From Levilinea saccharolytica (GTDB lineage: Bacteria; Chloroflexota; Anaerolineae; Anaerolineales; Anaerolineaceae), in NCBI RefSeq assembly GCF_001306035.1, contig NZ_LGCM01000034.1, positions 1 through 64,000 of the forward strand: 64,000 nucleotides of DNA. The letters are read 5' to 3'. Each line of letters begins with the position of its first letter. Positions within the stretch are counted from its first letter, which is position 1. A program made the position numbers and the translations under genes. Positions 1 through 64,000 of the stretch are shown here, piece by piece. The notes under the pieces are model-generated. The model saw only the letters and a list, made by a program, of their open reading frames with translations. It was not told the DNA's origin and made no database searches.

Positions 1-762
1 CCCACCCCCACCGCCGACACCCGCCCCGACCCCGCTCGCTGGAGCGAATGGCCGGTGATCCCCACCCTCAGCGCCACGGCACGTCAGATTTACGAGTATG
101 GGCAGGCCCAGGGCATGCACGCGCAGCGCTTTTCTTCGGTGGGCGACTGCCAGAGCGAGCCAAACGTGTTTATGGGCATTTACGCCACCGACCGCTATTG
201 GCTGGGCGATCAGTACCAATACTTGCAGGAGACCATTGATTATTTCGGGGATTCTTTCGACCATCAATCTGCTGCGGTGCGGGATGGGCTGAGCGCACCC
301 ACAGCCCTTTCGCCGATGTGGGCGGATAAGACCCTGTGCCAATCGGATGAAAGTCCGGTGGCCTGCGAACTGCGCCTGTACCAACCGGCCTTTGTCTTCA
401 TCAACCTGGGCACCAACTGGAAGGCGGGGGCTTCGGCGGCGCGCTACGAACAGTATCTACGCCAGATTGTGGATCAGGTGATCCGCGCCGGGGCGCTGCC
501 GATCCTTTCCACCAAGGCTGACAACGTGGAAGGCGACCACAGCCTCAACCGCGCCACGGCCCAGGTGGCCCACGATTACGATGTGCCCCTGTGGAATTTT
601 TGGCTGGCGGCACAAAGCCTGGAAAACGGCGGCCTGGACCCTGAGCGCGATAACATCTACCTCAGTTTCCCCGACGGCTGGGACCGGCGCAACTTCACCG
701 CGCTGCAAAGCCTGGACGCAATCCGCCGCGCCCTGTTTAACCTGCCGCAGCCTGCGCCCTGA
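1..762 (+). CDS. SGNH-hydrolase-like lipoprotein paralogue, 5' end missing
   Basis: The frame is open from the first base, so the N-terminus lies outside the window. A GTG at 55 is in frame, but homologous residues continue upstream of it. The visible 253 residues align along most of their length with the protein at 1872-2852 (shared PVIPT, VGDC, GTN and LPLWNFW-like blocks), so the two are tandem paralogues. The GDC and GTN blocks match blocks I and III of the SGNH/GDSL hydrolase fold, but the usual nucleophile Ser is Cys here (VGDCQS). The role is unknown. SGNH proteins next to polysaccharide genes often transfer or remove acetyl groups, which is only a possibility here. It is followed after 6 nt by the next gene, so the three are probably one operon. 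Confidence 0.6.
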   Translation, partial: PTPTADTRPDPARWSEWPVIPTLSATARQIYEYGQAQGMHAQRFSSVGDCQSEPNVFMGIYATDRYWLGDQYQYLQETIDYFGDSFDHQSAAVRDGLSAPTALSPMWADKTLCQSDESPVACELRLYQPAFVFINLGTNWKAGASAARYEQYLRQIVDQVIRAGALPILSTKADNVEGDHSLNRATAQVAHDYDVPLWNFWLAAQSLENGGLDPERDNIYLSFPDGWDRRNFTALQSLDAIRRALFNLPQPAP

Positions 763-768
763 GCCGCG

Positions 769-1875
769 ATGACCGAAAACGCCCGCTTTCTCCGCAACGT
801 CCTCTGGAAAGCCGCGCTCCTGTTCGCGGTGTTGAACCTGCTGTTTGCCGCCTGGGGGGATGGGCAGACCGCTCTGGGGCGGCTTTCGCTCTACAACCGC
901 CTGATCCCGGGGCGCGAACGTTTCCCCTTTGGCGAAAATCCCCAGCGTGCCTACAACCTCAGCCTGTACAACCTGGAGGCCATGTTCGCCGCCCACCAGG
1001 TGAGCGCCCCCGCCCCAACGGGGGAGGCGCGCGTCTTTTTGGTGGGCGATTCCTCGGTATGGGGCACGCTGCTGACCCCCGCGCAGACCCTGGCGGGGCA
1101 GCTGAACGCCATGCATCTGCAAAGCTGCGACGGCCGCCCGCTGCGCTTTTACAACCTGGGCTACCCCACCCTGTCGCTGACCAAGGATGTGATGATTTTG
1201 GACCGCGCCCGCGAGTTGGGAGCGGAGCGGATGGTGTGGCTGGTGACTCTCGAATCCCTGGTGCGCGAGAAGCAGTTGGATTCGCCCATTGTGGCCAACA
1301 ACCCGGCAGCGGTGCGCGGGCTGGCCGAGCGCTATGGGCTGGCCTGGGATGAGGAACTGCCCGCCTTTCCCGGATTCTGGCAGCGCACCCTGGTGGGGCA
1401 GCGCCGCCCCCTGGCGGATTTGTTCCGCCTTCAGATGTATGGGGTGATGTGGGCGGCCACCGGCGTGGATCAGGAATATCCGTCCGAATACCCCCCCGCG
1501 CAGCGCGACCTGGAAGCTGACCCCAGCTATCACGGCTGGGAAGAGACTTTCCCGCCGCAGGCGTTGGCCTGGGATGTGCTGGATGCCGGTCTGCGCGCGG
1601 CGGCCCCGGCTGAGGTTCTGCTGGTGAACGAACCCATGCTGATCAGCAGCGGCCAAAATGCCGATATCCGTTACAACTTCTTCTATCCGCACTGGGCGTA
1701 TGACGACTACCGCCAGGCGCTGAGCGAGCGCGCCGCGCAGCAGGGCTGGCGCTGGCTGGACGCCTGGGATCTGGTTCCGGAGGCGGAATTTACCAACAGC
1801 GCCATTCACCTGACCCCCGCGGGCGAAGCCCTGCTGGCGCAGGCGGTGGCGGCTGAATTGAGTGTGTGCCCATGA
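769..1875 (+). CDS. SGNH/GDSL-like membrane-anchored protein
   Basis: A 368-residue protein starting at ATG 769. An N-terminal hydrophobic segment (about residues 12-27) suggests a signal anchor and an extracytoplasmic catalytic part. The block FLVGDSSVWG near residue 90 fits the SGNH block I with its nucleophile Ser. A conserved Asp/His pair near the C-terminus is less clear; AIHLTPAGEALL near residue 350 contains a plausible block V histidine, as in AlgX/AlgJ-type proteins. The gene overlaps the next one by ATGA, which indicates translational coupling. Context: it sits between two GDC-type relatives, so the three may act on one envelope polymer. Substrate unknown. Confidence 0.6.
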   Translation: MTENARFLRNVLWKAALLFAVLNLLFAAWGDGQTALGRLSLYNRLIPGRERFPFGENPQRAYNLSLYNLEAMFAAHQVSAPAPTGEARVFLVGDSSVWGTLLTPAQTLAGQLNAMHLQSCDGRPLRFYNLGYPTLSLTKDVMILDRARELGAERMVWLVTLESLVREKQLDSPIVANNPAAVRGLAERYGLAWDEELPAFPGFWQRTLVGQRRPLADLFRLQMYGVMWAATGVDQEYPSEYPPAQRDLEADPSYHGWEETFPPQALAWDVLDAGLRAAAPAEVLLVNEPMLISSGQNADIRYNFFYPHWAYDDYRQALSERAAQQGWRWLDAWDLVPEAEFTNSAIHLTPAGEALLAQAVAAELSVCP

Positions 1876-2852
1876 GCGGCGGGAAGATGCGCTTTTGGCT
1901 GGTGGGCGCGGCTGCGGCGGCTTTGATGTGGAGCGCGGGCTGCGCCCCGCAGACGCCCTCCCCGGCAGCGGCGCAGCCGCCGCAGGCTTCGGCCGCGCCG
2001 GTGAACACGCCCACGGCCCTGCCGACCCCCACACTCACCGCACCCCCGGCGGCGGCCGCCCCCACGGCACCCCCGGCGCTGCCTACCCCCACCCTGCGCC
2101 CCACCCTGGGCGCGGACGGCTGGAAGGAGCTGCCCGTCATCCCCACCGTCAGCCAGACCGCCCGCGAAATCTACGCCCAGGGACAGAGCCTGGGCCGCCA
2201 GCCGCAGGCATTTTCTAAGGTGGGTGACTGCGAGAGCCGCACGGTGTGGTTCCTGGGCGATTTTGACCTGGGGCCGCAGTATTACAATCTGGGGCCGTAC
2301 GCCGCTTTGCAGGACACGGTGGACTATTACCAGGGTTCCTTTGGCCGCCTCAGCCAGGTGGCCCGCCCCGGCTTCACCGTGGCGTCTATGCTCAGCCCGC
2401 TGTGGGCCGACCGCAAGGAATGCGAGCCCAACGAATCCCCCTTGGCCTGCGAATACCGCCAACACAACCCGGCGCTGGCGCTCATTTCGGTGGGCACCAA
2501 CGACGTGGCTCGGCCAGACGGCTTTGAGAAAAATTTGCGCGAGGTGATCGAGCAGACCATCGAGGCGGGGATTGTGCCGGTGTTGGCTACCAAGGCCGAC
2601 AACCTGGAGGGCAATCACCACCTGAATGCCACCATTGCGCGCCTGGCGCTGGAATACGATCTTCCGCTGTGGAATTTCTGGCGGGCGGTGCAGGATTTGC
2701 CCGGCCAGGGCTTGCAGGAAGACCGCGCCCACCTGACCTGGAGCCCCAATGATTACGCCGACCCGGCCAACCTAAAGCGCGCCTGGCCGGTGCGCAATTT
2801 GACCGCGCTGCAAGTGTTGGACGCGCTGCGTCAGGAGCTGAGCGCGGACTAA
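1872..2852 (+). CDS. SGNH-hydrolase-like lipoprotein with GDC motif
   Basis: A 326-residue protein. ATG 1872 is preferred over GTG 1866 because it forms the ATGA overlap with the preceding stop. The N-terminus has a lipoprotein signal (lipobox WSAGC), then a long Pro/Thr/Ala-rich linker to about residue 85, as in exported Chloroflexi lipoproteins. The folded part has VGDCES (block I position, Cys instead of Ser), VGTNDVARP (block III) and LPLWNFW. Strong similarity to the partial protein at 1-762 indicates duplication. Whether the Cys supports catalysis or marks a non-enzymatic binding protein cannot be told from sequence. The transcript ends at the terminator just downstream. Confidence 0.6.
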   Translation: MSGGKMRFWLVGAAAAALMWSAGCAPQTPSPAAAQPPQASAAPVNTPTALPTPTLTAPPAAAAPTAPPALPTPTLRPTLGADGWKELPVIPTVSQTAREIYAQGQSLGRQPQAFSKVGDCESRTVWFLGDFDLGPQYYNLGPYAALQDTVDYYQGSFGRLSQVARPGFTVASMLSPLWADRKECEPNESPLACEYRQHNPALALISVGTNDVARPDGFEKNLREVIEQTIEAGIVPVLATKADNLEGNHHLNATIARLALEYDLPLWNFWRAVQDLPGQGLQEDRAHLTWSPNDYADPANLKRAWPVRNLTALQVLDALRQELSAD

Positions 2853-2872
2853 CCCTGCGGAAAACACAAAAA

Positions 2873-2910
2873 AACACCTGGGTCTGCCCACAACGGCGCA
2901 CCCAGGTGTT
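2873..2910. terminator. Bidirectional intrinsic terminator
   Basis: A perfect 11-bp inverted repeat (AACACCTGGGT at 2873-2883, ACCCAGGTGTT at 2900-2910) lies between convergent genes. It is followed by AT-rich sequence on the right and an A-run (T-run on the minus strand) on the left, so it can serve both directions. Confidence 0.8.
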
Positions 2911-2930
2911 ATTTATTCAGGAGAGTATTT

Positions 2931-4478
2931 TCAGGCGTGGGTCTCGGCTACCCCGGCCATCATCAAACCGAGCTGCTCCACGGAGGCCTCGTTGGCGTTG
3001 ACCACGCCCACGATCTTGCCTTCATAAATCACGGCGATGCGGTCGGAGAGGGCCAGAATTTCATCCAGGTCTTCGGAAATCAGCAGGGTGGCGGTTCCAG
3101 CCTGGCGCTGTTGTAACAGGCGCTGGTGGATGTACTCGCTGGCGCCGATATCCACGCCGCGGGTGGGCTGGGCGGCGATGAGCACGCTGGGCTGGCGGGA
3201 GAGTTCGCGCGCCAGGATGAGTTTTTGAATGTTGCCGCCGGACAGGTTCTTCAGGGGCGTGTCCAGGCTGGGAGTCTTGACGCTGTAAGCCTCCACCGCT
3301 TTGCGGGTTTGCTCGGCGATGGCTTTGAAATCGAAGAAGGTGGCGCGGGAATAAGGCCGTTTGCCGTGATCTTCGAGGATGAAATTATCGGCTACGCTGA
3401 AGTCTTTGATGGCCCCTTCGCGCATGCGTTCTTCGGGGATGTAGGACTGCCCGGCGTCAATGTGCGCCAGGGGGGAATCATGGGTCACATCCCGCCCGTT
3501 GAGCACCACGGATCCCTGGCGGATGGGGCGCAGGCCCGCCAGCGCCTCGGCCAGCTCGCGCTGCCCGTTGCCCGAAACGCCCGCCAGGCCCAGAATTTCA
3601 CCGGCGTGCACCTCCAGCGAGACCCCTCTCAGGGCGTCGCTGCCGCGGTCGCCAGCCACGTAAATGTCGTTGACCTTCAGACGGCTTTTGCCCAGCTTGG
3701 GGGCGGGTCGGTCGTATTGCAGAATGACCGGCCGGCCGACCATCATTTGGGCCAGCTCGGCTTTGGTGGCCCCGGCGGTGGGGCGCGTGCCCACGGTGGC
3801 GCCGTCGCGCAGCACGGTGACGCGGTGGCTGATGTCCAACACTTCGTGGAGCTTATGAGAGATAAAAATGAGTGCGTGTCCGTCCGTCACCATCTGACGG
3901 AAGGTCAGGAACAGGTCGTCCACTTCCTGGGGGGTCAATACGGCAGTCGGTTCATCCAGGATGAGCAAAGCCGCGCCGCGGTAAAGGGCCTTGAGGATTT
4001 CAACGCGCTGCTGCTCGCCGACCGCCAGCTGCCATACATAGGCGTGCGGGTCAATCTTCAGACGGTACTGTTCGGCCAGGGTGAGGATGCGTTTTTCCAC
4101 GCGTTCCAGGTCCAGAAGCGGTCCGCGTGAAGATTTTAGCCCCAGGGCCACGTTTTCGACCACCGTCAGCGAGGGAACCAGCATGAAGTGTTGGTGAATC
4201 ATGCCGATGCCGGCGTTGATGGCGTCCTGGGGGGAGCGGAAGACGTGTTCCACGCCGTTGATGAGGATTTTGCCTTCGTCTGGGCGGTACAGCCCATAGA
4301 GCTGACGCATGAGGGTGCTTTTTCCCGCGCCGTTTTCACCCAACAGGGCGTGAATTTCGCCAGCCTTGACGTCGAAATCAACATGGTCATTTGCCAGCAC
4401 GCCTGGGAAGCGTTTGACGATTCCCAACATTTGCATCTCTTCGATCCGGGGTTGGCCGGTAGGCAGGAGGTTGCTCAT
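2931..4478 (-). CDS. Nucleoside-type ABC importer ATP-binding protein (double NBD)
   Basis: A 515-residue tandem ATPase of the sugar/nucleoside (MglA/NupO/YufO) type that would energise the two permeases upstream. The first half has a full Walker A (GENGAGKST) and the second signature region LSGGNIQKL is present. The second P-loop is degenerate (GLAGVSGNGQRE), which is normal for this family. ATG 4478 was chosen over the open frame that extends to 4541: it has a GAAAGGG ribosome site upstream, and the family starts close to MLGIVKRFPG. It is the last gene of the leftward operon regulator-permease-permease-BMP-ATPase. A 12-bp hairpin precedes it (4507-4538). Confidence 0.9.
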   Translation of the reverse strand: MSNLLPTGQPRIEEMQMLGIVKRFPGVLANDHVDFDVKAGEIHALLGENGAGKSTLMRQLYGLYRPDEGKILINGVEHVFRSPQDAINAGIGMIHQHFMLVPSLTVVENVALGLKSSRGPLLDLERVEKRILTLAEQYRLKIDPHAYVWQLAVGEQQRVEILKALYRGAALLILDEPTAVLTPQEVDDLFLTFRQMVTDGHALIFISHKLHEVLDISHRVTVLRDGATVGTRPTAGATKAELAQMMVGRPVILQYDRPAPKLGKSRLKVNDIYVAGDRGSDALRGVSLEVHAGEILGLAGVSGNGQRELAEALAGLRPIRQGSVVLNGRDVTHDSPLAHIDAGQSYIPEERMREGAIKDFSVADNFILEDHGKRPYSRATFFDFKAIAEQTRKAVEAYSVKTPSLDTPLKNLSGGNIQKLILARELSRQPSVLIAAQPTRGVDIGASEYIHQRLLQQRQAGTATLLISEDLDEILALSDRIAVIYEGKIVGVVNANEASVEQLGLMMAGVAETHA

Positions 4479-4506
4479 CAGTACCGTGGCCCTTTCTTTC
4501 TTTGGT

Positions 4507-4538
4507 GGGGTGTTCCGGCGCTGAGGCCGGAACACCCC
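4507..4538 (-). other. Intercistronic hairpin between BMP lipoprotein and ATPase genes
   Basis: A perfect 12-bp inverted repeat (GGGGTGTTCCGG at 4507-4518, CCGGAACACCCC at 4527-4538, 8-nt loop) without a T-run. It is more likely an RNA-stability or partial attenuation element than a full terminator. It would favour expression of the binding protein over the ATPase. Confidence 0.65.
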
Positions 4539-4582
4539 CATTCGACGATCAAACGGGTTTCTATGGATAAAGCGAATCAGGG

Positions 4583-5680
4583 TTACTGCTTGGGGCCGCT
4601 CAGAGGGGCAATCGTGCCGTCCATAATGCCCTGGATGGCAGCTTCGGCGGCGGTTTTGGCATCAGCGGGGATTTCAACACCGGGGTTGTAGGCGATGACC
4701 AGGCCCTTGTTCTTGAAGGTCAGGGTGTAGGCCTTGCCGCCCATCACGCCCGCTTTGACGCTGGTGATCATGTCTTTGATCACGCCGGTCCAGTCATACA
4801 CCATGCTGGCGGCCACGGTGTCGGGGGCCAGGTTGGTCTGATCCCACTGCGCGCCGAACCACTTGGCGCCCTTTTCCTTGGCGACGCCGATGGCGCCCAC
4901 CACGGACTGCGAGGAGCCGGTGAGCATGTCAGCGCCCGCGGCGATGTGCGTTTCGGCCGCGGCGGCCATCAGGGAAACATCCGAGAACGAGCCGGTGTAG
5001 GAAATGTTGACTTTGGCTTCGGGTTTGGCGATCATGGCGCCGGTCTTGAAACCGTCCACGAAGAGCTTGGCATCGCCCGCTTCCACGGGGCCGCTCACGC
5101 CCAACACACCGCTGGCGGACATATTGGCTGCCAGCGTGCCGAGCACATAGCCGCCTTCCTGGGCTTCAGCCTGGTAGGCAAAAACGTTGGTGATGCCCTG
5201 GGCCTGGAAGGTATCCAGCGAGGTGCCCCAGGCGAACGCGGTTTCGGGGAAATCGGGGGCGATCTGCGCCAGCGAGGTGCCGTATTGGGAACCGTGGGCG
5301 ATGACCAGGTTATAACCCTGGGAAGCGTAGTCGCGGATGGCGGCAGCCGCATCCGGAACCTTGAACATGCCCTCAGAATAGGCAATTTCCATCTTCTCCG
5401 GGCCGCCCATCTCGGCCTGCACCTTCAGCAGACCTTCGTACATAGACTGGCTGAAGGCCATGTCGGTGATGGAGCTGGGCATGACGATGGCGACGCGGAA
5501 GATTTCTTCTTCCACAGGGGCGGGGGTGGCCGTGACTACCACTTCCACGGGGGCAGCTTCCACTTCCACCACGCGGGTCACTTCCACAGTGACCGGCTCG
5601 GCAGCGGCGGGGGCGCAGCCGGAAACCAACACGGCCGCAAGGACCACTAGCAAACTCAGGCGAAACAGCACGGACTTCAT
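4583..5680 (-). CDS. BMP-family substrate-binding lipoprotein
   Basis: A 365-residue exported binding protein of the basic-membrane-protein (PnrA/YufN/BmpA) family, whose characterised members bind purine nucleosides. It has a type II signal peptide with lipobox VSGC, then a Val/Thr/Glu-rich linker (VTVEVTRVVEVE) typical of Chloroflexi lipoproteins, then the periplasmic-binding fold starting near residue 60 (FRVAIVMPSSITDMAFSQS). Start at ATG 5680 with GGAGGAG seven bases upstream. It lies between the permease genes and the ATPase gene of one operon. The exact ligand (nucleoside or related molecule) is inferred from family only. Confidence 0.9.
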   Translation of the reverse strand: MKSVLFRLSLLVVLAAVLVSGCAPAAAEPVTVEVTRVVEVEAAPVEVVVTATPAPVEEEIFRVAIVMPSSITDMAFSQSMYEGLLKVQAEMGGPEKMEIAYSEGMFKVPDAAAAIRDYASQGYNLVIAHGSQYGTSLAQIAPDFPETAFAWGTSLDTFQAQGITNVFAYQAEAQEGGYVLGTLAANMSASGVLGVSGPVEAGDAKLFVDGFKTGAMIAKPEAKVNISYTGSFSDVSLMAAAAETHIAAGADMLTGSSQSVVGAIGVAKEKGAKWFGAQWDQTNLAPDTVAASMVYDWTGVIKDMITSVKAGVMGGKAYTLTFKNKGLVIAYNPGVEIPADAKTAAEAAIQGIMDGTIAPLSGPKQ

Positions 5681-5808
5681 TTTAAATCTCCTCCATTCAC
5701 AATTCGGATACGGTTGAGAGTTGTTGCAATACGGGTCAGGTCAGGGCTGAGGGGTCATCACCTCCTTGGGGTGCAAAGGTAAACTGCGGCGGTATCCGCG
5801 AATTGGTT

Positions 5809-6741
5809 TCAGTTTTCGCCGCGTTCGAAAGGTTTCGACAGCGCTGCGGGTTGTCGGGCGCGGCGAACCGCGAAGGCCAGCGCCAGAATGGTGAGGACGT
5901 AGGGCATCATCACGGCCAGATCGGAGGGCAGATTAATGCCTTTGACCTGGATCCACAGTTGGAGCGCGTTCACAAAGCTGAAGATCAGCGCGCCCACCAG
6001 CACCCCGCCCGGCCGCCAGCTTCCAAAGTAAACCAGGGCCACGGCTATGAAGCCCATGCCGTTGGTCATGTTTTCCTGGAAGAGGTTGATGAGGGCGATG
6101 GACAAGGACGCCCCGGCGATGCCGGCCAGGGTGCCGCCGATGCATACCGTGGTATAGCGAATTTGGGCCACATTGATACCCAACGAGTCGGCGGCCTGGG
6201 GGTTTTGCCCCACCGAGCGCACCTTGAGGCCAAAGGTGGTTTTGTAGAGGACGAAGGCGGCGATGGGAACCAGCAGGAAGGCGACGTAAACCAGCAGGTT
6301 ATGGTTGAAGAGCACGTCACCCAGCAGGGGAATATCCCCCAACAGAGGGATTTTGATCGGCTGAAAACCGGAGATGGATTCCACGCCGCCCAGGGTTTTC
6401 TTGAAGAGCAGCGAAGACAGCCCCATGCCAAACAGGTGCAGGCCGATGCCGCTGATGCCTTGCTCGGCTTTAAAGGTGACGCTGACCACAGCCATGAGCA
6501 GGCCCATGAGCAGCCCCACCAAGGCCGCGCCCAGCAGACCCAGCCACAGGCTGCCGGTGGTCATGCCGACGAAGAAGCCGACATACGCGCCCATGAGCAT
6601 GATGCCTTCCACGCCCAGGTTGAAGATGCCGGAATTTTGCACAAAGGTTTCGCCGATGGCCGCGTACAGATAGGGGGTGGCCAGGCGGATGCCGGAATAA
6701 AGGATACCCAGCAGGACGGGCAGTGTAAACAGGTCACCCAT
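5809..6741 (-). CDS. Nucleoside-type ABC importer permease (second)
   Basis: A 310-residue, very hydrophobic protein with about eight to ten membrane segments, of the BPD_transp_2 family (YufQ/NupQ-like). The segment GETFVQNSGIFNLGVEGIMLMGAYVG at the N-terminal third is the typical conserved region. Its start overlaps the end of the preceding permease gene by 8 nt, which points to translational coupling and a heterodimeric channel. The 128 bases downstream, before the BMP gene, hold a strong anti-anti-SD sequence (5759-5769) with no convincing start codon behind it. Confidence 0.88.
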   Translation of the reverse strand: MGDLFTLPVLLGILYSGIRLATPYLYAAIGETFVQNSGIFNLGVEGIMLMGAYVGFFVGMTTGSLWLGLLGAALVGLLMGLLMAVVSVTFKAEQGISGIGLHLFGMGLSSLLFKKTLGGVESISGFQPIKIPLLGDIPLLGDVLFNHNLLVYVAFLLVPIAAFVLYKTTFGLKVRSVGQNPQAADSLGINVAQIRYTTVCIGGTLAGIAGASLSIALINLFQENMTNGMGFIAVALVYFGSWRPGGVLVGALIFSFVNALQLWIQVKGINLPSDLAVMMPYVLTILALAFAVRRARQPAALSKPFERGEN

Positions 6742-7813
6742 TGATCTTCCTCCTGCGCGCGCGGCTGCGGGCCAATAGATCGGCGCTGACCACGAACAAA
6801 ACTACCAGGCCGAGCATGACATCAATCAGGGCGGAGGGAACCTGGACGGTGCGCTGCATTTTGTTGGCGCCCTCCAGTAAGCCGCCAAAGAGGATGGAGG
6901 CGGGAATTGCGCCCAGGGGGTGCAGTTTGCCGAACAGGGCGGCCACAATCCCGGAAAAGCCGTAGCCGCCGGAGAGGCCTTCCATCATACGGTGCTGCAC
7001 GCCCATGACCTCCACGGCCCCCGCCAGCCCGGCGAAGGCGCCCCCCAGAATGAGGGACAGGGCCTGATAGAAGGGCACGCGGATGCCGGCGTAGCGGGCG
7101 GCATCGGGGTTCAGACCCACGGCGCGGATGCGGTAGCCGATGGTGGTGCGCCACAAGAAGATGAACACCACCACCGCCATGATCAGCGCCAGGATGGCCC
7201 CGCCGTGCAGCAGGGTCTTGGGCACCAAACGCACCAGCCACACCGAGCGGGGCAGCAGAGCCGACTGGGCGATGCGTGTTCCGGCCTCAATTTCCGCCGG
7301 ATCAATCATCGGGCCGCGCAGCAGGAAGTTGGAGAGCTGCAAGGCAATGGCGTTCATCATGATGGTGGAGAGGATCTCATTGACACCCATGCGGGCCTTG
7401 AGAAAACCGGGGACGCCGCCCCAGGCCGCGCCCGCCAAGGCTCCCACGATCAAGCAGGAGGGCAGCAGGATCCAGCCCGGCGCGGTCTGAAAACCGACCG
7501 CCAGGGCGGTGGCTGCCAGGGCGCCCACCAAAAGCTGCCCTTCGCCGCCAATGTTGATGACGCCGCCGCGGAAGGCGATGCACACCCCCAAACCCACTAA
7601 CAGCAGGGGGGTGGCTTTCACCAGGGTCTGGGTGATGCCGGTCATATCGCCGAATGCGCCGCGCAGCATGGAGCTGTAGGCGACCAGCGGATTGACCTTT
7701 AACGCCAGCAAGATCAGCGCGCCCACCAGCAGCGCCAGGAAGACCGATCCCAGTGGGAGCAGCGCCTCGAAAAGCTGGTTTAGAAATTTTTTGATGCCCG
7801 GTTTCTCCGGCAT
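6734..7813 (-). CDS. Nucleoside-type ABC importer permease (first)
   Basis: A 359-residue BPD_transp_2 family membrane protein (YufP/NupP-like), the longer partner of the permease pair, as usual in this transporter class. The motif GGVINIGGEGQLLVGALAA carries the conserved permease region. It starts at ATG 7813, 49 nt after the GntR regulator gene, and overlaps the next gene by 8 nt. Together with the ATPase (2931-4478) and the BMP lipoprotein it completes an importer. Confidence 0.88.
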   Translation of the reverse strand: MPEKPGIKKFLNQLFEALLPLGSVFLALLVGALILLALKVNPLVAYSSMLRGAFGDMTGITQTLVKATPLLLVGLGVCIAFRGGVINIGGEGQLLVGALAATALAVGFQTAPGWILLPSCLIVGALAGAAWGGVPGFLKARMGVNEILSTIMMNAIALQLSNFLLRGPMIDPAEIEAGTRIAQSALLPRSVWLVRLVPKTLLHGGAILALIMAVVVFIFLWRTTIGYRIRAVGLNPDAARYAGIRVPFYQALSLILGGAFAGLAGAVEVMGVQHRMMEGLSGGYGFSGIVAALFGKLHPLGAIPASILFGGLLEGANKMQRTVQVPSALIDVMLGLVVLFVVSADLLARSRARRRKING

Positions 7814-7861
7814 ACACAGTACCCCTTTCGGTTCAGGGTGGGGCTGCTTTGGGCAGCCTGG

Positions 7862-8596
7862 TTAAGCGCCCCACGCCCGCACCAGCCGCATGTTCAGGCG
7901 TTTGTCTGCGTAGTTGTTCAGACCAAACGCCACGGGCTGGTCGGCGCGGTTGTAAAACACGTCAAAGAAGGTCAGCAGCGGTTCGTCGCTGTCTAACTGC
8001 AGCCGTTCAACCGCCTGGGGAGCCGGCAGGGCAGAACGGATGTCGGAGGTGGAATAGGCGATCCACTGGTCGCAGTAGGTTTCCAGGAACACATTCAGCG
8101 GCACGCGCGCATCGCAGCATTCGGGCGCAATGGAAAAAAAAGCAACCGGGATGATGTTTGTGGACAAGATCACCGGCTGCTCATCTGCGAAAAAGAGGCG
8201 TTCCATCACATAAATGGGTTCCTCCGGGGCAATTTCGAGGACGTCGCTTTCGCGTTGTCCTGCGGGGAGCACCTGGGTGGAAAGCACGTGGATGGTGCAC
8301 TTTCGCCCGGAGTTTTCGATCATGTGCGTGAAAGACCAGAAGCTCTCCAGGCGGGTGCTGATTTCAAACACGCGCCGGTTCACATACGTGCCGTCCCCCT
8401 GGCGGGGCAGGAGCATGCCTTCGGAAACCAGGGAGGTCATGGCCTGGCGCAGGGTGGCGCGGCTGACGCCCAGCTCGGCGGCCAGATCGCTTTCGGAGGG
8501 CAGCTTGGACCCTGGGGCATAGGCGCCGTCGCGAATCCTTTTGCGGAGGATCGAATTGACCTGGCTCGTAATGGTTTGCGGGCGTTTCAAGATCAT
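7862..8596 (-). CDS. GntR/HutC-type transcriptional regulator
   Basis: A 244-residue regulator: an N-terminal GntR winged helix (residues about 8-75, with LPSESDLAAELGVSRATLRQAM) and a C-terminal UTRA effector domain (about 95-235). ATG 8596 is preferred over a TTG at 8650 because the resulting length equals the family norm and that of the second GntR/UTRA protein here (62234-62968). It is the first gene of the ABC importer operon and presumably controls it in response to the transported ligand or a derivative. A small imperfect palindrome (ACGA-cta-TCGT, 8659-8669) lies upstream as a possible operator. Confidence 0.85.
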   Translation of the reverse strand: MILKRPQTITSQVNSILRKRIRDGAYAPGSKLPSESDLAAELGVSRATLRQAMTSLVSEGMLLPRQGDGTYVNRRVFEISTRLESFWSFTHMIENSGRKCTIHVLSTQVLPAGQRESDVLEIAPEEPIYVMERLFFADEQPVILSTNIIPVAFFSIAPECCDARVPLNVFLETYCDQWIAYSTSDIRSALPAPQAVERLQLDSDEPLLTFFDVFYNRADQPVAFGLNNYADKRLNMRLVRAWGA

Positions 8597-8756
8597 GGAC
8601 TGCCTATATTGAAGAGATTGGGGGACGCTTTTGGCTGGAGAGAGCTTCAAAAGGGCAAACGACTATCGTCATACAACTGACACCTTAATATTAGCAAAAA
8701 AATTCACAAATGCAATAGGAAATTCCGCTTAATCGCCCGTTTTCGGGTGGATTTAA

Positions 8757-8782
8757 GCAAAACCGGCGCGGTGAGGCGCCGG
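8757..8782 (-). terminator. Intrinsic terminator after galE
   Basis: On the minus strand a 7-bp GC stem (CCGGCGC/GCGCCGG, + positions 8763-8782, 6-nt loop) is followed by TTTT. It lies 35 nt past the galE stop. Confidence 0.75.
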
Positions 8783-8816
8783 CAGCTTGTGCAGTGAATT
8801 TGCGCAGGGCTGAAGA

Positions 8817-9830
8817 TCAGTCCCAATGCAGGATCTTGAGGCGTTCTTCGCCCCAGCGGATAGCGTCCGAGATGCCCTGTTCGATGGGCAGTTCGGCTTT
8901 CCAGCCCAGCAGGTCCCAGGCGCGCCCGGCGCTGGCATAGGCCCCGGCCACGTCGCCAGGGCGCGAGGGGGCTTCGCGGGTGGGCAGGGATTGGCCGTAC
9001 ACCTTCTCAAAGGCGGTGACCATCTCGCGCACGGTCACGCCGTGGCCGGTGCCCAGGTTGATGACCAGATAGGGATCCTGAAGCTGTCCGGCGCGTTCGA
9101 AGGCACGTTCAAAGCCCTCCACTGCCAGGATGTGCGCGCGGGCCAGATCCCAGACGTGGATGTAATCGCGGATGCCGGTGCCGTCTCGGGTGGCCCAATG
9201 GGTTCCGGTGATTTCAAACACGGGCTGCTTGCCCAGGGCGGTTTCGACCAGCTTGCCCACGACATGCGATGGGTTTTTGACATGGATGCCGGAGCGCATT
9301 TTGGGGTCGGCCCCAATGGGGTTGAAATAGCGCAGGGCGATGCCCTTCATGCCGTACGCGGCGCAGAAATCGCGCAGGATCATTTCCATCATGAATTTGG
9401 TGCGCGAATAGGGGCTGTTGGGGGCCAGAGGGGCCTCTTCGGTGACCATATAGCCGGGGACTTCATCATAAATGGCCGCGGACGAGCTGAAGACGATGCG
9501 GTTGTAGCCCAGGCGGTTGAGGGTGTGGAACAGTTCCAGCGATTTGGCCACGTTCTCGCGGTAGTACAGGTAGGGCTGCGAGGTCGATTCGGGCACGACG
9601 ATCAGCGCGGCGCAGTGGATGGTGGCGTAGATGTCGGGGTGGTCGCGGAAGACCTGCTCCAGGGCGGCGCTGTCGGCGATGTCGGCCTGGTAGAAGATGC
9701 GCCCGCGGGTGAACTCTGGGCGGCCGGTGACCAGCGAATCGAGGATGATGGGGGTGTGGCCCTGGTCTTCCAGTGCGGAACAGATGGTGCTGCCGATGTA
9801 GCCGGCCCCTCCGGTGATGAGAACTTTCAT
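8817..9830 (-). CDS. galE: UDP-glucose 4-epimerase
   Basis: A 337-residue extended short-chain dehydrogenase that would interconvert UDP-glucose and UDP-galactose in the cytoplasm. The NAD-binding GGAGYIG is at residues 7-13, the catalytic YxxxK is Y141-K145 (YSRTK) and the SSSAAIY serine block is just before it. Length equals that of typical GalE. It is the last gene of a leftward operon with a GT2 glycosyltransferase and a GT-C-like membrane protein. Its ATG overlaps the upstream stop (ATGA), so it probably supplies sugar nucleotides for the same glycan pathway. A related 4-epimerase with another UDP-sugar substrate cannot be excluded. Confidence 0.9.
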   Translation of the reverse strand: MKVLITGGAGYIGSTICSALEDQGHTPIILDSLVTGRPEFTRGRIFYQADIADSAALEQVFRDHPDIYATIHCAALIVVPESTSQPYLYYRENVAKSLELFHTLNRLGYNRIVFSSSAAIYDEVPGYMVTEEAPLAPNSPYSRTKFMMEMILRDFCAAYGMKGIALRYFNPIGADPKMRSGIHVKNPSHVVGKLVETALGKQPVFEITGTHWATRDGTGIRDYIHVWDLARAHILAVEGFERAFERAGQLQDPYLVINLGTGHGVTVREMVTAFEKVYGQSLPTREAPSRPGDVAGAYASAGRAWDLLGWKAELPIEQGISDAIRWGEERLKILHWD

Positions 9831-11899
9831 TGGGTTTTCTCCCTTAAGTCGTTAAGTGCAGATTCTGCCGGGCACCCCAGATCGGTGCGAACTTGGCCGC
9901 TGGCAGCGGCCGCCGCGGGGTCATCCGGCAGGTCATTGGCAATGCGGCCCCACAGGCGGCACAAGGCGGGCTGCATGAGGGGGGTAATTTGATGGGCTTC
10001 TTCGGTCAGCGCCAGGGCGCGTTCCAGGTCGCCCACGTGGGCGTAGCCTTCAATGAAGGGCAGCCGTTCGGCCGGATCGTTGGGGTGATCCGAGAGGGCG
10101 AAGGCCTCCTGCCCCAGATCGGCCACGGTCTGCCAATCCTGCTCCTGGCGAGCAAGCTCGGCTTTTTGATAATAATAACACCAGTTGTGGGGCGGCTCGG
10201 GGCCAAAGATGGCCGGGTCGGGGGCGGCAGGCTGCTGCGGGCCGCTTTCAATCCAGCCCCAATTGGAGAGGGCCGCGGATTGGCGCATGAGTTCGGGCAG
10301 CAGGCTGGTGTGGGCGTCCACGGCCGGGTCCAGAACGCGCAGACAGCCCGGCGGGGAGAAGGTGAGGGCCAGCACCTGAGCGGTGTTCCCGCTGAACCAG
10401 GCCGCCAGGTAATTTTGCTCGATGGGCAGGCCGCTTTGCAGGGCGGGCAAGCCGCGCCCTACGCGCACGCTGGTGAAATACAGCATGTAGGACATATCCT
10501 GGGTGCGGTTGTCGGGGGCGTAAATCCAGTTCAGGGGCGCGGTGAGGGTGTTGTCGCTGCAAAAATCCAGGGGCAGGTCGTTGAACAGCAGGGCGGTGCC
10601 GGGGGTGATGCCCGGCGCGCGCCAGGAAAGCTGCCAGAAGAGGGCTTTTTGAAAATTCCATTCGCGGCGGTAGGCGTTGGCGTCCTGAAAGTGCATGCCC
10701 ACGGCGGCCGCCACCAGCACCGCCAGCAGCCCAACGCGCATCCAGCGGCGCAGCGGCAGCCAGGCGATGAGGCCCGCCGTCCAGAAACTGGCCCCCAGGA
10801 CAAAGGAGAGGGTGAAGCGGCTGTTGGGGTATTCCAAACCCACGGGCAGGCCGGTGAGCCAGAAGGGCCAGCCGCCCAAGAGCAGCCCGGCCCCGCCCAG
10901 CAGCAGGGCGGGTTTGGCCCAGGCGGCGCGCGGGCTTTCAGCGCGCGTCAGGCCCAGGTACAGGCCGGTCAGCCCGGCGGCGGCCGTCACCAGGGCGGCG
11001 AAGAGCTGAATGGTGCGCGTGCCAAACACGGCCGCGTCCGGCAGGCGGAAGGCATGCGCCCAGGCGCCGAAGCTGACCACGAAGACATCGCGCACCACCG
11101 TCCGGGCCAGTTGGGCCAGGGCCTGCAGGGGGGCGCTTTGCAGCTGGGTGAGCAGGCCCAGCTCGTAATTTTGAGTTTGGAAGCGGAAGAAGAAGGCCCG
11201 CCAGACGGCAGCGCCCAGGAAGAGCAGGGCATAGGGCAGCCCGCGCCGCAGAGTCTGGCGCAGGCGGCCGCGCGCGGGGAGGGCGGATTCACCCGCCAGC
11301 ACCCACAGCCACACGGCGCGCAGCAGCTCCAGCACGAAGAAATATTCCATCATCATCAGGTTGGCCAGCGAGGTCAGCAGGGCCAGGGCGGTCCACAGCG
11401 CAGTGCGGCGCGGCTGACGGAAGGCCAGCGCGGTGAACATATAGGATGAAAAGAACAGGGTGAGGACGATGAAAAAGTGGCCGTAGGTGATGGCGATGGC
11501 CTGCTGGTCAAAGCCGGGGTAAACCACATACAGCAGGCTGATCCACAGGGCGGCTTCGGCGTGCTTGGGCCACAACGTGCGCACGGCTCCCCACAGGCTG
11601 ACGGCGCTGAGCCAATGCCACACCAGACCGAAGATTTGCCAGCCGAGGGGCGAGGAGCCCACCAGCGCAGTGCTCAGCGGGTACAGCAGCCCCCAGATGG
11701 GCCGGTTGGTGGAAAAATAGCGCGCCAGACCTTCAGGGCCGAGCTTCTGCGAGATCCACACAAAGGCCCAGTCGTCCCAATAGAACCCCAGCCAGGGCAG
11801 GAGGACAGCGTAACTGAGCAGACTGGCGCCCAGCAGGGCCAGGGGGGCGCTCCAGACGGGGGCGCGAAGGGCGGATAAGCGGCGAAGGAAAGCGGACAT
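9827..11899 (-). CDS. Polytopic membrane protein, GT-C glycosyltransferase-like
   Basis: A 690-residue protein with about ten or more hydrophobic segments in the first 430 residues and a soluble C-terminal part. The motif FYWDDWAFVW lies in the first extracytoplasmic loop, the position of the acidic catalytic motif in GT-C (PMT/ArnT-like) enzymes, which use lipid-phosphate sugars. The long soluble tail contains helical, TPR-like stretches around residues 590-670. ATG 11899 was chosen because the frame upstream of it overlaps the preceding glycosyltransferase gene. The neighbours (polyprenyl-type GT2, galE) fit a pathway in which the GT2 loads a lipid carrier and this protein transfers the sugar. 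Substrate unknown. Confidence 0.65.
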   Translation of the reverse strand: MSAFLRRLSALRAPVWSAPLALLGASLLSYAVLLPWLGFYWDDWAFVWISQKLGPEGLARYFSTNRPIWGLLYPLSTALVGSSPLGWQIFGLVWHWLSAVSLWGAVRTLWPKHAEAALWISLLYVVYPGFDQQAIAITYGHFFIVLTLFFSSYMFTALAFRQPRRTALWTALALLTSLANLMMMEYFFVLELLRAVWLWVLAGESALPARGRLRQTLRRGLPYALLFLGAAVWRAFFFRFQTQNYELGLLTQLQSAPLQALAQLARTVVRDVFVVSFGAWAHAFRLPDAAVFGTRTIQLFAALVTAAAGLTGLYLGLTRAESPRAAWAKPALLLGGAGLLLGGWPFWLTGLPVGLEYPNSRFTLSFVLGASFWTAGLIAWLPLRRWMRVGLLAVLVAAAVGMHFQDANAYRREWNFQKALFWQLSWRAPGITPGTALLFNDLPLDFCSDNTLTAPLNWIYAPDNRTQDMSYMLYFTSVRVGRGLPALQSGLPIEQNYLAAWFSGNTAQVLALTFSPPGCLRVLDPAVDAHTSLLPELMRQSAALSNWGWIESGPQQPAAPDPAIFGPEPPHNWCYYYQKAELARQEQDWQTVADLGQEAFALSDHPNDPAERLPFIEGYAHVGDLERALALTEEAHQITPLMQPALCRLWGRIANDLPDDPAAAAASGQVRTDLGCPAESALNDLREKTQ

Positions 11900-11924
11900 A
11901 CGGGTTCCAGAGAGGCGGAGGGAG

Positions 11925-12890
11925 TTAACGGGACGGTGGGGCGGGCGCGGGGGCTTCAGCGCGCACCACGTAGACGGGGCGGTGCTTGACTTCCTGAAAG
12001 ATGTAGCCGATGTAGATGCCGACCACACCCAGGGTGATCATGAGCGTGCCGCCCACCACCAGCAGCATGAACATGAGCGAGCTCCAGCCGGGGGCCAGAT
12101 TGGCGGTGTTGCCGGTGATCCAGAAGCTGAGCACATACACGGCCTCGGCCAGCGCCCCCAGCAAAAAGAGCACCCCCAGGGAGATGCCCATATAGAGCGG
12201 CACCAGCGAAAAGGAGAACACGGCGTCCATGGCCAGGCGGGTCATCTTGCGCAGGGAATATTTGGAATGCCCCGCCAGGCGCGCGGGCTGGGCAAAGGGC
12301 AGGATGACCGTGCGAAAGCCGATCCAGGCCACCATGCCGCGCAGAAAGCGGTGATATTCCGGCAGGCTGCGCAGGGCCTGCACGGCCGCGCGCGACAGCA
12401 GGCGAAAATCGGCCCCGCCGGGGAGGATGTTGGTGCTGCCCACGCGGTTGAGCAGGCGGTAGAACAGGGCGGAGGTGGCGCGCTTGAACCAGGAGAGTTC
12501 GTCGCTCTCCAGGCGCTGGGTGAGCACCACCTCGTAACCCGCCTGGGCCAGGGACAGCATCTGCGGGATGAGGGTGGGGGGGTGCTGGCCGTCGCCGTCG
12601 AGGGTGATGGTGAAGTCGCTGTCCGCGCGGTCCAGGCCCGCGCTGAGGGCCGCCTGATGGCCGAAATTGCGGCTGAGGGTCACCACGCGCACGCGCCCAT
12701 CCGCCTGGGCCAGGGCGGCCAGCTCGGCGGGGGTGCCGTCGCTGGAGCCGTCATCCACGTAGAGGATGGTGAAGGCGTAGGGCAGCGCATCCACCGCCTG
12801 GCACAGCTGGGCGTGAAAGGTGCTGACCACCCCCTGCTCGTTATACACCGGGATGATTAAATCAACCGTGGGATTCGTTTCGGCGCGCAC
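11925..12890 (-). CDS. GT2 glycosyltransferase, polyprenyl-phosphate sugar synthase type
   Basis: A 321-residue protein of the DPM1/GtrB/ArnC type that would transfer a sugar from a nucleotide donor to undecaprenyl phosphate. The catalytic domain has DLIIPVYNE, YVDDGSSDGT and LDGDGQHPP (acidic metal site). Two C-terminal membrane segments (about residues 235-260 and 268-295) are typical of GtrB. GTG 12890 is the start. An extended -10 element lies 6 nt upstream of it, so the mRNA may have no leader. It heads the operon with the GT-C-like protein and galE. Confidence 0.88.
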   Translation of the reverse strand: MRAETNPTVDLIIPVYNEQGVVSTFHAQLCQAVDALPYAFTILYVDDGSSDGTPAELAALAQADGRVRVVTLSRNFGHQAALSAGLDRADSDFTITLDGDGQHPPTLIPQMLSLAQAGYEVVLTQRLESDELSWFKRATSALFYRLLNRVGSTNILPGGADFRLLSRAAVQALRSLPEYHRFLRGMVAWIGFRTVILPFAQPARLAGHSKYSLRKMTRLAMDAVFSFSLVPLYMGISLGVLFLLGALAEAVYVLSFWITGNTANLAPGWSSLMFMLLVVGGTLMITLGVVGIYIGYIFQEVKHRPVYVVRAEAPAPAPPSR

Positions 12891-12896
12891 GGGCTT

Positions 12897-12905
12897 ATTA
12901 TATCA
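12897..12905 (-). promoter_or_regulatory. Extended -10 promoter giving a probably leaderless mRNA
   Basis: The minus strand reads TGATATAAT, a perfect extended -10 (TGnTATAAT). The expected transcription start, about 7 nt past the hexamer, falls on the GTG start codon at 12890. No -35 match is seen, as usual for extended -10 promoters. Confidence 0.6.
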
Positions 12906-13065
12906 GACCGCGGGGCGGGCGGCTTGGGCGGTTTTGCGGGCGCGGGTGGGGTTGGTTGTCAAATTGTAAGCCCGATTTTATTACCACTTTATTACCGTTA
13001 TCCGGTATACTAAAAATGCGCTTTAGCCGCACTCAACGCAGCGTTTTGACAGAGGGTAAGACTTT

Positions 13066-13572
13066 ATGGCAGAAAAAGTACTTGTGGCGTTCGCCACCCG
13101 CGCTGGTTCCACGGCGGAGGTGGCCCAGGAAATTGGCAAGCAGCTCATGGATGCCGGCTATGTGGTGGATGTGCTGGCGGCCCCCAAGGTGAAAGACCTG
13201 ACTCCCTACCGCGCGGTGATTTTGGGCAGCGCGGTGCGCATTTCGCGCATTTTGCCCGAGGCGGTTAAATTTATGAAGCAGCACGCCGAGGCGCTGGAAC
13301 ACCTGCCGGCGGCCTATTTTTTGGTGAATATGACCATGAAAGAAGATACCCCCGAACACCGCGCCGCCGCCCAGGGGTTTGCCGCCCCGCTGTGCGCGCT
13401 GAAAGAGCCGGTGAGCCTGGGGCTGTTTGGCGGCGTGTTCGATCCTGAGCGCCTTTCGGGCCTGTGGCGCTTTTTCATGTCCAAAAGCGACCTGCCCCGC
13501 GGTGATTTTCGCGACTGGGCGGCCATTCACAGATGGACGGATGAGCTGATCCCCAAACTGCCCGCGCCTTAA
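13066..13572 (+). CDS. Flavodoxin-domain protein (HemG-like)
   Basis: A 168-residue protein with the flavodoxin fold. The N-terminal KVLVAFATRAGSTAEVAQEI forms the first strand and the FMN phosphate-binding loop (T-R-A-G-S-T), and the length is near that of HemG-type protoporphyrinogen oxidases and related flavodoxin_5 proteins. It probably binds FMN and carries electrons in the cytoplasm or at the membrane face. The partner is unknown. ATG 13066 has GAGGG about 10 nt upstream, and a TATACT -10 candidate is at 13006-13011. It is a single-gene transcript ended by the 13-bp hairpin just downstream. Confidence 0.8.
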   Translation: MAEKVLVAFATRAGSTAEVAQEIGKQLMDAGYVVDVLAAPKVKDLTPYRAVILGSAVRISRILPEAVKFMKQHAEALEHLPAAYFLVNMTMKEDTPEHRAAAQGFAAPLCALKEPVSLGLFGGVFDPERLSGLWRFFMSKSDLPRGDFRDWAAIHRWTDELIPKLPAP

Positions 13573-13594
13573 GAATGCCCTACGGGTAAAAACC

Positions 13595-13631
13595 AAACGC
13601 GCTGTGAACCGGTGAGGCTCACAGCGCGTTT
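13595..13631. terminator. Bidirectional terminator between flavodoxin gene and tRNA-Leu
   Basis: A perfect 13-bp inverted repeat (AAACGCGCTGTGA 13595-13607, TCACAGCGCGTTT 13619-13631). On the minus strand it is followed by GGTTTTT, so it also ends the tRNA-Leu transcript. Confidence 0.85.
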
Positions 13632-13664
13632 CGCGCCTGATGTCAGGCTATGTTATAATCGGTG

Positions 13665-13746
13665 TGCCGAAGGTGGGAATCGAACCCACATACCCGAAGG
13701 TACACGATTTTGAGTCGTGCGCGTCTGCCAATTCCGCCACTCCGGC
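13665..13746 (-). tRNA. tRNA-Leu (anticodon CAA)
   Basis: An 82-nt type II tRNA. Acceptor stem GCCGGAG/CTTCGGC (one G-U pair), anticodon arm CACGA-CTCAAAA-TCGTG giving CAA, a long variable arm TACC-TTCG-GGTA, T arm GTGGG-TTCGATT-CCCAC, and discriminator A73 as expected for leucine. CCA is not encoded. It reads UUG codons. Confidence 0.95.
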
Positions 13747-13756
13747 CCGCACGCAA

Positions 13757-13785
13757 AGTATAACGAATAACCTCAGAAGGGTCAA
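13757..13785 (-). promoter_or_regulatory. Promoter of tRNA-Leu
   Basis: The minus strand reads TTGACC, 17 nt, TATACT, ending about 10 nt before the tRNA 5' end. It occupies the short space before the divergent ychF start (13796), so transcription of the two may interfere. Confidence 0.75.
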
Positions 13786-13795
13786 GGTATTAACG

Positions 13796-14866
13796 ATGCG
13801 ACTTGGAATTATTGGACTGCCTCAGTCCGGCAAAACTACGGTGTTTAACGCGCTGACGCGCGGCAGTGTGCCCACCGGTGCGGTCAGCGGCAAAATGGAA
13901 GTGCACACGGGTGTGGTGGACGTGCCGGACGGGCGCGTGGACAAGCTGAGCGCGATGTTTAACCCCAAAAAGACCATCTACGCCAAGGTGACCTACGCGG
14001 ATATCGCCGGGCTGGACGGCAGCGCGGGCAAAACCGGCATCGCCGGCACGCTGCTGAACCAGCTGACGCAGATGGACGGCTTTATTCACGTGATCCGCTG
14101 CTTTGAGGATGAGGCTGTGCCCCACCCCAACGGCAGCGTGGACGCGCTGCGGGATTTGAACATCATGGACAGCGAGTTTGTGCTCAATGATTTGATCTCT
14201 GTGGAGCGCAAGCTGGAACGCCTGGGCGAGGAGAAGCGCAAGGGGGCCGGGCGCGATAAGGGCCTGGTGGAGCGCGAGATTGAACTCTTCACGCGCCTGC
14301 ACGCCGCCCTGGGCGAGGAAATCCCGCTGCGGGATGTGCCCATTAACGCCGAGGAAGACAGGCTGCTCTCCGGCTTTGGCTTTCTCAGCCGCAAGCCGGT
14401 GCTGATTGTCTTCAACCTGGCCGAGGGGCAGGCCGCGCCCGAATTCAGCTATGCCCACGCCCACAGCCAGTGGGTGGCCTTGCAGGGTAAGCTGGAGATG
14501 GATTTGGCCCAGCTGCCGGCGGATGAGGCTGCGCTGTTTTTGGCCGAATATCAAATTGAAGAACCCAGCCTGTACCGCGTCATCCGCCTGTCCTACGACC
14601 TGCTGGGATTGCAGTCCTTCTTCACCGTGGGGCCGGACGAAGTGCGCGCCTGGACGGTGCGGCGGGGGGCCTTTGCGCCGGAGGCGGCGGGTGAAATTCA
14701 CACCGACCTGCAGAAGGGCTTCATCCGCGCCGAGGTGATTCACTACGACGACCTGATGACGCTGGGCGGCATGAACGAGGCCAAGGCCAAAGGTAAGCTG
14801 CGCCTGGAAGGCAAGGAATACCCGGTGAAGGACGGGGACATCCTCAACATCCGCTTCAGCCTGTAA
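13796..14866 (+). CDS. ychF: YchF-type P-loop NTPase
   Basis: A 356-residue member of the Obg-related YchF family, ribosome-associated ATPases involved in translation and oxidative-stress responses. The P-loop GLPQSGKT (residues 7-14) is followed by a coiled helical insertion and a C-terminal TGS domain (last about 80 residues, ending KDGDILNIRFSL). In most YchF proteins the P-loop reads GxPNVGKS; here it is QSGKT, and the specificity motif is NLAEG in place of NxxE/NKxD, which agrees with loss of GTP specificity. ATG 13796 is chosen because the longer frame runs through the tRNA. The gene ends at a strong terminator. Confidence 0.9.
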   Translation: MRLGIIGLPQSGKTTVFNALTRGSVPTGAVSGKMEVHTGVVDVPDGRVDKLSAMFNPKKTIYAKVTYADIAGLDGSAGKTGIAGTLLNQLTQMDGFIHVIRCFEDEAVPHPNGSVDALRDLNIMDSEFVLNDLISVERKLERLGEEKRKGAGRDKGLVEREIELFTRLHAALGEEIPLRDVPINAEEDRLLSGFGFLSRKPVLIVFNLAEGQAAPEFSYAHAHSQWVALQGKLEMDLAQLPADEAALFLAEYQIEEPSLYRVIRLSYDLLGLQSFFTVGPDEVRAWTVRRGAFAPEAAGEIHTDLQKGFIRAEVIHYDDLMTLGGMNEAKAKGKLRLEGKEYPVKDGDILNIRFSL

Positions 14867-14885
14867 AACCAGCCAACCCAACCAC

Positions 14886-14920
14886 AAAGCCCCCCAAGTT
14901 TGGGGGGCTTTGATTTTTTT
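14886..14920 (+). terminator. Intrinsic terminator after ychF
   Basis: A 12-bp stem (AAAGCCCCCCAA 14886-14897, TTGGGGGGCTTT 14900-14911) followed by GATTTTTTT. Confidence 0.9.
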
Positions 14921-14934
14921 GAGGATAGGGGGTC

Positions 14935-15753
14935 TCAGTCCTGCTTCCAGCGCTGTTCCAGCGCGGGCAGATCCACGCGGGAGGTCATATCCAGGCTGAG
15001 GGGGGTGACGGACACCAGCCGGTCAAACATGAGGGTGTGCACGTCGCTGTCGGGGGCCACCTGATCGGGGGTCACGTCCAGGCCGCCGCTGATGACGGCC
15101 GGCTCTTCCCAGGGGCCAGTGCGCTGGATGCGGGGGATGAAGTAGCGGTGGCGGGCCAGACGGGTGAGGCGCCAGGGGGTCTGGGGGGTGGCGTTGTGGG
15201 GCACATCAATTTTGAGCAGGTCCACATCCGGCGGCAGGCCTTCGCGCAGCACGCGGGCGGCAAACAGGGCGGTGAAGTGGGCCGCGGTGCTGAAATCCAC
15301 ATCGTCGCGGTGCTCCAGATAGGTGGAGATGTCTTCCAGCTCCAGCGAGACGGCCAGGGCGGGGATGCCCATGGAGGCGGCTTCCAGCGCGGCCCCCACC
15401 GTGCCGGAGACGGTAACGCTGAGGCCGGGGTTTTCGCCGTAGTTGATGCCCGAAACCACCAGATCCGGCGGCTGGGGCATGATCTCCATCACCCCGTGCA
15501 TGACCACCTGGGCGGGGGTGCCGCCCACGGCGTACACCGGCCATTCCTGCCCGCCGATTTGCAGGCGCTGCGAGAGGATGCGGCCGTCGGAGGTGGGCGG
15601 AACGGAGCGCCCGCTGCCCGACACCTGATCGCGCGGGGCGGTGACGTACACATACCCCAGGGCCGAAAGCGCCTGGGCGGCGGCCCACAAACCGGGGGAT
15701 TGGATGCCGTCGTCGTTGGTTAACAGGATTTGCGGGCGGGTGGCTGCGGACAT
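14935..15753 (-). CDS. surE: 5'/3'-nucleotidase SurE
   Basis: A 272-residue metal-dependent phosphatase of nucleoside monophosphates (SurE family), a survival and stress protein. The N-terminal ILLTNDDGIQSPG contains the metal-binding DD pair. VVSGINYGENPG and SGTVGAALEA carry further conserved active-site residues, and the length is normal. It ends close to, but on the opposite strand from, the ychF terminator. The leftward-facing neighbour upstream (cysteine hydrolase, 15845-16342) is not co-transcribed with it in an obvious way: surE starts at 15753 and the hydrolase stop is 92 nt upstream, so read-through is possible. Confidence 0.92.
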   Translation of the reverse strand: MSAATRPQILLTNDDGIQSPGLWAAAQALSALGYVYVTAPRDQVSGSGRSVPPTSDGRILSQRLQIGGQEWPVYAVGGTPAQVVMHGVMEIMPQPPDLVVSGINYGENPGLSVTVSGTVGAALEAASMGIPALAVSLELEDISTYLEHRDDVDFSTAAHFTALFAARVLREGLPPDVDLLKIDVPHNATPQTPWRLTRLARHRYFIPRIQRTGPWEEPAVISGGLDVTPDQVAPDSDVHTLMFDRLVSVTPLSLDMTSRVDLPALEQRWKQD

Positions 15754-15844
15754 GAGGGGGGTTCTTCTCCAGACGGGTCAAGATGGCGGACGGGCGGTGC
15801 TCCGCCGCGTCCGTGAGGTGGATTATACCCGATGCAGGCGGGCT

Positions 15845-16342
15845 TTAGCCCAGCACTTTTTTCAGCGCGCCGAAGGAGATGACGTCGTTGATGCGCTCCA
15901 CAAAGGGGATGTGGCTGGGCTCCACGCTGGCCAGGGCGCCGCGCAGCAGGATGGGGGTCAGGTCGCGGTCGGCGGCCCCGCGGCAGGTGGACAGGACGCA
16001 GTATTCGGCGCAGAAGCCGGTGAGGATGACCGTATCCACGCCCTGGCGGCGCAGCTCGTCTTCGAGGGCGGTGCGGTTGAAGGCGTTGCCGTAGGTCTTG
16101 TGAATGTGCACATCGCCGGGCAGGATGTGCAAGGTGTCGGGCAGGTCGAAGCCGGGCTGGCCGGGGACGAGGTTGTCTTCGGGTTCCACATGCTGAATGC
16201 AGACCACGGGCAGGCCTTTTTCACGGAAGAGGGCGATGGCGGCGTTGGTGTATTCCACGGCGTCCGCCAGCGATTCGGCGGCGGCGGGGCCGATGTCGTA
16301 AAAGGCTTTTTGGATGTCGATTACAAGTAAGGCGGGTTTCAT
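15845..16342 (-). CDS. Cysteine hydrolase, isochorismatase family
   Basis: A 165-residue enzyme of the isochorismatase-like fold (nicotinamidase, isochorismatase and amidohydrolase group). Catalytic Asp in VIDIQKAF near residue 8 and the nucleophile Cys region TGFCAEYCV near residue 110 are visible. The bulge before the Cys that marks the family is present. ATG 16342 (MKPALLVIDIQ) has AGGAG upstream and agrees with the family start. A longer frame to 16399 has no support. The substrate is not predictable: many members hydrolyse nicotinamide, biuret, ureidoacrylate or similar amides. It lies just downstream of the restriction-modification genes but belongs to the higher-GC host sequence. Confidence 0.82.
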   Translation of the reverse strand: MKPALLVIDIQKAFYDIGPAAAESLADAVEYTNAAIALFREKGLPVVCIQHVEPEDNLVPGQPGFDLPDTLHILPGDVHIHKTYGNAFNRTALEDELRRQGVDTVILTGFCAEYCVLSTCRGAADRDLTPILLRGALASVEPSHIPFVERINDVISFGALKKVLG

Positions 16343-16410
16343 GGGAAAGGCTCCTGGGGGGTAAGTAAGAAATCCTTGATATTTTAGATGCTTGCTCAAG
16401 GAGGAATGGG

Positions 16411-19383
16411 CTAATTCTGCTGTCCATCCAGTGATTTCAGTACCTGATCAATGTGGTCAAACCAGTATTTCCGATATCCTTCTGCCAGATATTGACGGTC
16501 AGAAGTGTATAAGAACACATTCACGACCACTTCCATTCCTTGATGGTGAAATACCTTGGGTACGCCATTTTCTTCAAACAAAGTGCGATAGCCATCCACT
16601 TTATGCTCGTATTCCGTTCGTCCAGTGCCTTTAGGATCGATATACACGATATGGTATCGATCTCCCTTCTTAAGCCAGAAGATGAAATCGGGCTTGAAAT
16701 TGGCAATCCGATTCTCAATCGGGTAATAATAGGGGATGTTGATATCATCAACGGTTTCATCCACGCGGCTAAACAACCACCAATCGAAGTCCTTAAATCG
16801 GTGATCTTTCTTGCGTAGATATTCTTCTAAAGCCCGCAAGAAATGTACTTCACTTTCTACGTGGATGACACTGCGGATGTAATCGATCCGCTCATTTTCA
16901 CTTAATAGAACCGGGATGTAGTAATGGTTTGCAATTCGTTGGATTCTTAATAGCGCATTGTCAGCGAAGAAAGTTTCATTTTGGGGCAAACCATTGATCT
17001 CATCGGTGTACTCATCAATCGAAATTTGTTTAGCGTTAAATTTGGCTTTTGCTTCTTTTAATAATTGGACGGCTTGCAGTACCCTTTGAATTCTTCGTTC
17101 CAGATCCCCGATTTTTTCAATCGACACTTTAATGTGTCTGAAGTGGTTAATCTCATTTTCCAGCTCTTTGAACCCGGTCAGTTCCTTGTTGCGCAGGTTG
17201 AAATAATTGGATGCCTGACGGATGAGAACCGGTAGGTTGCGGTAAGAACGCGGACTATCTGTCCGGTAAGTTTCGCCAGGATTTTGCAGGCTGGCACGTA
17301 GCGTGCTAATTTGCACTGGTGAAACCTCGTGCAAGGCATAAAAGACCCGATCGTCATCCACATATTGCAGATAGTTTTGCAGTAAATCCAGGTTTTCCGG
17401 TGTCAAGGAAAATTTTGCCAGATTCCGTTCTTGGTAAAGCAAGTCCGAACTCTGAGCATAGGTGGGGATTAACAGTAACTTGCCTTGCGTAGCTTCTGTG
17501 TTAAGTTCAAGAGAAATTTCCACCTCGCCAGCTTGTTTCTCTTCCTGGTCTAAGCCGCCAATCACCAGGTTGAGCGCTTCGCGATTGGTGCCAAAGATGA
17601 AAACGCTCTCCAGCGGTTGAACATCATTTTTGATTCGGTCAAGAACCTGGCGGTCATCCTCTGGTAAAGCGTTGCTGGTGATCAGTTCGCGCAGGCGTTT
17701 GCGCCGATTTTTAAGCGGTTCAATCCGGACGCCGCGCCCGACGGATTGCAGGATAAATTTCTTGGCTTCTGTGCCCGTGCCAATATTGATATACGTGATC
17801 ACGTTTGGACGGTTGGAATCCCAACCTTCGTAGAAGCTGCGCGACCCAAGCAAAATGTTGATATCGGAATCGGGCTGGTTCAGTCGCTCAAAATAACCTT
17901 CATCCGTAAAATGTTGATTCACTTCATACCCAGAGAGTTCTTGCTTCAACCAATCGGTAATATCCCCGATGCGGATTAAAGCAAACGGGTCGTCGCTGGT
18001 CTTGAGTTTGAAGGCCACTTCCTGGCGATCTGAGGGGCGCGTCAGAACTTCAATCTCGCCGGTGGAAGACGCGTTGAACACCTCGCGCAGCAGGTCGGTT
18101 TGTGTAAGCCCGCTGAGCAGTCGGTCATCCACCCGGGGCGTGGTGTCACTTTCAAACAAAAATTCTGGTCGGTCGCGTAATTCGGTCAAAAGCTCTCGTT
18201 TGGCGCTTTCCCAGGTTTCTGCGTCAATTTCTCCTTTGCCAATGCGTACCAGTTCGCGGAAGAAGAGCTTCAGGTCGGCGTCTTCGGTATTGACCGAGTT
18301 GACCAGGGTCATCATCAACGGACGATGATACAGGTCAAGGCGCACCTGACGTACCCTGGCTTCGATGCTGCGCGAATAGGTGAGCATGATCAGGGCTTTC
18401 AGCACGATCTTTTGCTTTTCAGCGTCGGTGTACTCATCCCCTTTTCTAAAGGCGCGCACTTCTTGTTTTAGGACGGCAATGTGCTTGCCAAAGCCTTTGC
18501 GGATAAACTCGCTCAGGTTGAAGTTGGCCGCGGTGGTGATGATGTCACGAGCATCGGTGAAGGTGGCGGAAAAATTAAATAGAAATCCGTTGCGCGAAAG
18601 GATGGAATAGAGGTGTTGGCGTTTGGAATCTTCTTTATCGCCTTTGTGGGCTTCATCCAGCAGGATATACCAGTTCCCATTGTTATCATAGCTGCGAAAA
18701 TCAATGATCTTGTCTTTCTTTTCGTCACTCAGGTTGTCTGAGCGGTAGTAGAAGATGGTCAGTTCCTGACCGTGCCATAGCGAGGCGGGGGACTGATGTT
18801 TGACCTCGGCGTAGTCGCGCAGCTCCTTCAAGCGGATGAATAATCCTCCATCGGCATTGAACTCGTCCACGTGGGTACGCAACTGCTCCAACAGGTCGTC
18901 ACGGTGTGCTAATACCAGGATGTCATGCGCAGGGATTTCGCCGCGCTGCATCAGGTGATGTAGCAGCTCGATCATTTTAACGATCACCAGCGTTTTACCT
19001 GAACCCGTCGCCATCCAAAAGCACATGCGGTTGATGAACTGCTCATACGGCATGCGGTCATCTGTCTGGCTGTAGTAGGTTTCTAACAGGGTTGCCAGTT
19101 TGCGCTTGGCGGCCGAGGAGCGATCCAGCGGCAGATCCAGGTTTTCTTCCAATCCAAAGTCGCGATACCAGGCCATGTACGCCTGTTTGCGTTCGTTCTC
19201 AGGCTGCCCGGGGGTCTGGTAATACTTCCATAAGGCCAGAAGCGCGTTTTGCAGGGCTTGCTGCTGGTAATCCCATAGCACCTTGCCACGCGAGAAGGTC
19301 GCCAGATCGAAGCCGGCCCAGTTGGACGGCAGCGACCCTTGTGGCAGGTTTTCCAGCATACGTTGCAGGTAGATGCCCGTCAT
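16411..19383 (-). CDS. Type III-like restriction enzyme Res subunit (helicase-nuclease)
   Basis: A 990-residue superfamily 2 helicase with nuclease end. Helicase motifs in order: Walker A MATGSGKT near residue 220, DEAH box LLDEAHKGD, FSATF, and motif VI QSVGRGVRIEP. The C-terminal part has PDFIFW followed by IVYIDPKG, a PD-(D/E)xK nuclease site with Asp at the third acidic position. In type III systems Res works with Mod to cut DNA after translocation. It starts 1 nt after the Mod stop codon, so the two are one unit. GC content is visibly lower than in the flanking genes, in line with horizontal transfer. No frameshift is seen. Confidence 0.88.
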   Translation of the reverse strand: MTGIYLQRMLENLPQGSLPSNWAGFDLATFSRGKVLWDYQQQALQNALLALWKYYQTPGQPENERKQAYMAWYRDFGLEENLDLPLDRSSAAKRKLATLLETYYSQTDDRMPYEQFINRMCFWMATGSGKTLVIVKMIELLHHLMQRGEIPAHDILVLAHRDDLLEQLRTHVDEFNADGGLFIRLKELRDYAEVKHQSPASLWHGQELTIFYYRSDNLSDEKKDKIIDFRSYDNNGNWYILLDEAHKGDKEDSKRQHLYSILSRNGFLFNFSATFTDARDIITTAANFNLSEFIRKGFGKHIAVLKQEVRAFRKGDEYTDAEKQKIVLKALIMLTYSRSIEARVRQVRLDLYHRPLMMTLVNSVNTEDADLKLFFRELVRIGKGEIDAETWESAKRELLTELRDRPEFLFESDTTPRVDDRLLSGLTQTDLLREVFNASSTGEIEVLTRPSDRQEVAFKLKTSDDPFALIRIGDITDWLKQELSGYEVNQHFTDEGYFERLNQPDSDINILLGSRSFYEGWDSNRPNVITYINIGTGTEAKKFILQSVGRGVRIEPLKNRRKRLRELITSNALPEDDRQVLDRIKNDVQPLESVFIFGTNREALNLVIGGLDQEEKQAGEVEISLELNTEATQGKLLLIPTYAQSSDLLYQERNLAKFSLTPENLDLLQNYLQYVDDDRVFYALHEVSPVQISTLRASLQNPGETYRTDSPRSYRNLPVLIRQASNYFNLRNKELTGFKELENEINHFRHIKVSIEKIGDLERRIQRVLQAVQLLKEAKAKFNAKQISIDEYTDEINGLPQNETFFADNALLRIQRIANHYYIPVLLSENERIDYIRSVIHVESEVHFLRALEEYLRKKDHRFKDFDWWLFSRVDETVDDINIPYYYPIENRIANFKPDFIFWLKKGDRYHIVYIDPKGTGRTEYEHKVDGYRTLFEENGVPKVFHHQGMEVVVNVFLYTSDRQYLAEGYRKYWFDHIDQVLKSLDGQQN

Positions 19384-19384
19384 A

Positions 19385-22234
19385 CTACTGCCACCAGACC
19401 AATGGCTTGATCGTCTGCCAATCGGGGTCGGTCAGGCTCATGCGTTCGCCATCCTGGAACTCGACGTACTCGGCGGTGATGCGCTTGATCCACTTGCCAC
19501 GCCGCTGGGAGAGGGTTTCGGCTAAATCAATGTCGGAGTACAGCCGTTCGGGGTAGAAATGGGCTTTGTTTTGTTCCACATCCATTTCCACAGAATCCAG
19601 CATCTTCAGGTCGCGCAGGAAGACGTAGCTGTGATAGGGATCTTCATAGGGGTTGTTGAACAGGTCGGCATCGGCGTAGTGGGCGCGGCGCAGCACGTCT
19701 TCGTACTGCTCCAGATCGTAATATTTGACAAAATGGCTCATGCCCTGGCCGCCGTTGGCTTTACCGTCTTTCCACTTGTCGGAGAAGGCCACCTTCTTGA
19801 TGCGCGGCAGGATGACGGTGTGGAAATGCTCACCCATCTCCACCAGGATGTATTTGCGCTTGCCGCCATCCGCGCGGTTCAGGTTCATCACCGCATGGGC
19901 AGTAGTGCCGGAACCGGCAAAAAAATCGAACGCTATGGAATACTCTTCAGAAATTCCAGAAGTTTGCAAACAATCACTCACTAATTCTTTGGACTTTGGA
20001 AAATCAAAACCTGATTGACCAAATAATTCCTTTAATTCTGCAGCGCCATAATTTGCAGATGCATATTTTTTATGATCCCACCAAGTAATAGGAAGAGATT
20101 CTTCATCCATTCTTGTTTTGAAATCGATACTAATATTATTTGATTTGTCTCTTCTTACCCGATATTCCCCCAATGGCAATTCTTTAATCATACGAATATA
20201 GCCCCTATGCCAATTCTTTTGTATTATTCGTCCTTCCTTCAATACATCAGGATAAACAACCACTTCATTTTCATCTGGCTCTTCAAGAAGTTCATATTCC
20301 CTTTTACTTTCTACCCATTCGATTCTTGGAACACGTATATTATCGTTTTTATCAACGAAAATCGGATAGTACAATTTGGGGCGATCTATTCTTTTATCAT
20401 GACTCCCTGAACGGATAAAATTTGCCCATGAATATCTACCTGAATCATCCTCTTTTGGGAAACGAGACAGTGCATGTTCTGTTTTTTCTAGAGAAGAAGG
20501 AATAGAATATTCGGATATCCCATAGAATAAGGCATATTCATGCGCTGGAGCAAATTTACCTTTTGTTTTTCGCCCAGCCGGATTTGACCGCACTGCGGCA
20601 ATACCGACTTGTTTTTTAAAAATTGTTGAAAGTATAAACTTGGTTTGGATAATTTCCTCATCATCAATTGCGACACAAATAATCCCTTCTTGTTTTAAAT
20701 AATTGGACACTACATTCAATCTATTTTCCATTAAGGTAGCCCATGAGCTATCTTTATAATCGTTACTATAGATAATAGCTGAAGCATCTGTGTTATAAGG
20801 TGGGTCAATATAAACAGCATCTACCCGTTGTTTAAACTTCGGGAGTAATGTGATCAACGCCTGATAATTCTCGCTATGCACCAGCCAGCCGTCTAGGGCG
20901 GCATCCAGGTCGTCAAACAGCGCCAGAATGTCCAGTTCCAGATCGGGGAAGTACTTTGTATCCATGGGCAGGTACTGATACTGCGGGTGCAGGGGCGCGC
21001 CATCTGCGTCTTTTTGGGTGAGCATCTCCAGCTTAAAATCCTCGCCAATCATGCCCAGATCGCGCCATTCCTGCACCTGTTGGGGCAGGTTGGGGTGGGT
21101 GAGCAATCTCGCCAAAATGTCATTGCGAGGGCGCTCTGTGCCCGAAGCAATCTTGTCCCCCTCGGCGGGAGATTGCTTCGCCCCTGCGGGGCTCGCAATG
21201 ACAGAGGGTGCTGGGCTCGCAATGACAGAGGGTGCGGGGGTCGCAATGACAGAGAGGTTGTCATTGCGAGGGCGCTCTTCGCCCGAAGCAATCTTGTCCC
21301 CCTCGGCGGGAGATTGCTTCGCCCCTACGGCATTCGCAATGATATGGTCGAGGGTCAGCACATAATGGCTGTTGCGCACAAACTTGGGCTTGTTCCAGAT
21401 CTTGACCAACTCGTCTTCAAACTGGCTGATAAAGTCAATCACTTGATAGGCGACCGTCTTTAACGCTTGCAACTGCGCCAGGCGTTCGGCGCCCCACACA
21501 TTTTGCCCGGCAAACAGGTATTGGTAAAGCCACAGGTCAAACTGTTCCTGTAAAAAGGCGCGGGCGTTCTTATTGATGAAATAATCCACCTCGCTTTGTT
21601 TTTCAAAGACGCGAAACGCCTTATAGAGGGTCTCGTCGCTCAGCTTGACGCCAGCTTTTTTCAGATCCTTAAGGATGTCATCCACCTTGGTGGTTCTGCC
21701 TTTTTCGGAATACGCCACGTCAAAAACCAGGGTGCCATCTTCGGGGTGAACCTTGCGGAAAGCGTAAATGACCTCACGCTTTTCGTTGGATTTCTTGAGC
21801 GTCATCTTGGAAGCGTCAAAGAAGAAATTGACCCCATCCACTTCCACATTCAGGCTGGTGAAGATGCGGTCTGTCTTGACGTAATACAGCATATGCGTTT
21901 TCCAGAAGAGGATCACATCACGGTCATCGGTGTACACCTTCTCATACACGTTTTGGTGCAGGGCGGTATAACGAAAGTAGATGGAACCGCTTTCGCTGAA
22001 GTAACGCTGGAAGAAGGTGTAGAGCTTGTCAAACAATTCTTCGCGGAAATCCGGGAAGGGCTTTAACGCGGCGGTGATGTCCTTTTGCAATTGTGGGAAG
22101 ACGCCCCGCTCATAATAACGTGATTTGATGCCCATCAGGTTCACATAGCCCGAATCACCCTCAACTTTAGCGCCCACAAAGATTTCATGCAGGGCATTAA
22201 AGAATTGTTTCTCAAACTTATTGGTTTGTGCCAT
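19385..22234 (-). CDS. Type III-like DNA methyltransferase Mod subunit
   Basis: A 949-residue adenine methyltransferase of the beta class: motif IV DPPYNT near residue 478 precedes motif I DFFAGSGTT near residue 790, with the target-recognition region between. The N-terminal 290 residues form an additional uncharacterised domain. Residues about 299-374 are encoded by a palindromic repeat element (21120-21342) that keeps the frame open. The target-recognition part (about 19950-20800) is clearly richer in A+T than the rest of the gene, which suggests replacement by recombination. Start ATG 22234 with GGAG 9 nt upstream and a TATAAT at 22263-22268. Res follows after one base. Confidence 0.88.
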   Translation of the reverse strand: MAQTNKFEKQFFNALHEIFVGAKVEGDSGYVNLMGIKSRYYERGVFPQLQKDITAALKPFPDFREELFDKLYTFFQRYFSESGSIYFRYTALHQNVYEKVYTDDRDVILFWKTHMLYYVKTDRIFTSLNVEVDGVNFFFDASKMTLKKSNEKREVIYAFRKVHPEDGTLVFDVAYSEKGRTTKVDDILKDLKKAGVKLSDETLYKAFRVFEKQSEVDYFINKNARAFLQEQFDLWLYQYLFAGQNVWGAERLAQLQALKTVAYQVIDFISQFEDELVKIWNKPKFVRNSHYVLTLDHIIANAVGAKQSPAEGDKIASGEERPRNDNLSVIATPAPSVIASPAPSVIASPAGAKQSPAEGDKIASGTERPRNDILARLLTHPNLPQQVQEWRDLGMIGEDFKLEMLTQKDADGAPLHPQYQYLPMDTKYFPDLELDILALFDDLDAALDGWLVHSENYQALITLLPKFKQRVDAVYIDPPYNTDASAIIYSNDYKDSSWATLMENRLNVVSNYLKQEGIICVAIDDEEIIQTKFILSTIFKKQVGIAAVRSNPAGRKTKGKFAPAHEYALFYGISEYSIPSSLEKTEHALSRFPKEDDSGRYSWANFIRSGSHDKRIDRPKLYYPIFVDKNDNIRVPRIEWVESKREYELLEEPDENEVVVYPDVLKEGRIIQKNWHRGYIRMIKELPLGEYRVRRDKSNNISIDFKTRMDEESLPITWWDHKKYASANYGAAELKELFGQSGFDFPKSKELVSDCLQTSGISEEYSIAFDFFAGSGTTAHAVMNLNRADGGKRKYILVEMGEHFHTVILPRIKKVAFSDKWKDGKANGGQGMSHFVKYYDLEQYEDVLRRAHYADADLFNNPYEDPYHSYVFLRDLKMLDSVEMDVEQNKAHFYPERLYSDIDLAETLSQRRGKWIKRITAEYVEFQDGERMSLTDPDWQTIKPLVWWQ
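21120..21342. repeat. Composite palindromic repeat inside the Mod coding sequence
   Basis: Two near-identical 82-bp units (21120-21201 and 21261-21342) each begin TCATTGCGAG and end with its complement (CTCGCAATGA or a variant), with an inner palindrome GAAGCAATCT/AGATTGCTTC. Between them, from 21191, lie tandem copies of a 24-bp period (GCTCGCAATGACAGAGGG at 21191 and 21215, a variant at 21239). The host reading frame passes through all of it. The type resembles the REP-like elements with GAAGCAATC cores that are scattered in some bacterial genomes. Confidence 0.9.
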
Positions 22235-22262
22235 GTTGTTCTCCGAGAAAAATGATACCGAA

Positions 22263-22268
22263 ATTATA
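22263..22268 (-). promoter_or_regulatory. Candidate -10 element of the Mod-Res operon
   Basis: A perfect TATAAT on the minus strand, 29 nt upstream of the Mod start. No convincing -35 at 16-18 nt. Confidence 0.45.
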
Positions 22269-22637
22269 CTTGCGGTGTGGTTTTCGGGCCTGGGTAGTTT
22301 AGTTTTCTACTGCTGGTTTTTCCCAACGCGGTTGCTCGGCGGAGCCGCCAATGCTCACCTTAGAATACAGGCGAAGAGAATTTCCTTACTCCCCTGATTA
22401 TATCAACGGGAAGGGAATGCCGCGCCTGGATTGATCTTCAAAAGGGACTTCCCATCCACAGCTTTCATTCCCCATGGTCAGTACCCTTATTGTAGCCAGG
22501 CTTGAGTTTGAGCACAACCCAAATGCCCCGCGAACCCCGCGCGGCGCGCCGTCTGAGCGCAGCCCCGAGAAACGGGTTGAGCACCCAGAACAGAAACGCA
22601 CGGCGCGAGAGGGGAGGCACGGGCACCTCCATCGATC
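22269..22637. other. Intergenic stretch upstream of the Mod-Res operon
   Basis: I see no convincing gene here. A second leftward promoter candidate (TTGTGC, 17 nt, TACAAT; + positions 22489-22517) could also serve Mod-Res. Frames in the GC-rich part (22500-22630) lack ribosome sites. A short 25-codon frame (22398-22475, minus) starts too near the candidate transcription start to be believed. Confidence 0.5.
22489..22517 (-). promoter_or_regulatory. Candidate leftward promoter upstream of Mod-Res
   Basis: Minus strand TTGTGC, 17-nt spacer, TACAAT. Four of six matches in the -35 element and five of six in the -10. It would give a leader of about 250 nt to the Mod gene. Confidence 0.35.
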
Positions 22638-22668
22638 AAAAAAGGGCGGAGCCATTACGGCCCCGCCC
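22638..22668 (-). terminator. Intrinsic terminator after the small membrane protein gene
   Basis: Minus strand: 10-bp GC stem (GGGCGGGGCC/GGCTCCGCCC, one G-U pair, 5-nt loop) followed by TTTTTT. It lies 18 nt past the stop of the gene at 22686-23117. Confidence 0.9.
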
Positions 22669-22685
22669 CCATAGGAGTGGAAAGA

Positions 22686-23117
22686 TCAATCATCGTATGG
22701 GTAGCCGCGGCGCCTGGGCTTGCGCAGCCCCAGGGCCACCACCCCGGCGGTCATCAGCACAAGCAGCACGGCCCATCCCAGAAAGACAGCGGCCAACTTA
22801 TGGGTGTGCAGCAGGCCGTTCAGTTGGTTCCAGGCGGTCTGCACATCCACCCCGCTCACCAGGGTGGGCAGGCCGCGCGGCTGGTTCTGCAGGACGTCTA
22901 CCTGCGCTTTCAGCGCGGCGTTCTGGGTTTCGGCCTCGTGCAGCTGCTGGCGGAGAGTTTCCATCTCGGTTTGCTGTCGGGCCACCTGAGCGCGCAGATG
23001 GCCGTTTTCGCTGCTGGTTTCGTACAGGTCTTCGCGCACATGCAGGTCGTCGCTGAGCAGGTAACCGGCCATCACCAGGATCAGGATCAAGAGGACTAAC
23101 GCGCTTCCGAGTTTCAT
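22686..23117 (-). CDS. Small membrane protein with coiled coil
   Basis: A 143-residue protein of unknown function. Residues 4-22 are a membrane segment (LGSALVLLILILVMAGYLL), residues about 28-80 a heptad-like coiled coil rich in Glu/Gln/Leu, residues about 105-130 a second membrane segment, and the tail is basic (RKPRRRGYPYDD). ATG 23117 with AGGTAGGTG upstream is the start; the open frame extends to 23237 without support. It lies 196 nt downstream of the large response-regulator gene on the same strand and ends at a strong terminator. Topology suggests that the coiled coil is outside the cell, between two helices. A role as a signalling or envelope scaffold is a guess. Confidence 0.65.
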   Translation of the reverse strand: MKLGSALVLLILILVMAGYLLSDDLHVREDLYETSSENGHLRAQVARQQTEMETLRQQLHEAETQNAALKAQVDVLQNQPRGLPTLVSGVDVQTAWNQLNGLLHTHKLAAVFLGWAVLLVLMTAGVVALGLRKPRRRGYPYDD

Positions 23118-23262
23118 CGCACACCTACCTTTGCACTCATTCGGCGGAACGTAGCGGCTGCGTTTTCTGAACTCACTATAGCGCCGGGGTAGGGGCGGCC
23201 CGCACACACTCCTGTGGCAGTTGTATGACAAATGCACCCGCGGCGGGCCTTTGCGCGCGGGT

Positions 23263-23278
23263 TGTGAGAAAAATCACA
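23263..23278. promoter_or_regulatory. CRP/FNR-type palindrome
   Basis: TGTGA-N6-TCACA, a perfect match to the CRP consensus half-sites with the right spacing. It lies about 145 nt upstream of the small membrane protein gene (minus) and 36 nt past the response-regulator gene. Confidence 0.45.
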
Positions 23279-23313
23279 AGAGTGACAGCGGTTGGTGGGG
23301 GGTTTGTGAGATT

Positions 23314-25245
23314 TCAGCTCACAGGCTGGCTGTGAAAGATATAGCCTTTGGTGGGGATGGTTTCAATAAACTGCACCGGCCCGGCGATCCGCTTGAGGGA
23401 GGAGCGCAGGCGGTCCATATTGGTGTTGACCAGCCCGTCGGCTTTCTGCACCTGGCTGGGGGCCGCGTCCAGCAATTGCTGGGCGATCTGCGCGCGGGTG
23501 CACAGCTGGCCTTCGTGCTGGAGGAAATAGCCCAGCAGCAGGCTCTCTTTGTTGGAGAGGTGCACGCGCTTGCCGGCGTACACGGCTTCGCTGGTGGTCT
23601 CGTCCAGGGTCAGCACGGCCGGGGCGGTGGGCTGGGCGGGCGCGCTGGCGGGGGATTGGCGCGCTTTTTCGGCCAGCAGGGCCAGCAGCATGAGGGCGTG
23701 CAGGGCAAAGGCGGCTTCCGCGGCCGTCAGCGGGCGCTGGGCGGGAACCTGCGTCAGGGCCTGGGCCGCCGCGGCCAGCAGCGCGCTTTCGTAGGCCGCC
23801 TGGGGGGCGCCGGCCTGCTGGTTCCACAGGTGGCGCAGGGCGGTGAGGACGGCCAGGGCGCTGCGGCAGCCCGGTTCCACCTGCGTGTGGCTGAGAAATT
23901 CGCCCAGGTGGGGGGCGGCCAGCAGCTGGCGTTCAAAATCCCAGCGGTTAAGCAGGTTGCTGTCGTCCACGGCCTCGCGCCGCACCTGCATCTCCAGGCG
24001 GGCCAGTTCCAGCGCCAGGGGCAGGGGCTGGCCCTGCAGCGGGTCGGCGGCGGCGGGCTGGGCGCCCTCCGTCACATACAGGCGGCTCAAATCCTGCCCG
24101 CCCCACACCAGGGGCTGCTCGCAGGCGGCCTGGAGAAAAGCGCTCAGGGCGGGCTCCGTCAGCTCGGGGAGGGTCAGGTTGGCCGAGGCGCCGCCGGGGA
24201 AGTGCAGGGTGAGCTGTTCGCCGCGCAGCGTCACCTGGGCCAGACCGCGCTGTTCGGCGGCGGTGAAGGCCGGCTGCAGGGCGGCCAGCAGCTCGGCGCG
24301 CGTGCTCAGCGGCGGCAGGCTGGGGGTAAACAGCTGGCGGCGGTGCAGGTTGAGGGAGGGCGTCAAGCTGGCGCTGAGCCAGTTCTGCAGCCCGGCGCGG
24401 GCCGCGGTGGGCTGGGCCTGCTTGAGCCAGGTGAAGAAGGGCACGGCCAGATCCAGGCCGGGGGCGGGTTGGGCCAGGGCGTAAAAATGCACGCTGCGCT
24501 GGGCCGGTGGGGTCGGGGCGGCGGGGGCCGGCAGCCAGGCACTGGCGGTTTGCCGGGCGGCGCGCCAGGCTTCGGCCGTCTGCGGCCCGCCCACCAGCAC
24601 CGTATACGGGCTGAGGCGCTGCTGCTCATCCGCCGCCAAAATCTCCAGCCCCAGGGCGTTCTCATCCCGCCACAAAACGCGCCCCACCAGCAGTTGGGCG
24701 GCGGGGTAAAACACGCGCCGGAAGAGGTCTTCCAGTTCGCCCGCCCACAGGTCAAAGCCCGCGCCGAGGGGCGCGCCGGGCAGCTGGGCGGCAAGGCTGT
24801 GAAACGGGGCGGGGAGGTTGTGCAGGCTGTGCGCGGGCAGGTCAAAGTTCACGCGCACATGGCGCTGAAAGGCGCGCTTCACCCGCTCCACCAGCACGTC
24901 CGCGCCGTCCAGCTTGTCCACATACTCCACGGCGGGCTTCACGCCCTCGTCCGTTTCGGACATGGCCAGGCGCACTTTCTCCACATCCGAAAAGCCGGTG
25001 TTGATCACCTTGGGGATATGGGCGTAGGCCGGGTCCATCGCCAGGATCAGGCCGGACTGGTCTGCGGTGTTGTCTTTTTCCCAACGGATATCCAGAACCG
25101 CCAGGTGTACCCAGGTGTTTTCCAGGTGCCAGCGGGTTTCTTCCAGGCTGGTGGCCGCGATGACCTGATAGCCGGCGTCGGCGAAATACTCCAGGCAGCT
25201 TTCCAGATACCCCTTGTCATCATCCGCCAGCAGAACCCGTTTCAT
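23314..25245 (-). CDS. Large response regulator with winged-helix output domain
   Basis: A 643-residue protein. Residues 1-130 are a receiver domain (acidic LLADDDKGY, phospho-acceptor in AVLDIRW, Thr in INTGFSD, Lys in YVDKLDG). Residues about 545-640 are an OmpR-type winged helix (KRVHLSNKESLLLGYFLQHE and a C-terminal TKGYIFHS wing). The 400 residues between, rich in Ala/Leu/Gln, are unlike any domain I recognise and may fold as helical repeats. ATG 25245 has GAGGAAAAGG upstream; GTG 25251 is an alternative. It is the last member of a leftward three-gene signalling operon. Confidence 0.82.
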   Translation of the reverse strand: MKRVLLADDDKGYLESCLEYFADAGYQVIAATSLEETRWHLENTWVHLAVLDIRWEKDNTADQSGLILAMDPAYAHIPKVINTGFSDVEKVRLAMSETDEGVKPAVEYVDKLDGADVLVERVKRAFQRHVRVNFDLPAHSLHNLPAPFHSLAAQLPGAPLGAGFDLWAGELEDLFRRVFYPAAQLLVGRVLWRDENALGLEILAADEQQRLSPYTVLVGGPQTAEAWRAARQTASAWLPAPAAPTPPAQRSVHFYALAQPAPGLDLAVPFFTWLKQAQPTAARAGLQNWLSASLTPSLNLHRRQLFTPSLPPLSTRAELLAALQPAFTAAEQRGLAQVTLRGEQLTLHFPGGASANLTLPELTEPALSAFLQAACEQPLVWGGQDLSRLYVTEGAQPAAADPLQGQPLPLALELARLEMQVRREAVDDSNLLNRWDFERQLLAAPHLGEFLSHTQVEPGCRSALAVLTALRHLWNQQAGAPQAAYESALLAAAAQALTQVPAQRPLTAAEAAFALHALMLLALLAEKARQSPASAPAQPTAPAVLTLDETTSEAVYAGKRVHLSNKESLLLGYFLQHEGQLCTRAQIAQQLLDAAPSQVQKADGLVNTNMDRLRSSLKRIAGPVQFIETIPTKGYIFHSQPVS

Positions 25246-25270
25246 GCTCACCTTTTCCTCACCGGCGCGC

Positions 25271-25660
25271 TCACGCTTGAACCTGCTGTCCGTTTTGGTG
25301 CGAAGACCGCCGCAAAACGCTCTGCAAGTATTCTAGCATGAGATCCACGTTGTAATGTTTTTTATAGAAGTCGTCGGCACCGCTTTCGAAGGCGGTCAGG
25401 GCCTGTTTCCAGGTGGGCAGCCCCGAAACCGCCACGATTTTGGCGGCGGGGTAGGCCTGACGCAGGGATTGGATCAGCTCCGCCGGATCCTCGACCCCCT
25501 CCTGATCCAAAATCACCAGCGAAAATTCGCCCTGGGGCCAGGGGGAGGGTTCGGGGGGCAGGTAGGTGGGGCTGCCCATTTGTTCCAGTGCGCTGCGCAT
25601 TTCTTCGTGCCAGAAAATTTCATACTCATTGCAAACCACAAGTATCCGCATAGGCGACAT
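25271..25660 (-). CDS. Stand-alone receiver-domain protein
   Basis: A 129-residue single receiver domain without output. The phospho-acceptor Asp is in LVILDQEG near residue 51, the Lys in DDFYKKHYN near residue 98. The usual N-terminal acidic pair is N-E (VVCNEYE), so metal binding may be weaker. Start ATG 25660 with GAGGAAA upstream. It lies 9 nt after the kinase gene and 25 nt before the large regulator, so it probably shuttles phosphate or tunes the kinase in the same relay. Confidence 0.78.
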   Translation of the reverse strand: MSPMRILVVCNEYEIFWHEEMRSALEQMGSPTYLPPEPSPWPQGEFSLVILDQEGVEDPAELIQSLRQAYPAAKIVAVSGLPTWKQALTAFESGADDFYKKHYNVDLMLEYLQSVLRRSSHQNGQQVQA

Positions 25661-25669
25661 GGCGTTTCC

Positions 25670-28600
25670 TCACGCAAACTTTTCGATGGGAATCCGGATC
25701 AACATGCTGGTCCCTGTGGGGCCGGTTTTCTCCACTTCAACACTGCCCTGGTGCATCGAAAAGATGATCCCGGCCAGATACAGGCCAATGCCGGAGCCGC
25801 GTTCCCCTGGCTTTTTGAGGATGGGTTGGCGGATCAGTTTGGCGCGAATCTCTTCGGGAATGCCGCCGCCGGTGTCGCGCACGCGGATTTCCACGCGGTC
25901 GTTGAGCGGGTCCTGGCGGGTTTCAATGGTGATCTTTTTCTGGGGGCTGTTTTCCACCGCGTCCACGCTGTTGTTGATGAGAATGTCCAGGGCGCGGCGC
26001 AGGTGTTCAGCGTACCCGCGCACCTTGACCGTTTCGGCGGTGTAAAAATCAGCTTCAAACACCTTGTCTTCGTATTTGCCTTTCTTGCGGCGGAACTGCG
26101 TCAGCCGCTCGTTGATCAGGCTGTTGATGGGGATGGACTCGTAAAAGTCTTCGTTGGAGGTGGGGTAGTTGGGGATGGAGCGGATCTCGTTGAGGGCGTC
26201 CTTGATCTTGCCCAGGCGCTCGTTCACGGCTTCACGCGGGGCGTTGTTGTTCAGGTCTTTTTCCAGCGAGCCCAGGGTGTTGCTGATGGTGGCGATGTGG
26301 CCCTTGATGGAGTGGAAATAGGTGCTGGACATGACGCCCATGTAGTCCAGGAAGAGCCGTCCGGCGGCTTCCTGCTGCTGGCCGCGGATTTTCTCGCTCT
26401 GCTTGACAAAGGAGATGGCGATGGCGGCCAGGTTGGAGAACAGGTTGATGTTGCTCAGGTCCTGCTTGGTGAAGGAATGGTGCTCGCGGTAGTTGATGAA
26501 CATCACGCCCACTTTTTCGCCCGCGGCGATGAGCGGCACGGCCACCAGCGATTTGACCCCTTCGCGCTCGGTGAAGCCGGCCCCAAACACGCTCTGAATG
26601 GTGGTGTCAGTGACCACGTAGGGGGAGTCCATGGCGATCACCTTGAAGGGCATCGAACTGCGGTCCACGTAGTCCAGTTCCAACACCTTTTCGGGCTTTT
26701 CAACGCCCTGCATGGCGGGGGGATAATCAAAGCGGTCGCGCTCCTGGTTATAGGCGTAGAGCGTCACCACATCGGCTTCCAGGGTGTTGATGGTGCCCTG
26801 CACGATGGCGTTCAGCGTGCTTTGCAGGTCGCCGCGCACGGTCCACTGGGTGGCCACCTGTGAGGCGGCTTTGACGCGCTGGAGGTGCTCCAACAGAGAG
26901 GCGCGTTTGAGGGCCATGCTGGCCTGGTTGGCCAGGGTGACGGCTTTCTGCTGGTTGCTGCGCGTGGGGGAATAGGGACGGTGGTAGTTTACAAATAAGG
27001 CCCCCTGGCGCTCATCCGGCAGCTTGAGCAGAATGGTTTCGCTGGCGCGGATGCCCAGGCGCTGGAACATCTGGCGCAGCTCCGGCGAGTGAATGTGGTT
27101 GGTGTGCCGCTCCAGCATGTGGGGAGCTTCGAGGAAATCGCGGGCGGTGAACATTTCGGTGGGCATGGTGGCAGCCTGGGTGTGCTGTAAGAACTGCCCC
27201 CATTCTTCGGCGGGGATGCCGGCGACGGCAGCCTTTTCAAAGGTCAGCCGGTTCTGGTCTTTGCTGGTGTGCAGAAAGACGGCCGAGTCGCAGTCGAACA
27301 CCTTGCGGCTGCTTTCCACCAGACACTGCACGACCTCTTCCACGGTTTCGGCCTGCGAGAAGCCCTCGCTGGCGGAGCGGATGTTTTCCAGGTCCAGCAT
27401 CTTGAGGGCGTTTTCATAGGCGATGGCTGCCTGATTGGCGTACAGCCGCCAGGCGTTTTGTTCGCCTTCCGAAAACTTGCGCGTTTCGGGGTAATGCACC
27501 CACAGCACGCCCAATTTGCGCTCGTTGGAGATGAGCGGCAGGCAGGCCGCCGAGCGCACGCCGTCGGCTGTCAGGCGCGGGTTCATGTCTTCGAGAACGG
27601 TGATATCTTCAATGAAGACGGCCTTGCCGCTCTCGAACACCCGCCGCGAATAGCCGCTGGGGCGGGTCCAATCTTTGGGGTTGGGCATGTCGAAGAAATT
27701 GGCCGATTCAATGTACTGGGTGGCGCCGTCCGCGTCCATGATCAGCACGCAAGCCCACCAGACGCCCAGGCGTTTGTGGGTGTTTTCCACGATCTGGCGC
27801 AGCACCTCTTTGGGGTTGAGCTGTGAGGTGATGCGCTCCGAGGCCATGTAGGCGTTCTTGAGGTATTCCGAGCCGTGCAGGACTTCTTCCAGCAGGCGCG
27901 TGTTTTGAATGTTGACGGCCACCTGGGCCACCAGCGTGTCAAAGGCGTTGCGCTCCTGGTCGCTCCAGGCTTCGGCGCGGTCGCTTTGCATGGAGATGAC
28001 GCCGATGCACTGGCCGCTGACTTCAATGGGGCGCACGATCCCCGATTGAGAGGGTGTGCCGCGCACGCGCGAGCGCACGCCAATTTCTTTCATAATGCTT
28101 TCTTTTTGGGCCAGGCTGCCCCATTCCAACGGCTTTTGATGGTGAAATACATATCCGGCCCAGCCCCAGGTGGTGGGGTCCGACAGCAGCACCTCGGTGA
28201 GGTGCACAGGATGGCCCTGATCATAGGCGATCTCAAACTGAAGGCGCAGCGGCAGTTCTTTGGCCAGAGCCACGAAGAACATGTTGGCATGCAGTTGGGT
28301 CGAGACAAATTCCCAGACGGCCTCCAACTGGGTGTTCAGGTCGCGCTTTTCGGCCAAAATGCCGCTGACCGCCACCAGTTCGCGCGAGACCTTTTCGCGG
28401 CGCTGGATTTCTTGGAAGATCTGCGCGTTGTGAATGGCGATGGCGGCATGGCTGGCGAAGGCGGTCACATCCGCCAGATGGTTCTGGTTGTAGTAGTTGG
28501 CCTCAATCTTGTCCAGGTTGAGCACGCCGATGGTCTGGTCTTTATAAATCAGGGGCACGCCCAGCCAGCAGCGGATATATTCATCCTGCGGCAGACGGAA

Positions 28601-29332
28601 CCAGCGCGGATCCTGGTCGGTGTCGGAGATGATCAGCGGACGGCGGTCGCGGATCACCTGCTGGACATGCTGCAAGTGAGCCAACTGGGTATAGGAAAAA
28701 TTTTGCTGGTTGGAGCGAAACCCGCGCTGAGCCACAATTTCCAGATGGTTGGCGGTGTCGAGCATAATGGAGCAGCTGTCGTATTCCACAAACTGCGCCA
28801 GGCGCTCCAGCACGTAATGCAGATATTCGCTCAGGTCCGCGCGGCTGGTGATGTCCTCGGTGATGCGCTTGCTGATCTCTTGCAGAGCCTGGGCCTTTTG
28901 GGTGGAGGTCAGCAGGCGCCGTTCGGAAATTTCGCGCTCCAAGAGGTGCTGAACGCGGGCGGTCAGCTCGGCGGCTGAGCAGGTTTTCATCAAGAAATCG
29001 TCCGCGCCCAGCTGCAAGGCGTCCACGCGCACCGTCAGCTCGTCGGCACAGGTCAGAAGCAGCACCTTCAGCCGGGTCAGGTCGGGGTCGGCGCGTAGCT
29101 CGCGCAGCAGCTCCAGCCCGTCGCGGTCGGGCAGGCGGTAGTCCAAAATGACCAGGCTGAAGGGATTTTGCTGGCGGCTGGCTTCGTGCAGCAGGTCGAG
29201 GGCGGTCTGGCCGTCGGGGGCATAGCTCAGATGGGCGACACAGTTTTGCAGGCGAAGCTGGAGGGTTTCCAGGTCATCGGGCTGATCTTCAATAATCAAA
29301 ATTTTTTGGGTGCTGTCCGCCAGCCTGCACAT
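25670..29332 (-). CDS. Hybrid sensor kinase: receiver, five GAF domains, HATPase
   Basis: A 1220-residue cytoplasmic multi-sensor kinase with no membrane segment. Order: receiver (about 10-130; Asp in VILDYRLPD), GAF1 (about 170-310), GAF2 (330-490), GAF3 (510-660), GAF4 (670-830), GAF5 (850-990), a phospho-acceptor helix with His1007 in YFHSIKGHIATI, and HATPase (about 1080-1215; NNSVDAVE, DTGGGIP, GSGIGLY). The N-terminal receiver suggests input from another kinase. It heads an operon with a single receiver and a large response regulator, which are its probable partners. Ligands of the GAF domains are not predictable. Confidence 0.88.
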   Translation of the reverse strand: MCRLADSTQKILIIEDQPDDLETLQLRLQNCVAHLSYAPDGQTALDLLHEASRQQNPFSLVILDYRLPDRDGLELLRELRADPDLTRLKVLLLTCADELTVRVDALQLGADDFLMKTCSAAELTARVQHLLEREISERRLLTSTQKAQALQEISKRITEDITSRADLSEYLHYVLERLAQFVEYDSCSIMLDTANHLEIVAQRGFRSNQQNFSYTQLAHLQHVQQVIRDRRPLIISDTDQDPRWFRLPQDEYIRCWLGVPLIYKDQTIGVLNLDKIEANYYNQNHLADVTAFASHAAIAIHNAQIFQEIQRREKVSRELVAVSGILAEKRDLNTQLEAVWEFVSTQLHANMFFVALAKELPLRLQFEIAYDQGHPVHLTEVLLSDPTTWGWAGYVFHHQKPLEWGSLAQKESIMKEIGVRSRVRGTPSQSGIVRPIEVSGQCIGVISMQSDRAEAWSDQERNAFDTLVAQVAVNIQNTRLLEEVLHGSEYLKNAYMASERITSQLNPKEVLRQIVENTHKRLGVWWACVLIMDADGATQYIESANFFDMPNPKDWTRPSGYSRRVFESGKAVFIEDITVLEDMNPRLTADGVRSAACLPLISNERKLGVLWVHYPETRKFSEGEQNAWRLYANQAAIAYENALKMLDLENIRSASEGFSQAETVEEVVQCLVESSRKVFDCDSAVFLHTSKDQNRLTFEKAAVAGIPAEEWGQFLQHTQAATMPTEMFTARDFLEAPHMLERHTNHIHSPELRQMFQRLGIRASETILLKLPDERQGALFVNYHRPYSPTRSNQQKAVTLANQASMALKRASLLEHLQRVKAASQVATQWTVRGDLQSTLNAIVQGTINTLEADVVTLYAYNQERDRFDYPPAMQGVEKPEKVLELDYVDRSSMPFKVIAMDSPYVVTDTTIQSVFGAGFTEREGVKSLVAVPLIAAGEKVGVMFINYREHHSFTKQDLSNINLFSNLAAIAISFVKQSEKIRGQQQEAAGRLFLDYMGVMSSTYFHSIKGHIATISNTLGSLEKDLNNNAPREAVNERLGKIKDALNEIRSIPNYPTSNEDFYESIPINSLINERLTQFRRKKGKYEDKVFEADFYTAETVKVRGYAEHLRRALDILINNSVDAVENSPQKKITIETRQDPLNDRVEIRVRDTGGGIPEEIRAKLIRQPILKKPGERGSGIGLYLAGIIFSMHQGSVEVEKTGPTGTSMLIRIPIEKFA

Positions 29333-29408
29333 AAACCCTCTGAATCAAACAATGGGGTGCGTTTCAGTTTTATTGTAACCCGGCGGCGGGGATTGAAACA
29401 CGGGATTC

Positions 29409-29430
29409 CATCACAATTTCATCACAATGT
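29409..29430. repeat. Two 11-bp direct repeats upstream of the hybrid kinase gene
   Basis: CATCACAATtt and CATCACAATgt stand directly next to each other with an 11-bp period, one helical turn. They lie 77-98 nt upstream of the kinase start, a reasonable place for an activator or repressor site. Confidence 0.4.
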
Positions 29431-29450
29431 GAGACGGCGGGAGGGGGAAA

Positions 29451-29473
29451 ACAAAACGACCCTTACGGGTCGT
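29451..29473 (-). terminator. Intrinsic terminator of tRNA-Arg
   Basis: Minus strand: 7-bp stem ACGACCC/GGGTCGT with a 4-nt loop, followed by TTTGTTTT. It lies 8 nt past the tRNA. Confidence 0.85.
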
Positions 29474-29480
29474 GTGGGAG

Positions 29481-29554
29481 TGCCCTCGGCAGAACTCGAA
29501 TCTGCAACCTTTTGCTCCGCAAGCAGACGCTCTGTCCAATTGAGCTACGAGGGC
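29481..29554 (-). tRNA. tRNA-Arg (anticodon GCG)
   Basis: A 74-nt tRNA. Acceptor GCCCTCG/CGAGGGC, D stem GCTC/GAGC, anticodon arm TCTGC-TTGCGGA-GCAAA giving GCG, T arm GCAGA-TTCGAGT-TCTGC, discriminator A73. CCA is not encoded. The anticodon stem has one C28-A42 mismatch. Most bacteria read CGN arginine codons with an ACG (inosine) tRNA, so a G34 version is unusual. Confidence 0.9.
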
Positions 29555-29567
29555 GTTACGTGCTCCA

Positions 29568-29596
29568 TTTATACCGCGCTCTGAGCGAATCGTCAA
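29568..29596 (-). promoter_or_regulatory. Promoter of tRNA-Arg
   Basis: Minus strand TTGACG, 17-nt spacer, TATAAA. The -35 element overlaps the stop codon of the diguanylate cyclase gene. Confidence 0.75.
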
Positions 29597-31662
29597 GAGA
29601 TCGGCTGGCCTGATTTTCGGGCGCGTTTGGTCTGTTTTTGCTGGTACATGGCCTGATCCGCAGCCTGTACCAGGGATTCCATCTCTTCTGGGCGTTCTGC
29701 GGTGGCCGTGCCGAAGGAAAGATCAATAGGGTGGCCCAGCTTGGTCTGGTTGACCGCGGCCAACTGCTCTTCCAGGCGGTTCATCACCGCCTGAGCCGTG
29801 GCGTCGTCAGCCCCGGGGAGCAGCAGGGCAAATTCATCGCCGCCGATGCGCGCCACCGAATCGGCGGAGCGCACGATGGAGCGCAGCACAAACGACACCC
29901 GCCGCAGCAGTTCATCCCCCACCGGATGGCCGTAGTGGTCGTTGATCTGCTTCAGCCCATCCACGTCAATCATCACCAGGCTGATGGGGTAGCTGCCGGA
30001 GCTGACCTGACGGCTGAGGTAATCATCAAAATAGGCGCGGTTATACAGCCCGGTCACTGTGTCGTGCGTGCTTTGGTAGCGCAGCCGGGTTTCATCGTGC
30101 TTGCGGGCGGTGATATCGCGGCACACCGCCAAACCCCCGCCGCGCAGGCCCATCTCTTCCTGGGTGGGGGTCACTGTCACCAGCAAGATGCGCTGACCCC
30201 CGTCCAGGCGCACCATGGCCACCTCAGTGGAAAAGCTGCGTCCGCCCTCGGATTCGCGGGCGATTTGCAGAATAGATTGAGCGGAAGGCTCCGACATGAA
30301 ATCGGTCAGGTGCCGCCCGGCCATTTTCCCTGGCCGAACCCCAAACAGCTCCTCCGCCGCGGGGTTCACATATTCCAGGCGGCCCTGCAAATCGAACAGG
30401 ATGGTGCCCTCGCCTTGCAGCTGCAGCAGGGTGCGAAACCGGGCTTCTGATTCCCGCAGGGCTGTTTCGGCGGTTTTGGCCTGGGTGATATCCAGTAAGA
30501 AGCCCTGCCACACGGCGCACTGCAGGGTGCGGTCCCAGCGCAGCACGGCCTGATCGCGCACCCAGGCGATGCGCCCATCTTTGCCCACCAGGCGGTATTC
30601 CATCTCAAACGGTTCGCCCAGTTGGTTGGTGCGCTCGTGCTCGGCTTTGACGCGCTCGTAATCGTCGGGGTGAATGGATTTGAGCCAGATATCGGGGATG
30701 GTGGACCACTCTTCGGCGGTGTAGCCGGTGATGACTTCGATATGGGGGCTGGTGTAGATGTTAGAGCTTTCTTCGTCCACGCGGTCGGAATAGATGGCAG
30801 CGGAGACCTGTTCCACCAGCAGGCGGAAGCGCGCCTCGGCGTTGCGCAGCTGCTCTTCCATGCGCAGCCGGTCGGTCACATCGATTACCGATACCACCAC
30901 GCGGCTGAATTCGGCTTCATACCCGGGGATCACCGACCAACGTACAAAAACGTCCAACCGTTTGCCGTCCAGGGTGTGGTTCACCCCCTGGGCTTCAAAT
31001 TCGGTGTCGTCTTTGGCCATGGTGAGGATTTCTTTTTTGAGCAATTGCCGCCCCTCACCGCTCAGGATGTGATCCAGGTCTCCCAGCAGGTCGGCCTTGT
31101 TCCTGGCGCCGAAAAGCCGCAGCGTACTGCGGTTGACGTCCAACACCCGGATGCGGCGCGCGCATTCATCTAAGATTTCTGGGTGCAGTTCCAGGTATAA
31201 CGCCAGGTTGGTGACGCCGCGCTCCATCAGTTCATGGACATAAGCGTGCACCTGGGAAAAATCCTCTTCCCACAATGAGACGGGTGAATTTTCAAACAGG
31301 TAACGGGCGCGATTGTGGGTTGAGGCTCCGCTGCCGGGTTCGGTGCCGATGGCTGGACGTCCCAAACCTATGGGAGAGGAAGGCGGATTGCTGCTGGCGC
31401 GCGAGCTTTCTTCTTGTCTTATTTCGGGAGGGGCAGGCGGGACGGCGGCCTCGCGCCGGGTGAGCCAGATCACGGCCAGCAGCCAGAACAGGCCGGAGAG
31501 CAGGGCAAAGAGCAAATCTTTCACCCCCTCTGCACGTGCCAGCAAAGCCGCATCGAAACGCCACGGCTCCAGCAGCCAGGGGGCTGTGAAGTGCCATACA
31601 AGCGCAAGAAATGCGTATGCGCCGGCCAGGAGGAGGGCGTTGCGGAGGGTGGTTTTTTGCAT
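29593..31662 (-). CDS. Membrane-bound diguanylate cyclase with PAS domains
   Basis: A 689-residue enzyme that would make c-di-GMP from two GTP. Two N-terminal membrane helices (about residues 8-30 and 48-67), a Pro/Ser-rich linker, three PAS modules (about 110-270, 275-400, 405-525; one contains the WSTIPDIWLKSIHPDD PAS-fold-3 signature) and a C-terminal GGDEF domain. The active site GGDEF is intact, and RSAD five residues before it is the product-inhibition I-site, so the enzyme should be active and feedback-controlled. It is monocistronic; its stop overlaps the tRNA-Arg promoter. It gives a local source of the second messenger that the leader at 45366 may sense. Confidence 0.92.
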   Translation of the reverse strand: MQKTTLRNALLLAGAYAFLALVWHFTAPWLLEPWRFDAALLARAEGVKDLLFALLSGLFWLLAVIWLTRREAAVPPAPPEIRQEESSRASSNPPSSPIGLGRPAIGTEPGSGASTHNRARYLFENSPVSLWEEDFSQVHAYVHELMERGVTNLALYLELHPEILDECARRIRVLDVNRSTLRLFGARNKADLLGDLDHILSGEGRQLLKKEILTMAKDDTEFEAQGVNHTLDGKRLDVFVRWSVIPGYEAEFSRVVVSVIDVTDRLRMEEQLRNAEARFRLLVEQVSAAIYSDRVDEESSNIYTSPHIEVITGYTAEEWSTIPDIWLKSIHPDDYERVKAEHERTNQLGEPFEMEYRLVGKDGRIAWVRDQAVLRWDRTLQCAVWQGFLLDITQAKTAETALRESEARFRTLLQLQGEGTILFDLQGRLEYVNPAAEELFGVRPGKMAGRHLTDFMSEPSAQSILQIARESEGGRSFSTEVAMVRLDGGQRILLVTVTPTQEEMGLRGGGLAVCRDITARKHDETRLRYQSTHDTVTGLYNRAYFDDYLSRQVSSGSYPISLVMIDVDGLKQINDHYGHPVGDELLRRVSFVLRSIVRSADSVARIGGDEFALLLPGADDATAQAVMNRLEEQLAAVNQTKLGHPIDLSFGTATAERPEEMESLVQAADQAMYQQKQTKRARKSGQPIS

Positions 31663-31809
31663 GGGCCTAGCAGTCAGCGGGTACCTCGCGGTTCATCAAC
31701 CGGGGCGCTCGAAATTGGAGAGGGCGTTTTCGGAGGTAAGCGCCAGATATCGTGTTTCGTGCACACTCACAAGTGGTACTACTATATCACACCTGCACCG
31801 GAAAATGAA

Positions 31810-31846
31810 GACGGTGGAAACGATTGGTTTGACCGTTTCCACCGTC
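31810..31846 (-). terminator. Hairpin ending the MacB-like operon
   Basis: A perfect 13-bp inverted repeat (GACGGTGGAAACG 31810-31822, CGTTTCCACCGTC 31834-31846). On the minus strand TTCATTTTCC follows, a weak T-tract. Confidence 0.7.
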
Positions 31847-31898
31847 GGTTTGCTATTTATAACTACTGACGGCCGGTGTCCCGCTGCTGAGGGCCGCG

Positions 31899-33230
31899 TT
31901 ATTCGTACTTCAACGCCGTGACCGGCACGAGCGTGGCGGCGCGCAGAGCCGGGTACAGACCCGAAAGCAGCCCCACCAGGGTGGAGAAGACCAGGGCAAA
32001 CCCCAGCAGCCACAGCGGTGTGTACACGCCAAAGTTGGTGGGCATGCCGCCGCTTTGGGCCGCCTGACTGGTCAGGTAGGTAGCGGCCACCACGTTCAAG
32101 ACTTGCCCGCCCAACCAACCTACCAGCACGCCCCCCAGGCCGCCCAGCAGGCCAATTCCGGCCGCCTCGCCCAGGAAGATGCTGAGCACATCCCGGTTGG
32201 TGGCCCCCACGGCTTTCATCAGGCCGATTTCACGCGTGCGCTCCAGGATGGCCATGGTCATGGTGTTGGCGATGCCGATGGCGGCCACCAGCAGGGCGAT
32301 GGCCCCGACCCCGCCGAAGATGACCTGCAGCACGGTGAAAAAGCTGTTGACGCCCTGCACGAAGGATTGGGGGGTGCTGGCCATGTAGCCCATGTTGTTA
32401 ATTTGCTCAGCCACGTCCAGCACCACATCTGTATCCTCAGCTTTGACGATTAACTGTTCGTAGCCTTCTTTATAGCGGTTAATGCGCTTGCCGCGCCCCC
32501 ATTCGTTCCAGGCAGTGCTGTCTTCCAGGCGCACAAACAAGAAGCTGTCGGCTTCGGAACGGGCTTCTTGCAGCACACCCACAATGCGCAGGTTGATCGT
32601 CTTGCGCACCTCCTGCCCGTCCTGCGTCCAGCGGATGAGGTTGACCTTGATTTGCTGGTTGAGCAGATCCGGCTGAGGGGGCGGTTCCTGGCCGGGGCGC
32701 AGCTTGGGATCCATCCAATTTTTCGCAATCCACCCGCCAATCACGGCCGTGCCTTTTTCCAACTGGGTGGTTCCGGCTTCCAGCGGATAGCCAAACTCAG
32801 CCAGGTCGCTGACGCCCACGCCCATGATGCCGCCGTAGGCTTCCAGACGGCCGTACTGCATGGAGCCGGAATATTGCACGTATTCGCGCGGGATGACGCT
32901 GGCCACGCCGGGGATGGCGGTGATTTCCTCAATGGCCTGGGTGGTGAGCATTTTTTGCTGCGGCATGCCCCCGCCTTCCATGACCATGCCCCCGCCTCCG
33001 CCGCCCATCATGATCGGCCCTTCGCCGTAGTTGGGATAGACATTGATCAGGGTCAGGTCGGTGATGGAGCCAAAGGACTGGGTGGCGTTGCGCTGCAGGC
33101 CGATGGCCAACGACACCAGCAGCACCACCGCGGCGGTACCGATGATCACGCCCACAGCGGTCAGGGCCACCCGTCCCTTGCGGCGGTTCAGGTTGCTGAA
33201 AATTAAACTGACCAGGTCGCTAAAACGCAT
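31899..33230 (-). CDS. MacB/FtsX-type ABC transporter permease
   Basis: A 443-residue protein with the MacB topology: one N-terminal membrane helix (about residues 20-45, following LNRRKGRVALTAVGVIIG), a large extracytoplasmic domain to about residue 285, and three C-terminal helices (FtsX domain, with MAILERTREIGLMKAVGAT). These proteins do not form a channel but couple ATP hydrolysis to movement of the outer domain (mechanotransmission). The ATPase partner is at 35118-35858. A secreted protein gene lies between them. A MacA adaptor is absent, as expected if the cell has a single membrane. Substrate unknown: peptide, lipid or protein release. Confidence 0.88.
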   Translation of the reverse strand: MRFSDLVSLIFSNLNRRKGRVALTAVGVIIGTAAVVLLVSLAIGLQRNATQSFGSITDLTLINVYPNYGEGPIMMGGGGGGMVMEGGGMPQQKMLTTQAIEEITAIPGVASVIPREYVQYSGSMQYGRLEAYGGIMGVGVSDLAEFGYPLEAGTTQLEKGTAVIGGWIAKNWMDPKLRPGQEPPPQPDLLNQQIKVNLIRWTQDGQEVRKTINLRIVGVLQEARSEADSFLFVRLEDSTAWNEWGRGKRINRYKEGYEQLIVKAEDTDVVLDVAEQINNMGYMASTPQSFVQGVNSFFTVLQVIFGGVGAIALLVAAIGIANTMTMAILERTREIGLMKAVGATNRDVLSIFLGEAAGIGLLGGLGGVLVGWLGGQVLNVVAATYLTSQAAQSGGMPTNFGVYTPLWLLGFALVFSTLVGLLSGLYPALRAATLVPVTALKYE

Positions 33231-33246
33231 ACCCTCTCCTTGGGGC

Positions 33247-35121
33247 TTATCCCACCCAGCCGTTCAGGCTGGGGGTGAAGCCGCCTTTGCTGGGGCGGGC
33301 GGGCTGCTGCTTGTCAAAATTTTCTTCCATCGGCCCTTCCATGGGGCCTTCCATCGGCACGTTCATGTCCGGCTGGGCTGGATCGCTGCCCAGGCCCAGC
33401 AGGCCTTTGAAAAAGCGCAGCACTTTTTGCCAGAAGGTCTCTTCGCTGGCGGGGAAGCCTTCGGGGGAGATGGGCAGACCGTCCGGGCCGAGCATGCCGC
33501 CCTCGCCGGGCATGGGTTCCATCACCGGCGCTTCTTCCACCGCCACCTGCACGGTTTGGGTGATGACCCGCGGCTGGTTGAAGTCGTCGGTGTAGTTAAT
33601 CGTCACGCTCAGATCCAGCGGCCCGGCCTGGCTGGGGATCACCATAGAATCCAGGGTGAAATACCCGCCCGGGTCCAGCGCGCCCACCAGGCTGACGTTG
33701 TTGGTCACTTCGGCCCCTTCGGCGCTGATGCGCATATTGCCCAGCACCGTGGTCTTTTTCCCCAAATTGGTGATCTGCAAAGGCAGCATGTTGGGCTGAT
33801 TGGTGAAGAACACCCCGGGGTCGCGGTAAAAATTCACTTCCACCTGCGGCAGCGAATACACCAGCAGGGTGACCACCTGGTCATCCACAATCTGATTGTT
33901 TTTGCTGTCGGTGTACACAAAGGACAGCTTGAGGGGGTAGGCCCCCGGCTGGGTGGAAACGTTGACGATGAGCTGCTGCGAGCCTTTCACCACCTGTCCA
34001 GCGGCGATATCGCCCACGTAAAACAGGTTGGAGCTGCCCAACGGGGCAAAATTGGTCAGGTCGCTGCCGCCGCCCGAAACGCCGCCGGGTTGAGGCGTGC
34101 CGGAGCCGTCGCCAGGGTTGGGCACGCTGGAGCCGCCCAACACCAGGGTGACGGCGCGGGCGTCGGCGTTGCCGAGGTTGTGAATTTCCAGGTTGAGGTT
34201 AAAGACCGTCCCTGGCTGCAGGGGGTCCACGTCGCTGGCGTAGCTGCTGACCACAATCTGCGCACGCGCCACGCCGGTGGGGGTGGCGGTGGGCTGTGCG
34301 GCGCCGCTGCCGGAGCTGACCGGGTTTTTCAGATCCAGGGTGAGGGTGAAGGTTTCGGTGTAGGTGGCGCCGCTGGCGTCGGAATAGGTGATTTTGACCG
34401 TCAGGGTGGAGACGGTTTTCCCCGCCAGCTCCGCGTTGGCCAGGAAGGGCTGTGAGAGGTCGGCGCTGTTGCCGGCGTTCAGTTTGTTCAGCGTGCGCAC
34501 ACCGCCCGTGTCGCGCGGCAGAAAGTCGGGGCTTTCAAAGGCTACCACGATGTTGGAGGCCTGGGCCTGACCTTTGTTCTTGAGGGTCACTTCCAGGTCA
34601 AAATCTTTGCCCGCGGGGATGGGGTTGACGCTGGAGCCGTATCCGGTGATGACCAGCAGCGGGCGGCTGACGGCGGCGGGCGGGGTGGGGGTGGGGATGC
34701 GGGCGGAGGCGCTGAAGGTGACGCTGGCGCTCACGCTGCCGTCCAGACCAGAAACGGCCGTGACCTTGAAGGATTGGCTGGCGCCGTCCACGGCGTTTTC
34801 GGGGATGGTCACCGAGGCGGTGGCGTTTCCGGCGGCTCCGGCTTCCAGGCTGAGGCTGGATTGGCTCAGCCCGGCGCCCCATTCGGTTGATGACAGGGTC
34901 AGGCTAAAGGTGTCGGCGGCGTCGCCGGTGTTGGTGAGGGTCAGGGTGTAGGTCAGCAGACTGCCGGGCAGGTTGGTGCGCGCGGTTTTGTCCACTGCCA
35001 GGGTCACCCCCGGAGCGGCCAGAGGGGCAGCCTGGGCGGGAGCCCGCAGAGTCCCCGTCAAGAGCAGGGCCAGGATGCTGGCGAAGATGCTAAGTTTCCA
35101 GAGTTGGGTGCGCACATTCAT
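33247..35121 (-). CDS. Secreted CARDB/NEW3-like repeat protein
   Basis: A 624-residue exported protein with a Sec signal peptide (cleavage near APAQA-APLA) and three to four beta-sandwich repeats of the CARDB/NEW3 type (for example GSLLTYTLTLTNTGDAADTF near residue 55, and similar blocks near 165, 295 and 440). The C-terminal 110 residues are Met/Pro/Glu/Gly-rich with repeated MEGP and no membrane anchor, apart from a short amphipathic helix FWQKVLRFFKGLLGLG. It sits between the ABC ATPase and the permease genes and overlaps the ATPase stop by ATGA, so it is probably the extracellular partner of this transporter, taking the place of MacA. Confidence 0.75.
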   Translation of the reverse strand: MNVRTQLWKLSIFASILALLLTGTLRAPAQAAPLAAPGVTLAVDKTARTNLPGSLLTYTLTLTNTGDAADTFSLTLSSTEWGAGLSQSSLSLEAGAAGNATASVTIPENAVDGASQSFKVTAVSGLDGSVSASVTFSASARIPTPTPPAAVSRPLLVITGYGSSVNPIPAGKDFDLEVTLKNKGQAQASNIVVAFESPDFLPRDTGGVRTLNKLNAGNSADLSQPFLANAELAGKTVSTLTVKITYSDASGATYTETFTLTLDLKNPVSSGSGAAQPTATPTGVARAQIVVSSYASDVDPLQPGTVFNLNLEIHNLGNADARAVTLVLGGSSVPNPGDGSGTPQPGGVSGGGSDLTNFAPLGSSNLFYVGDIAAGQVVKGSQQLIVNVSTQPGAYPLKLSFVYTDSKNNQIVDDQVVTLLVYSLPQVEVNFYRDPGVFFTNQPNMLPLQITNLGKKTTVLGNMRISAEGAEVTNNVSLVGALDPGGYFTLDSMVIPSQAGPLDLSVTINYTDDFNQPRVITQTVQVAVEEAPVMEPMPGEGGMLGPDGLPISPEGFPASEETFWQKVLRFFKGLLGLGSDPAQPDMNVPMEGPMEGPMEENFDKQQPARPSKGGFTPSLNGWVG

Positions 35122-35858
35122 GCGGAAATCTCCTCGTGGGATTCAAAGGTTTGCATTTCAGAGGCTGCGCGGTATTCGGCTTCGCTCACGGATTTGCCGT
35201 CCAGCAGATAGACCACGTGGGTAGCGAAGCGCAGCATGCGCGGGTCGTGAGTCACCACCACCACAGTGCGGCCGGCGTTGTGCAGCTCAGACAGCAGCTG
35301 CATGATGCTCATGCCGCTGGAAGTATCCAGGTTGCCGGTGGGTTCGTCCGCCAGGATGAGAGGCGGGTTGTTCACCAGGGCGCGGGCGATGGCCACACGC
35401 TGCTGTTGGCCGCCGGAAAGCTCGGTGGGGCGGTGGTGGGCGCGTTTTTCAAGCCCCACCTGGGCCAGCAGCTTTTGGGCCAGGTCGTGGCGTTTGCGCC
35501 CTGGGGTCCCCATAAAGCGCATGGGGAAGGCCACGTTTTCCAGGGCCGTCATGCTGGTGACCAGATTGAAGGACTGGAACACAAAGCCCACCTTGTTGCG
35601 GCGGTAGATGGCCAGGTCGTTTTCATCCATTTTTTCCAGGCCGACTCCATCCACCTTCACGCTGCCGCCGGTGGGACGGTCTAGCCCGCCGAGGATGTAG
35701 AGCAGGGTGGACTTGCCGGAGCCGGAAGGGCCCATGATGGTGGTGAAGGAGTTGGCCGGAATCTCCAGGTCCAAACCGTCCAGGGCGCGCACTTGCTGAC
35801 GGCCCATCTGGAAAATCTTGGTCAGGCCCTGGGTGCAGATCAGGGATGCGGTGTTCAT
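35118..35858 (-). CDS. MacB/LolD-type ABC transporter ATPase
   Basis: A 246-residue ATPase: Walker [10 protein letters not shown] near residue 42, Q-loop in [11 protein letters not shown], signature [15 protein letters not shown], Walker [13 protein letters not shown] and the H-loop VVVTHD. The LolD/MacB group is recognised by the sequence around the signature and NLD. Start ATG 35858. It lies 10 nt after the Yip1-like membrane protein gene and is coupled to the secreted partner by ATGA. Confidence 0.92.
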
Positions 35859-35868
35859 ACGTGCCGGC

Positions 35869-36663
35869 TTAGTAGAAGAAGAAAGGCTGGGTGGCGGGCA
35901 TGCTGCTCAGCCGGGCGGCCAAAATTCCCGGCAGGGCGCGCAGCACCCACAGCAAAAGAACCACCGTCAGCACCACAATCACAGTTTTCAGGCGGGAGGT
36001 GCCGGAGGAATCCACGGCGCCGATGAGCAGCAGGACGATGTGCCAGATCCAGTACAGATCCACCACGCCCAGGAAGGGGCGCGCCACGGCCGAAAGGCCC
36101 GCCCCGTCGGCGCTGGCAAAGCCCGCCAGGCCGGGCGCGGTGATGAGCTGGCCGGTGGACAGCAAATAAACGGCCTGCACCAGGGAGCCGATGAGGAAGG
36201 GCAAGCTGGCCCAGGCTGCCAGGTTAAAGCTGGTGGTGCTGGAGCTGCGGCTGCCGCTGAGGGTTAGCGCCAGGTGCAGCAGGGCCGCCAACAAAAACCA
36301 CTGTACCCACACCCCCAAAAGCGCCCCCAGCGCGGGGAAGATATAGATGTAGACCGGCCCCTGCTGCATCTCCAGGGCTTTGGTGAACTGGGCCTGCATT
36401 TCGGGGCTGTAGTATTGAAAATCCTGGGGCAGGGTCGCGCCCATCTGGGCGGCCTGAAGGCGGGCCGGCCCCCCGGCCAGGGCAGCGGCTATCGCCGCCA
36501 AAGACAGCAGCAGCAGCGGCACCCACCATACCCCGATGGTCTGGCGGGCGACGGCTTGTAAGGTGCGGCGCGGGCGGAAGAAGAGCGGCAGCACCCATTC
36601 GAAGTGAAGGCGGCGCGAAACCTCGGCCTCGCTGCCGTTGTTTTCCATTTCGCTTTCGGTCAT
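35869..36663 (-). CDS. Yip1-family membrane protein
   Basis: A 264-residue protein with five predicted membrane segments after an acidic N-terminus, matching the Yip1 domain (helices near residues 43-65, 100-125, 145-175, 190-215, 225-245). ATG 36663 with AAGGAG upstream is preferred over the frame start at 36717. It is the first gene of the operon with the MacB-like transporter. Yip1-type proteins of bacteria have no established role. A scaffold function for the transporter is a guess. Confidence 0.75.
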   Translation of the reverse strand: MTESEMENNGSEAEVSRRLHFEWVLPLFFRPRRTLQAVARQTIGVWWVPLLLLSLAAIAAALAGGPARLQAAQMGATLPQDFQYYSPEMQAQFTKALEMQQGPVYIYIFPALGALLGVWVQWFLLAALLHLALTLSGSRSSSTTSFNLAAWASLPFLIGSLVQAVYLLSTGQLITAPGLAGFASADGAGLSAVARPFLGVVDLYWIWHIVLLLIGAVDSSGTSRLKTVIVVLTVVLLLWVLRALPGILAARLSSMPATQPFFFY

Positions 36664-36700
36664 AGGGTCTCCTTGTGATGGTAAAGCACCAATGAACGCG

Positions 36701-36727
36701 ATTGTACCACCATGCACAATTTGTCAA
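36701..36727 (-). promoter_or_regulatory. Candidate promoter of the Yip1/ABC operon
   Basis: Minus strand TTGACA and TACAAT, but spaced by 15 nt only. Activation or DNA distortion would be needed for full strength. Confidence 0.45.
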
Positions 36728-36793
36728 TGTTTTTAGTCTACGAATCAGCCGTTTTGAGCGATTGCAGCTGGGTTTTGGACGATCTTTGGGGGC

Positions 36794-36829
36794 AAAAAGT
36801 TCCCGCCCAGAGGTCATTTGGGCGGGAAC
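36794..36829 (-). terminator. Intrinsic terminator of the small-peptide transcript
   Basis: Minus strand: perfect 11-bp stem (GTTCCCGCCCA 36799-36809, TGGGCGGGAAC 36819-36829) followed by TTTTT. It can only end a leftward transcript that starts between here and ndh. Confidence 0.85.
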
Positions 36830-36846
36830 ACGGCAAAACCAGGGGG

Positions 36847-36903
36847 TTAAATCAGGGGATCCCAGACGGCGTACTTCCAGCCGTCAGGCTGCAGCGAGCG
36901 CAT
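36847..36903 (-). CDS. Possible 18-codon peptide gene
   Basis: A frame encoding MRSLQPDGWKYAVWDPLI between the 28-codon gene and the terminator. A GGAGGAAA ribosome-site-like sequence lies upstream, but 18 nt from the ATG, which is too far for normal initiation. The start codon falls in a small hairpin (AGCGC/GCGCT). Aromatic, non-membrane composition. It may be a real second peptide or chance; only its position on a short defined transcript speaks for it. Confidence 0.25.
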   Translation of the reverse strand: MRSLQPDGWKYAVWDPLI

Positions 36904-36933
36904 CGAATGAGCGCTGTTTTTCCTCCGGACACA

Positions 36934-37020
36934 TTATTGTTCTGGCTCCAGGCTGACAAAGCTCATGGCGGCGAACATAACGCTAACGAAGGCGATGGCG
37001 ATATAGATGATGGTTGCCAT
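36934..37020 (-). CDS. 28-residue single-helix membrane peptide
   Basis: ATG 37020 is preceded by GAGGAGGTGCAGC, an excellent ribosome site, and the frame ends TAA at 36934. The peptide begins MATIIYIAIAFVSV and ends MSFVSLEPEQ: one membrane helix with a short acidic tail. Length and layout recall small accessory subunits such as KdpF, CydX or CcoQ-like peptides. The LEPE tail is loosely reminiscent of KdpF (LRPE-like ends), but no Kdp ATPase is seen in the window. It has its own promoter candidate and terminator, divergent from ndh. Function unknown. Confidence 0.65.
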   Translation of the reverse strand: MATIIYIAIAFVSVMFAAMSFVSLEPEQ

Positions 37021-37067
37021 GCTGCACCTCCTCAAAAAATGGATCGAAACCGCAGTGCTGCCGCGGG

Positions 37068-37096
37068 TGTATAGAATATAACCCCGCGGGGGTGAA
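37068..37096 (-). promoter_or_regulatory. Candidate promoter of the small-peptide transcript
   Basis: Minus strand TTCACC, 17 nt, TATACA, four of six matches in each hexamer. The start would lie about 40 nt upstream of the ATG at 37020. Confidence 0.45.
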
Positions 37097-37267
37097 AAAG
37101 CATCCCTCTACAAGAGGGGATTCACTAGTCCAGTCGGACGAGATTGCGGCTGGTCAACTGGCCAGTGGGCTTCAGCGCGCACTTGCTTAATATCTATACG
37201 TTTTAAAATGGAAAAAGTTCCGCTTCGAACCGGGGAAAAACCCTGTACTATTTTTCACAAAAAGGGC
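37097..37267. other. Divergent intergenic region between small peptide and ndh
   Basis: No gene is seen. A perfect 10-bp palindrome ACTGGCCAGT (37157-37166) stands between the two divergent promoter candidates and could be an operator. Confidence 0.4.
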
Positions 37268-37296
37268 TTTTCAAGAGGGTCAAAGGGTGCTATCAT
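37268..37296 (+). promoter_or_regulatory. Candidate promoter of ndh-apbC
   Basis: TTTTCA, 17-nt spacer, TATCAT, about 55 nt upstream of the ndh ribosome site. Moderate match. Confidence 0.45.
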
Positions 37297-37357
37297 ATTG
37301 GTGAAATCATACACAAATTATCCGAATTATCGGATGGACTCGGACAAGGAGGCACAC

Positions 37358-38674
37358 ATGGCTCACACAGAAATTCAGCGCAGCCCCCAGCGGCCCCAGG
37401 TGGTGATTGTGGGCGGCGGGTTTGGCGGCCTGCGCGCGGCGCGTGCCCTGGCCAACCAACCGGTGGACGTGCTGCTGGTGGACCGCAACAATTACCATTT
37501 ATTCCAGCCCTTGCTTTACCAGGTGGCCACGGCCGGACTGGCGGCGGATGAGATTGCCCACCCCCTGCGCGCCATTCTGCGCGGGCAGGACAATTTGCGC
37601 TTTCGCCTGGCGGAAGTATCTGGGTTAGATTTAACCCAGCGCCGCCTGTTCACTGCCACTGGCGAGATCCGCTACGATTACCTGATTCTGGCCGTGGGTG
37701 GGGTGACGCACACTTTCGGCATCCCCTCGGTGGCCCAGCACGGCCTGGGGCTGAAGACTCTGGAAGACGCCCAGCGCATCCGCAGCCATTTGCTGCGCCA
37801 ATTTGAACACGCGGCTCATGAGACGGACGAAGCCCGGCGGCGGGAGCTTTTGACCTTTGTGGTGGTGGGCGGGGGGCCTTCGGGCGTGGAGATGGCTGGG
37901 GCGATTGGCGAGCTGGTGCACATGGCTGTGCAGCGCGATTACCCCAACCTGCGTCTGGAGGAGGTGCGGGTGATTTTGCTGGAAGCCGGTGGGGCCTTGC
38001 TGCCGGCTTTAGATGCAACCCTGGGGCAGGCGGCGGTGAGCGCCCTGCGCCAAAAAGGCGTGGAGGTGCGCTTTGGCGCGGCGGTGACGGCCTACGATGG
38101 GCACCGCATTCAATTGAAGGATCAGCCCGACCTGCCCGCAGCCACGGTGGTGTGGGCGGCGGGGGTGCGCGCGCATCCTTTGCTGGATGCGCTGGGCTGC
38201 TGCCAGGACCGCCTGGGACGGGCGCAGGTGCAGCCCAGTTTGCAGTTGGAAGGTCACCCTGAGGTATTCGTGATTGGGGATGCGGCCGCCGCGCTGGACG
38301 CGCAGGGAAAGCTGCTGCCGATGGTAGCGCCGGTGGCCATGCAGCAGGGCGAGCACGCCGCACGCAACGTGCTGCGCGTTTTGGATGGGCAGGCGGGGCT
38401 GCCCTTCACCTACCGCGACCCTGGCATGATGGCCACCATTGGCCGCAATCAGGCCGTGGCGCAGATTGGCTCGCTGCGCCTGCGCGGCTTTTTGGCCTGG
38501 CTGGCCTGGCTGGGTGTGCACATCCTGCAATTGATCGGCTTTCGCAACCGGCTGCTGGTGCTGGTAGATTGGGCCTGGCAGTACATCAGCTATGACCGCG
38601 CCGTGCGCTTGATTGATGCAGATGCGGCGCCAGCGGGTATAATGGACGCAGAAATCAATGGGAGCCGAGGATGA
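37358..38674 (+). CDS. ndh: Type II NADH dehydrogenase (NDH-2)
   Basis: A 438-residue flavoprotein that oxidises NADH and reduces quinone at the inner membrane face without proton pumping. FAD site VVIVGGGFGGLRAARAL near residue 14, second dinucleotide (NADH) site VVVGGGPSGVEMAGA near residue 168, and the later GDAAA block of the FAD domain. C-terminal amphipathic/hydrophobic helix (FLAWLAWLGVHILQLIGF) for membrane attachment. ATG 37358 with AAGGAGG six nt upstream is the clear start; the frame extends upstream to 37208 without support. It is coupled to apbC by an ATGA overlap. Confidence 0.92.
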   Translation: MAHTEIQRSPQRPQVVIVGGGFGGLRAARALANQPVDVLLVDRNNYHLFQPLLYQVATAGLAADEIAHPLRAILRGQDNLRFRLAEVSGLDLTQRRLFTATGEIRYDYLILAVGGVTHTFGIPSVAQHGLGLKTLEDAQRIRSHLLRQFEHAAHETDEARRRELLTFVVVGGGPSGVEMAGAIGELVHMAVQRDYPNLRLEEVRVILLEAGGALLPALDATLGQAAVSALRQKGVEVRFGAAVTAYDGHRIQLKDQPDLPAATVVWAAGVRAHPLLDALGCCQDRLGRAQVQPSLQLEGHPEVFVIGDAAAALDAQGKLLPMVAPVAMQQGEHAARNVLRVLDGQAGLPFTYRDPGMMATIGRNQAVAQIGSLRLRGFLAWLAWLGVHILQLIGFRNRLLVLVDWAWQYISYDRAVRLIDADAAPAGIMDAEINGSRG

Positions 38675-39723
38675 CAATACCGACTGAAAGCGAAGTTTTG
38701 GATGCACTGCGCCAGGTGATGGACCCGGAATTGGGCCGCAATCTGGTGGAATTGACCATGGTGCGGGATGTGGTGATTAGCCCGGAGGGGGCGGTGAGCT
38801 TTACCCTGGCCCTGACCATCCCCACCTGCCCCATGCGCAACCGCATGGCGCAGGATGCGCGCGCGGTTCTGGCCAAAGTGCCGGGGGTGACAGATGTGCA
38901 GATCACCTTTGGGGCCATGAGCGAGGAAGAGCGCCGCGACATTTTGGGCAAGGGCGCGCCGGAGCTGCCCAAGCTGAACGCCTTTAACCGCGTCAGCCAG
39001 GTGATTCCGGTGATGAGCGGCAAGGGCGGGGTGGGCAAATCATCGGTGACGGCTATGCTGGCGGCCAACCTGGCGCGCCGCGGGCAGAAGGTGGGCATTT
39101 TGGATGCGGATATCACCGGCCCCAGCATTCCCAAGCTGTTTGGGCTGCCGGCGGGGGGGCTGCGGGGCAGCGAACAGGGCATGCTTCCGGCGGTGACCGG
39201 CGGCGGGATCCGCGTGGTGTCTACCAATTTGCTGCTGCGCGACGAAGCCCAGGCGGTGGTGTGGCGCGGCCCGATGATCTCGGCCACCATCCGCCAGTTT
39301 TGGACGGACACCCTGTGGGGCAAGCTGGACACGCTGCTGGTGGATTTGCCGCCGGGAACTTCCGACGCGGCCCTAGGCGTGCTGCAGAACCTACCCGTCA
39401 CCGGCGTGGTGCTGGTGACCACGCCCCAGGATCTGGCGGCGCTGGTGGTGCGTAAGGCCATCCAGATGATCCGTCAGCTCAACATCCCCATTCTGGGCGT
39501 GGTGGAAAACATGAGCTATTTCCGCTGTCCCGAAACCCAGCACGAACATGCCATCTTTGGTCCCAGCCACGCCGATGTTTTGGCCCAGGAGGCGGGCGCG
39601 CCTGTGGCGGCGCGGCTGCCCATTGATCCGCAGATCGCCGCTTTGTGCGATGCGGGGCAGGCCGAGAGCATTGAGCTGGAGGCCATTCAGCCGGTGGTGG
39701 ATTTGCTCTTACAGCCCGCGTAA
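38671..39723 (+). CDS. apbC: Mrp/ApbC-type P-loop ATPase, iron-sulfur carrier family
   Basis: A 350-residue protein: N-terminal MIP18/DUF59 domain (about 1-90) and a Mrp/NBP35 ATPase with SGKGGVGKSS near residue 115 and LLVDLPPGTSD. Family members hold and transfer [4Fe-4S] clusters through a C-terminal CPxC motif. Here the motif region reads SYFRCPETQHEHAIFG, so only the first Cys is present. ATG 38671 overlaps the ndh stop. The pairing with NDH-2, which has no cluster, does not explain its target. Ends at a terminator 35 nt downstream. Confidence 0.88.
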   Translation: MTIPTESEVLDALRQVMDPELGRNLVELTMVRDVVISPEGAVSFTLALTIPTCPMRNRMAQDARAVLAKVPGVTDVQITFGAMSEEERRDILGKGAPELPKLNAFNRVSQVIPVMSGKGGVGKSSVTAMLAANLARRGQKVGILDADITGPSIPKLFGLPAGGLRGSEQGMLPAVTGGGIRVVSTNLLLRDEAQAVVWRGPMISATIRQFWTDTLWGKLDTLLVDLPPGTSDAALGVLQNLPVTGVVLVTTPQDLAALVVRKAIQMIRQLNIPILGVVENMSYFRCPETQHEHAIFGPSHADVLAQEAGAPVAARLPIDPQIAALCDAGQAESIELEAIQPVVDLLLQPA

Positions 39724-39757
39724 CAGCGGGCGCGAACACGCACAGGTCTTCATTCAG

Positions 39758-39790
39758 ACAGAGAGACGGCAGCCCCGCCTCTCTGTTTTT
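39758..39790 (+). terminator. Intrinsic terminator after apbC
   Basis: 8-bp stem ACAGAGAG (39758-39765)/CTCTCTGT (39779-39786) followed by TTTTA. Confidence 0.75.
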
Positions 39791-39793
39791 ATC

Positions 39794-39858
39794 TTGACAC
39801 TTTCTTGACGCGCTCCCTCCAGGGTTTGACATCCCATTGATGGATCTGCCGGTATAAC
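39794..39858 (+). promoter_or_regulatory. kimA promoter region with repeated TTGAC
   Basis: TTGAC occurs at 39794, 39805 and 39826, 11 and 21 nt apart, about one and two helical turns. A TATAAC -10 candidate is at 39853-39858, but 21 nt from the last TTGACA, so the TTGAC copies may be an activator site rather than a -35. Confidence 0.35.
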
Positions 39859-39916
39859 TGACCCCATCTGTTTTATACCCCGCCGTTTGCAGAACGGCAG
39901 ATTTGAAGGTAGATCT

Positions 39917-41854
39917 ATGCAGCTTGACCATCGTATTCAAAACGTTTTTAAGGACACCGCCATTGGGGATCTGCCCAAATCCTGGCGCACCTTTTTCATC
40001 GGCCGCCCGCTGGCCACCGCCGACGCCCCGCACCAGACCATCGGCAAGGTGGTGGGATTGGCTGTGTTTGCTTCCGATGCGCTGTCTTCCACGGCCTATG
40101 CCACCCAGGAAATTTTGATGATCCTGGCCCTGGCGGGCGCGGGTGCTTTCCGCTTCACTTTTCCCATCGCCCTGGCGATTGTGGCGCTGATGACGATTGT
40201 GGCCATTTCGTATGAGCAGACCATTCACGCCTACCCGGGCGGCGGCGGCGCCTATATTGTGGCGCGCGACAACCTGGGTGAAGTGCCCGCGCAGGCGGCC
40301 GGGGCAGCCCTGCTGACCGATTACACCCTCACGGTGGCCGTGTCCATCTCCTCCGGTGTGGCGCAGATCGTTTCGGCGGTGCCATCCCTTTTCCCTTACC
40401 GTGTATGGATCGCCGCGGGGCTGGTGCTGTTTGTGATGGTGATTAATTTGCGCGGTGTGAAGGAGTCGGGGGTGACCTTTGCCATCCCCACCTATTTCTT
40501 CGTGATCACCATGCTGCTGACGGTGTCTGTGGGTCTGTTTAAGGCGCTGACCGGGCAGTTGGGCACGGTGGTGAACCCGCCTGAGATGCATGTGGGCACG
40601 GCCGTGGCCGCGCTTTCGCCGTTCCTGATTTTGCACGCGTTTTCCAGCGGCACCTCCGCCCTGACCGGCATTGAGGCCATTTCCAACGGCATTACCGCGT
40701 TTAAAGAGCCGCGCAGCCGCAACGCCGGCATCACCCTGGTCTGGATGGCGGCCCTCTTGGGTGTGCTTTTCCTGGGGGTTTCCTACATAGCCCAGCACGT
40801 TGGCGCGGTGCCTTCGGAAACAGAGACGGTCATCTCGCAGCTGACGCGCACCATTTACGGCAGCCAGGGCCTGTTCTACTTCCTGGTCATGGCGGGAACG
40901 TCGGTGATCCTGGTGATGGCGGCCAACACCGCCTTTGCTGATTTTCCGCGCCTGGGGGCCTTGCAGGCGGGAGACGGCTTTTTGCCGCGCCAGCTGACCT
41001 ACCGCGGCAGCCGCCTGGTGTTTTCCCGCGGCATCATGTCGCTGGCGGCCATCGCCATCACCTTGATCGTCCTCTTCCAGGCCAGCGTCACCCGGCTGAT
41101 CCCCCTGTATGCCATTGGCGTGTTCCTGTCGTTCACCCTGTCGCAATCGGGCATGGCGCACCGCTGGTGGAAGGTGGGGCACTTAAAGAAAGACGAGACG
41201 GTGGTTGAGCCGGGGTCGACCCTGCGCTATGAGAAAAACTGGATGGTGAAGATGTTCATCAACGGCTTTGGGGCCGTGTGCACCTTCGTGGTCATGATCG
41301 TTTTTGCGGTGACCAAGTTCCATGAGGGCGCCTGGGTGGTGACGATCATCATCCCCTTCCTGGTGATTGTTTTCCTGACCATTCACCGCCATTATAAGGG
41401 CCTGGCGCGGCAGCTTTCGTTGGAACACGGCACAAGCCCCAACGGCATCAAACGCAACCGCGTGGTGCTGCTGGTGGGCGGGGTGCATCAGGGCACGCTG
41501 GCGGCTCTGCGCTACGCCCGTAACCTGACGGATGACATCACCGCCGTGCACATCGCCACCGACCCGGTGGAAGCGGAGAAGATCCGCGCCAAATGGGAGG
41601 TGTGGGGAGAGGGCGCACGCCTGATCATTCTGGAATCGCCTTTCCGGCTGTTTATGGAGCCGCTGCTGGATTACCTGGCCAAGCTGGAAAAGCTGCGCAA
41701 ACCAGGGCAGCTGATCACCATCGTGGTGCCGCAGTTTGTGCCCAAGAAGCCAATTTTCCGTCTGCTGCATTCGCGCACCGCCGAAATGCTGCGCAAGGTC
41801 TTGCTCAACCAGGAGGATATGGTTATCATCGAGGTACCGTATCAAGTGGAATAG
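39917..41854 (+). CDS. kimA: KimA-type high-affinity potassium importer
   Basis: A 645-residue APC-superfamily transporter. Twelve membrane segments in the first about 460 residues and a cytoplasmic C-terminal domain. The blocks ASDALSSTAYATQEIL, AYPGGGGAYIVARDNLGE, DYTLTVAVSISSG and SSGTSALTGIEAISNGI match the Bacillus KimA (YdaO) family closely, better than ordinary amino acid permeases. KimA takes up K+ with protons and is inhibited by c-di-AMP. ATG 39917 with AAGG upstream is preferred over TTG 39887. The kdpDE genes follow directly, which supports a role in potassium supply. Confidence 0.85.
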   Translation: MQLDHRIQNVFKDTAIGDLPKSWRTFFIGRPLATADAPHQTIGKVVGLAVFASDALSSTAYATQEILMILALAGAGAFRFTFPIALAIVALMTIVAISYEQTIHAYPGGGGAYIVARDNLGEVPAQAAGAALLTDYTLTVAVSISSGVAQIVSAVPSLFPYRVWIAAGLVLFVMVINLRGVKESGVTFAIPTYFFVITMLLTVSVGLFKALTGQLGTVVNPPEMHVGTAVAALSPFLILHAFSSGTSALTGIEAISNGITAFKEPRSRNAGITLVWMAALLGVLFLGVSYIAQHVGAVPSETETVISQLTRTIYGSQGLFYFLVMAGTSVILVMAANTAFADFPRLGALQAGDGFLPRQLTYRGSRLVFSRGIMSLAAIAITLIVLFQASVTRLIPLYAIGVFLSFTLSQSGMAHRWWKVGHLKKDETVVEPGSTLRYEKNWMVKMFINGFGAVCTFVVMIVFAVTKFHEGAWVVTIIIPFLVIVFLTIHRHYKGLARQLSLEHGTSPNGIKRNRVVLLVGGVHQGTLAALRYARNLTDDITAVHIATDPVEAEKIRAKWEVWGEGARLIILESPFRLFMEPLLDYLAKLEKLRKPGQLITIVVPQFVPKKPIFRLLHSRTAEMLRKVLLNQEDMVIIEVPYQVE

Positions 41855-41888
41855 TTCCTGGACCGCGATGGATGCCAGACTCTTCTGA

Positions 41889-41934
41889 AACCCCCAGCAC
41901 TCGGATGACCCCCTCCAACCCGCTGGGGGTTTTT
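41889..41934 (+). terminator. Terminator-like hairpin spanning the kdpD start
   Basis: 10-bp stem AACCCCCAGC (41889-41898)/GCTGGGGGTT (41922-41931), a 23-nt loop, and a TTTTT run (41930-41934, shared with the stem end). The ATG at 41905 of kdpD lies in the loop, so the element can lower read-through from kimA and hide or present the kdpD start. Confidence 0.7.
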
Positions 41935-44571
41935 CCACATTCCACAAGGGGGGAGGGCGAGGCGGCTAACCCGCAGCGCGGCAGGCTGAAAGTGTACTTG
42001 GGCTACGCGGCGGGCGTGGGCAAGACCTCGGCCATGCTGTCCGCCGCCCGCGACCGGGCCGAGGCAGGCGTGGATGTGGCCGTGGGGGTGGTGAACACCC
42101 ACAACCGGCCCGAGATGGAAGCGCTGCTGTCGGACCTGCCGCAGATCCCGCTGCGCAAGATCTTAAGCCCGGAGCGCGTGCAGACCGAGATGGATCTGGA
42201 CGCGGTGCTGAACCGGCGCCCCGCCCTGGTGTTGGTGGACGAACTGGCCCATGCCAATTTGCCTGGCAGCCGCCATCCGCGCCGTTATCAGGACGTGCTG
42301 GATTTGTTGGAAGCCGGCCTAGACGTGTACACCACGCTCAACATTCAGCAGTTAGAGAGCCTGGGCGATGTGGTACAGCAGATCACCGGCGGGATCGTGG
42401 TCGACGCCCTGCCCGATTTTGTGCTGGATGGGGCGGATGAAATTGAGTTGGTGGACCTGCCGCCGGATGAACTGTTGGAACGGCTGCGGGACGGCAAGGT
42501 GCATTTGCCGCCGGAAGGCCCAGAAACTCAGCCCGGCTTCTTTCGCAAAGGCAACCTGACGGCGCTGCGCGAGCTGGCCCTGCGGCGGACGGCGGCGCGC
42601 GTGGATGTGCAGATGCGCGACTACATGGCCGCGCGCGACATCACCGGGCCGTGGGCAGCGGGTGAGCGCATTTTGGTGTGCGTCAGCTCCCACCCCCTGG
42701 CTGAGCGCCTGGTGCGCACGGGGCGGCGGCTGGCAGGAGACCTGGATGCACCCTGGACGGTGGCTTTTGTCGAAACCCCTGGGCATGTGCGCATGCGCCC
42801 AGAGCAGCAGCAGCGCCTGAACCAAACCCTGCTGCTGGCCGAGCAGATGGGGGCCGAGGTGGTGCGGCTGACGGGGGTGAACGCGGCCGAGACGCTTTTG
42901 GCCTATGCCCATGCCCACAACATCACCAAATTGGTGGTAGGCAAGCCGCGTTGGCCGCGCTGGGTGGAATGGGCGCGCGGTTCCATCACCCAGCAGATTT
43001 TGCGCAAGAGCGGTAGTGTGGATGTGTTTATTATTGGCGAAACAGCCGCCGAGGAAAAGTCGCCTTCGATGCGCGTGTTTCTGCACAGCCCTGCCTGGCG
43101 CTACGCGGCCGCGGCGGTGCTGGTGGGCGGGGTGACCTTGTTGGGTGTCCCTCTGCACGGGCGCATCGAACCCACCAACCTGGTGATGATTTACCTGACG
43201 GCGGTGGTGCTGGCGGCGTTGTTTTTGGGGCGCGGGCCGTCCATGCTGGCTTCCTTGTTAAGCGTGTTGGCTTTTGATTTCTTCTTCATCCGCCCCACCC
43301 TGACCCTCAGTGTGGCGGATACCGAATATCTGATCACGTTTGCCGGATTGCTACTGGTGGGCCTGGTGATCAGCAATTCCGCCGCCCTGGTGCGGGAACA
43401 GGTGGAGCAGCTGCGTAAACGCGAGGCTTTCACCGCGGCGATCAACGCCCTCAGCCGCGATTTGACCGGTCTTTCGGACCTGGATGAGATGCTGCGGGCG
43501 GTCATCCGGCGCATTCAAACCGATTTCAGTCGCGATGTGGTTCTGCTGCTGCCTGAAAACAACCATCTGAAGGTGGCCGCGGCCTCGCCCCGCCTGGAAA
43601 AGCTAGGTGAGGAGGAGATGACCGCTGCACTGTGGGCCTTTCAGCACAACCGCGAAACGGGCCTGGGAACCAGCACTCTGCCGCAGGCCGCCATGCGCTG
43701 CATCCCTCTGCAAACCGTGCACGGCCTGGTGGGGGTGATGGGCGTGCAGCCCGCTGAGGCCCAGGGGCTGCTGACTGCAGATCAGCGCCACCTGCTGGAG
43801 TCTTTTGCCAGCCTGGCCGCTTTGGCCATTGAACGCGCGCGTCTGGCGCAGCAGGCCAGCCAGACCCAGGTGCTGCAAAGCACCGAAAAATTGCAGGCGG
43901 CGCTGCTGCATTCCATCTCCCATGAGCTGCGCACCCCCTTGGTCACCATCACCGGCGCGCTCAGTTCGCTGGCCGAGGGCGAAGCCGCGCCCGCCTTGCA
44001 GCGCGAACTGGCTGAGGCCGCTTACGGCGAAGCGCGCCGCATGAACATTTTGGTGGGCAATTTGTTGGATATGAGCCGCCTGGAATCGGGCGCGTTCCGG
44101 CTGAACCGCCAACCCAGCGATTTGTGGGATTTGGCGGGCGTGGCCCTTTCGCAGTTTGGCGAGCGCCACCCCGAACGGCAGGTGCTGACCGACCTGGCCG
44201 AAGACGCCCCCCTGCTGGATGTGGATATGGCTCTGATGGTGCAGGTGCTGGTGAACTTGCTGGACAACGCCGCCAAATATTCTCCCGTGCCAGCCCCCAT
44301 TCGCCTGTTGGGGCGGCTGGAGGGCGAGGATGTGATCCTCTCGGTGGCGGATGAGGGCGTGGGCATTCCGCCGGAAGATTTGGAACGCGTGTTTGATAAG
44401 TTTTACCGCGTGCAGACCCCCGCAGGCCCGTCGGGCACAGGCCTGGGCCTGGCGATTGCCCGCGGCATCGTGGAAGCCCACGGCGGGCGTATTTGGGCGC
44501 AGAACCGGCCCGGCGGCGGCACGATCATCTCGATTCAACTGGCGCGCTGGGCAGAAAGGCAGGTGGGGTAG
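41905..44571 (+). CDS. kdpD: KdpD sensor histidine kinase
   Basis: An 888-residue membrane kinase that senses potassium status, normal length. KdpD domain (about 28-235) with Walker A GYAAGVGKT and Walker B VLVDELAHAN, USP-like domain (about 250-370), four membrane helices (DUF4118, about 385-490), a GAF-like region (about 510-640), HisKA with H673 in SISHELRTPL, and HATPase (about 770-885; NLLDNAAKYSP, DEGVGIP, GTGLGLAIARG). Start ATG 41905 or 41872; neither has a good ribosome site, and the frame upstream lies within kimA. A terminator-like hairpin covers the start. kdpE follows after 3 nt. Confidence 0.92.
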   Translation: MTPSNPLGVFPHSTRGEGEAANPQRGRLKVYLGYAAGVGKTSAMLSAARDRAEAGVDVAVGVVNTHNRPEMEALLSDLPQIPLRKILSPERVQTEMDLDAVLNRRPALVLVDELAHANLPGSRHPRRYQDVLDLLEAGLDVYTTLNIQQLESLGDVVQQITGGIVVDALPDFVLDGADEIELVDLPPDELLERLRDGKVHLPPEGPETQPGFFRKGNLTALRELALRRTAARVDVQMRDYMAARDITGPWAAGERILVCVSSHPLAERLVRTGRRLAGDLDAPWTVAFVETPGHVRMRPEQQQRLNQTLLLAEQMGAEVVRLTGVNAAETLLAYAHAHNITKLVVGKPRWPRWVEWARGSITQQILRKSGSVDVFIIGETAAEEKSPSMRVFLHSPAWRYAAAAVLVGGVTLLGVPLHGRIEPTNLVMIYLTAVVLAALFLGRGPSMLASLLSVLAFDFFFIRPTLTLSVADTEYLITFAGLLLVGLVISNSAALVREQVEQLRKREAFTAAINALSRDLTGLSDLDEMLRAVIRRIQTDFSRDVVLLLPENNHLKVAAASPRLEKLGEEEMTAALWAFQHNRETGLGTSTLPQAAMRCIPLQTVHGLVGVMGVQPAEAQGLLTADQRHLLESFASLAALAIERARLAQQASQTQVLQSTEKLQAALLHSISHELRTPLVTITGALSSLAEGEAAPALQRELAEAAYGEARRMNILVGNLLDMSRLESGAFRLNRQPSDLWDLAGVALSQFGERHPERQVLTDLAEDAPLLDVDMALMVQVLVNLLDNAAKYSPVPAPIRLLGRLEGEDVILSVADEGVGIPPEDLERVFDKFYRVQTPAGPSGTGLGLAIARGIVEAHGGRIWAQNRPGGGTIISIQLARWAERQVG

Positions 44572-44574
44572 CGT

Positions 44575-45267
44575 ATGGAAGAAACTGGCGTTCGCATTTT
44601 GGTGGTGGATGATGAACGCGCCATCCGGCGGTTTTTACGCGCCTCGCTGAGCGCCCACGGCCATACCATTCTGGAGGCAGCCGCCGGGCGCGAGGCGCTC
44701 AGCGCGGTGGCCGAGCAGCGCCCCGACATCATTTTCCTGGATTTGGGCCTGCCGGATATGGATGGGGTGGAGGTGACGCGCCAGATCCGCGAATGGAGCG
44801 ACACGCCCATCATCATCCTTTCGGTACGCGACCGCGAAGCGGATAAAATTGCCGCGCTGGAGGCGGGCGCGGATGATTACCTGGTGAAACCGTTTGGCAT
44901 GGGCGAATTGATGGTGCGCATGCGGGCGGTGCTGCGGCGCGTGTGGCAGGCGCACCGGCAGGAAGCCGTGTTTCAGAGCGGTGAGTTGAAGGTGGATTAC
45001 ACCCGCCGCCGGGTATGGGTGGGGGAGCGGGAAGTGAACCTGACCCCGACAGAATACGACCTGCTGAAGCTGCTGGCACAGAACGCGGGCAAGGTTTTAA
45101 CCCACCCGCACATGATTCAGAAAATTTGGGGCAGCGACCTGATTGGCGCGGATCATTTGCTGCGGGTCAACATCAGCAATTTGCGCAAGAAATTGGAGGC
45201 CGACCCGGCCCGCCCGCAGTATATCCTCACCGAGGCAGCGGTGGGCTACCGTTTGCGGTTGGAATGA
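44575..45267 (+). CDS. kdpE: KdpE response regulator
   Basis: A 230-residue OmpR-type regulator: receiver with acidic VVDDE, phospho-acceptor D56 (FLDLGLPD), K105, and a C-terminal winged helix (about 130-228, ending AAVGYRLRLE). Usually it activates kdpFABC. No Kdp ATPase genes are in the window, so kimA next door, or genes elsewhere, are the possible targets. No obvious terminator follows; the AT-rich promoter region of the PKD gene begins about 60 nt downstream. Confidence 0.92.
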   Translation: MEETGVRILVVDDERAIRRFLRASLSAHGHTILEAAAGREALSAVAEQRPDIIFLDLGLPDMDGVEVTRQIREWSDTPIIILSVRDREADKIAALEAGADDYLVKPFGMGELMVRMRAVLRRVWQAHRQEAVFQSGELKVDYTRRRVWVGEREVNLTPTEYDLLKLLAQNAGKVLTHPHMIQKIWGSDLIGADHLLRVNISNLRKKLEADPARPQYILTEAAVGYRLRLE

Positions 45268-45330
45268 AAGAAAATGTTTAGGCGCGCCTAAAAAATTCTA
45301 AAGTTTCAATATAAGAATCAAGCATCCCTA

Positions 45331-45359
45331 TTGACTCTTTGACTTCCTTTATCTATAAT
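45331..45359 (+). promoter_or_regulatory. Near-consensus sigma-70 promoter of the PKD-protein gene
   Basis: TTGACT (45331-45336), 17-nt spacer, TATAAT (45354-45359), in AT-rich surroundings. The expected start is near 45366, which leaves a leader of about 312 nt before ATG 45678. It is the best promoter match in the window. Confidence 0.88.
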
Positions 45360-45365
45360 AAGCAT

Positions 45366-45513
45366 GTACTCTTACCAATTTGTAAGGTCGTTCTAACCAA
45401 AATGCAAACAGTACGGCGGCTGTGAACTAAACTCTAATTTGGTCGCTTGGAGGGTGCAGAGACCCGCCGAGAGTTTAGGGAGCCAAGTAGCGAAACCGGC
45501 CCACATGGTCGGT
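45366..45513 (+). ncRNA. Structured leader RNA, candidate c-di-GMP-II-like riboswitch
   Basis: The sequence shows: a first hairpin domain closed by GTACT (45366-45370)/AGTAC (45410-45414); helix A CTAAACTCT (45427-45435)/AGAGTTTAG (45470-45478), a perfect 9 bp; helix B GGTCGCTTGG (45441-45450) with CCAAGTAGCGAAACC (45483-45497). The order A-B-A'-B' is a pseudoknot. A small hairpin GGGT/ACCC lies within. The 3' part AGTAGCGAAACCGGCC and the 5' part AATTTGG resemble the class II c-di-GMP riboswitch core (GG and CC separated from the inner stem by AA, an AGU bulge). GGCUGUG (45418-45424) can also pair with CACA...GUC (45502-45510), inside the terminator. Class assignment is inference from memory. 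That it is a structured regulatory RNA is well supported. Confidence 0.55.
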
Positions 45514-45519
45514 TTTTTT
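45493..45519 (+). terminator. Intrinsic terminator in the leader of the PKD-protein gene
   Basis: Stem AAACCGGCC/GGTCGGTTT (45493-45501, 45507-45515, one G-U pair) with loop CACAT, and a T-run to 45519. Its 5' arm overlaps helix B of the leader RNA, so the two structures exclude each other. Confidence 0.85.
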
Positions 45520-45677
45520 ATTTACCCTCTTTGGTTTGAAAGATCTTCCGCTTGGGATTTCCTGCCCTCATCACCGCTCCCTCAAGCGTCTGGGAATCAC
45601 CTGTTCTGGGTCACGGCGTTGGACCCACCGACGTTTACCGAATGTATCGCGGTCTAGTGGAATGAGTGGAGGGAACC

Positions 45678-48600
45678 ATGTATCCAAAAATCAATCAATT
45701 GATGCGCAAAACCATGCGGGCCAGCTACATGCTGGGCGTGGTGCTGCTCATCGCAGGCATGCTGCTTTCGGCGATGAACCAGCCCGCCCTGGCGGCCAGC
45801 GCCCCGGTGACGCCCCCGCCGCCGGTGGATAACGATGATGTCATTGTGGAACCGGAGCCGGTGGAGACGGCCGTGCCGGATGACCCGGCGCCGCCCGAAG
45901 AAGATCCCCTACCTACGGAAGATCCTGCTCCCACCGTCTCCCCGGTGACCCCGCGCGAGGATCCCATTCACAGCAACGACTCGGATGGGGACGGCGTGGG
46001 GGAGGGGGATAACTGCCCGTACATCGCCAACCCGGATCAGGCGGACGCCAATCAGAACGGCATTGGCGACGCCTGTGAAGACACCCAGGCGGCCAATGTT
46101 CCCAGCGCGGTGCATGACTTCAGCGTGAGCATGAATGGGGTCTTTGTGGAATTCACCCATATCGGCCCGGCGTCGTTCTCCTATTCGTGGAATTTTGGCG
46201 ACGGCAACAGCAGCAGCGAAGAGAACCCCCTGCATGAGTACGCCGCGGCGGGCACCTATTCGGTGACGCTGACCGTGGTGGAAACGGAGGGCGGCAGCCC
46301 CATCGCCGTCACCAAAGCGGTGGTGGTGACGGATACCGTCCTGCCGCCGATGGTTTGCGATTTCAGCCTGAGCCATGACGGCGGCGACACGCCCACCGTG
46401 CCGCTGACGGTTTCGTTTAACAACCTCAGCGAAAATGCGGACAGCTTCACCTGGACGTTTGGCGACGGTTCGGGCAGCATTCTGACCAACCCTACCCACA
46501 CCTACACCACCGCGGGCACGTTCAACATCCTTCTGGTGTGCTCCCGCCCCGGCGAGACCCTGCAAGCTACCGGGCAGGTTTCCATCGCCCCGGCGACTTC
46601 CAGCCTGTCGGCCACCTTTGTTTCCACCCAGGCCAGCCCGGCGGATCTGTTCACCTTCAACTTTGACGCCACCGCGGTCAGCACCGGCACGATCACCGGC
46701 TACGCCTGGACCTTTGGGGACGGCGGCAGCAGCAGCGAAGAAGACCCCACCCACACCTATGCTGCCCCGGGCACCTATTACGTGCATCTGGTGGTGACGG
46801 ACAGTTTGGGCAACACCGTGCACGCTTTTGGCGCGGTGGAAATTTATGTGGGGGCGCCCGCCCCGCTGCCCGCCTTCAGCGTCAGTCCGCAAACCGGCCC
46901 TGCCCCGTTGGAAGTGAGCATCAGCAACGAGACCAGCGGCGGCCCGGTGACGCAGTGGTCGTGGAATTTCGGCGACGGCTACACCCTGGTGACCACGGAT
47001 AACCTGCCGTCTCTCGAACACACCTATACCTCGATCGGAACCTACACCATCACCCTCAACGCCAGCGGCCCTGGCGGATCGGGCACGACCTATAAGCAGG
47101 TGGTGGTGACGGTCAACGATACGCCTGTGCAGGCGCAGTTCAGCCACGAATTTGTGGGCAGCTACGGCCCCGACGGCCAGCAGGTGTGCTTCAGCAACGA
47201 CAGCACCGGGCCAGTGGCTAGCTTCCAATGGAATTTGGCCTCAGGCGGCGCCAGCACCGAGATGAACCCCTGCGCGTACTTCACCGAAGGGACTTACATC
47301 ATTGAGCTGCGCGTGGTGGGCACCAGCGGCCAGATTTCGACGGCCAGCAAGCGCCTGAATGTGGTTCCCAACACCATCCCGCCGATCGCCAGTTTTAACG
47401 TCAACGCCACCAGCGGCACCACTGTCACGAATTTCAACTTCACCGACACCAGCACGGGGGTCATCACCAACTGGTCGTGGGACTTTGGCGACGGCAGCGC
47501 GCTGGTGACCACCCGCAATGTGTCCAATAAACGCTTCAACACGGCTGGAGCCTATGTGGTCACGCTGACCGTCACCGGCCCAGGGGGCAGCTCTTCGGCT
47601 TCGAAGACGCTGACGATCACGGCGGTGACGCCCACCTGTGCGATCGGCATCCAGCCGGATATCGTCCGCGCGGGCGATACGGTGACCCTGACCGGCTTCG
47701 CCAACAACCTGCCCGCGGGGGTCACGGCTACCGCCTGGGATTGGACCATCAGCAACCCGGCCCAGGCTTTGAGCGGCCAGGTGGTCACCTTCCTGGCGGC
47801 CACGCCGTCCTTCACGGCCAGCCTGCGCGTCACCTTGAGCGACGGCAGCTTCTTGAACTGCGCTCGCAGCCGCACGGTGTACGCTGCCGACTTTATCTAC
47901 GCGACCTGCTCGGCCACGCCCAACGACCCCTCGGTGGGTCAGGTGGTCAACTTTAACGTCAACCCCAGCCTGCCGGCGGGCGTGACGGTGGCTTCGTACC
48001 AATGGAATTTCAACGGCGAAGGCAGCGCGGCGATTAAGACCCCCACCTTCAGTTTCAGCACCATCGGAGCTAAAAATGTCAGTGTACTGGTCACGTCCAG
48101 TACAGGCAGCCAGACCACGGCTGTCTGCAACGTGACCGTTTACGACCAGCAGTCCCTCAGCGTGCAGGTGGACCCAGAAACGGAACTGCTGCCCTACACG
48201 GTGACCTTCACAGCCGTGGGCGGTCCGCGGGATTTCAGCGGCTTTGTGTGGACCCTGCCGGACGGCTCGACGGCCTACGGTCAGAGCGTGGACTACATCG
48301 TCACCACCGCAGGCGACCAGTGGGCTTCGGTGGTCGGCACCTGGAAGTACGGCGAGCTGACCGCATCCGGCAAGACCGTCGGCTACACCACCACCACCAT
48401 CCAGGCGGCCTTCACCCCGGATAAGTGGACCGGGGTGGTTCCGGTGGAGATTTGCTTCACCGATGAAAGCGTCAGCGAAACGCCCATCACCAGCTGGCTG
48501 TGGGATTTGGGGAACGGCGAAACCAGCACGGAACAAAACCCCTGCACGACCTACACCGTCGCGGGCGATTACACCGTCACCCTGACGATTAACAACACGG

Positions 48601-50519
48601 CGGGCCTGACGGCCATGGCCACCAATAATATCAAGGTCTTCTCGGTGGTGCAGGGCGGCTCGACCTTTACGGTTGATCCCTCTAATACGACCACCATTTG
48701 TTTCACCGTTTCCATGCAGCCGGGCGAGACGGTGGTGATGTGGGACTTCGGGGACGGCACGGTGGTGTACTTGCAGCCCAGCGATGATCCCAACTTGTGC
48801 CACACCTACGCATCCGGCGGCGACTATGAAGTCACCATGGTGGTGCAGGGTGCCATCGGGCAGTACGCCGTCCGGCGGGTGGTGACGGTCTCGGAACCGA
48901 TTGTGGACCTCAGCCTGAGCCACCGCTGTGGGGACGAGGGCATCGAGTGGCTGGTGACCAACCCCAACACCTACCCCGTCACCATTTCCTTCAGCGTGAC
49001 TGGCATCTCCGGCGGCACAGGAACCGTGGCCGCTAACGAGACCGCCATCTACGCTACCACGCCCTTGGGTACGGCGCGTAACGCCAGCGTTTCGTGGACG
49101 GCGGCGGATGAAGTGACGCGCAGCTACACGGATTCGGCGGCGGCGGATGAATGCACCACCAGCAATACACTGACCCTCACCTACCAGTGCGGTTTCGCGG
49201 ATGAAACCACCTACACCTGGCAGGTGGTCAACACCACCGGCTACACCATTGACTTCACCTGGGACGTGACCAGCACCGCCCTCAGCGGCGGCGGCAGGGT
49301 GGGCCCCAACGGTTCCACCAGCTTCACCACCCCCATCCAGAGCTTCCCCACGCGCGAAACGCAGACCCTGAATGTGTACGTGGGCGAGACGCTCATCACC
49401 AGTCAAAACAGCGGTACGCCGTGCAAGGCCGATTTGACCCTTTCGCCGGTGTGCACCGAGAACAACGAAATTTCCTGGGTGCTGAGCAACCCCAATGCTG
49501 ACCTGAGCTTTGACTACTCCTTCAGTCTGGACGTTGGAGCGGCCGTGGGGGCAGGCAGCATCGCCGGCGGTCAGACCCTTTCTATTCACACCTCGTCCAA
49601 CGGCGGCCACAGCATGGTGGTGACCTACACCGGTGTGGACGGCTCGCGCCAGGTTTCGGCGCAGTCCAGCGCCTTCCAATGCGTGCCGCCTGGCGATCTG
49701 TCGGTGACTTTCACCTGTAATCTGGAAGATAACAGCGTGGATTGGCGGGTCTCGAACCCCAACGGGTACGAGGTGGACTTTGAATACTACATTGACCGCG
49801 CGCCGGAAGGCGAGCCGGATGGAACCGGCACAGCGGCGGCCAACACCAGCGGGGTGGCTTTTACCAGCACCAGCGGCGGCGGGCACACCGTGACGATTGT
49901 GTGGATGCAGCCCGACGAGGAGACCCGCTCGGCCAGCAACACCAGCGGTGAGTTCTTCTGCGTGCCGCCGGTGGAACTGGACCTGACCTACGCCTGCCCC
50001 ACCGGTTCGGTCACGCGCCAGATCCGCTGGACGGTCTTGAACCCCAACGGCTATGATGTGGCCTTCTCGTGGTACCTCGACCGCGCGCCCACGGGCGCGG
50101 CGGACGGCAGCGGGGTGGTGCCCGGCGGTACGGTGGGCGAACCCGGCTCGCTGGAATTCCTGACCACATCGGGCGGGGCGCACACGGTGTACATCGTGTA
50201 CGGCGAGGGCGAAGGCAGCTCAGAAACCAGCGAAAGCACCGCCGCTAACTACTGCAAGCCGCCCAAGGAAGGCAACCCCGATCCCACGCCCACGCCGGGC
50301 GGTGGTGGGGGTGCGGGCGGCGGGAACTTGCCCGCCTTGCTGCCCCCGGCCAACACCGGCGATGTGCTCATCCCGGTGACCGGCGCGGACCTGCGCCAGC
50401 TGCCCTTCGCGGTGGCGGTGCAGCGCTGGCTGACCAACCTGGGCCTGCTGCTCTTGGGCGTAGGCATGGTCTTGAACGGTCTGACGCGCCGTCCGCGGCG
50501 AGGACAACCGCCGCTGTAA
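45678..50519 (+). CDS. Giant PKD-repeat surface protein with C-terminal anchor
   Basis: A 1613-residue exported protein. Signal peptide (to about residue 40, QPALA-ASA), a Pro/Glu/Asp-rich linker, a thrombospondin type 3-like Ca site (SDGDGVGEGDNCPYIANPDQ), then about nine PKD or PKD-like domains (about 120-1070; repeated WNFGDG, WTFGDG, WDFGDG and GTYTITL strands). Residues about 1075-1530 hold five Cys-containing repeats that I do not recognise (NPNGY/NPN core). A Gly-rich linker, IPVTG near residue 1565, a hydrophobic helix and RRPRRG end the chain, a sortase-like or membrane anchor. ATG 45678 with GGAGGG is the start. Probably an adhesin or matrix protein, controlled by the leader RNA. 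Confidence 0.85.
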   Translation: MYPKINQLMRKTMRASYMLGVVLLIAGMLLSAMNQPALAASAPVTPPPPVDNDDVIVEPEPVETAVPDDPAPPEEDPLPTEDPAPTVSPVTPREDPIHSNDSDGDGVGEGDNCPYIANPDQADANQNGIGDACEDTQAANVPSAVHDFSVSMNGVFVEFTHIGPASFSYSWNFGDGNSSSEENPLHEYAAAGTYSVTLTVVETEGGSPIAVTKAVVVTDTVLPPMVCDFSLSHDGGDTPTVPLTVSFNNLSENADSFTWTFGDGSGSILTNPTHTYTTAGTFNILLVCSRPGETLQATGQVSIAPATSSLSATFVSTQASPADLFTFNFDATAVSTGTITGYAWTFGDGGSSSEEDPTHTYAAPGTYYVHLVVTDSLGNTVHAFGAVEIYVGAPAPLPAFSVSPQTGPAPLEVSISNETSGGPVTQWSWNFGDGYTLVTTDNLPSLEHTYTSIGTYTITLNASGPGGSGTTYKQVVVTVNDTPVQAQFSHEFVGSYGPDGQQVCFSNDSTGPVASFQWNLASGGASTEMNPCAYFTEGTYIIELRVVGTSGQISTASKRLNVVPNTIPPIASFNVNATSGTTVTNFNFTDTSTGVITNWSWDFGDGSALVTTRNVSNKRFNTAGAYVVTLTVTGPGGSSSASKTLTITAVTPTCAIGIQPDIVRAGDTVTLTGFANNLPAGVTATAWDWTISNPAQALSGQVVTFLAATPSFTASLRVTLSDGSFLNCARSRTVYAADFIYATCSATPNDPSVGQVVNFNVNPSLPAGVTVASYQWNFNGEGSAAIKTPTFSFSTIGAKNVSVLVTSSTGSQTTAVCNVTVYDQQSLSVQVDPETELLPYTVTFTAVGGPRDFSGFVWTLPDGSTAYGQSVDYIVTTAGDQWASVVGTWKYGELTASGKTVGYTTTTIQAAFTPDKWTGVVPVEICFTDESVSETPITSWLWDLGNGETSTEQNPCTTYTVAGDYTVTLTINNTAGLTAMATNNIKVFSVVQGGSTFTVDPSNTTTICFTVSMQPGETVVMWDFGDGTVVYLQPSDDPNLCHTYASGGDYEVTMVVQGAIGQYAVRRVVTVSEPIVDLSLSHRCGDEGIEWLVTNPNTYPVTISFSVTGISGGTGTVAANETAIYATTPLGTARNASVSWTAADEVTRSYTDSAAADECTTSNTLTLTYQCGFADETTYTWQVVNTTGYTIDFTWDVTSTALSGGGRVGPNGSTSFTTPIQSFPTRETQTLNVYVGETLITSQNSGTPCKADLTLSPVCTENNEISWVLSNPNADLSFDYSFSLDVGAAVGAGSIAGGQTLSIHTSSNGGHSMVVTYTGVDGSRQVSAQSSAFQCVPPGDLSVTFTCNLEDNSVDWRVSNPNGYEVDFEYYIDRAPEGEPDGTGTAAANTSGVAFTSTSGGGHTVTIVWMQPDEETRSASNTSGEFFCVPPVELDLTYACPTGSVTRQIRWTVLNPNGYDVAFSWYLDRAPTGAADGSGVVPGGTVGEPGSLEFLTTSGGAHTVYIVYGEGEGSSETSESTAANYCKPPKEGNPDPTPTPGGGGGAGGGNLPALLPPANTGDVLIPVTGADLRQLPFAVAVQRWLTNLGLLLLGVGMVLNGLTRRPRRGQPPL

Positions 50520-50544
50520 GACCGCTCGATTATTAGGATACAAA

Positions 50545-50573
50545 CAGAGCCGCCCGTGGTTGGGGCGGCTCTG
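50545..50573. terminator. Terminator between convergent PKD-protein and DoxX-like genes
   Basis: Perfect 11-bp stem CAGAGCCGCCC (50545-50555)/GGGCGGCTCTG (50563-50573). T-rich sequence follows on the plus strand, TTTG on the minus strand. Confidence 0.8.
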
Positions 50574-50603
50574 CTCTTTGGTTCTTAGATCTCGGCGGCG
50601 GCG

Positions 50604-51173
50604 TTACTTTTTCAAAAAGACGCGCCCGGGCTTCCAGGGTGTGCCCACCAGCGGCAGCAGCCAGCGGTCGAGCCCCCACCAACCCGCCGTCTTCCAGGCC
50701 AGGATCAAGAAAATCGAGAGGGTGAATAAGAGCGGGTTGGTGCTGGCGGTTCCGGCCATCATGAAGTTCCAGTTGAGGAACCCGCCGAAAAAGGCGGCGA
50801 TGCCCGCGAACATGCCCAAAATCAGGGCGGCCCCCACCAAGATTTCCCCAGCCACCACCAATTTGGAAAACCAGGTATAGGCCGAGCTGTCGAGCAGGGC
50901 CTGGATGAAACTGCGGTACCAATCAAAGGAAATAGCCGGGCGGGCGGGTGCTTCGGGAATCAGCACGGCGCGTTCCCAAAAGCCTTTCAGGGCTTCACCG
51001 CCCTGGGTCCAGCCGGGGTTGGAGAGCTTGCCAATGCCGCTGGAGAGCCAGGTGTAGCCCAGGTACAGGCGCATGAGCAGCCACAGCCAGGCCCAGGACG
51101 GGCTGCCGAACAGTTTGGCGGCAAAAGGCGGATCGGTGATCTCCACCAGGGGAGTACGGGTTTGAGCAGTCAT
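50604..51173 (-). CDS. DoxX/DoxD-like membrane protein
   Basis: A 189-residue protein with four membrane segments of the DoxX family (segments from about residues 28-48, 90-115, 118-138, 142-162; LRLYLGYTWLSSGIGKL is the typical first helix). Relatives are part of thiosulfate:quinone oxidoreductases or of redox-stress systems, but most are uncharacterised. ATG 51173 with AAGGAGG upstream is the start; the frame upstream to 51311 has no support. It is divergent from a YceI-like gene, and the shared upstream region holds repeated GGATA motifs. Confidence 0.82.
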   Translation of the reverse strand: MTAQTRTPLVEITDPPFAAKLFGSPSWAWLWLLMRLYLGYTWLSSGIGKLSNPGWTQGGEALKGFWERAVLIPEAPARPAISFDWYRSFIQALLDSSAYTWFSKLVVAGEILVGAALILGMFAGIAAFFGGFLNWNFMMAGTASTNPLLFTLSIFLILAWKTAGWWGLDRWLLPLVGTPWKPGRVFLKK

Positions 51174-51201
51174 GACTTCCTCCTTACAACTTATACAATA
51201 C

Positions 51202-51298
51202 GGATAAGATAGGGGCGGCTTTTTGTGAAAGCCCCCACAAAGTGATTTTATCATATAATAGGATAAAAAATATCCAATATTCCTTACAGTCTTGGATA
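51202..51298. promoter_or_regulatory. Shared AT-rich control region with four GGATA motifs
   Basis: GGATA occurs at 51202, 51261 and 51294 on the plus strand and inverted (TATCC) at 51271. GGATA-aaaaa-TATCC (51261-51275) is a perfect inverted repeat, and TATCCAA (51271-51277)/TTGGATA (51292-51298) another. A leftward promoter candidate TTGGAT, 16 nt, TATGAT overlaps them. Confidence 0.45.
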
Positions 51299-51430
51299 AG
51301 AAGAATCTCATGTGTGCACTAAATTAATACTATTTTTATCTAAATAAGATAAATTCAATACCATGTCCACCCTCGTTTTCAAGGGAAAACGGGGCATCCT
51401 TAACGATACAGCTCCTGATGGGAGGGAAAT

Positions 51431-52201
51431 ATGGGTAAAAAATGGATTTTGATCGCAATCTTGGTAGGTCTCGCGGCCGTGACCGCGGTGGTGATTCTGT
51501 TTCTGAAGCCCACCCAGGAAGCCAGTCAACCCTTGGCGGCCGTGCCCATTGCCACGGCCACCGCAGCGGCGCCCCCGACCCCGGCGCCCACCCAGCCGCC
51601 CGCCGCCGCAGAACCGGCTGCGCCCGCGGCCACCCAGCCTCCGGCGGCCGCGCCCGCCAGCGGCGAAAGCCTGTTTGAAATTGACCCCGCCCGTTCGGAA
51701 GCGCGCTTTAAGATCAACGAGGTGCTGAACGGCTCCCCCAAGACGGTCATCGGCGTCACCAACCAGGTGGCGGGGCAGATTGCCGTGGACCGCGGCAACT
51801 ACGCCAGCACGCGCCTGGGCGAGGTGCGCGTGAATGCGCGCACGCTGACCACCGACAACGAATTTCGCAACCGCGCGGTGAAGAACCGCATTCTGCTCAC
51901 CAATGATCACGAGTGGATTGTCTTTACCCCGCAGAGCCTCACCGGCCTGCCCGCTGAGGTCAAGCTGGGGGAGGCCTTCCAATTCCAAATCACCGGCGAC
52001 CTGACCATCATCGGCAAAACCCAAAGCGTGACGTTTAACGCTGAGGTGACCGCGGTTTCTGAAACCGAGCTGAAAGGTTTGGCCGTCGCCACCGTGCGCT
52101 ACAAGGATTTTGGCATCTTCATCCCCGAAGTGCCCTCCGTCACCGGCGTGGAGGATGACGTCATCCTGGAGATTGAGTTCACCGCGGTGCCTGTGCCCTA
52201 G
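51431..52201 (+). CDS. YceI-like periplasmic/extracellular protein with membrane anchor
   Basis: A 256-residue protein. N-terminal membrane helix (residues 5-25), an Ala/Pro/Thr-rich linker to about residue 80, then a YceI lipocalin-like domain (about 85-255; FEIDPARSEARFKINEV, FQFQITGDLTIIGKTQSVTF). YceI proteins bind long isoprenoids or amphiphiles. ATG 51431 with GGAGGG upstream. It is divergent from the DoxX-like gene. The DoxX/YceI pairing occurs in other bacteria and suggests a joint role in quinone or redox homeostasis (inference). Confidence 0.85.
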   Translation: MGKKWILIAILVGLAAVTAVVILFLKPTQEASQPLAAVPIATATAAAPPTPAPTQPPAAAEPAAPAATQPPAAAPASGESLFEIDPARSEARFKINEVLNGSPKTVIGVTNQVAGQIAVDRGNYASTRLGEVRVNARTLTTDNEFRNRAVKNRILLTNDHEWIVFTPQSLTGLPAEVKLGEAFQFQITGDLTIIGKTQSVTFNAEVTAVSETELKGLAVATVRYKDFGIFIPEVPSVTGVEDDVILEIEFTAVPVP

Positions 52202-52217
52202 GCACAGGCTGCCCCGG

Positions 52218-52240
52218 CGTGTATATCCAATTCATACACG
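52218..52240. promoter_or_regulatory. Inverted repeat upstream of clpB
   Basis: CGTGTAT-N9-ATACACG, perfect 7-bp arms. It has the layout of a heat-shock operator (CIRCE has 9-bp arms with N9) but not the sequence of CIRCE or HAIR. Confidence 0.4.
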
Positions 52241-52277
52241 CTTCTAATCCAAAATTGATCCTTCCGGTTTACACTTA

Positions 52278-52311
52278 ACCTGCAAGCGTTCTGCAAAGGG
52301 CGTTTGCAGGT
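52278..52311 (+). other. Hairpin in the clpB leader
   Basis: ACCTGCAAGCG (52278-52288)/CGTTTGCAGGT (52301-52311), 11 bp with one G-U pair, followed by ATTTTGTTGGTTT. It may end upstream transcripts from the YceI gene or act as a leader structure in clpB mRNA. Confidence 0.5.
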
Positions 52312-52337
52312 ATTTTGTTGGTTTAACTGGAGGCAAT

Positions 52338-54911
<2,574 letters not shown>

Positions 54912-54935
54912 CCCATCGATCAGGCTGAATAACGG

Positions 54936-54976
54936 CCCTGCCCTCTCCGATTTCCTTACGGGGAGGGCAGGGTTTT
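54936..54976 (+). terminator. Intrinsic terminator after clpB
   Basis: 13-bp stem CCCTGCCCTCTCC (54936-54948)/GGGGAGGGCAGGG (54960-54972, one G-U pair) followed by TTTTG. Confidence 0.88.
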
Positions 54977-54999
54977 GTGGATTTTCGGCCGCCATCCTG

Positions 55000-55005
55000 T
55001 ATAAT
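55000..55005 (+). promoter_or_regulatory. Candidate -10 element of the DMT transporter gene
   Basis: Perfect TATAAT, 31 nt upstream of ATG 55037. No good -35 at normal spacing. Confidence 0.45.
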
Positions 55006-55036
55006 GGTGCGATCATTCCCGTGCGGGAGGCGCCCA

Positions 55037-55912
55037 ATGAAAATCCAACGTGATTCACTGCAATACTTTTTGATGCTGCTGCTGCTCTCGGCCATTTGGG
55101 GCGGCGCGTTTTTGTTCATGCGCGTGGCGGGGCCGGATTTTGGGCCGATCTTCTTGATCGCCCTGCGGGTGTGGATTTCGGCGGTGCTGCTGGTGGCCGT
55201 GGCGCATTTTGCGGGCGGGCTGCCGGATTTTCGCAAGAATTGGAAGGCGTTTCTGCTGCTGGGCGCAATCAACAACGCCATCCCCTTCACCCTCATCGCC
55301 AGTGCGGTCTTGGTGCTGAACAGCTCTATGGCTGCCATCATCAACGCCACCACGCCCCTGTTCACGGCCATTGTGGCGGCGGCTTTTGGGCTGGAACGCT
55401 TCACTGCGCGTAAAGGCTTGGGCGGTCTGCTGGGCATTCTGGGGGTGGTGATCTTGATGGGTTTCAGCCCGCTGCCCTTAAATCAGCGCACCATTCTGGC
55501 GGCCCTGGAATCATTGCTGGCAGCGGTGGCCTATGCTTTTGGCGCGGTGTACGTGCGCGCGCGTTTTCAGGGCTTCACCCCGCTGCAAGTCTCGGCTGGG
55601 CAGCTCGCCGGAGCCGGGGCGGCCATGCTGCCGGCGGCCTTCTTTTTCCTGCCGAAGGGCAGCCCTTCGACCCTGGCCTGGCTGGCGCTGCTGGCATTGG
55701 CGGTGCTGTGCACCTGCCTGGCGTATCTGATCTACTTCCGCCTGATCACCAAGGGGGGCGCCACCAAGGCCATCACGGTGACGTTTATGGTGCCGTTCTT
55801 CAGTCTCTTATGGGGGGTTCTGCTGCTGAGCGAGCCGCTCAACTGGGGCATGTTCGCCGGTCTGGCGGTGATTTTATTCAGCGTGTCGTTGGTCTTAGGC
55901 AGCCGGTCCTGA
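55037..55912 (+). CDS. EamA/DMT-family transporter
   Basis: A 291-residue protein with ten membrane helices in two EamA repeats (about residues 8-140 and 150-288), a drug/metabolite exporter type. The N-terminal AIWGGAFLFMRVAG and NSSMAAIINATTPLFTAIVA are typical EamA signatures. ATG 55037 with GGGAGG upstream. Substrate unknown: amino acids, nucleobases or drugs in relatives. Its end overlaps the end of the convergent MFS gene by 18 nt. Confidence 0.88.
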   Translation: MKIQRDSLQYFLMLLLLSAIWGGAFLFMRVAGPDFGPIFLIALRVWISAVLLVAVAHFAGGLPDFRKNWKAFLLLGAINNAIPFTLIASAVLVLNSSMAAIINATTPLFTAIVAAAFGLERFTARKGLGGLLGILGVVILMGFSPLPLNQRTILAALESLLAAVAYAFGAVYVRARFQGFTPLQVSAGQLAGAGAAMLPAAFFFLPKGSPSTLAWLALLALAVLCTCLAYLIYFRLITKGGATKAITVTFMVPFFSLLWGVLLLSEPLNWGMFAGLAVILFSVSLVLGSRS

Positions 55913-57058
55913 GCCGGGCGCGGGCTTTTCCCGCCCCCACCACAGCGCCAAGGCCCCCGCGCCCACCAGGGCCGCCGCGAAGGCGAACATGGTCTGCGGG
56001 CCGAGGTGCTGGTAGATCCAGCCGCCCAGGGGGGAAGAAAGCAGGGGGGCCAGACCAAACGACACCGAACTCATCAGGGCCACCACCGTCGCCGCCCATC
56101 CAGGCGGCGCGTTGCGTTCCAGCAGCACCACCGTGGACACCATGAACAGGCCGAAGCCAGGCCCGCGCAGCAGGGCCATGAGCAGGGCCAGCATGGGGGT
56201 TTTCACCACCGCCAGGCCCAGGAAGTAAGCCCCCACCAGGGCGTAGCCCAACAGCAGCGTCTTCGTGCCGCCCCAGCGCCGCACCAGCCGCCCGCTGAGG
56301 TACATGGCGGGCACTTCCAAAAAGGCGGGCAGGCCGACGGTGATGCCCACCATCTCCAGGCCGCCGCCCAGGTCGGTCATGTACACGCCCCCAAAGATGA
56401 CCCCCAGCCACAGCGCGCCGCCGATGAGGAAGCTGCCGATCAGCAGGACCACGATCACGCGGTTGCTGCGGATTTCCCGCAAGGGGAAGCGCTGCGCGGG
56501 GCCCTGGGCGGGGGGTTCTTCTTCCAAAAAGCCCACCGCCAGCGCGGCCAGCAGGGCCATGACCGCTGCGGCGGGGAACATGCTCGTCGTGCCGATGCGG
56601 CTCCAAATGTACCCGCACAGGATGGCGATGATGCCGAAGCCCACCGACCCCCACATGCGCATGCGCCCGTATTCCAGCCCGTGGCGGGCGGCCATGCGCG
56701 CAGAAACGCCTTCGCCCAGGCCCACCGTGGGGCTGCGCCCCAGGGCCAGCAGAAACGACAGGACCAGCACCGCCGGAAAGGTGCGCGCCCAGGGGAAGAG
56801 GAACAGGACCACCGCCACCGCCAGGAGCGCCCCGGCCAACATCCAGCGCCGTTTGCCCAGGCGGTCGGCCCAACCGGAGTACAGGGGGGCTACCCACAAC
56901 TGCAAGAAGGGCAGAATAGCCCCCAGCAGGCCGATTTGACTGCCAGTGATGCCCAGGTTCTGCAAATGCACGTTGAAAGAAGGTTCAAAGACGCCAATCA
57001 CTCCCCAATAGACCGCGCTGTAGAGCGAGCCGCGCAGCATAATTGCGGCAGGTTGCAT
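55895..57058 (-). CDS. MFS transporter
   Basis: A 387-residue major facilitator with twelve helices (MFS_1-like). The loop after helix 2 reads SGWADRLGKRRWML, the MFS motif A. ATG 57058 overlaps the methyltransferase stop (TGATG) and is preferred; ATG 57094 and 57082 lie inside the upstream gene. Translational coupling to the methyltransferase suggests a common role, for example modification and export of a small molecule (inference). The C-terminal codons overlap those of the convergent DMT gene. Confidence 0.85.
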   Translation of the reverse strand: MQPAAIMLRGSLYSAVYWGVIGVFEPSFNVHLQNLGITGSQIGLLGAILPFLQLWVAPLYSGWADRLGKRRWMLAGALLAVAVVLFLFPWARTFPAVLVLSFLLALGRSPTVGLGEGVSARMAARHGLEYGRMRMWGSVGFGIIAILCGYIWSRIGTTSMFPAAAVMALLAALAVGFLEEEPPAQGPAQRFPLREIRSNRVIVVLLIGSFLIGGALWLGVIFGGVYMTDLGGGLEMVGITVGLPAFLEVPAMYLSGRLVRRWGGTKTLLLGYALVGAYFLGLAVVKTPMLALLMALLRGPGFGLFMVSTVVLLERNAPPGWAATVVALMSSVSFGLAPLLSSPLGGWIYQHLGPQTMFAFAAALVGAGALALWWGREKPAPGSGPAA

Positions 57059-57759
57059 CAGGCGGGGGTTTGAAGAGTCCATACACCGGTCCATTCGGGT
57101 AAGCGCGCCCAGGCGTTGCGGCGGATGGCCTCAGCCAGTTCGGCGCCGAAGAAAAATTCTGTCCAGGCCACGGCGGTGTCCACGTCGGGGAACTGGTAAT
57201 CGGTGGAGATTTGCTGGCGGACGAAGCCCCAGCGGTTTTCCAGCCAGGCGTAATATTCCGCCAGCTCCGGCGTGGGCGGCTGGGGGGTGAGACTGCCGGT
57301 GGAGAGGGTTTCCATGATGATCACCCGCCCGCCGGGGCGCACCACACGCAGCATTTCGGTCAGGATGCGGGTCATGTGGGTCTGCCAGTCCTGGGCGTAC
57401 CAGGCGCGCAAGTGACCGATGGCCCACCCGGCGGTGACCACATCTGCCCAGCGGCTGGCAAAAGGCAGGGCGCGCATGTCGCCTTCCAACAAAGGCCAGC
57501 TGCCCCCCAGGGCGCTGCGCTGCACGGCCTGTTCGGCCAGCATGGCGCGGTTCAGGTCCAGCGCGGCCAGGCGCACGGGTTGGGGGTGCAGCAGCAGGGG
57601 AATGCGCCCTGTGCCGCTGCCCAAATCCAAAATCTTCAGCCCGTCTTGCGGGCCGTCCAGCCCCAGAGCGGGCAGCAGGTGCTGTTCGACGTCTTCGACA
57701 GCCACCATGCGGTGATATTCCTGCGCGCGCTGCGCGTAAATTTTCTCAAAGTGATCCAT
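57058..57759 (-). CDS. Class I SAM-dependent methyltransferase
   Basis: A 233-residue enzyme. SAM-binding motif I ILDLGSGTGRIPLLL near residue 45, motif II acidic LAALDLN, motif III LPFASRWADVVTAGWAIGHL, and VVRPGGRVIIMET after it. It is closest to UbiE/Methyltransf_11-type small-molecule methyltransferases. Substrate unknown. Start ATG 57759 with AAGGATT upstream. It is the first gene of a two-gene unit with the MFS transporter. Confidence 0.85.
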   Translation of the reverse strand: MDHFEKIYAQRAQEYHRMVAVEDVEQHLLPALGLDGPQDGLKILDLGSGTGRIPLLLHPQPVRLAALDLNRAMLAEQAVQRSALGGSWPLLEGDMRALPFASRWADVVTAGWAIGHLRAWYAQDWQTHMTRILTEMLRVVRPGGRVIIMETLSTGSLTPQPPTPELAEYYAWLENRWGFVRQQISTDYQFPDVDTAVAWTEFFFGAELAEAIRRNAWARLPEWTGVWTLQTPA

Positions 57760-57875
57760 CCCGAATCCTTTTTGGGTGAAGGGGGAACTTGCTATAGGAA
57801 GTGGATTGTACCAGTTTATCGGGTTTTTTGGGAGAAAAAAGCTCTGAAAAGGAGCTGTGCCGCCGGGCGCGCCGT

Positions 57876-59285
57876 TCAGCCTGGGTTGACCAGCGACTCG
57901 ACGGTGAACAGACGCACCCCTTCCGCCTGGGAGGCTTCTTCCAATTCGGGGGTAAAGCCGCGGCGCGCAAAGACAGCGTACTGTATGTTCTCAATGCCGT
58001 GCTCCTGCTGGAATATCTGGGCCTTTTGCTTGAGTTCGTCCAGAACCCGGGTGCCCACCGGATGAATACTCCATTTGCATTCCCCCACCAGGGCGGTTTT
58101 TTCGGTAAGGTTGACCGCTAGCACATCCATTTCCGCCTTTCGATGCCACCAGCCCCCAATCCGTTCGGGCAGAAAATCCAATTGGCCTGCCTGGGCCAGA
58201 CGGCCGGTTAAGGTCACTGCTGCCTCTTCAAACGCGGCTGCGGCAAAATGATCCAGGTCGGGCTGTACGCGCTGGGTGAGAACGGCATCGGCTAGCCCCA
58301 GATCCAGGCTGCTCTGGTTGGGGTGCACATAGCGGAACCAGAAGCGCAAAAAATGATCCTCGATCTGGTACAGCCCTTTTTTGCTCTTTTCGGGCTGCGG
58401 CTCGGTGGCGGGGACGCGCCGGGTAACCAGGCGCATCTGCTGCAAAATGTCCAGGTAGCGGGCGGTAGTGTTCACATCCCCTACCCCCGCCGCCTGCGTG
58501 ATCTCGTTCAGGCGCGTGCGCCCCTGGGCAATGGCCCGCAGAATGGAGAAATAATTTCGCGGCTCCCGCAGCTCTTCCATGAGCAGCAGTCGGGGTTCGT
58601 TGAACAGGGTGCCGGTTTGCGCATCCAGAATATGCTGGCGGATATTGGCGAAAATGCTCTGGCTGTCCTGAAAGATGCGCAGATAAAAGGGCATGCCCCC
58701 CACAACCGCCCAGGCGGTGAACTGGTCTTCTGCCGAATAGTGGGGATAAAAGAGTGCCGCGGAAGGAAGATCCAGGGGGCGCAGCAGTGCGCTGGCTGTG
58801 CGCCGCCCATACAGGGGGGCCTGATACCCCAAGACTTCGGTTTCCATGATGCCAATGTAGGAGCCGCACAGCACCAGCATGAGCTGTGTATCTTTGAGCT
58901 TTTCATCCCACACTTTCTGCAGGATGGAGGGTACCGCCTTGTTGCCGCTGATCAGATAGGTGAACTCATCCAACACGACAATGGGCCTGGGCTGCATGGG
59001 GAGATCGGCCAGGGCGCGAAAAGCCGCCTCCCAGGAGGGGTAGGTGAACCCCGGGAGCACTTCGGCATGCAGCAAGCCGTAGATCTGCTGTGAAAAGGTG
59101 GCTAGCTGCTCGGCGTCGCTGCTGAGGGTGGCGATGAAGAAGAGGTGCGGTTTGTCGGTGCAAAATGCGCGCAGCAGTTCGGTCTTTCCCACCCGCCGGC
59201 GGCCGTAGAGGACGAAGAGTTGCGCCTGCGCACTTTGATAGCGCTGATTCAGGAGGCCCAGTTCGGTTTTTCGGTCAATGAACAC
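57876..59285 (-). CDS. Archaeal-type AAA ATPase with DUF234 nuclease-like domain
   Basis: A 469-residue protein. N-terminal ATPase with Walker A YGRRRVGKTELL (near residue 30), Walker B PIVVLDEFTYL, a winged-helix region (about 250-310) and a C-terminal DUF234-type domain (about 330-465) with AEMDVLAVN and ALVGECKWS, a PD-(D/E)xK-like set. Such proteins are common in archaea and scattered in bacteria. Their role is unknown, and mobile or defence functions are suspected. The gene stands alone, preceded by an AT-rich inverted repeat (59315-59349). Confidence 0.8.
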   Translation of the reverse strand: MFIDRKTELGLLNQRYQSAQAQLFVLYGRRRVGKTELLRAFCTDKPHLFFIATLSSDAEQLATFSQQIYGLLHAEVLPGFTYPSWEAAFRALADLPMQPRPIVVLDEFTYLISGNKAVPSILQKVWDEKLKDTQLMLVLCGSYIGIMETEVLGYQAPLYGRRTASALLRPLDLPSAALFYPHYSAEDQFTAWAVVGGMPFYLRIFQDSQSIFANIRQHILDAQTGTLFNEPRLLLMEELREPRNYFSILRAIAQGRTRLNEITQAAGVGDVNTTARYLDILQQMRLVTRRVPATEPQPEKSKKGLYQIEDHFLRFWFRYVHPNQSSLDLGLADAVLTQRVQPDLDHFAAAAFEEAAVTLTGRLAQAGQLDFLPERIGGWWHRKAEMDVLAVNLTEKTALVGECKWSIHPVGTRVLDELKQKAQIFQQEHGIENIQYAVFARRGFTPELEEASQAEGVRLFTVESLVNPG

Positions 59286-59314
59286 AGCACCCTCCGTCGA
59301 ATCATAAAGATAAT

Positions 59315-59349
59315 TTACGAATTATAATTATTATAATCATAATTTGTAA
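59315..59349. promoter_or_regulatory. AT-rich inverted repeat upstream of the DUF234 ATPase
   Basis: TTACGAATTAT (59315-59325) and ATAATTTGTAA (59339-59349), one mismatch in 11 bp, in a very AT-rich stretch 30-64 nt upstream of the start. It is placed for autoregulation. Confidence 0.5.
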
Positions 59350-59392
59350 AAATACAAGCGAGGGAACTGGGTTTGGCGGCCTTTTGGGAGGG

Positions 59393-61198
59393 CTAAATGC
59401 TGCCGAAATACATGGACTGCACGAAACGGCGAGTGAAATCGGCGTAGGCGGTCAGCTCAATGTAGCGCACGCGCTGCGGCAGCGCGGCGGCCTGCTGGCG
59501 GCGCGTGCGCGAGAGCAGCATTTGGCGCGCGCCCACCCCGGCGGCGTTGCCCACCTGGAAAAAGCGCTCCAGGGGCACGGCGGGGAACATGCCCAGGCGC
59601 ACCGCGCTGGGTAAATCCAGATAGGCCCCAAAGGCCCCGGCGATGACCCAGCGCTGCACGTCTTCTGCACGCAGGCCGGCTTCGGCCAGCAGAATTTCGA
59701 TTCCGGCGCGGATGGCGCCTTTGGCCAGCTGAATCTCGTTGACGTCCTTGCGGGTCACCACAATGTCGCGCCCGTGGCCGGTTTCGGTGCTGGGCACCAG
59801 TACCAACTGGCTGGGACGGGAGCCGTCCGGCAGGCGCTGAAAGACCCCGCGCTGATCCAGGATCCCGGCGCCGTACAGCTCGGCCACGGCCTGCAGGATG
59901 CCCGTGCCGCACAGGCCCACCGGCGCTTTGCCGCCCACGGTGAACACCTGGGCGCGCCCGTCGGCCCAGCGCACGCGTTCCACCGCGCCGGGGGCGGCGC
60001 GCATGCCGTCGTGGATGTGTGCGCCTTCAAAGGCGGGGCCGGAGGCTGTGGAGCAGGTCAAAATCTGCCCGCCCGCCGACAGGCTGATTTCGGTATTGGT
60101 GCCGATATCCACCAGCACCTGCACGGCGGAGGGCGCGTCAAAGTCGGAGGCCAGCAGGGCGGCGGTGTGGTCAGCGCCCACGTAACCGGCGATGAGGGCA
60201 GGCAGGTGCAGCATGGCGCCGGGGGCCAGATGCAGACCGAGCGCCTCCGCGGGCAAATCCAGCGGCTGCGACACCGCGGCGATGTAGGGGGCTGTGCCCA
60301 GGGGTTCCACCGGCAGGCCACACAGGAAATGGTGGATGGCGGTGTTGCCCACCAGCACGCCTTCAACAATCTGCTCCACGGCGGCCCCGGCCTGCGCGCA
60401 CAGGCTTTGCGCCAGCTGGTTGAGGCTCTCCACCAGGCGCGTTTGCAGCACGGCGCGGTTCTCGGGGGCTTTGTTGGCGTAGGCGATGCGGCTGATGACA
60501 TCTTCGCCGTAGGAGATCTGCGGGTTCATGGCGGCGGCCTGACCCAGCACGGCGCCGCTTTCCAGATGGATTAAGAAGGCGGCCAGTTTGGTGGAGCCCA
60601 TGTCCACGGCCAGCCCCAGGGGGGGCGTTTCGGGCGCGGAGGCGGACAGCAGGCGCGTGAACTCACCTTCATCGCGCAGGGCCAGCCGCACCTGCCCGCC
60701 GTGCGCGCGCAGCGCGCGGCTGAGGGCGTTGAGCGCGGGCAGGTTGGCGTGCAGGGGAACGGCCAGGGCTTCGGCGGCGCGGCGCAGGTCGTCGCGCAGA
60801 TCCTGTTGACTGGGCAGGGGCAGGCTGAGATCCACGGCGTGCACGGCGGGATCAAAATCGGTGCGAGGGTCGTGCCCTTCGGTTTGCAGGCGCGCCTGAC
60901 TGAGCAGGGATTCGGGGGGCACTTCCAGGAGCACGTCGCTGTGGGCCAGAGCCTGACAGGCCAGGCGCAGGCCCGCGCTCCGCTCGGCGGGGGTGAAGAG
61001 GGCTTCCTCGTCGGCTGTCAGCGGGCTGAGGCGGCCCTGAACCAGGCGCACGCGGCACTGCCCGCAGATGCCCATGCCGCCGCAGGCCGCCAGCAGCTCA
61101 ACGCCCGCTTTTTGGGCGGCGCTCAGCAGGTCGCTTCCGGCGGGCACCTGAATGCGGCGGCCTAATGGCTCGAAATCAACGGTGACGAGTGTGCTCAT
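59393..61198 (-). CDS. RACo-like corrinoid activation protein (DUF4445/ASKHA with 2Fe-2S domain)
   Basis: A 601-residue protein. N-terminal plant-type [2Fe-2S] domain (residues 1-90; CGGMGICGQC plus a later Cys in RLACQA), a linker, and a C-terminal ASKHA ATPase (about 200-560; LAVDMGSTKLAAFLI, VLVDIGTNTEISL). RACo/RamA proteins reduce inactive Co(II) corrinoids with ATP. ATG 61198 (MSTLVTVDF) is chosen because the frame upstream overlaps the neighbouring gene. It lies 14 nt after a homocysteine S-methyltransferase gene, so activation of a methionine-synthesis corrinoid protein is the simplest idea. Confidence 0.85.
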   Translation of the reverse strand: MSTLVTVDFEPLGRRIQVPAGSDLLSAAQKAGVELLAACGGMGICGQCRVRLVQGRLSPLTADEEALFTPAERSAGLRLACQALAHSDVLLEVPPESLLSQARLQTEGHDPRTDFDPAVHAVDLSLPLPSQQDLRDDLRRAAEALAVPLHANLPALNALSRALRAHGGQVRLALRDEGEFTRLLSASAPETPPLGLAVDMGSTKLAAFLIHLESGAVLGQAAAMNPQISYGEDVISRIAYANKAPENRAVLQTRLVESLNQLAQSLCAQAGAAVEQIVEGVLVGNTAIHHFLCGLPVEPLGTAPYIAAVSQPLDLPAEALGLHLAPGAMLHLPALIAGYVGADHTAALLASDFDAPSAVQVLVDIGTNTEISLSAGGQILTCSTASGPAFEGAHIHDGMRAAPGAVERVRWADGRAQVFTVGGKAPVGLCGTGILQAVAELYGAGILDQRGVFQRLPDGSRPSQLVLVPSTETGHGRDIVVTRKDVNEIQLAKGAIRAGIEILLAEAGLRAEDVQRWVIAGAFGAYLDLPSAVRLGMFPAVPLERFFQVGNAAGVGARQMLLSRTRRQQAAALPQRVRYIELTAYADFTRRFVQSMYFGSI

Positions 61199-61212
61199 GA
61201 GGGCAGACAGGC

Positions 61213-62103
61213 TCAGGCAGCGGGATGCACAGCCTGGGCGACGGCCTGAAGATGGGCCGGGCTGGTTCCGCAGCAGCCGCCCACCACCTGCGCCCCGGCC
61301 TGCAGCCACAGTGCGGCCTGCGCGCCCATTTCGGCCGGGCTGAGGCGGTAGATGGGATTACCTTCCGCGTCCACCTCCGGCAGACCAGCGTTGGGCTTGA
61401 ACCACAGGGGCAGATCGGTGGCGGCGCGCAGTTGGCGCAGGGCCTCCAGGTTTTCATCCAGACTGCGCCCGCAGTTGATCCCCAGCACCTGAGCGCCGAG
61501 AGCGGGCAAGGTTTCGGCCACCTGAGAAGGCTTAACGCCCATCATGGTGCGTTTGCCGCGGTCAAAGCTGAAGGAGCACACCAGGGGGATCTCGACGCTG
61601 ACCGAGCGCACCGCCCGCAGCGCGGCGCTGGCTTCCGTCAGATCAAACTGCGTCTCCACCACGATCAGGTCCACCCCGGCTTCCACCAGGGCGCGGGCTT
61701 GTTCGGCGAAGGCGGCCTCGGCTTGACTTTCTTCCAGCGGGCCGAGGGGTTTGAGCAGCTGCCCGGTGGGGCCGATGGAACCGGCCACCAGGGCGCCGCT
61801 GCCCTGGGCGGCCTGGCGTGCCAGTGAAACCGCCGCGCGGTTCAGTTCGGCGGTGCGCTGGCCCAGGCCGTGGCTTTCCAGGCGCAGCGAGGTGCCCCCG
61901 AAAGTGCAGGTGAGGAGGATGTCGGAACCGGCAGCGATGAAATCGCGGTGCAGGCCCAGAATTTCTTCCGGCTTTTCAAAGACCCACACTTCGCCGGGCA
62001 AGCCCACCGGCAGGCCGCGCTGCTGCAAATTGGTGCCAGTGGCACCGTCGGATACCAGAATCTTTCCGTCTTTCAGACGCTGTAAGAACGCGGGGGTGGG
62101 CAT
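61213..62103 (-). CDS. Homocysteine S-methyltransferase-family protein
   Basis: A 296-residue protein that corresponds to the homocysteine-binding barrel of MetH or to MmuM/BHMT. Zinc ligands: Cys in LGINCGRS and the Cys pair in GGCCGTSP. The N-terminal SDGATGTNLQQRG is typical. It lacks cobalamin, methyl-folate and activation domains, so it either uses another methyl donor or works with separate corrinoid subunits. ATG 62103 with AAGGAGG upstream. It is the first gene of a unit with the RACo-like protein. Confidence 0.88.
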   Translation of the reverse strand: MPTPAFLQRLKDGKILVSDGATGTNLQQRGLPVGLPGEVWVFEKPEEILGLHRDFIAAGSDILLTCTFGGTSLRLESHGLGQRTAELNRAAVSLARQAAQGSGALVAGSIGPTGQLLKPLGPLEESQAEAAFAEQARALVEAGVDLIVVETQFDLTEASAALRAVRSVSVEIPLVCSFSFDRGKRTMMGVKPSQVAETLPALGAQVLGINCGRSLDENLEALRQLRAATDLPLWFKPNAGLPEVDAEGNPIYRLSPAEMGAQAALWLQAGAQVVGGCCGTSPAHLQAVAQAVHPAA

Positions 62104-62183
62104 GGGGGGAACCTCCTTCAAGGGGATCAGGGAATTGTTTCCATTGTACCTGAGAATTGCATTCTTAAAAAACGCTGAACCTA

Positions 62184-62212
62184 TTGTATTTTACTTGTCA
62201 TGACAATATAAT
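62184..62212 (+). promoter_or_regulatory. Promoter with embedded palindromic operator
   Basis: TTGTAT (62184-62189), 17-nt spacer, TATAAT (62207-62212). The spacer contains a perfect 12-bp palindrome TTGTCATGACAA (62195-62206), the expected size and place of a GntR operator. A bound dimer would block polymerase, which indicates autorepression. Confidence 0.75.
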
Positions 62213-62233
62213 ATGCATAACAGGTGCGTAGCC

Positions 62234-62968
62234 ATGCCAACTGCCCCCAACCGCTCTTTCACCCCCTTGTACTATCAAATTGAACAGGATTTGCTGCGCC
62301 AGATTGACAAAGGTGAGCTGAAACCTGGCGACCAGCTGCCCTCCGAGGCGCAGATTTCGCGCCAGTACGGCGTCAGCCGCATCACCGCCCGCCGCGCTTT
62401 GGAGAATTTGGTGCAGCAGGGCATTGTCTACAGCCGCCAGGGGATCGGCAGCTTTGTGGCCTATGCGCGCATCCGCGAGATGTCCGGCTTCCGCAGCTTC
62501 AGCGAGGACATCACCGCCAAGGGCTACCGGCCCAGCTCGCGGGTGGTGGAACTGAGCCTGGAAGAGCCGGAAGCGGATGTGGCCCGGCGGCTGCAGCTGC
62601 CGGAGGGCGGCAAAATTTACCGCCTGCACCGTATTCGCCAGATGGACGATCAGCCGGTGGCCGACGAAGTGGCTTACCTGCCCGCCCACCTGTACCCCGG
62701 CTTAGATCAGTATGATTTCAGCAAGGCCTCGCTGTATGAGGTCTTCCGCACCCGCTACGGGATCAACCCCACCTGGGCTGACGCCGAAATTGAAGCCACC
62801 TTTGCCGCGCCGGATTTGGCCCAACGCCTGGGGCTTCAGCCTGGCGACGCGGTGTTGGTGGCGCTGCGCCAGACCTACTCCGCCACATTTGAGGTGATTG
62901 AACTTGTCCGCTCGGTGTACTGCGGCAGTCGCTTCACGTTTTTCACCGGCCGCCAATTCATCGGGTAA
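62234..62968 (+). CDS. GntR/HutC-type transcriptional regulator
   Basis: A 244-residue regulator with an N-terminal GntR winged helix (about 8-78; LPSEAQISRQYGVSRITARRAL) and a UTRA effector domain (about 95-240). ATG 62234 with AGGTG upstream is the start; ATG 62213 is excluded because it overlaps the -10 element. It is of the same length and architecture as the regulator at 7862-8596. It precedes a carbohydrate-type binding protein gene by 38 nt and is likely its regulator, with a sugar or sugar phosphate as effector. Confidence 0.88.
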   Translation: MPTAPNRSFTPLYYQIEQDLLRQIDKGELKPGDQLPSEAQISRQYGVSRITARRALENLVQQGIVYSRQGIGSFVAYARIREMSGFRSFSEDITAKGYRPSSRVVELSLEEPEADVARRLQLPEGGKIYRLHRIRQMDDQPVADEVAYLPAHLYPGLDQYDFSKASLYEVFRTRYGINPTWADAEIEATFAAPDLAQRLGLQPGDAVLVALRQTYSATFEVIELVRSVYCGSRFTFFTGRQFIG

Positions 62969-63006
62969 TACCGTCCCTTTTGTTTCACCCACCCTAAGGA
63001 GGTCGT

Positions 63007-64000
63007 ATGTTGTCCAAGTTTCGCCCTGTAATGGTTTTGTTGTTGGCTGCCCTGCTGCTCAGCCTGGTGGGCTGCGCGCCGAAAGCAGCTGCGGATGGTC
63101 CCAAGACGGTCAAAGTCTTGACCATGCAGCAAGCTGGGCCGACGCCGGAAGAAATGAACGAGATTGTGGCCAAATTCAACGAGGCCAATCCCAACATTAA
63201 AGTGGAGATCGAGTACGTTTCTTACGATGCCCTGCACGACAAGATCGCCACGGCCATGGCCACCAACCCGCCGTCCTATGATGTTGTTCTGGTTGACGAT
63301 ATCTGGTACGCGGAATTCGCCAAGGCGGGCTATCTGTGGGACGTGACTGCAAAGATTGACGCGCAGACCAAGGAAAAAGTCTTCGCCGCCGCCTGGGACA
63401 TCACCACGGTGAACGGCACGACCTACGGTATGCCCTGGCTGTTGGACGCCAAGTACTTCTTCTACAACGAAAAGATCCTGGCCGAAGCCGGCTTCTCGGC
63501 CCCGCCCAAGACCTGGGAAGAACTGGTGGAGCAGTCCAAGGTGATCAAGGAAAAGGGCCTGGTGGAATATCCCATCGCCTGGTCGTGGGGTCAGGCGGAA
63601 GCCGTGATCTGCGATTACGTGGCCCTGTTGTTCGGCAACGGCGGTTCGCTGGTGGACGCCGAAGGCAAACCGGCTTTCAACAATGAGAAGGGTGTGCAGG
63701 CGCTGGCCTGGATGCTGCAAACCATTGAGGACGGCATCAGCAACCCGGCTTCGGTCTCCTACGTGGAAGAAGATGTGCGCAATGTCTTCTCGCAGGGCAA
63801 GGCCGCCTTCGCCGTCAACTGGCTGTACATGTACGAACTGGCCAACCTGAACGCCGACGAGTCCCAGATCACCGGCCAGGTGAAGTTTGGCCTGATGCCG
63901 GCCTTCGCGGGCAGCGGTGTGGAAAGCGCCACGATCAACGGCTCGATGGGTTTCTCGGTGGTGGATAAATCCCCCAACCGCGAAGCGGCCTGGGAGTATG
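63007..64000 (+). CDS. Extracellular solute-binding lipoprotein, family 1 (3' end missing)
   Basis: The frame starts at ATG 63007 with a very strong ribosome site (AAGGAGG) and runs off the window after 331 codons. Lipoprotein signal with lipobox LVGC, then the ABC sugar-binding fold (TVKVLTMQQAGPTPEEMNEI; YDVVLVDDIWYAEFAKAGY; TTYGMPWLLDAKYFFYNEK). Family 1 binds oligosaccharides or polyols. The permease and ATPase genes probably follow outside the window. Preceded by its GntR regulator in the same direction. Confidence 0.9.
   Translation, partial: MLSKFRPVMVLLLAALLLSLVGCAPKAAADGPKTVKVLTMQQAGPTPEEMNEIVAKFNEANPNIKVEIEYVSYDALHDKIATAMATNPPSYDVVLVDDIWYAEFAKAGYLWDVTAKIDAQTKEKVFAAAWDITTVNGTTYGMPWLLDAKYFFYNEKILAEAGFSAPPKTWEELVEQSKVIKEKGLVEYPIAWSWGQAEAVICDYVALLFGNGGSLVDAEGKPAFNNEKGVQALAWMLQTIEDGISNPASVSYVEEDVRNVFSQGKAAFAVNWLYMYELANLNADESQITGQVKFGLMPAFAGSGVESATINGSMGFSVVDKSPNREAAWEY

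Follow-up and report, generated by a model that had tools for sequence, protein, structure and literature searches.

The class II c-di-GMP riboswitches of C. difficile are described, in the available text of PMC11477304, as transcriptional ON switches, and one of them, the CD2831 leader, is presented in the accessible part of PMC6447587 as a class II ON switch before the gene for a sortase-anchored collagen-binding protein. Tandem c-di-GMP-II aptamers (59 doublets and 9 triplets, most of them before a surface anchor gene) are reported from Paraclostridium and its relatives in PMC9481103. Variants of the class, c-di-GMP-II-GAG and c-di-GMP-II-GCG, appear in the available excerpts of PMC9943018 and PMC12452182; the latter also describes riboswitches in general as enriched in Chloroflexota, and isolated members of the RNA set analyzed here may sit in its tables. 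For the RNA in PDB entry 3Q3Z (C. acetobutylicum), the available part of PMC7288161 gives the ligand contacts as A13, A14, U37, G39, U60, A61, C68, A69, A70, C71, C72, G73, and A74. In the open-access literature, outside which most subscription papers fall, we found no description of the regulon proposed below in Chloroflexi/Anaerolinea.

We analyzed a window of 64,000 nucleotides from Levilinea saccharolytica, in which a leader precedes the gene for a surface-type protein. Judged by the accessible text on CD2831, the two loci are alike in that a class II switch would precede a C-terminally sorted surface protein; CD2831 belongs to another phylum and has a PPKTG motif and sortase B, whereas the window protein carries LIPVTG, and, unlike at CD2831, a response regulator and sortase gene pair also appears to be under such a switch here. 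Doublets and triplets occur among the homologues of the leader too, as in the excerpts of PMC9481103, but the tandems of that study come from another phylum, some tandems here lie before response-regulator genes, and the window copy is single.

The leader and its Rfam class

The earlier note, made from the letters of the window alone, had read this leader as a candidate c-di-GMP-II-like riboswitch with a promoter, two long helices in pseudoknot order, and an overlapping terminator. The features are listed below; A1 and A2 are alignments of homologous RNAs, and R2 is a lineage model built without rows from the window's own genome.

45331-45336, + strand: -35 hexamer TTGACT (11 of 12 promoter matches, 17-nt spacer)
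45354-45359, + strand: -10 hexamer TATAAT of the same promoter-like site
45406-45507, + strand: c-di-GMP-II-type aptamer (RF01786, 38.6 bits, E 8.2e-7; R2, 59.6 bits, roughly calibrated E 1.5e-20, at 45406-45506)
45415-45416, + strand: P1 5' strand GG, pairing with CC 45500-45501 (alignments A1 and A2)
45417, + strand: C at what we take to be the A13 position of 3Q3Z (A2 column 12)
45418-45420, + strand: 5' strand GGC of a 3-bp helix, pairing with GCC 45482-45484 (87.2% of cells paired in A1)
45427-45435, + strand: P2 5' strand CTAAACTCT, partner 45470-45478
45441-45447, + strand: pseudoknot 5' strand GGTCGCT (7 pairs, 99.2% of cells paired in A1)
45470-45478, + strand: P2 3' strand AGAGTTTAG, partner 45427-45435
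45489-45497, + strand: pseudoknot 3' strand AGCGA-AA-CC, containing the pocket AA 45494-45495
45494-45501, + strand: terminator 5' arm AACCGGCC, common to the pocket, the pseudoknot, and the P1 3' strand
45507-45519, + strand: terminator 3' arm GGTCGGTT and T run (from the fold and a consensus scan)
45678-50519, + strand: surface-type protein of 1613 aa with PKD repeats (Pfam PKD_4, E 6.1e-97)
29593-31662, - strand: PAS-GGDEF protein (PF00990, E 3.2e-42; GGDEF motif at residue 607)

Several parts of the earlier description were found as described: the TTGACT-17-TATAAT promoter, a leader of about 310 nt, the first 9-bp helix (CTAAACTCT with AGAGTTTAG), a terminator whose 5' arm overlaps the second helix, and a GGDEF enzyme elsewhere in the window. 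The promoter is modest evidence on its own, because 0.6 sites of this quality are expected per shuffled region and one was found in the leader region. We infer that the RNA starts near 45366, from which the leader would run to the ATG at 45678, with GGAGGG ahead of the start codon. The encoded protein has a signal-peptide-like N terminus and, read by eye, ends in LIPVTGAD, a hydrophobic stretch, and RRPRRG; the LIPVTG end is probably a sorting signal, through which the protein would be anchored by sortase. Several LIPVTG proteins (window 45678-45800, L061, L068, and L064) share, again by eye, a signal peptide of the style SRxxYxxGvxLLxxGmxLS...VxA. Immediately upstream of the leader lie genes for a KdpD-like sensor kinase and an OmpR-type regulator (41593-45267, +), and elsewhere in the window adjoining DNA methylase (N6_N4_Mtase) and ResIII helicase genes resemble a type III restriction-modification system (16411-22234, -).

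An Rfam scan of the window at gathering scores reported two tRNAs only. The leader is missed by such a scan because its 38.6 bits fall below the RF01786 gathering score of 53.5. This cut-off is set by curators against noise and describes no biological feature, but the window copy formally remains under it. At a permissive threshold over 601 bases, RF01786 (c-di-GMP-II) matched the aptamer over its full length and outscored every other model of its clan there; one lower match, to an unnamed model of the same clan, was also returned. The GAG and GCG variant models presumably share this clan, in which RF01786 scores best. RF01051 (c-di-GMP-I), the other model singled out by the earlier note, gave no match up to E 10 within 45200-45800, and a c-di-GMP-I identity was rejected on this ground.

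The window leader is like RF01786 and the 3Q3Z RNA in the order of its elements, its AGU and AACCG core, its pseudoknot, its 3-bp helix with the bulge position, and, on the register assumed below, most of its ligand-contact positions. It differs in the pseudoknot core (UCGC/GCGA in the window versus the RF01786 consensus GCAC/GUGC), in a longer P2 loop (22 residues at a place where a single model position is skipped in the match, with the capacity to form a hairpin), in a short P1, in the C at the presumed A13 position, and in its score relative to the cut-off. Given the RF01786 match and the conserved core of the class, there is no need to fall back on an undescribed riboswitch type, and that idea was rejected. 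By its sequence, the leader almost certainly belongs to the known c-di-GMP-II class of RNA switches.

Covariation and distribution of the RNA

Homologous leaders were collected from related genomes; with two spurious regular-expression rows (L086, and L010 on the minus strand) and L024, which could not be segmented, set aside, 62 distinct leaders remained. For A1, 52 of these were aligned with MAFFT without use of structure, and 25 modelled pairs were tested. The window row stands for L002 in A1, which leaves out L008, L010, L014, L049, L052, L057, one row each of L032 and L055, and both rows of L061, some of them for poor segmentation. A4 retains 46 of the 52 rows, leaving out two own-genome rows, L065, and three further rows with a one-base insertion (two of L051, and L073).

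In A1, 85.5% of cells are paired, compared with 32.8 to 43.3% in six slid versions of the structure and 67.7% in column shuffles, and the covariation score is 0.503 versus 0.167. The corresponding values in A4 are 87.8% and 0.548. The number of pairs with double changes was reached by 7/500 shuffles for A1, 3/500 for A4, and 42/500 for A2; this count, one of five covariation measures, is less telling than the others.

The individual elements behave as follows. In P2, both sides change in 8/8 modelled pairs and 89.6% of A1 cells are paired. The outer pair of the 3-bp helix is GC in 21 of 52 rows, UA in 11, AU in 3, CG in 2, and GU in 1, and is unpaired in 14. A2, a model-fitted alignment that leans towards the structure, gives 95.5% for P2 and 91.8% for the 3-bp helix. 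These two helices are nested in the same order as in RF01786, and the pseudoknot between the P2 loop and the 3' strand flanking AACC, a feature of that class, is present: GG 45441-45442 pairs with CC 45496-45497 and UCGCU 45443-45447 with AGCGA 45489-45493, leaving AA 45494-45495 unpaired. Its outer pair is standard in all 52 rows (UA 34, CG 8, AU 5, UG 4, GC 1). P1 is weaker than the other helices, with 66.5% of A1 cells paired over 7 pairs, all 7 of which show double changes; in the window copy only 2 contiguous pairs can form. The window copy also has one extra base between GGAGCC and the AGU element; its P2, 3-bp helix, and pseudoknot are all fully paired.

The compensatory changes that the earlier note had proposed to look for in homologous leaders are present across 52 leaders, in the first helix and in the pseudoknot. 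Its second helix is real, but the register differs from the one first drawn: the CTTGG/CCAAG extension is not conserved, because CC 45483-45484 pairs with GG 45418-45419, and it was rejected as part of the conserved structure.

RF01786 found two copies in the same genome, the window copy and one on contig C63 (41.0 bits); a third match in the permissive search, on contig C12 (E 0.34), was dropped, being absent from the matches of R1, the lineage model built from the 52 A1 rows. R1, whose E-values like those of R2 are roughly calibrated, found four strong own-genome copies (C63, the window, C21, and C2) and further weak matches, the best at E 0.004 on contig C45. R2 recovered the other three copies at 65.3, 60.5, and 54.3 bits, and its next match beyond the own copies in 102 kb had a roughly calibrated E of 0.03.

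Across the order Anaerolineales, RF01786 matched 108/301 genomes at E ≤ 0.01, 8/301 of them above the cut-off, and 0/14 control genomes at the same threshold (3/14 at E ≤ 1). R1 matched 114/301 order genomes at E ≤ 1e-8. Across the phylum it matched 75/301 at E ≤ 0.001, where the weakest matches may have arisen by chance. The Rfam cut-off thus hides the class in this order, with 8/301 genomes passing it versus 114/301 by the lineage model. An unrescored pattern scan of GTDB contigs gave at least 117 stretches; among those listed are Ornatilinea, Anaerolinea, Leptolinea, Bellilinea, Longilinea, Pelolinea, and Thermanaerothrix, together with some unrelated genomes, probably matched by chance.

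Tandem arrangements were observed as triplets in L064 (5004-5393, -), before a response-regulator gene, and in L040 (896-1223, +), and as doublets in L055 (1000-1231), L061 (4874-5105), L051 (1001-1234), L078 (889-1097), L057 (898-1108), L052 (861-1093), and L038 (5005-5257). In a looser scan, no terminator was found in any L040 or L057 copy or in the upstream copy of L078.

Terminator, ligand pocket, and ligand

The terminator at 45494-45514 has an 8-bp stem (-10.7 kcal/mol) followed by a T run to 45519; the consensus scan found one where 0.4 were expected. The lowest-energy fold of 45365-45521, computed with a model that leaves out pseudoknots, contains P2 and the terminator together. The 5' arm AACCGGCC, which includes AACCGG, doubles as the strand in which the adenines of the pocket, the CC of the pseudoknot, and the 3' side of P1 lie. 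This overlap is shared by 68/93 distinct homologues, compared with an expected 4.2 when the downstream part is dinucleotide-shuffled, under a strict criterion (an uninterrupted stem of at least 6 pairs starting in the pocket strand, followed by T-rich sequence; 93 of 98 matches used, without repeats and one cut-short match). The remaining 25/93 have no terminator by this criterion, and the looser scan finds one in 85/98.

Because the terminator shares the pocket strand, ligand binding should prevent termination, and the leader is very likely a transcriptional ON switch, a direction read from the arrangement of its strands. Without ligand, AACCGGCC would pair with GGTCGGTT and transcription would stop at the T run. 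At high c-di-GMP, the ligand would be held in the pocket around the pseudoknot (GGTCGCT with AGCGA-AA-CC), the AACCGG strand would be locked into the aptamer and the short P1, and the terminator could not form; the PKD surface protein would then be made and probably anchored by sortase.

The register by which the numbering of 3Q3Z is placed on the window is our assumption. On that register, 8/13 contacts are presumably kept (U37, G39, A61, A69, A70, C71, C72, and G73), and three more appear to have undergone exchanges that keep the pair (A14-U60 to G-C, and C68 to A opposite U). The A74 position would be G, and the A13 position C45417. Across the 94 distinct rows of A2, the AACCG columns are invariant, and the positions we take to be U37, A61, A69, A70, C71, C72, and G73 are kept in 90 to 94 rows; the A13 column contains A 64, C 21, G 7, and T 2.

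The distribution of cyclase domains bears on the identity of the ligand. GGDEF domains are present in 253/301 genomes of the order and in 112/114 R1-positive genomes, the two exceptions being 58% and 85% complete assemblies; 46/48 genomes without GGDEF also lack the RNA (Fisher p 8e-9, uncorrected for shared ancestry). The RNA is far from universal among GGDEF-bearing genomes, 141/253 of which have no R1 match, and with RF01786 matches in place of R1 the table reads 106, 2, 147, and 46. The c-di-AMP cyclase domain PF02457 occurs in 289/301 genomes of the order, and its presence is not linked to that of the RNA among the 301 (109/114 versus 180/187, p 0.77), and c-di-AMP was rejected as the ligand. 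We infer that the ligand is c-di-GMP. At least 11 GGDEF matches were counted in the L. saccharolytica genome, and the PAS-GGDEF protein encoded in the window is a candidate for making the ligand.

The class call of the earlier note is upheld by the rank of RF01786 within its clan, the covarying helices and pseudoknot, the contacts that are presumably largely kept, the terminator competing for the pocket strand, and the co-occurrence with GGDEF. We consider it highly probable that the leader is a divergent c-di-GMP-II riboswitch acting as a transcriptional ON switch; the score below threshold, the C at the presumed A13 position, the two-pair P1, the one-base insertion, the 25/93 homologues without the strictly defined terminator, the 141/253 GGDEF-bearing genomes without an R1 match, and the shuffles that reach the double-change count weigh against this reading. 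A bolder form of it, which we think improbable, makes the Anaerolineales RNAs a distinct c-di-GMP-II subtype in which the pocket edge is rebuilt (the A13 position is free, and some copies carry an extra base ahead of A61) and the specificity for, or sensitivity to, dinucleotides has changed, with the RNAs serving as a main effector of a sortase-based surface programme.

An aptamer derived from c-di-GMP-II could instead have come to prefer another ligand, such as 3',3'-cGAMP or a linear dinucleotide, while keeping the same terminator mechanism. Such a shift would fit the 30/94 distinct aptamers, the window copy included, in which the A13 position is not A, the extra base that the window copy has ahead of the A61 element, and the low scores of most matched genomes (8/108 above the Rfam cut-off). 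It is nevertheless quite improbable, given that the presumed U37, A61, A69, A70, C71, C72, and G73 positions persist, that RF01786 outscores the other matching clan model, and that occurrence of the RNA follows GGDEF, though some GGDEF enzymes could make cGAMP as well. The window copy might also be a plain attenuator or terminator in which the aptamer has decayed and ligand binding has been lost, as its weak P1 and A13-position substitution could suggest; this is very unlikely for an RNA with P2, the 3-bp helix, and the pseudoknot intact that scores, with the model excluding it, close to its three paralogues. That the likeness arose by chance, from an ordinary hairpin close to a terminator, has a negligible probability, for although shuffled sequence not infrequently yields a single promoter or terminator match, the RF01786 and R2 E-values (8e-7 and, roughly calibrated, 1.5e-20) and covariation far above the slid controls oppose it.

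Genes downstream of the aptamers

Returning to the c-di-GMP-II riboswitch reading, we compared the genes that the RNAs precede. One own-genome copy lies before an OmpR-type response regulator gene followed by a sortase-domain gene. Another precedes genes for a sugar transferase, a MocA-type oxidoreductase, a hexapeptide transferase, a Wzz/AAA protein, and a DegT-type aminotransferase, a group that we class as an exopolysaccharide-type operon. Another precedes a gene whose product, 2211 residues long, has Ig, cadherin-like, and metallophosphatase domains and no sorting signal; we would also class this protein as surface-type. Relatives of the sortase on contig C63 are encoded in loci of six other genomes (L035, L048, L051, L064, L068, and L079).

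For the homologues, the first downstream frame was taken mechanically for 119 aptamer entries, so that some frames are perhaps wrong, and none was obtained for 7. This gave 98 proteins, two of them repeats, of which 78 form set A3; the repeats, the longest proteins, and 15 additions from L122-L137 (five of them from the same order) were left out. No single target family was found in A3: the downstream genes are diverse, and the commonest Pfam families occur in 10/78 proteins. Response regulators likewise account for 10/78. An [LIVM]PxTG-type C terminus is present in 14/53 complete A3 proteins, the other 25/78 being cut by the locus end and unscored. A stricter scan of 731 frames, whose length limit passes over the 1613-aa window protein, found 13 sorting signals, 10 of them with an aptamer just upstream. 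In the order, the aptamers sit mostly before surface-protein, sortase, and polysaccharide genes.

Because genes of the exopolysaccharide type neighbor the RNA, as do those for a response regulator, a sortase, and proteins on which this sortase probably acts, a c-di-GMP regulon is suggested; by these gene annotations it would be concrete and coherent in these anaerobes. The role of c-di-GMP in Anaerolineales thereby becomes directly testable with short RNAs in vitro.

Further features of the downstream proteins were noted. OmpR-type regulators downstream of aptamers carry an N-terminal G[VAFIL]DLD motif ahead of the receiver domain (L001, L035, L042, L048, L050, L051, L052, L054, L064, and L079). 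In two genomes of one genus, the aptamer precedes an amino-acid kinase-like N terminus resembling glutamate 5-kinase (L075, 12855-14283; L063, 3630-5113), an unexpected metabolic neighbor; AA_kinase and PUA match two members each of A3. In a more distant family of the phylum, an aptamer lies before a protein whose N-terminal sequence resembles glucosamine-6-phosphate synthase (L132, 3164-5080, -).
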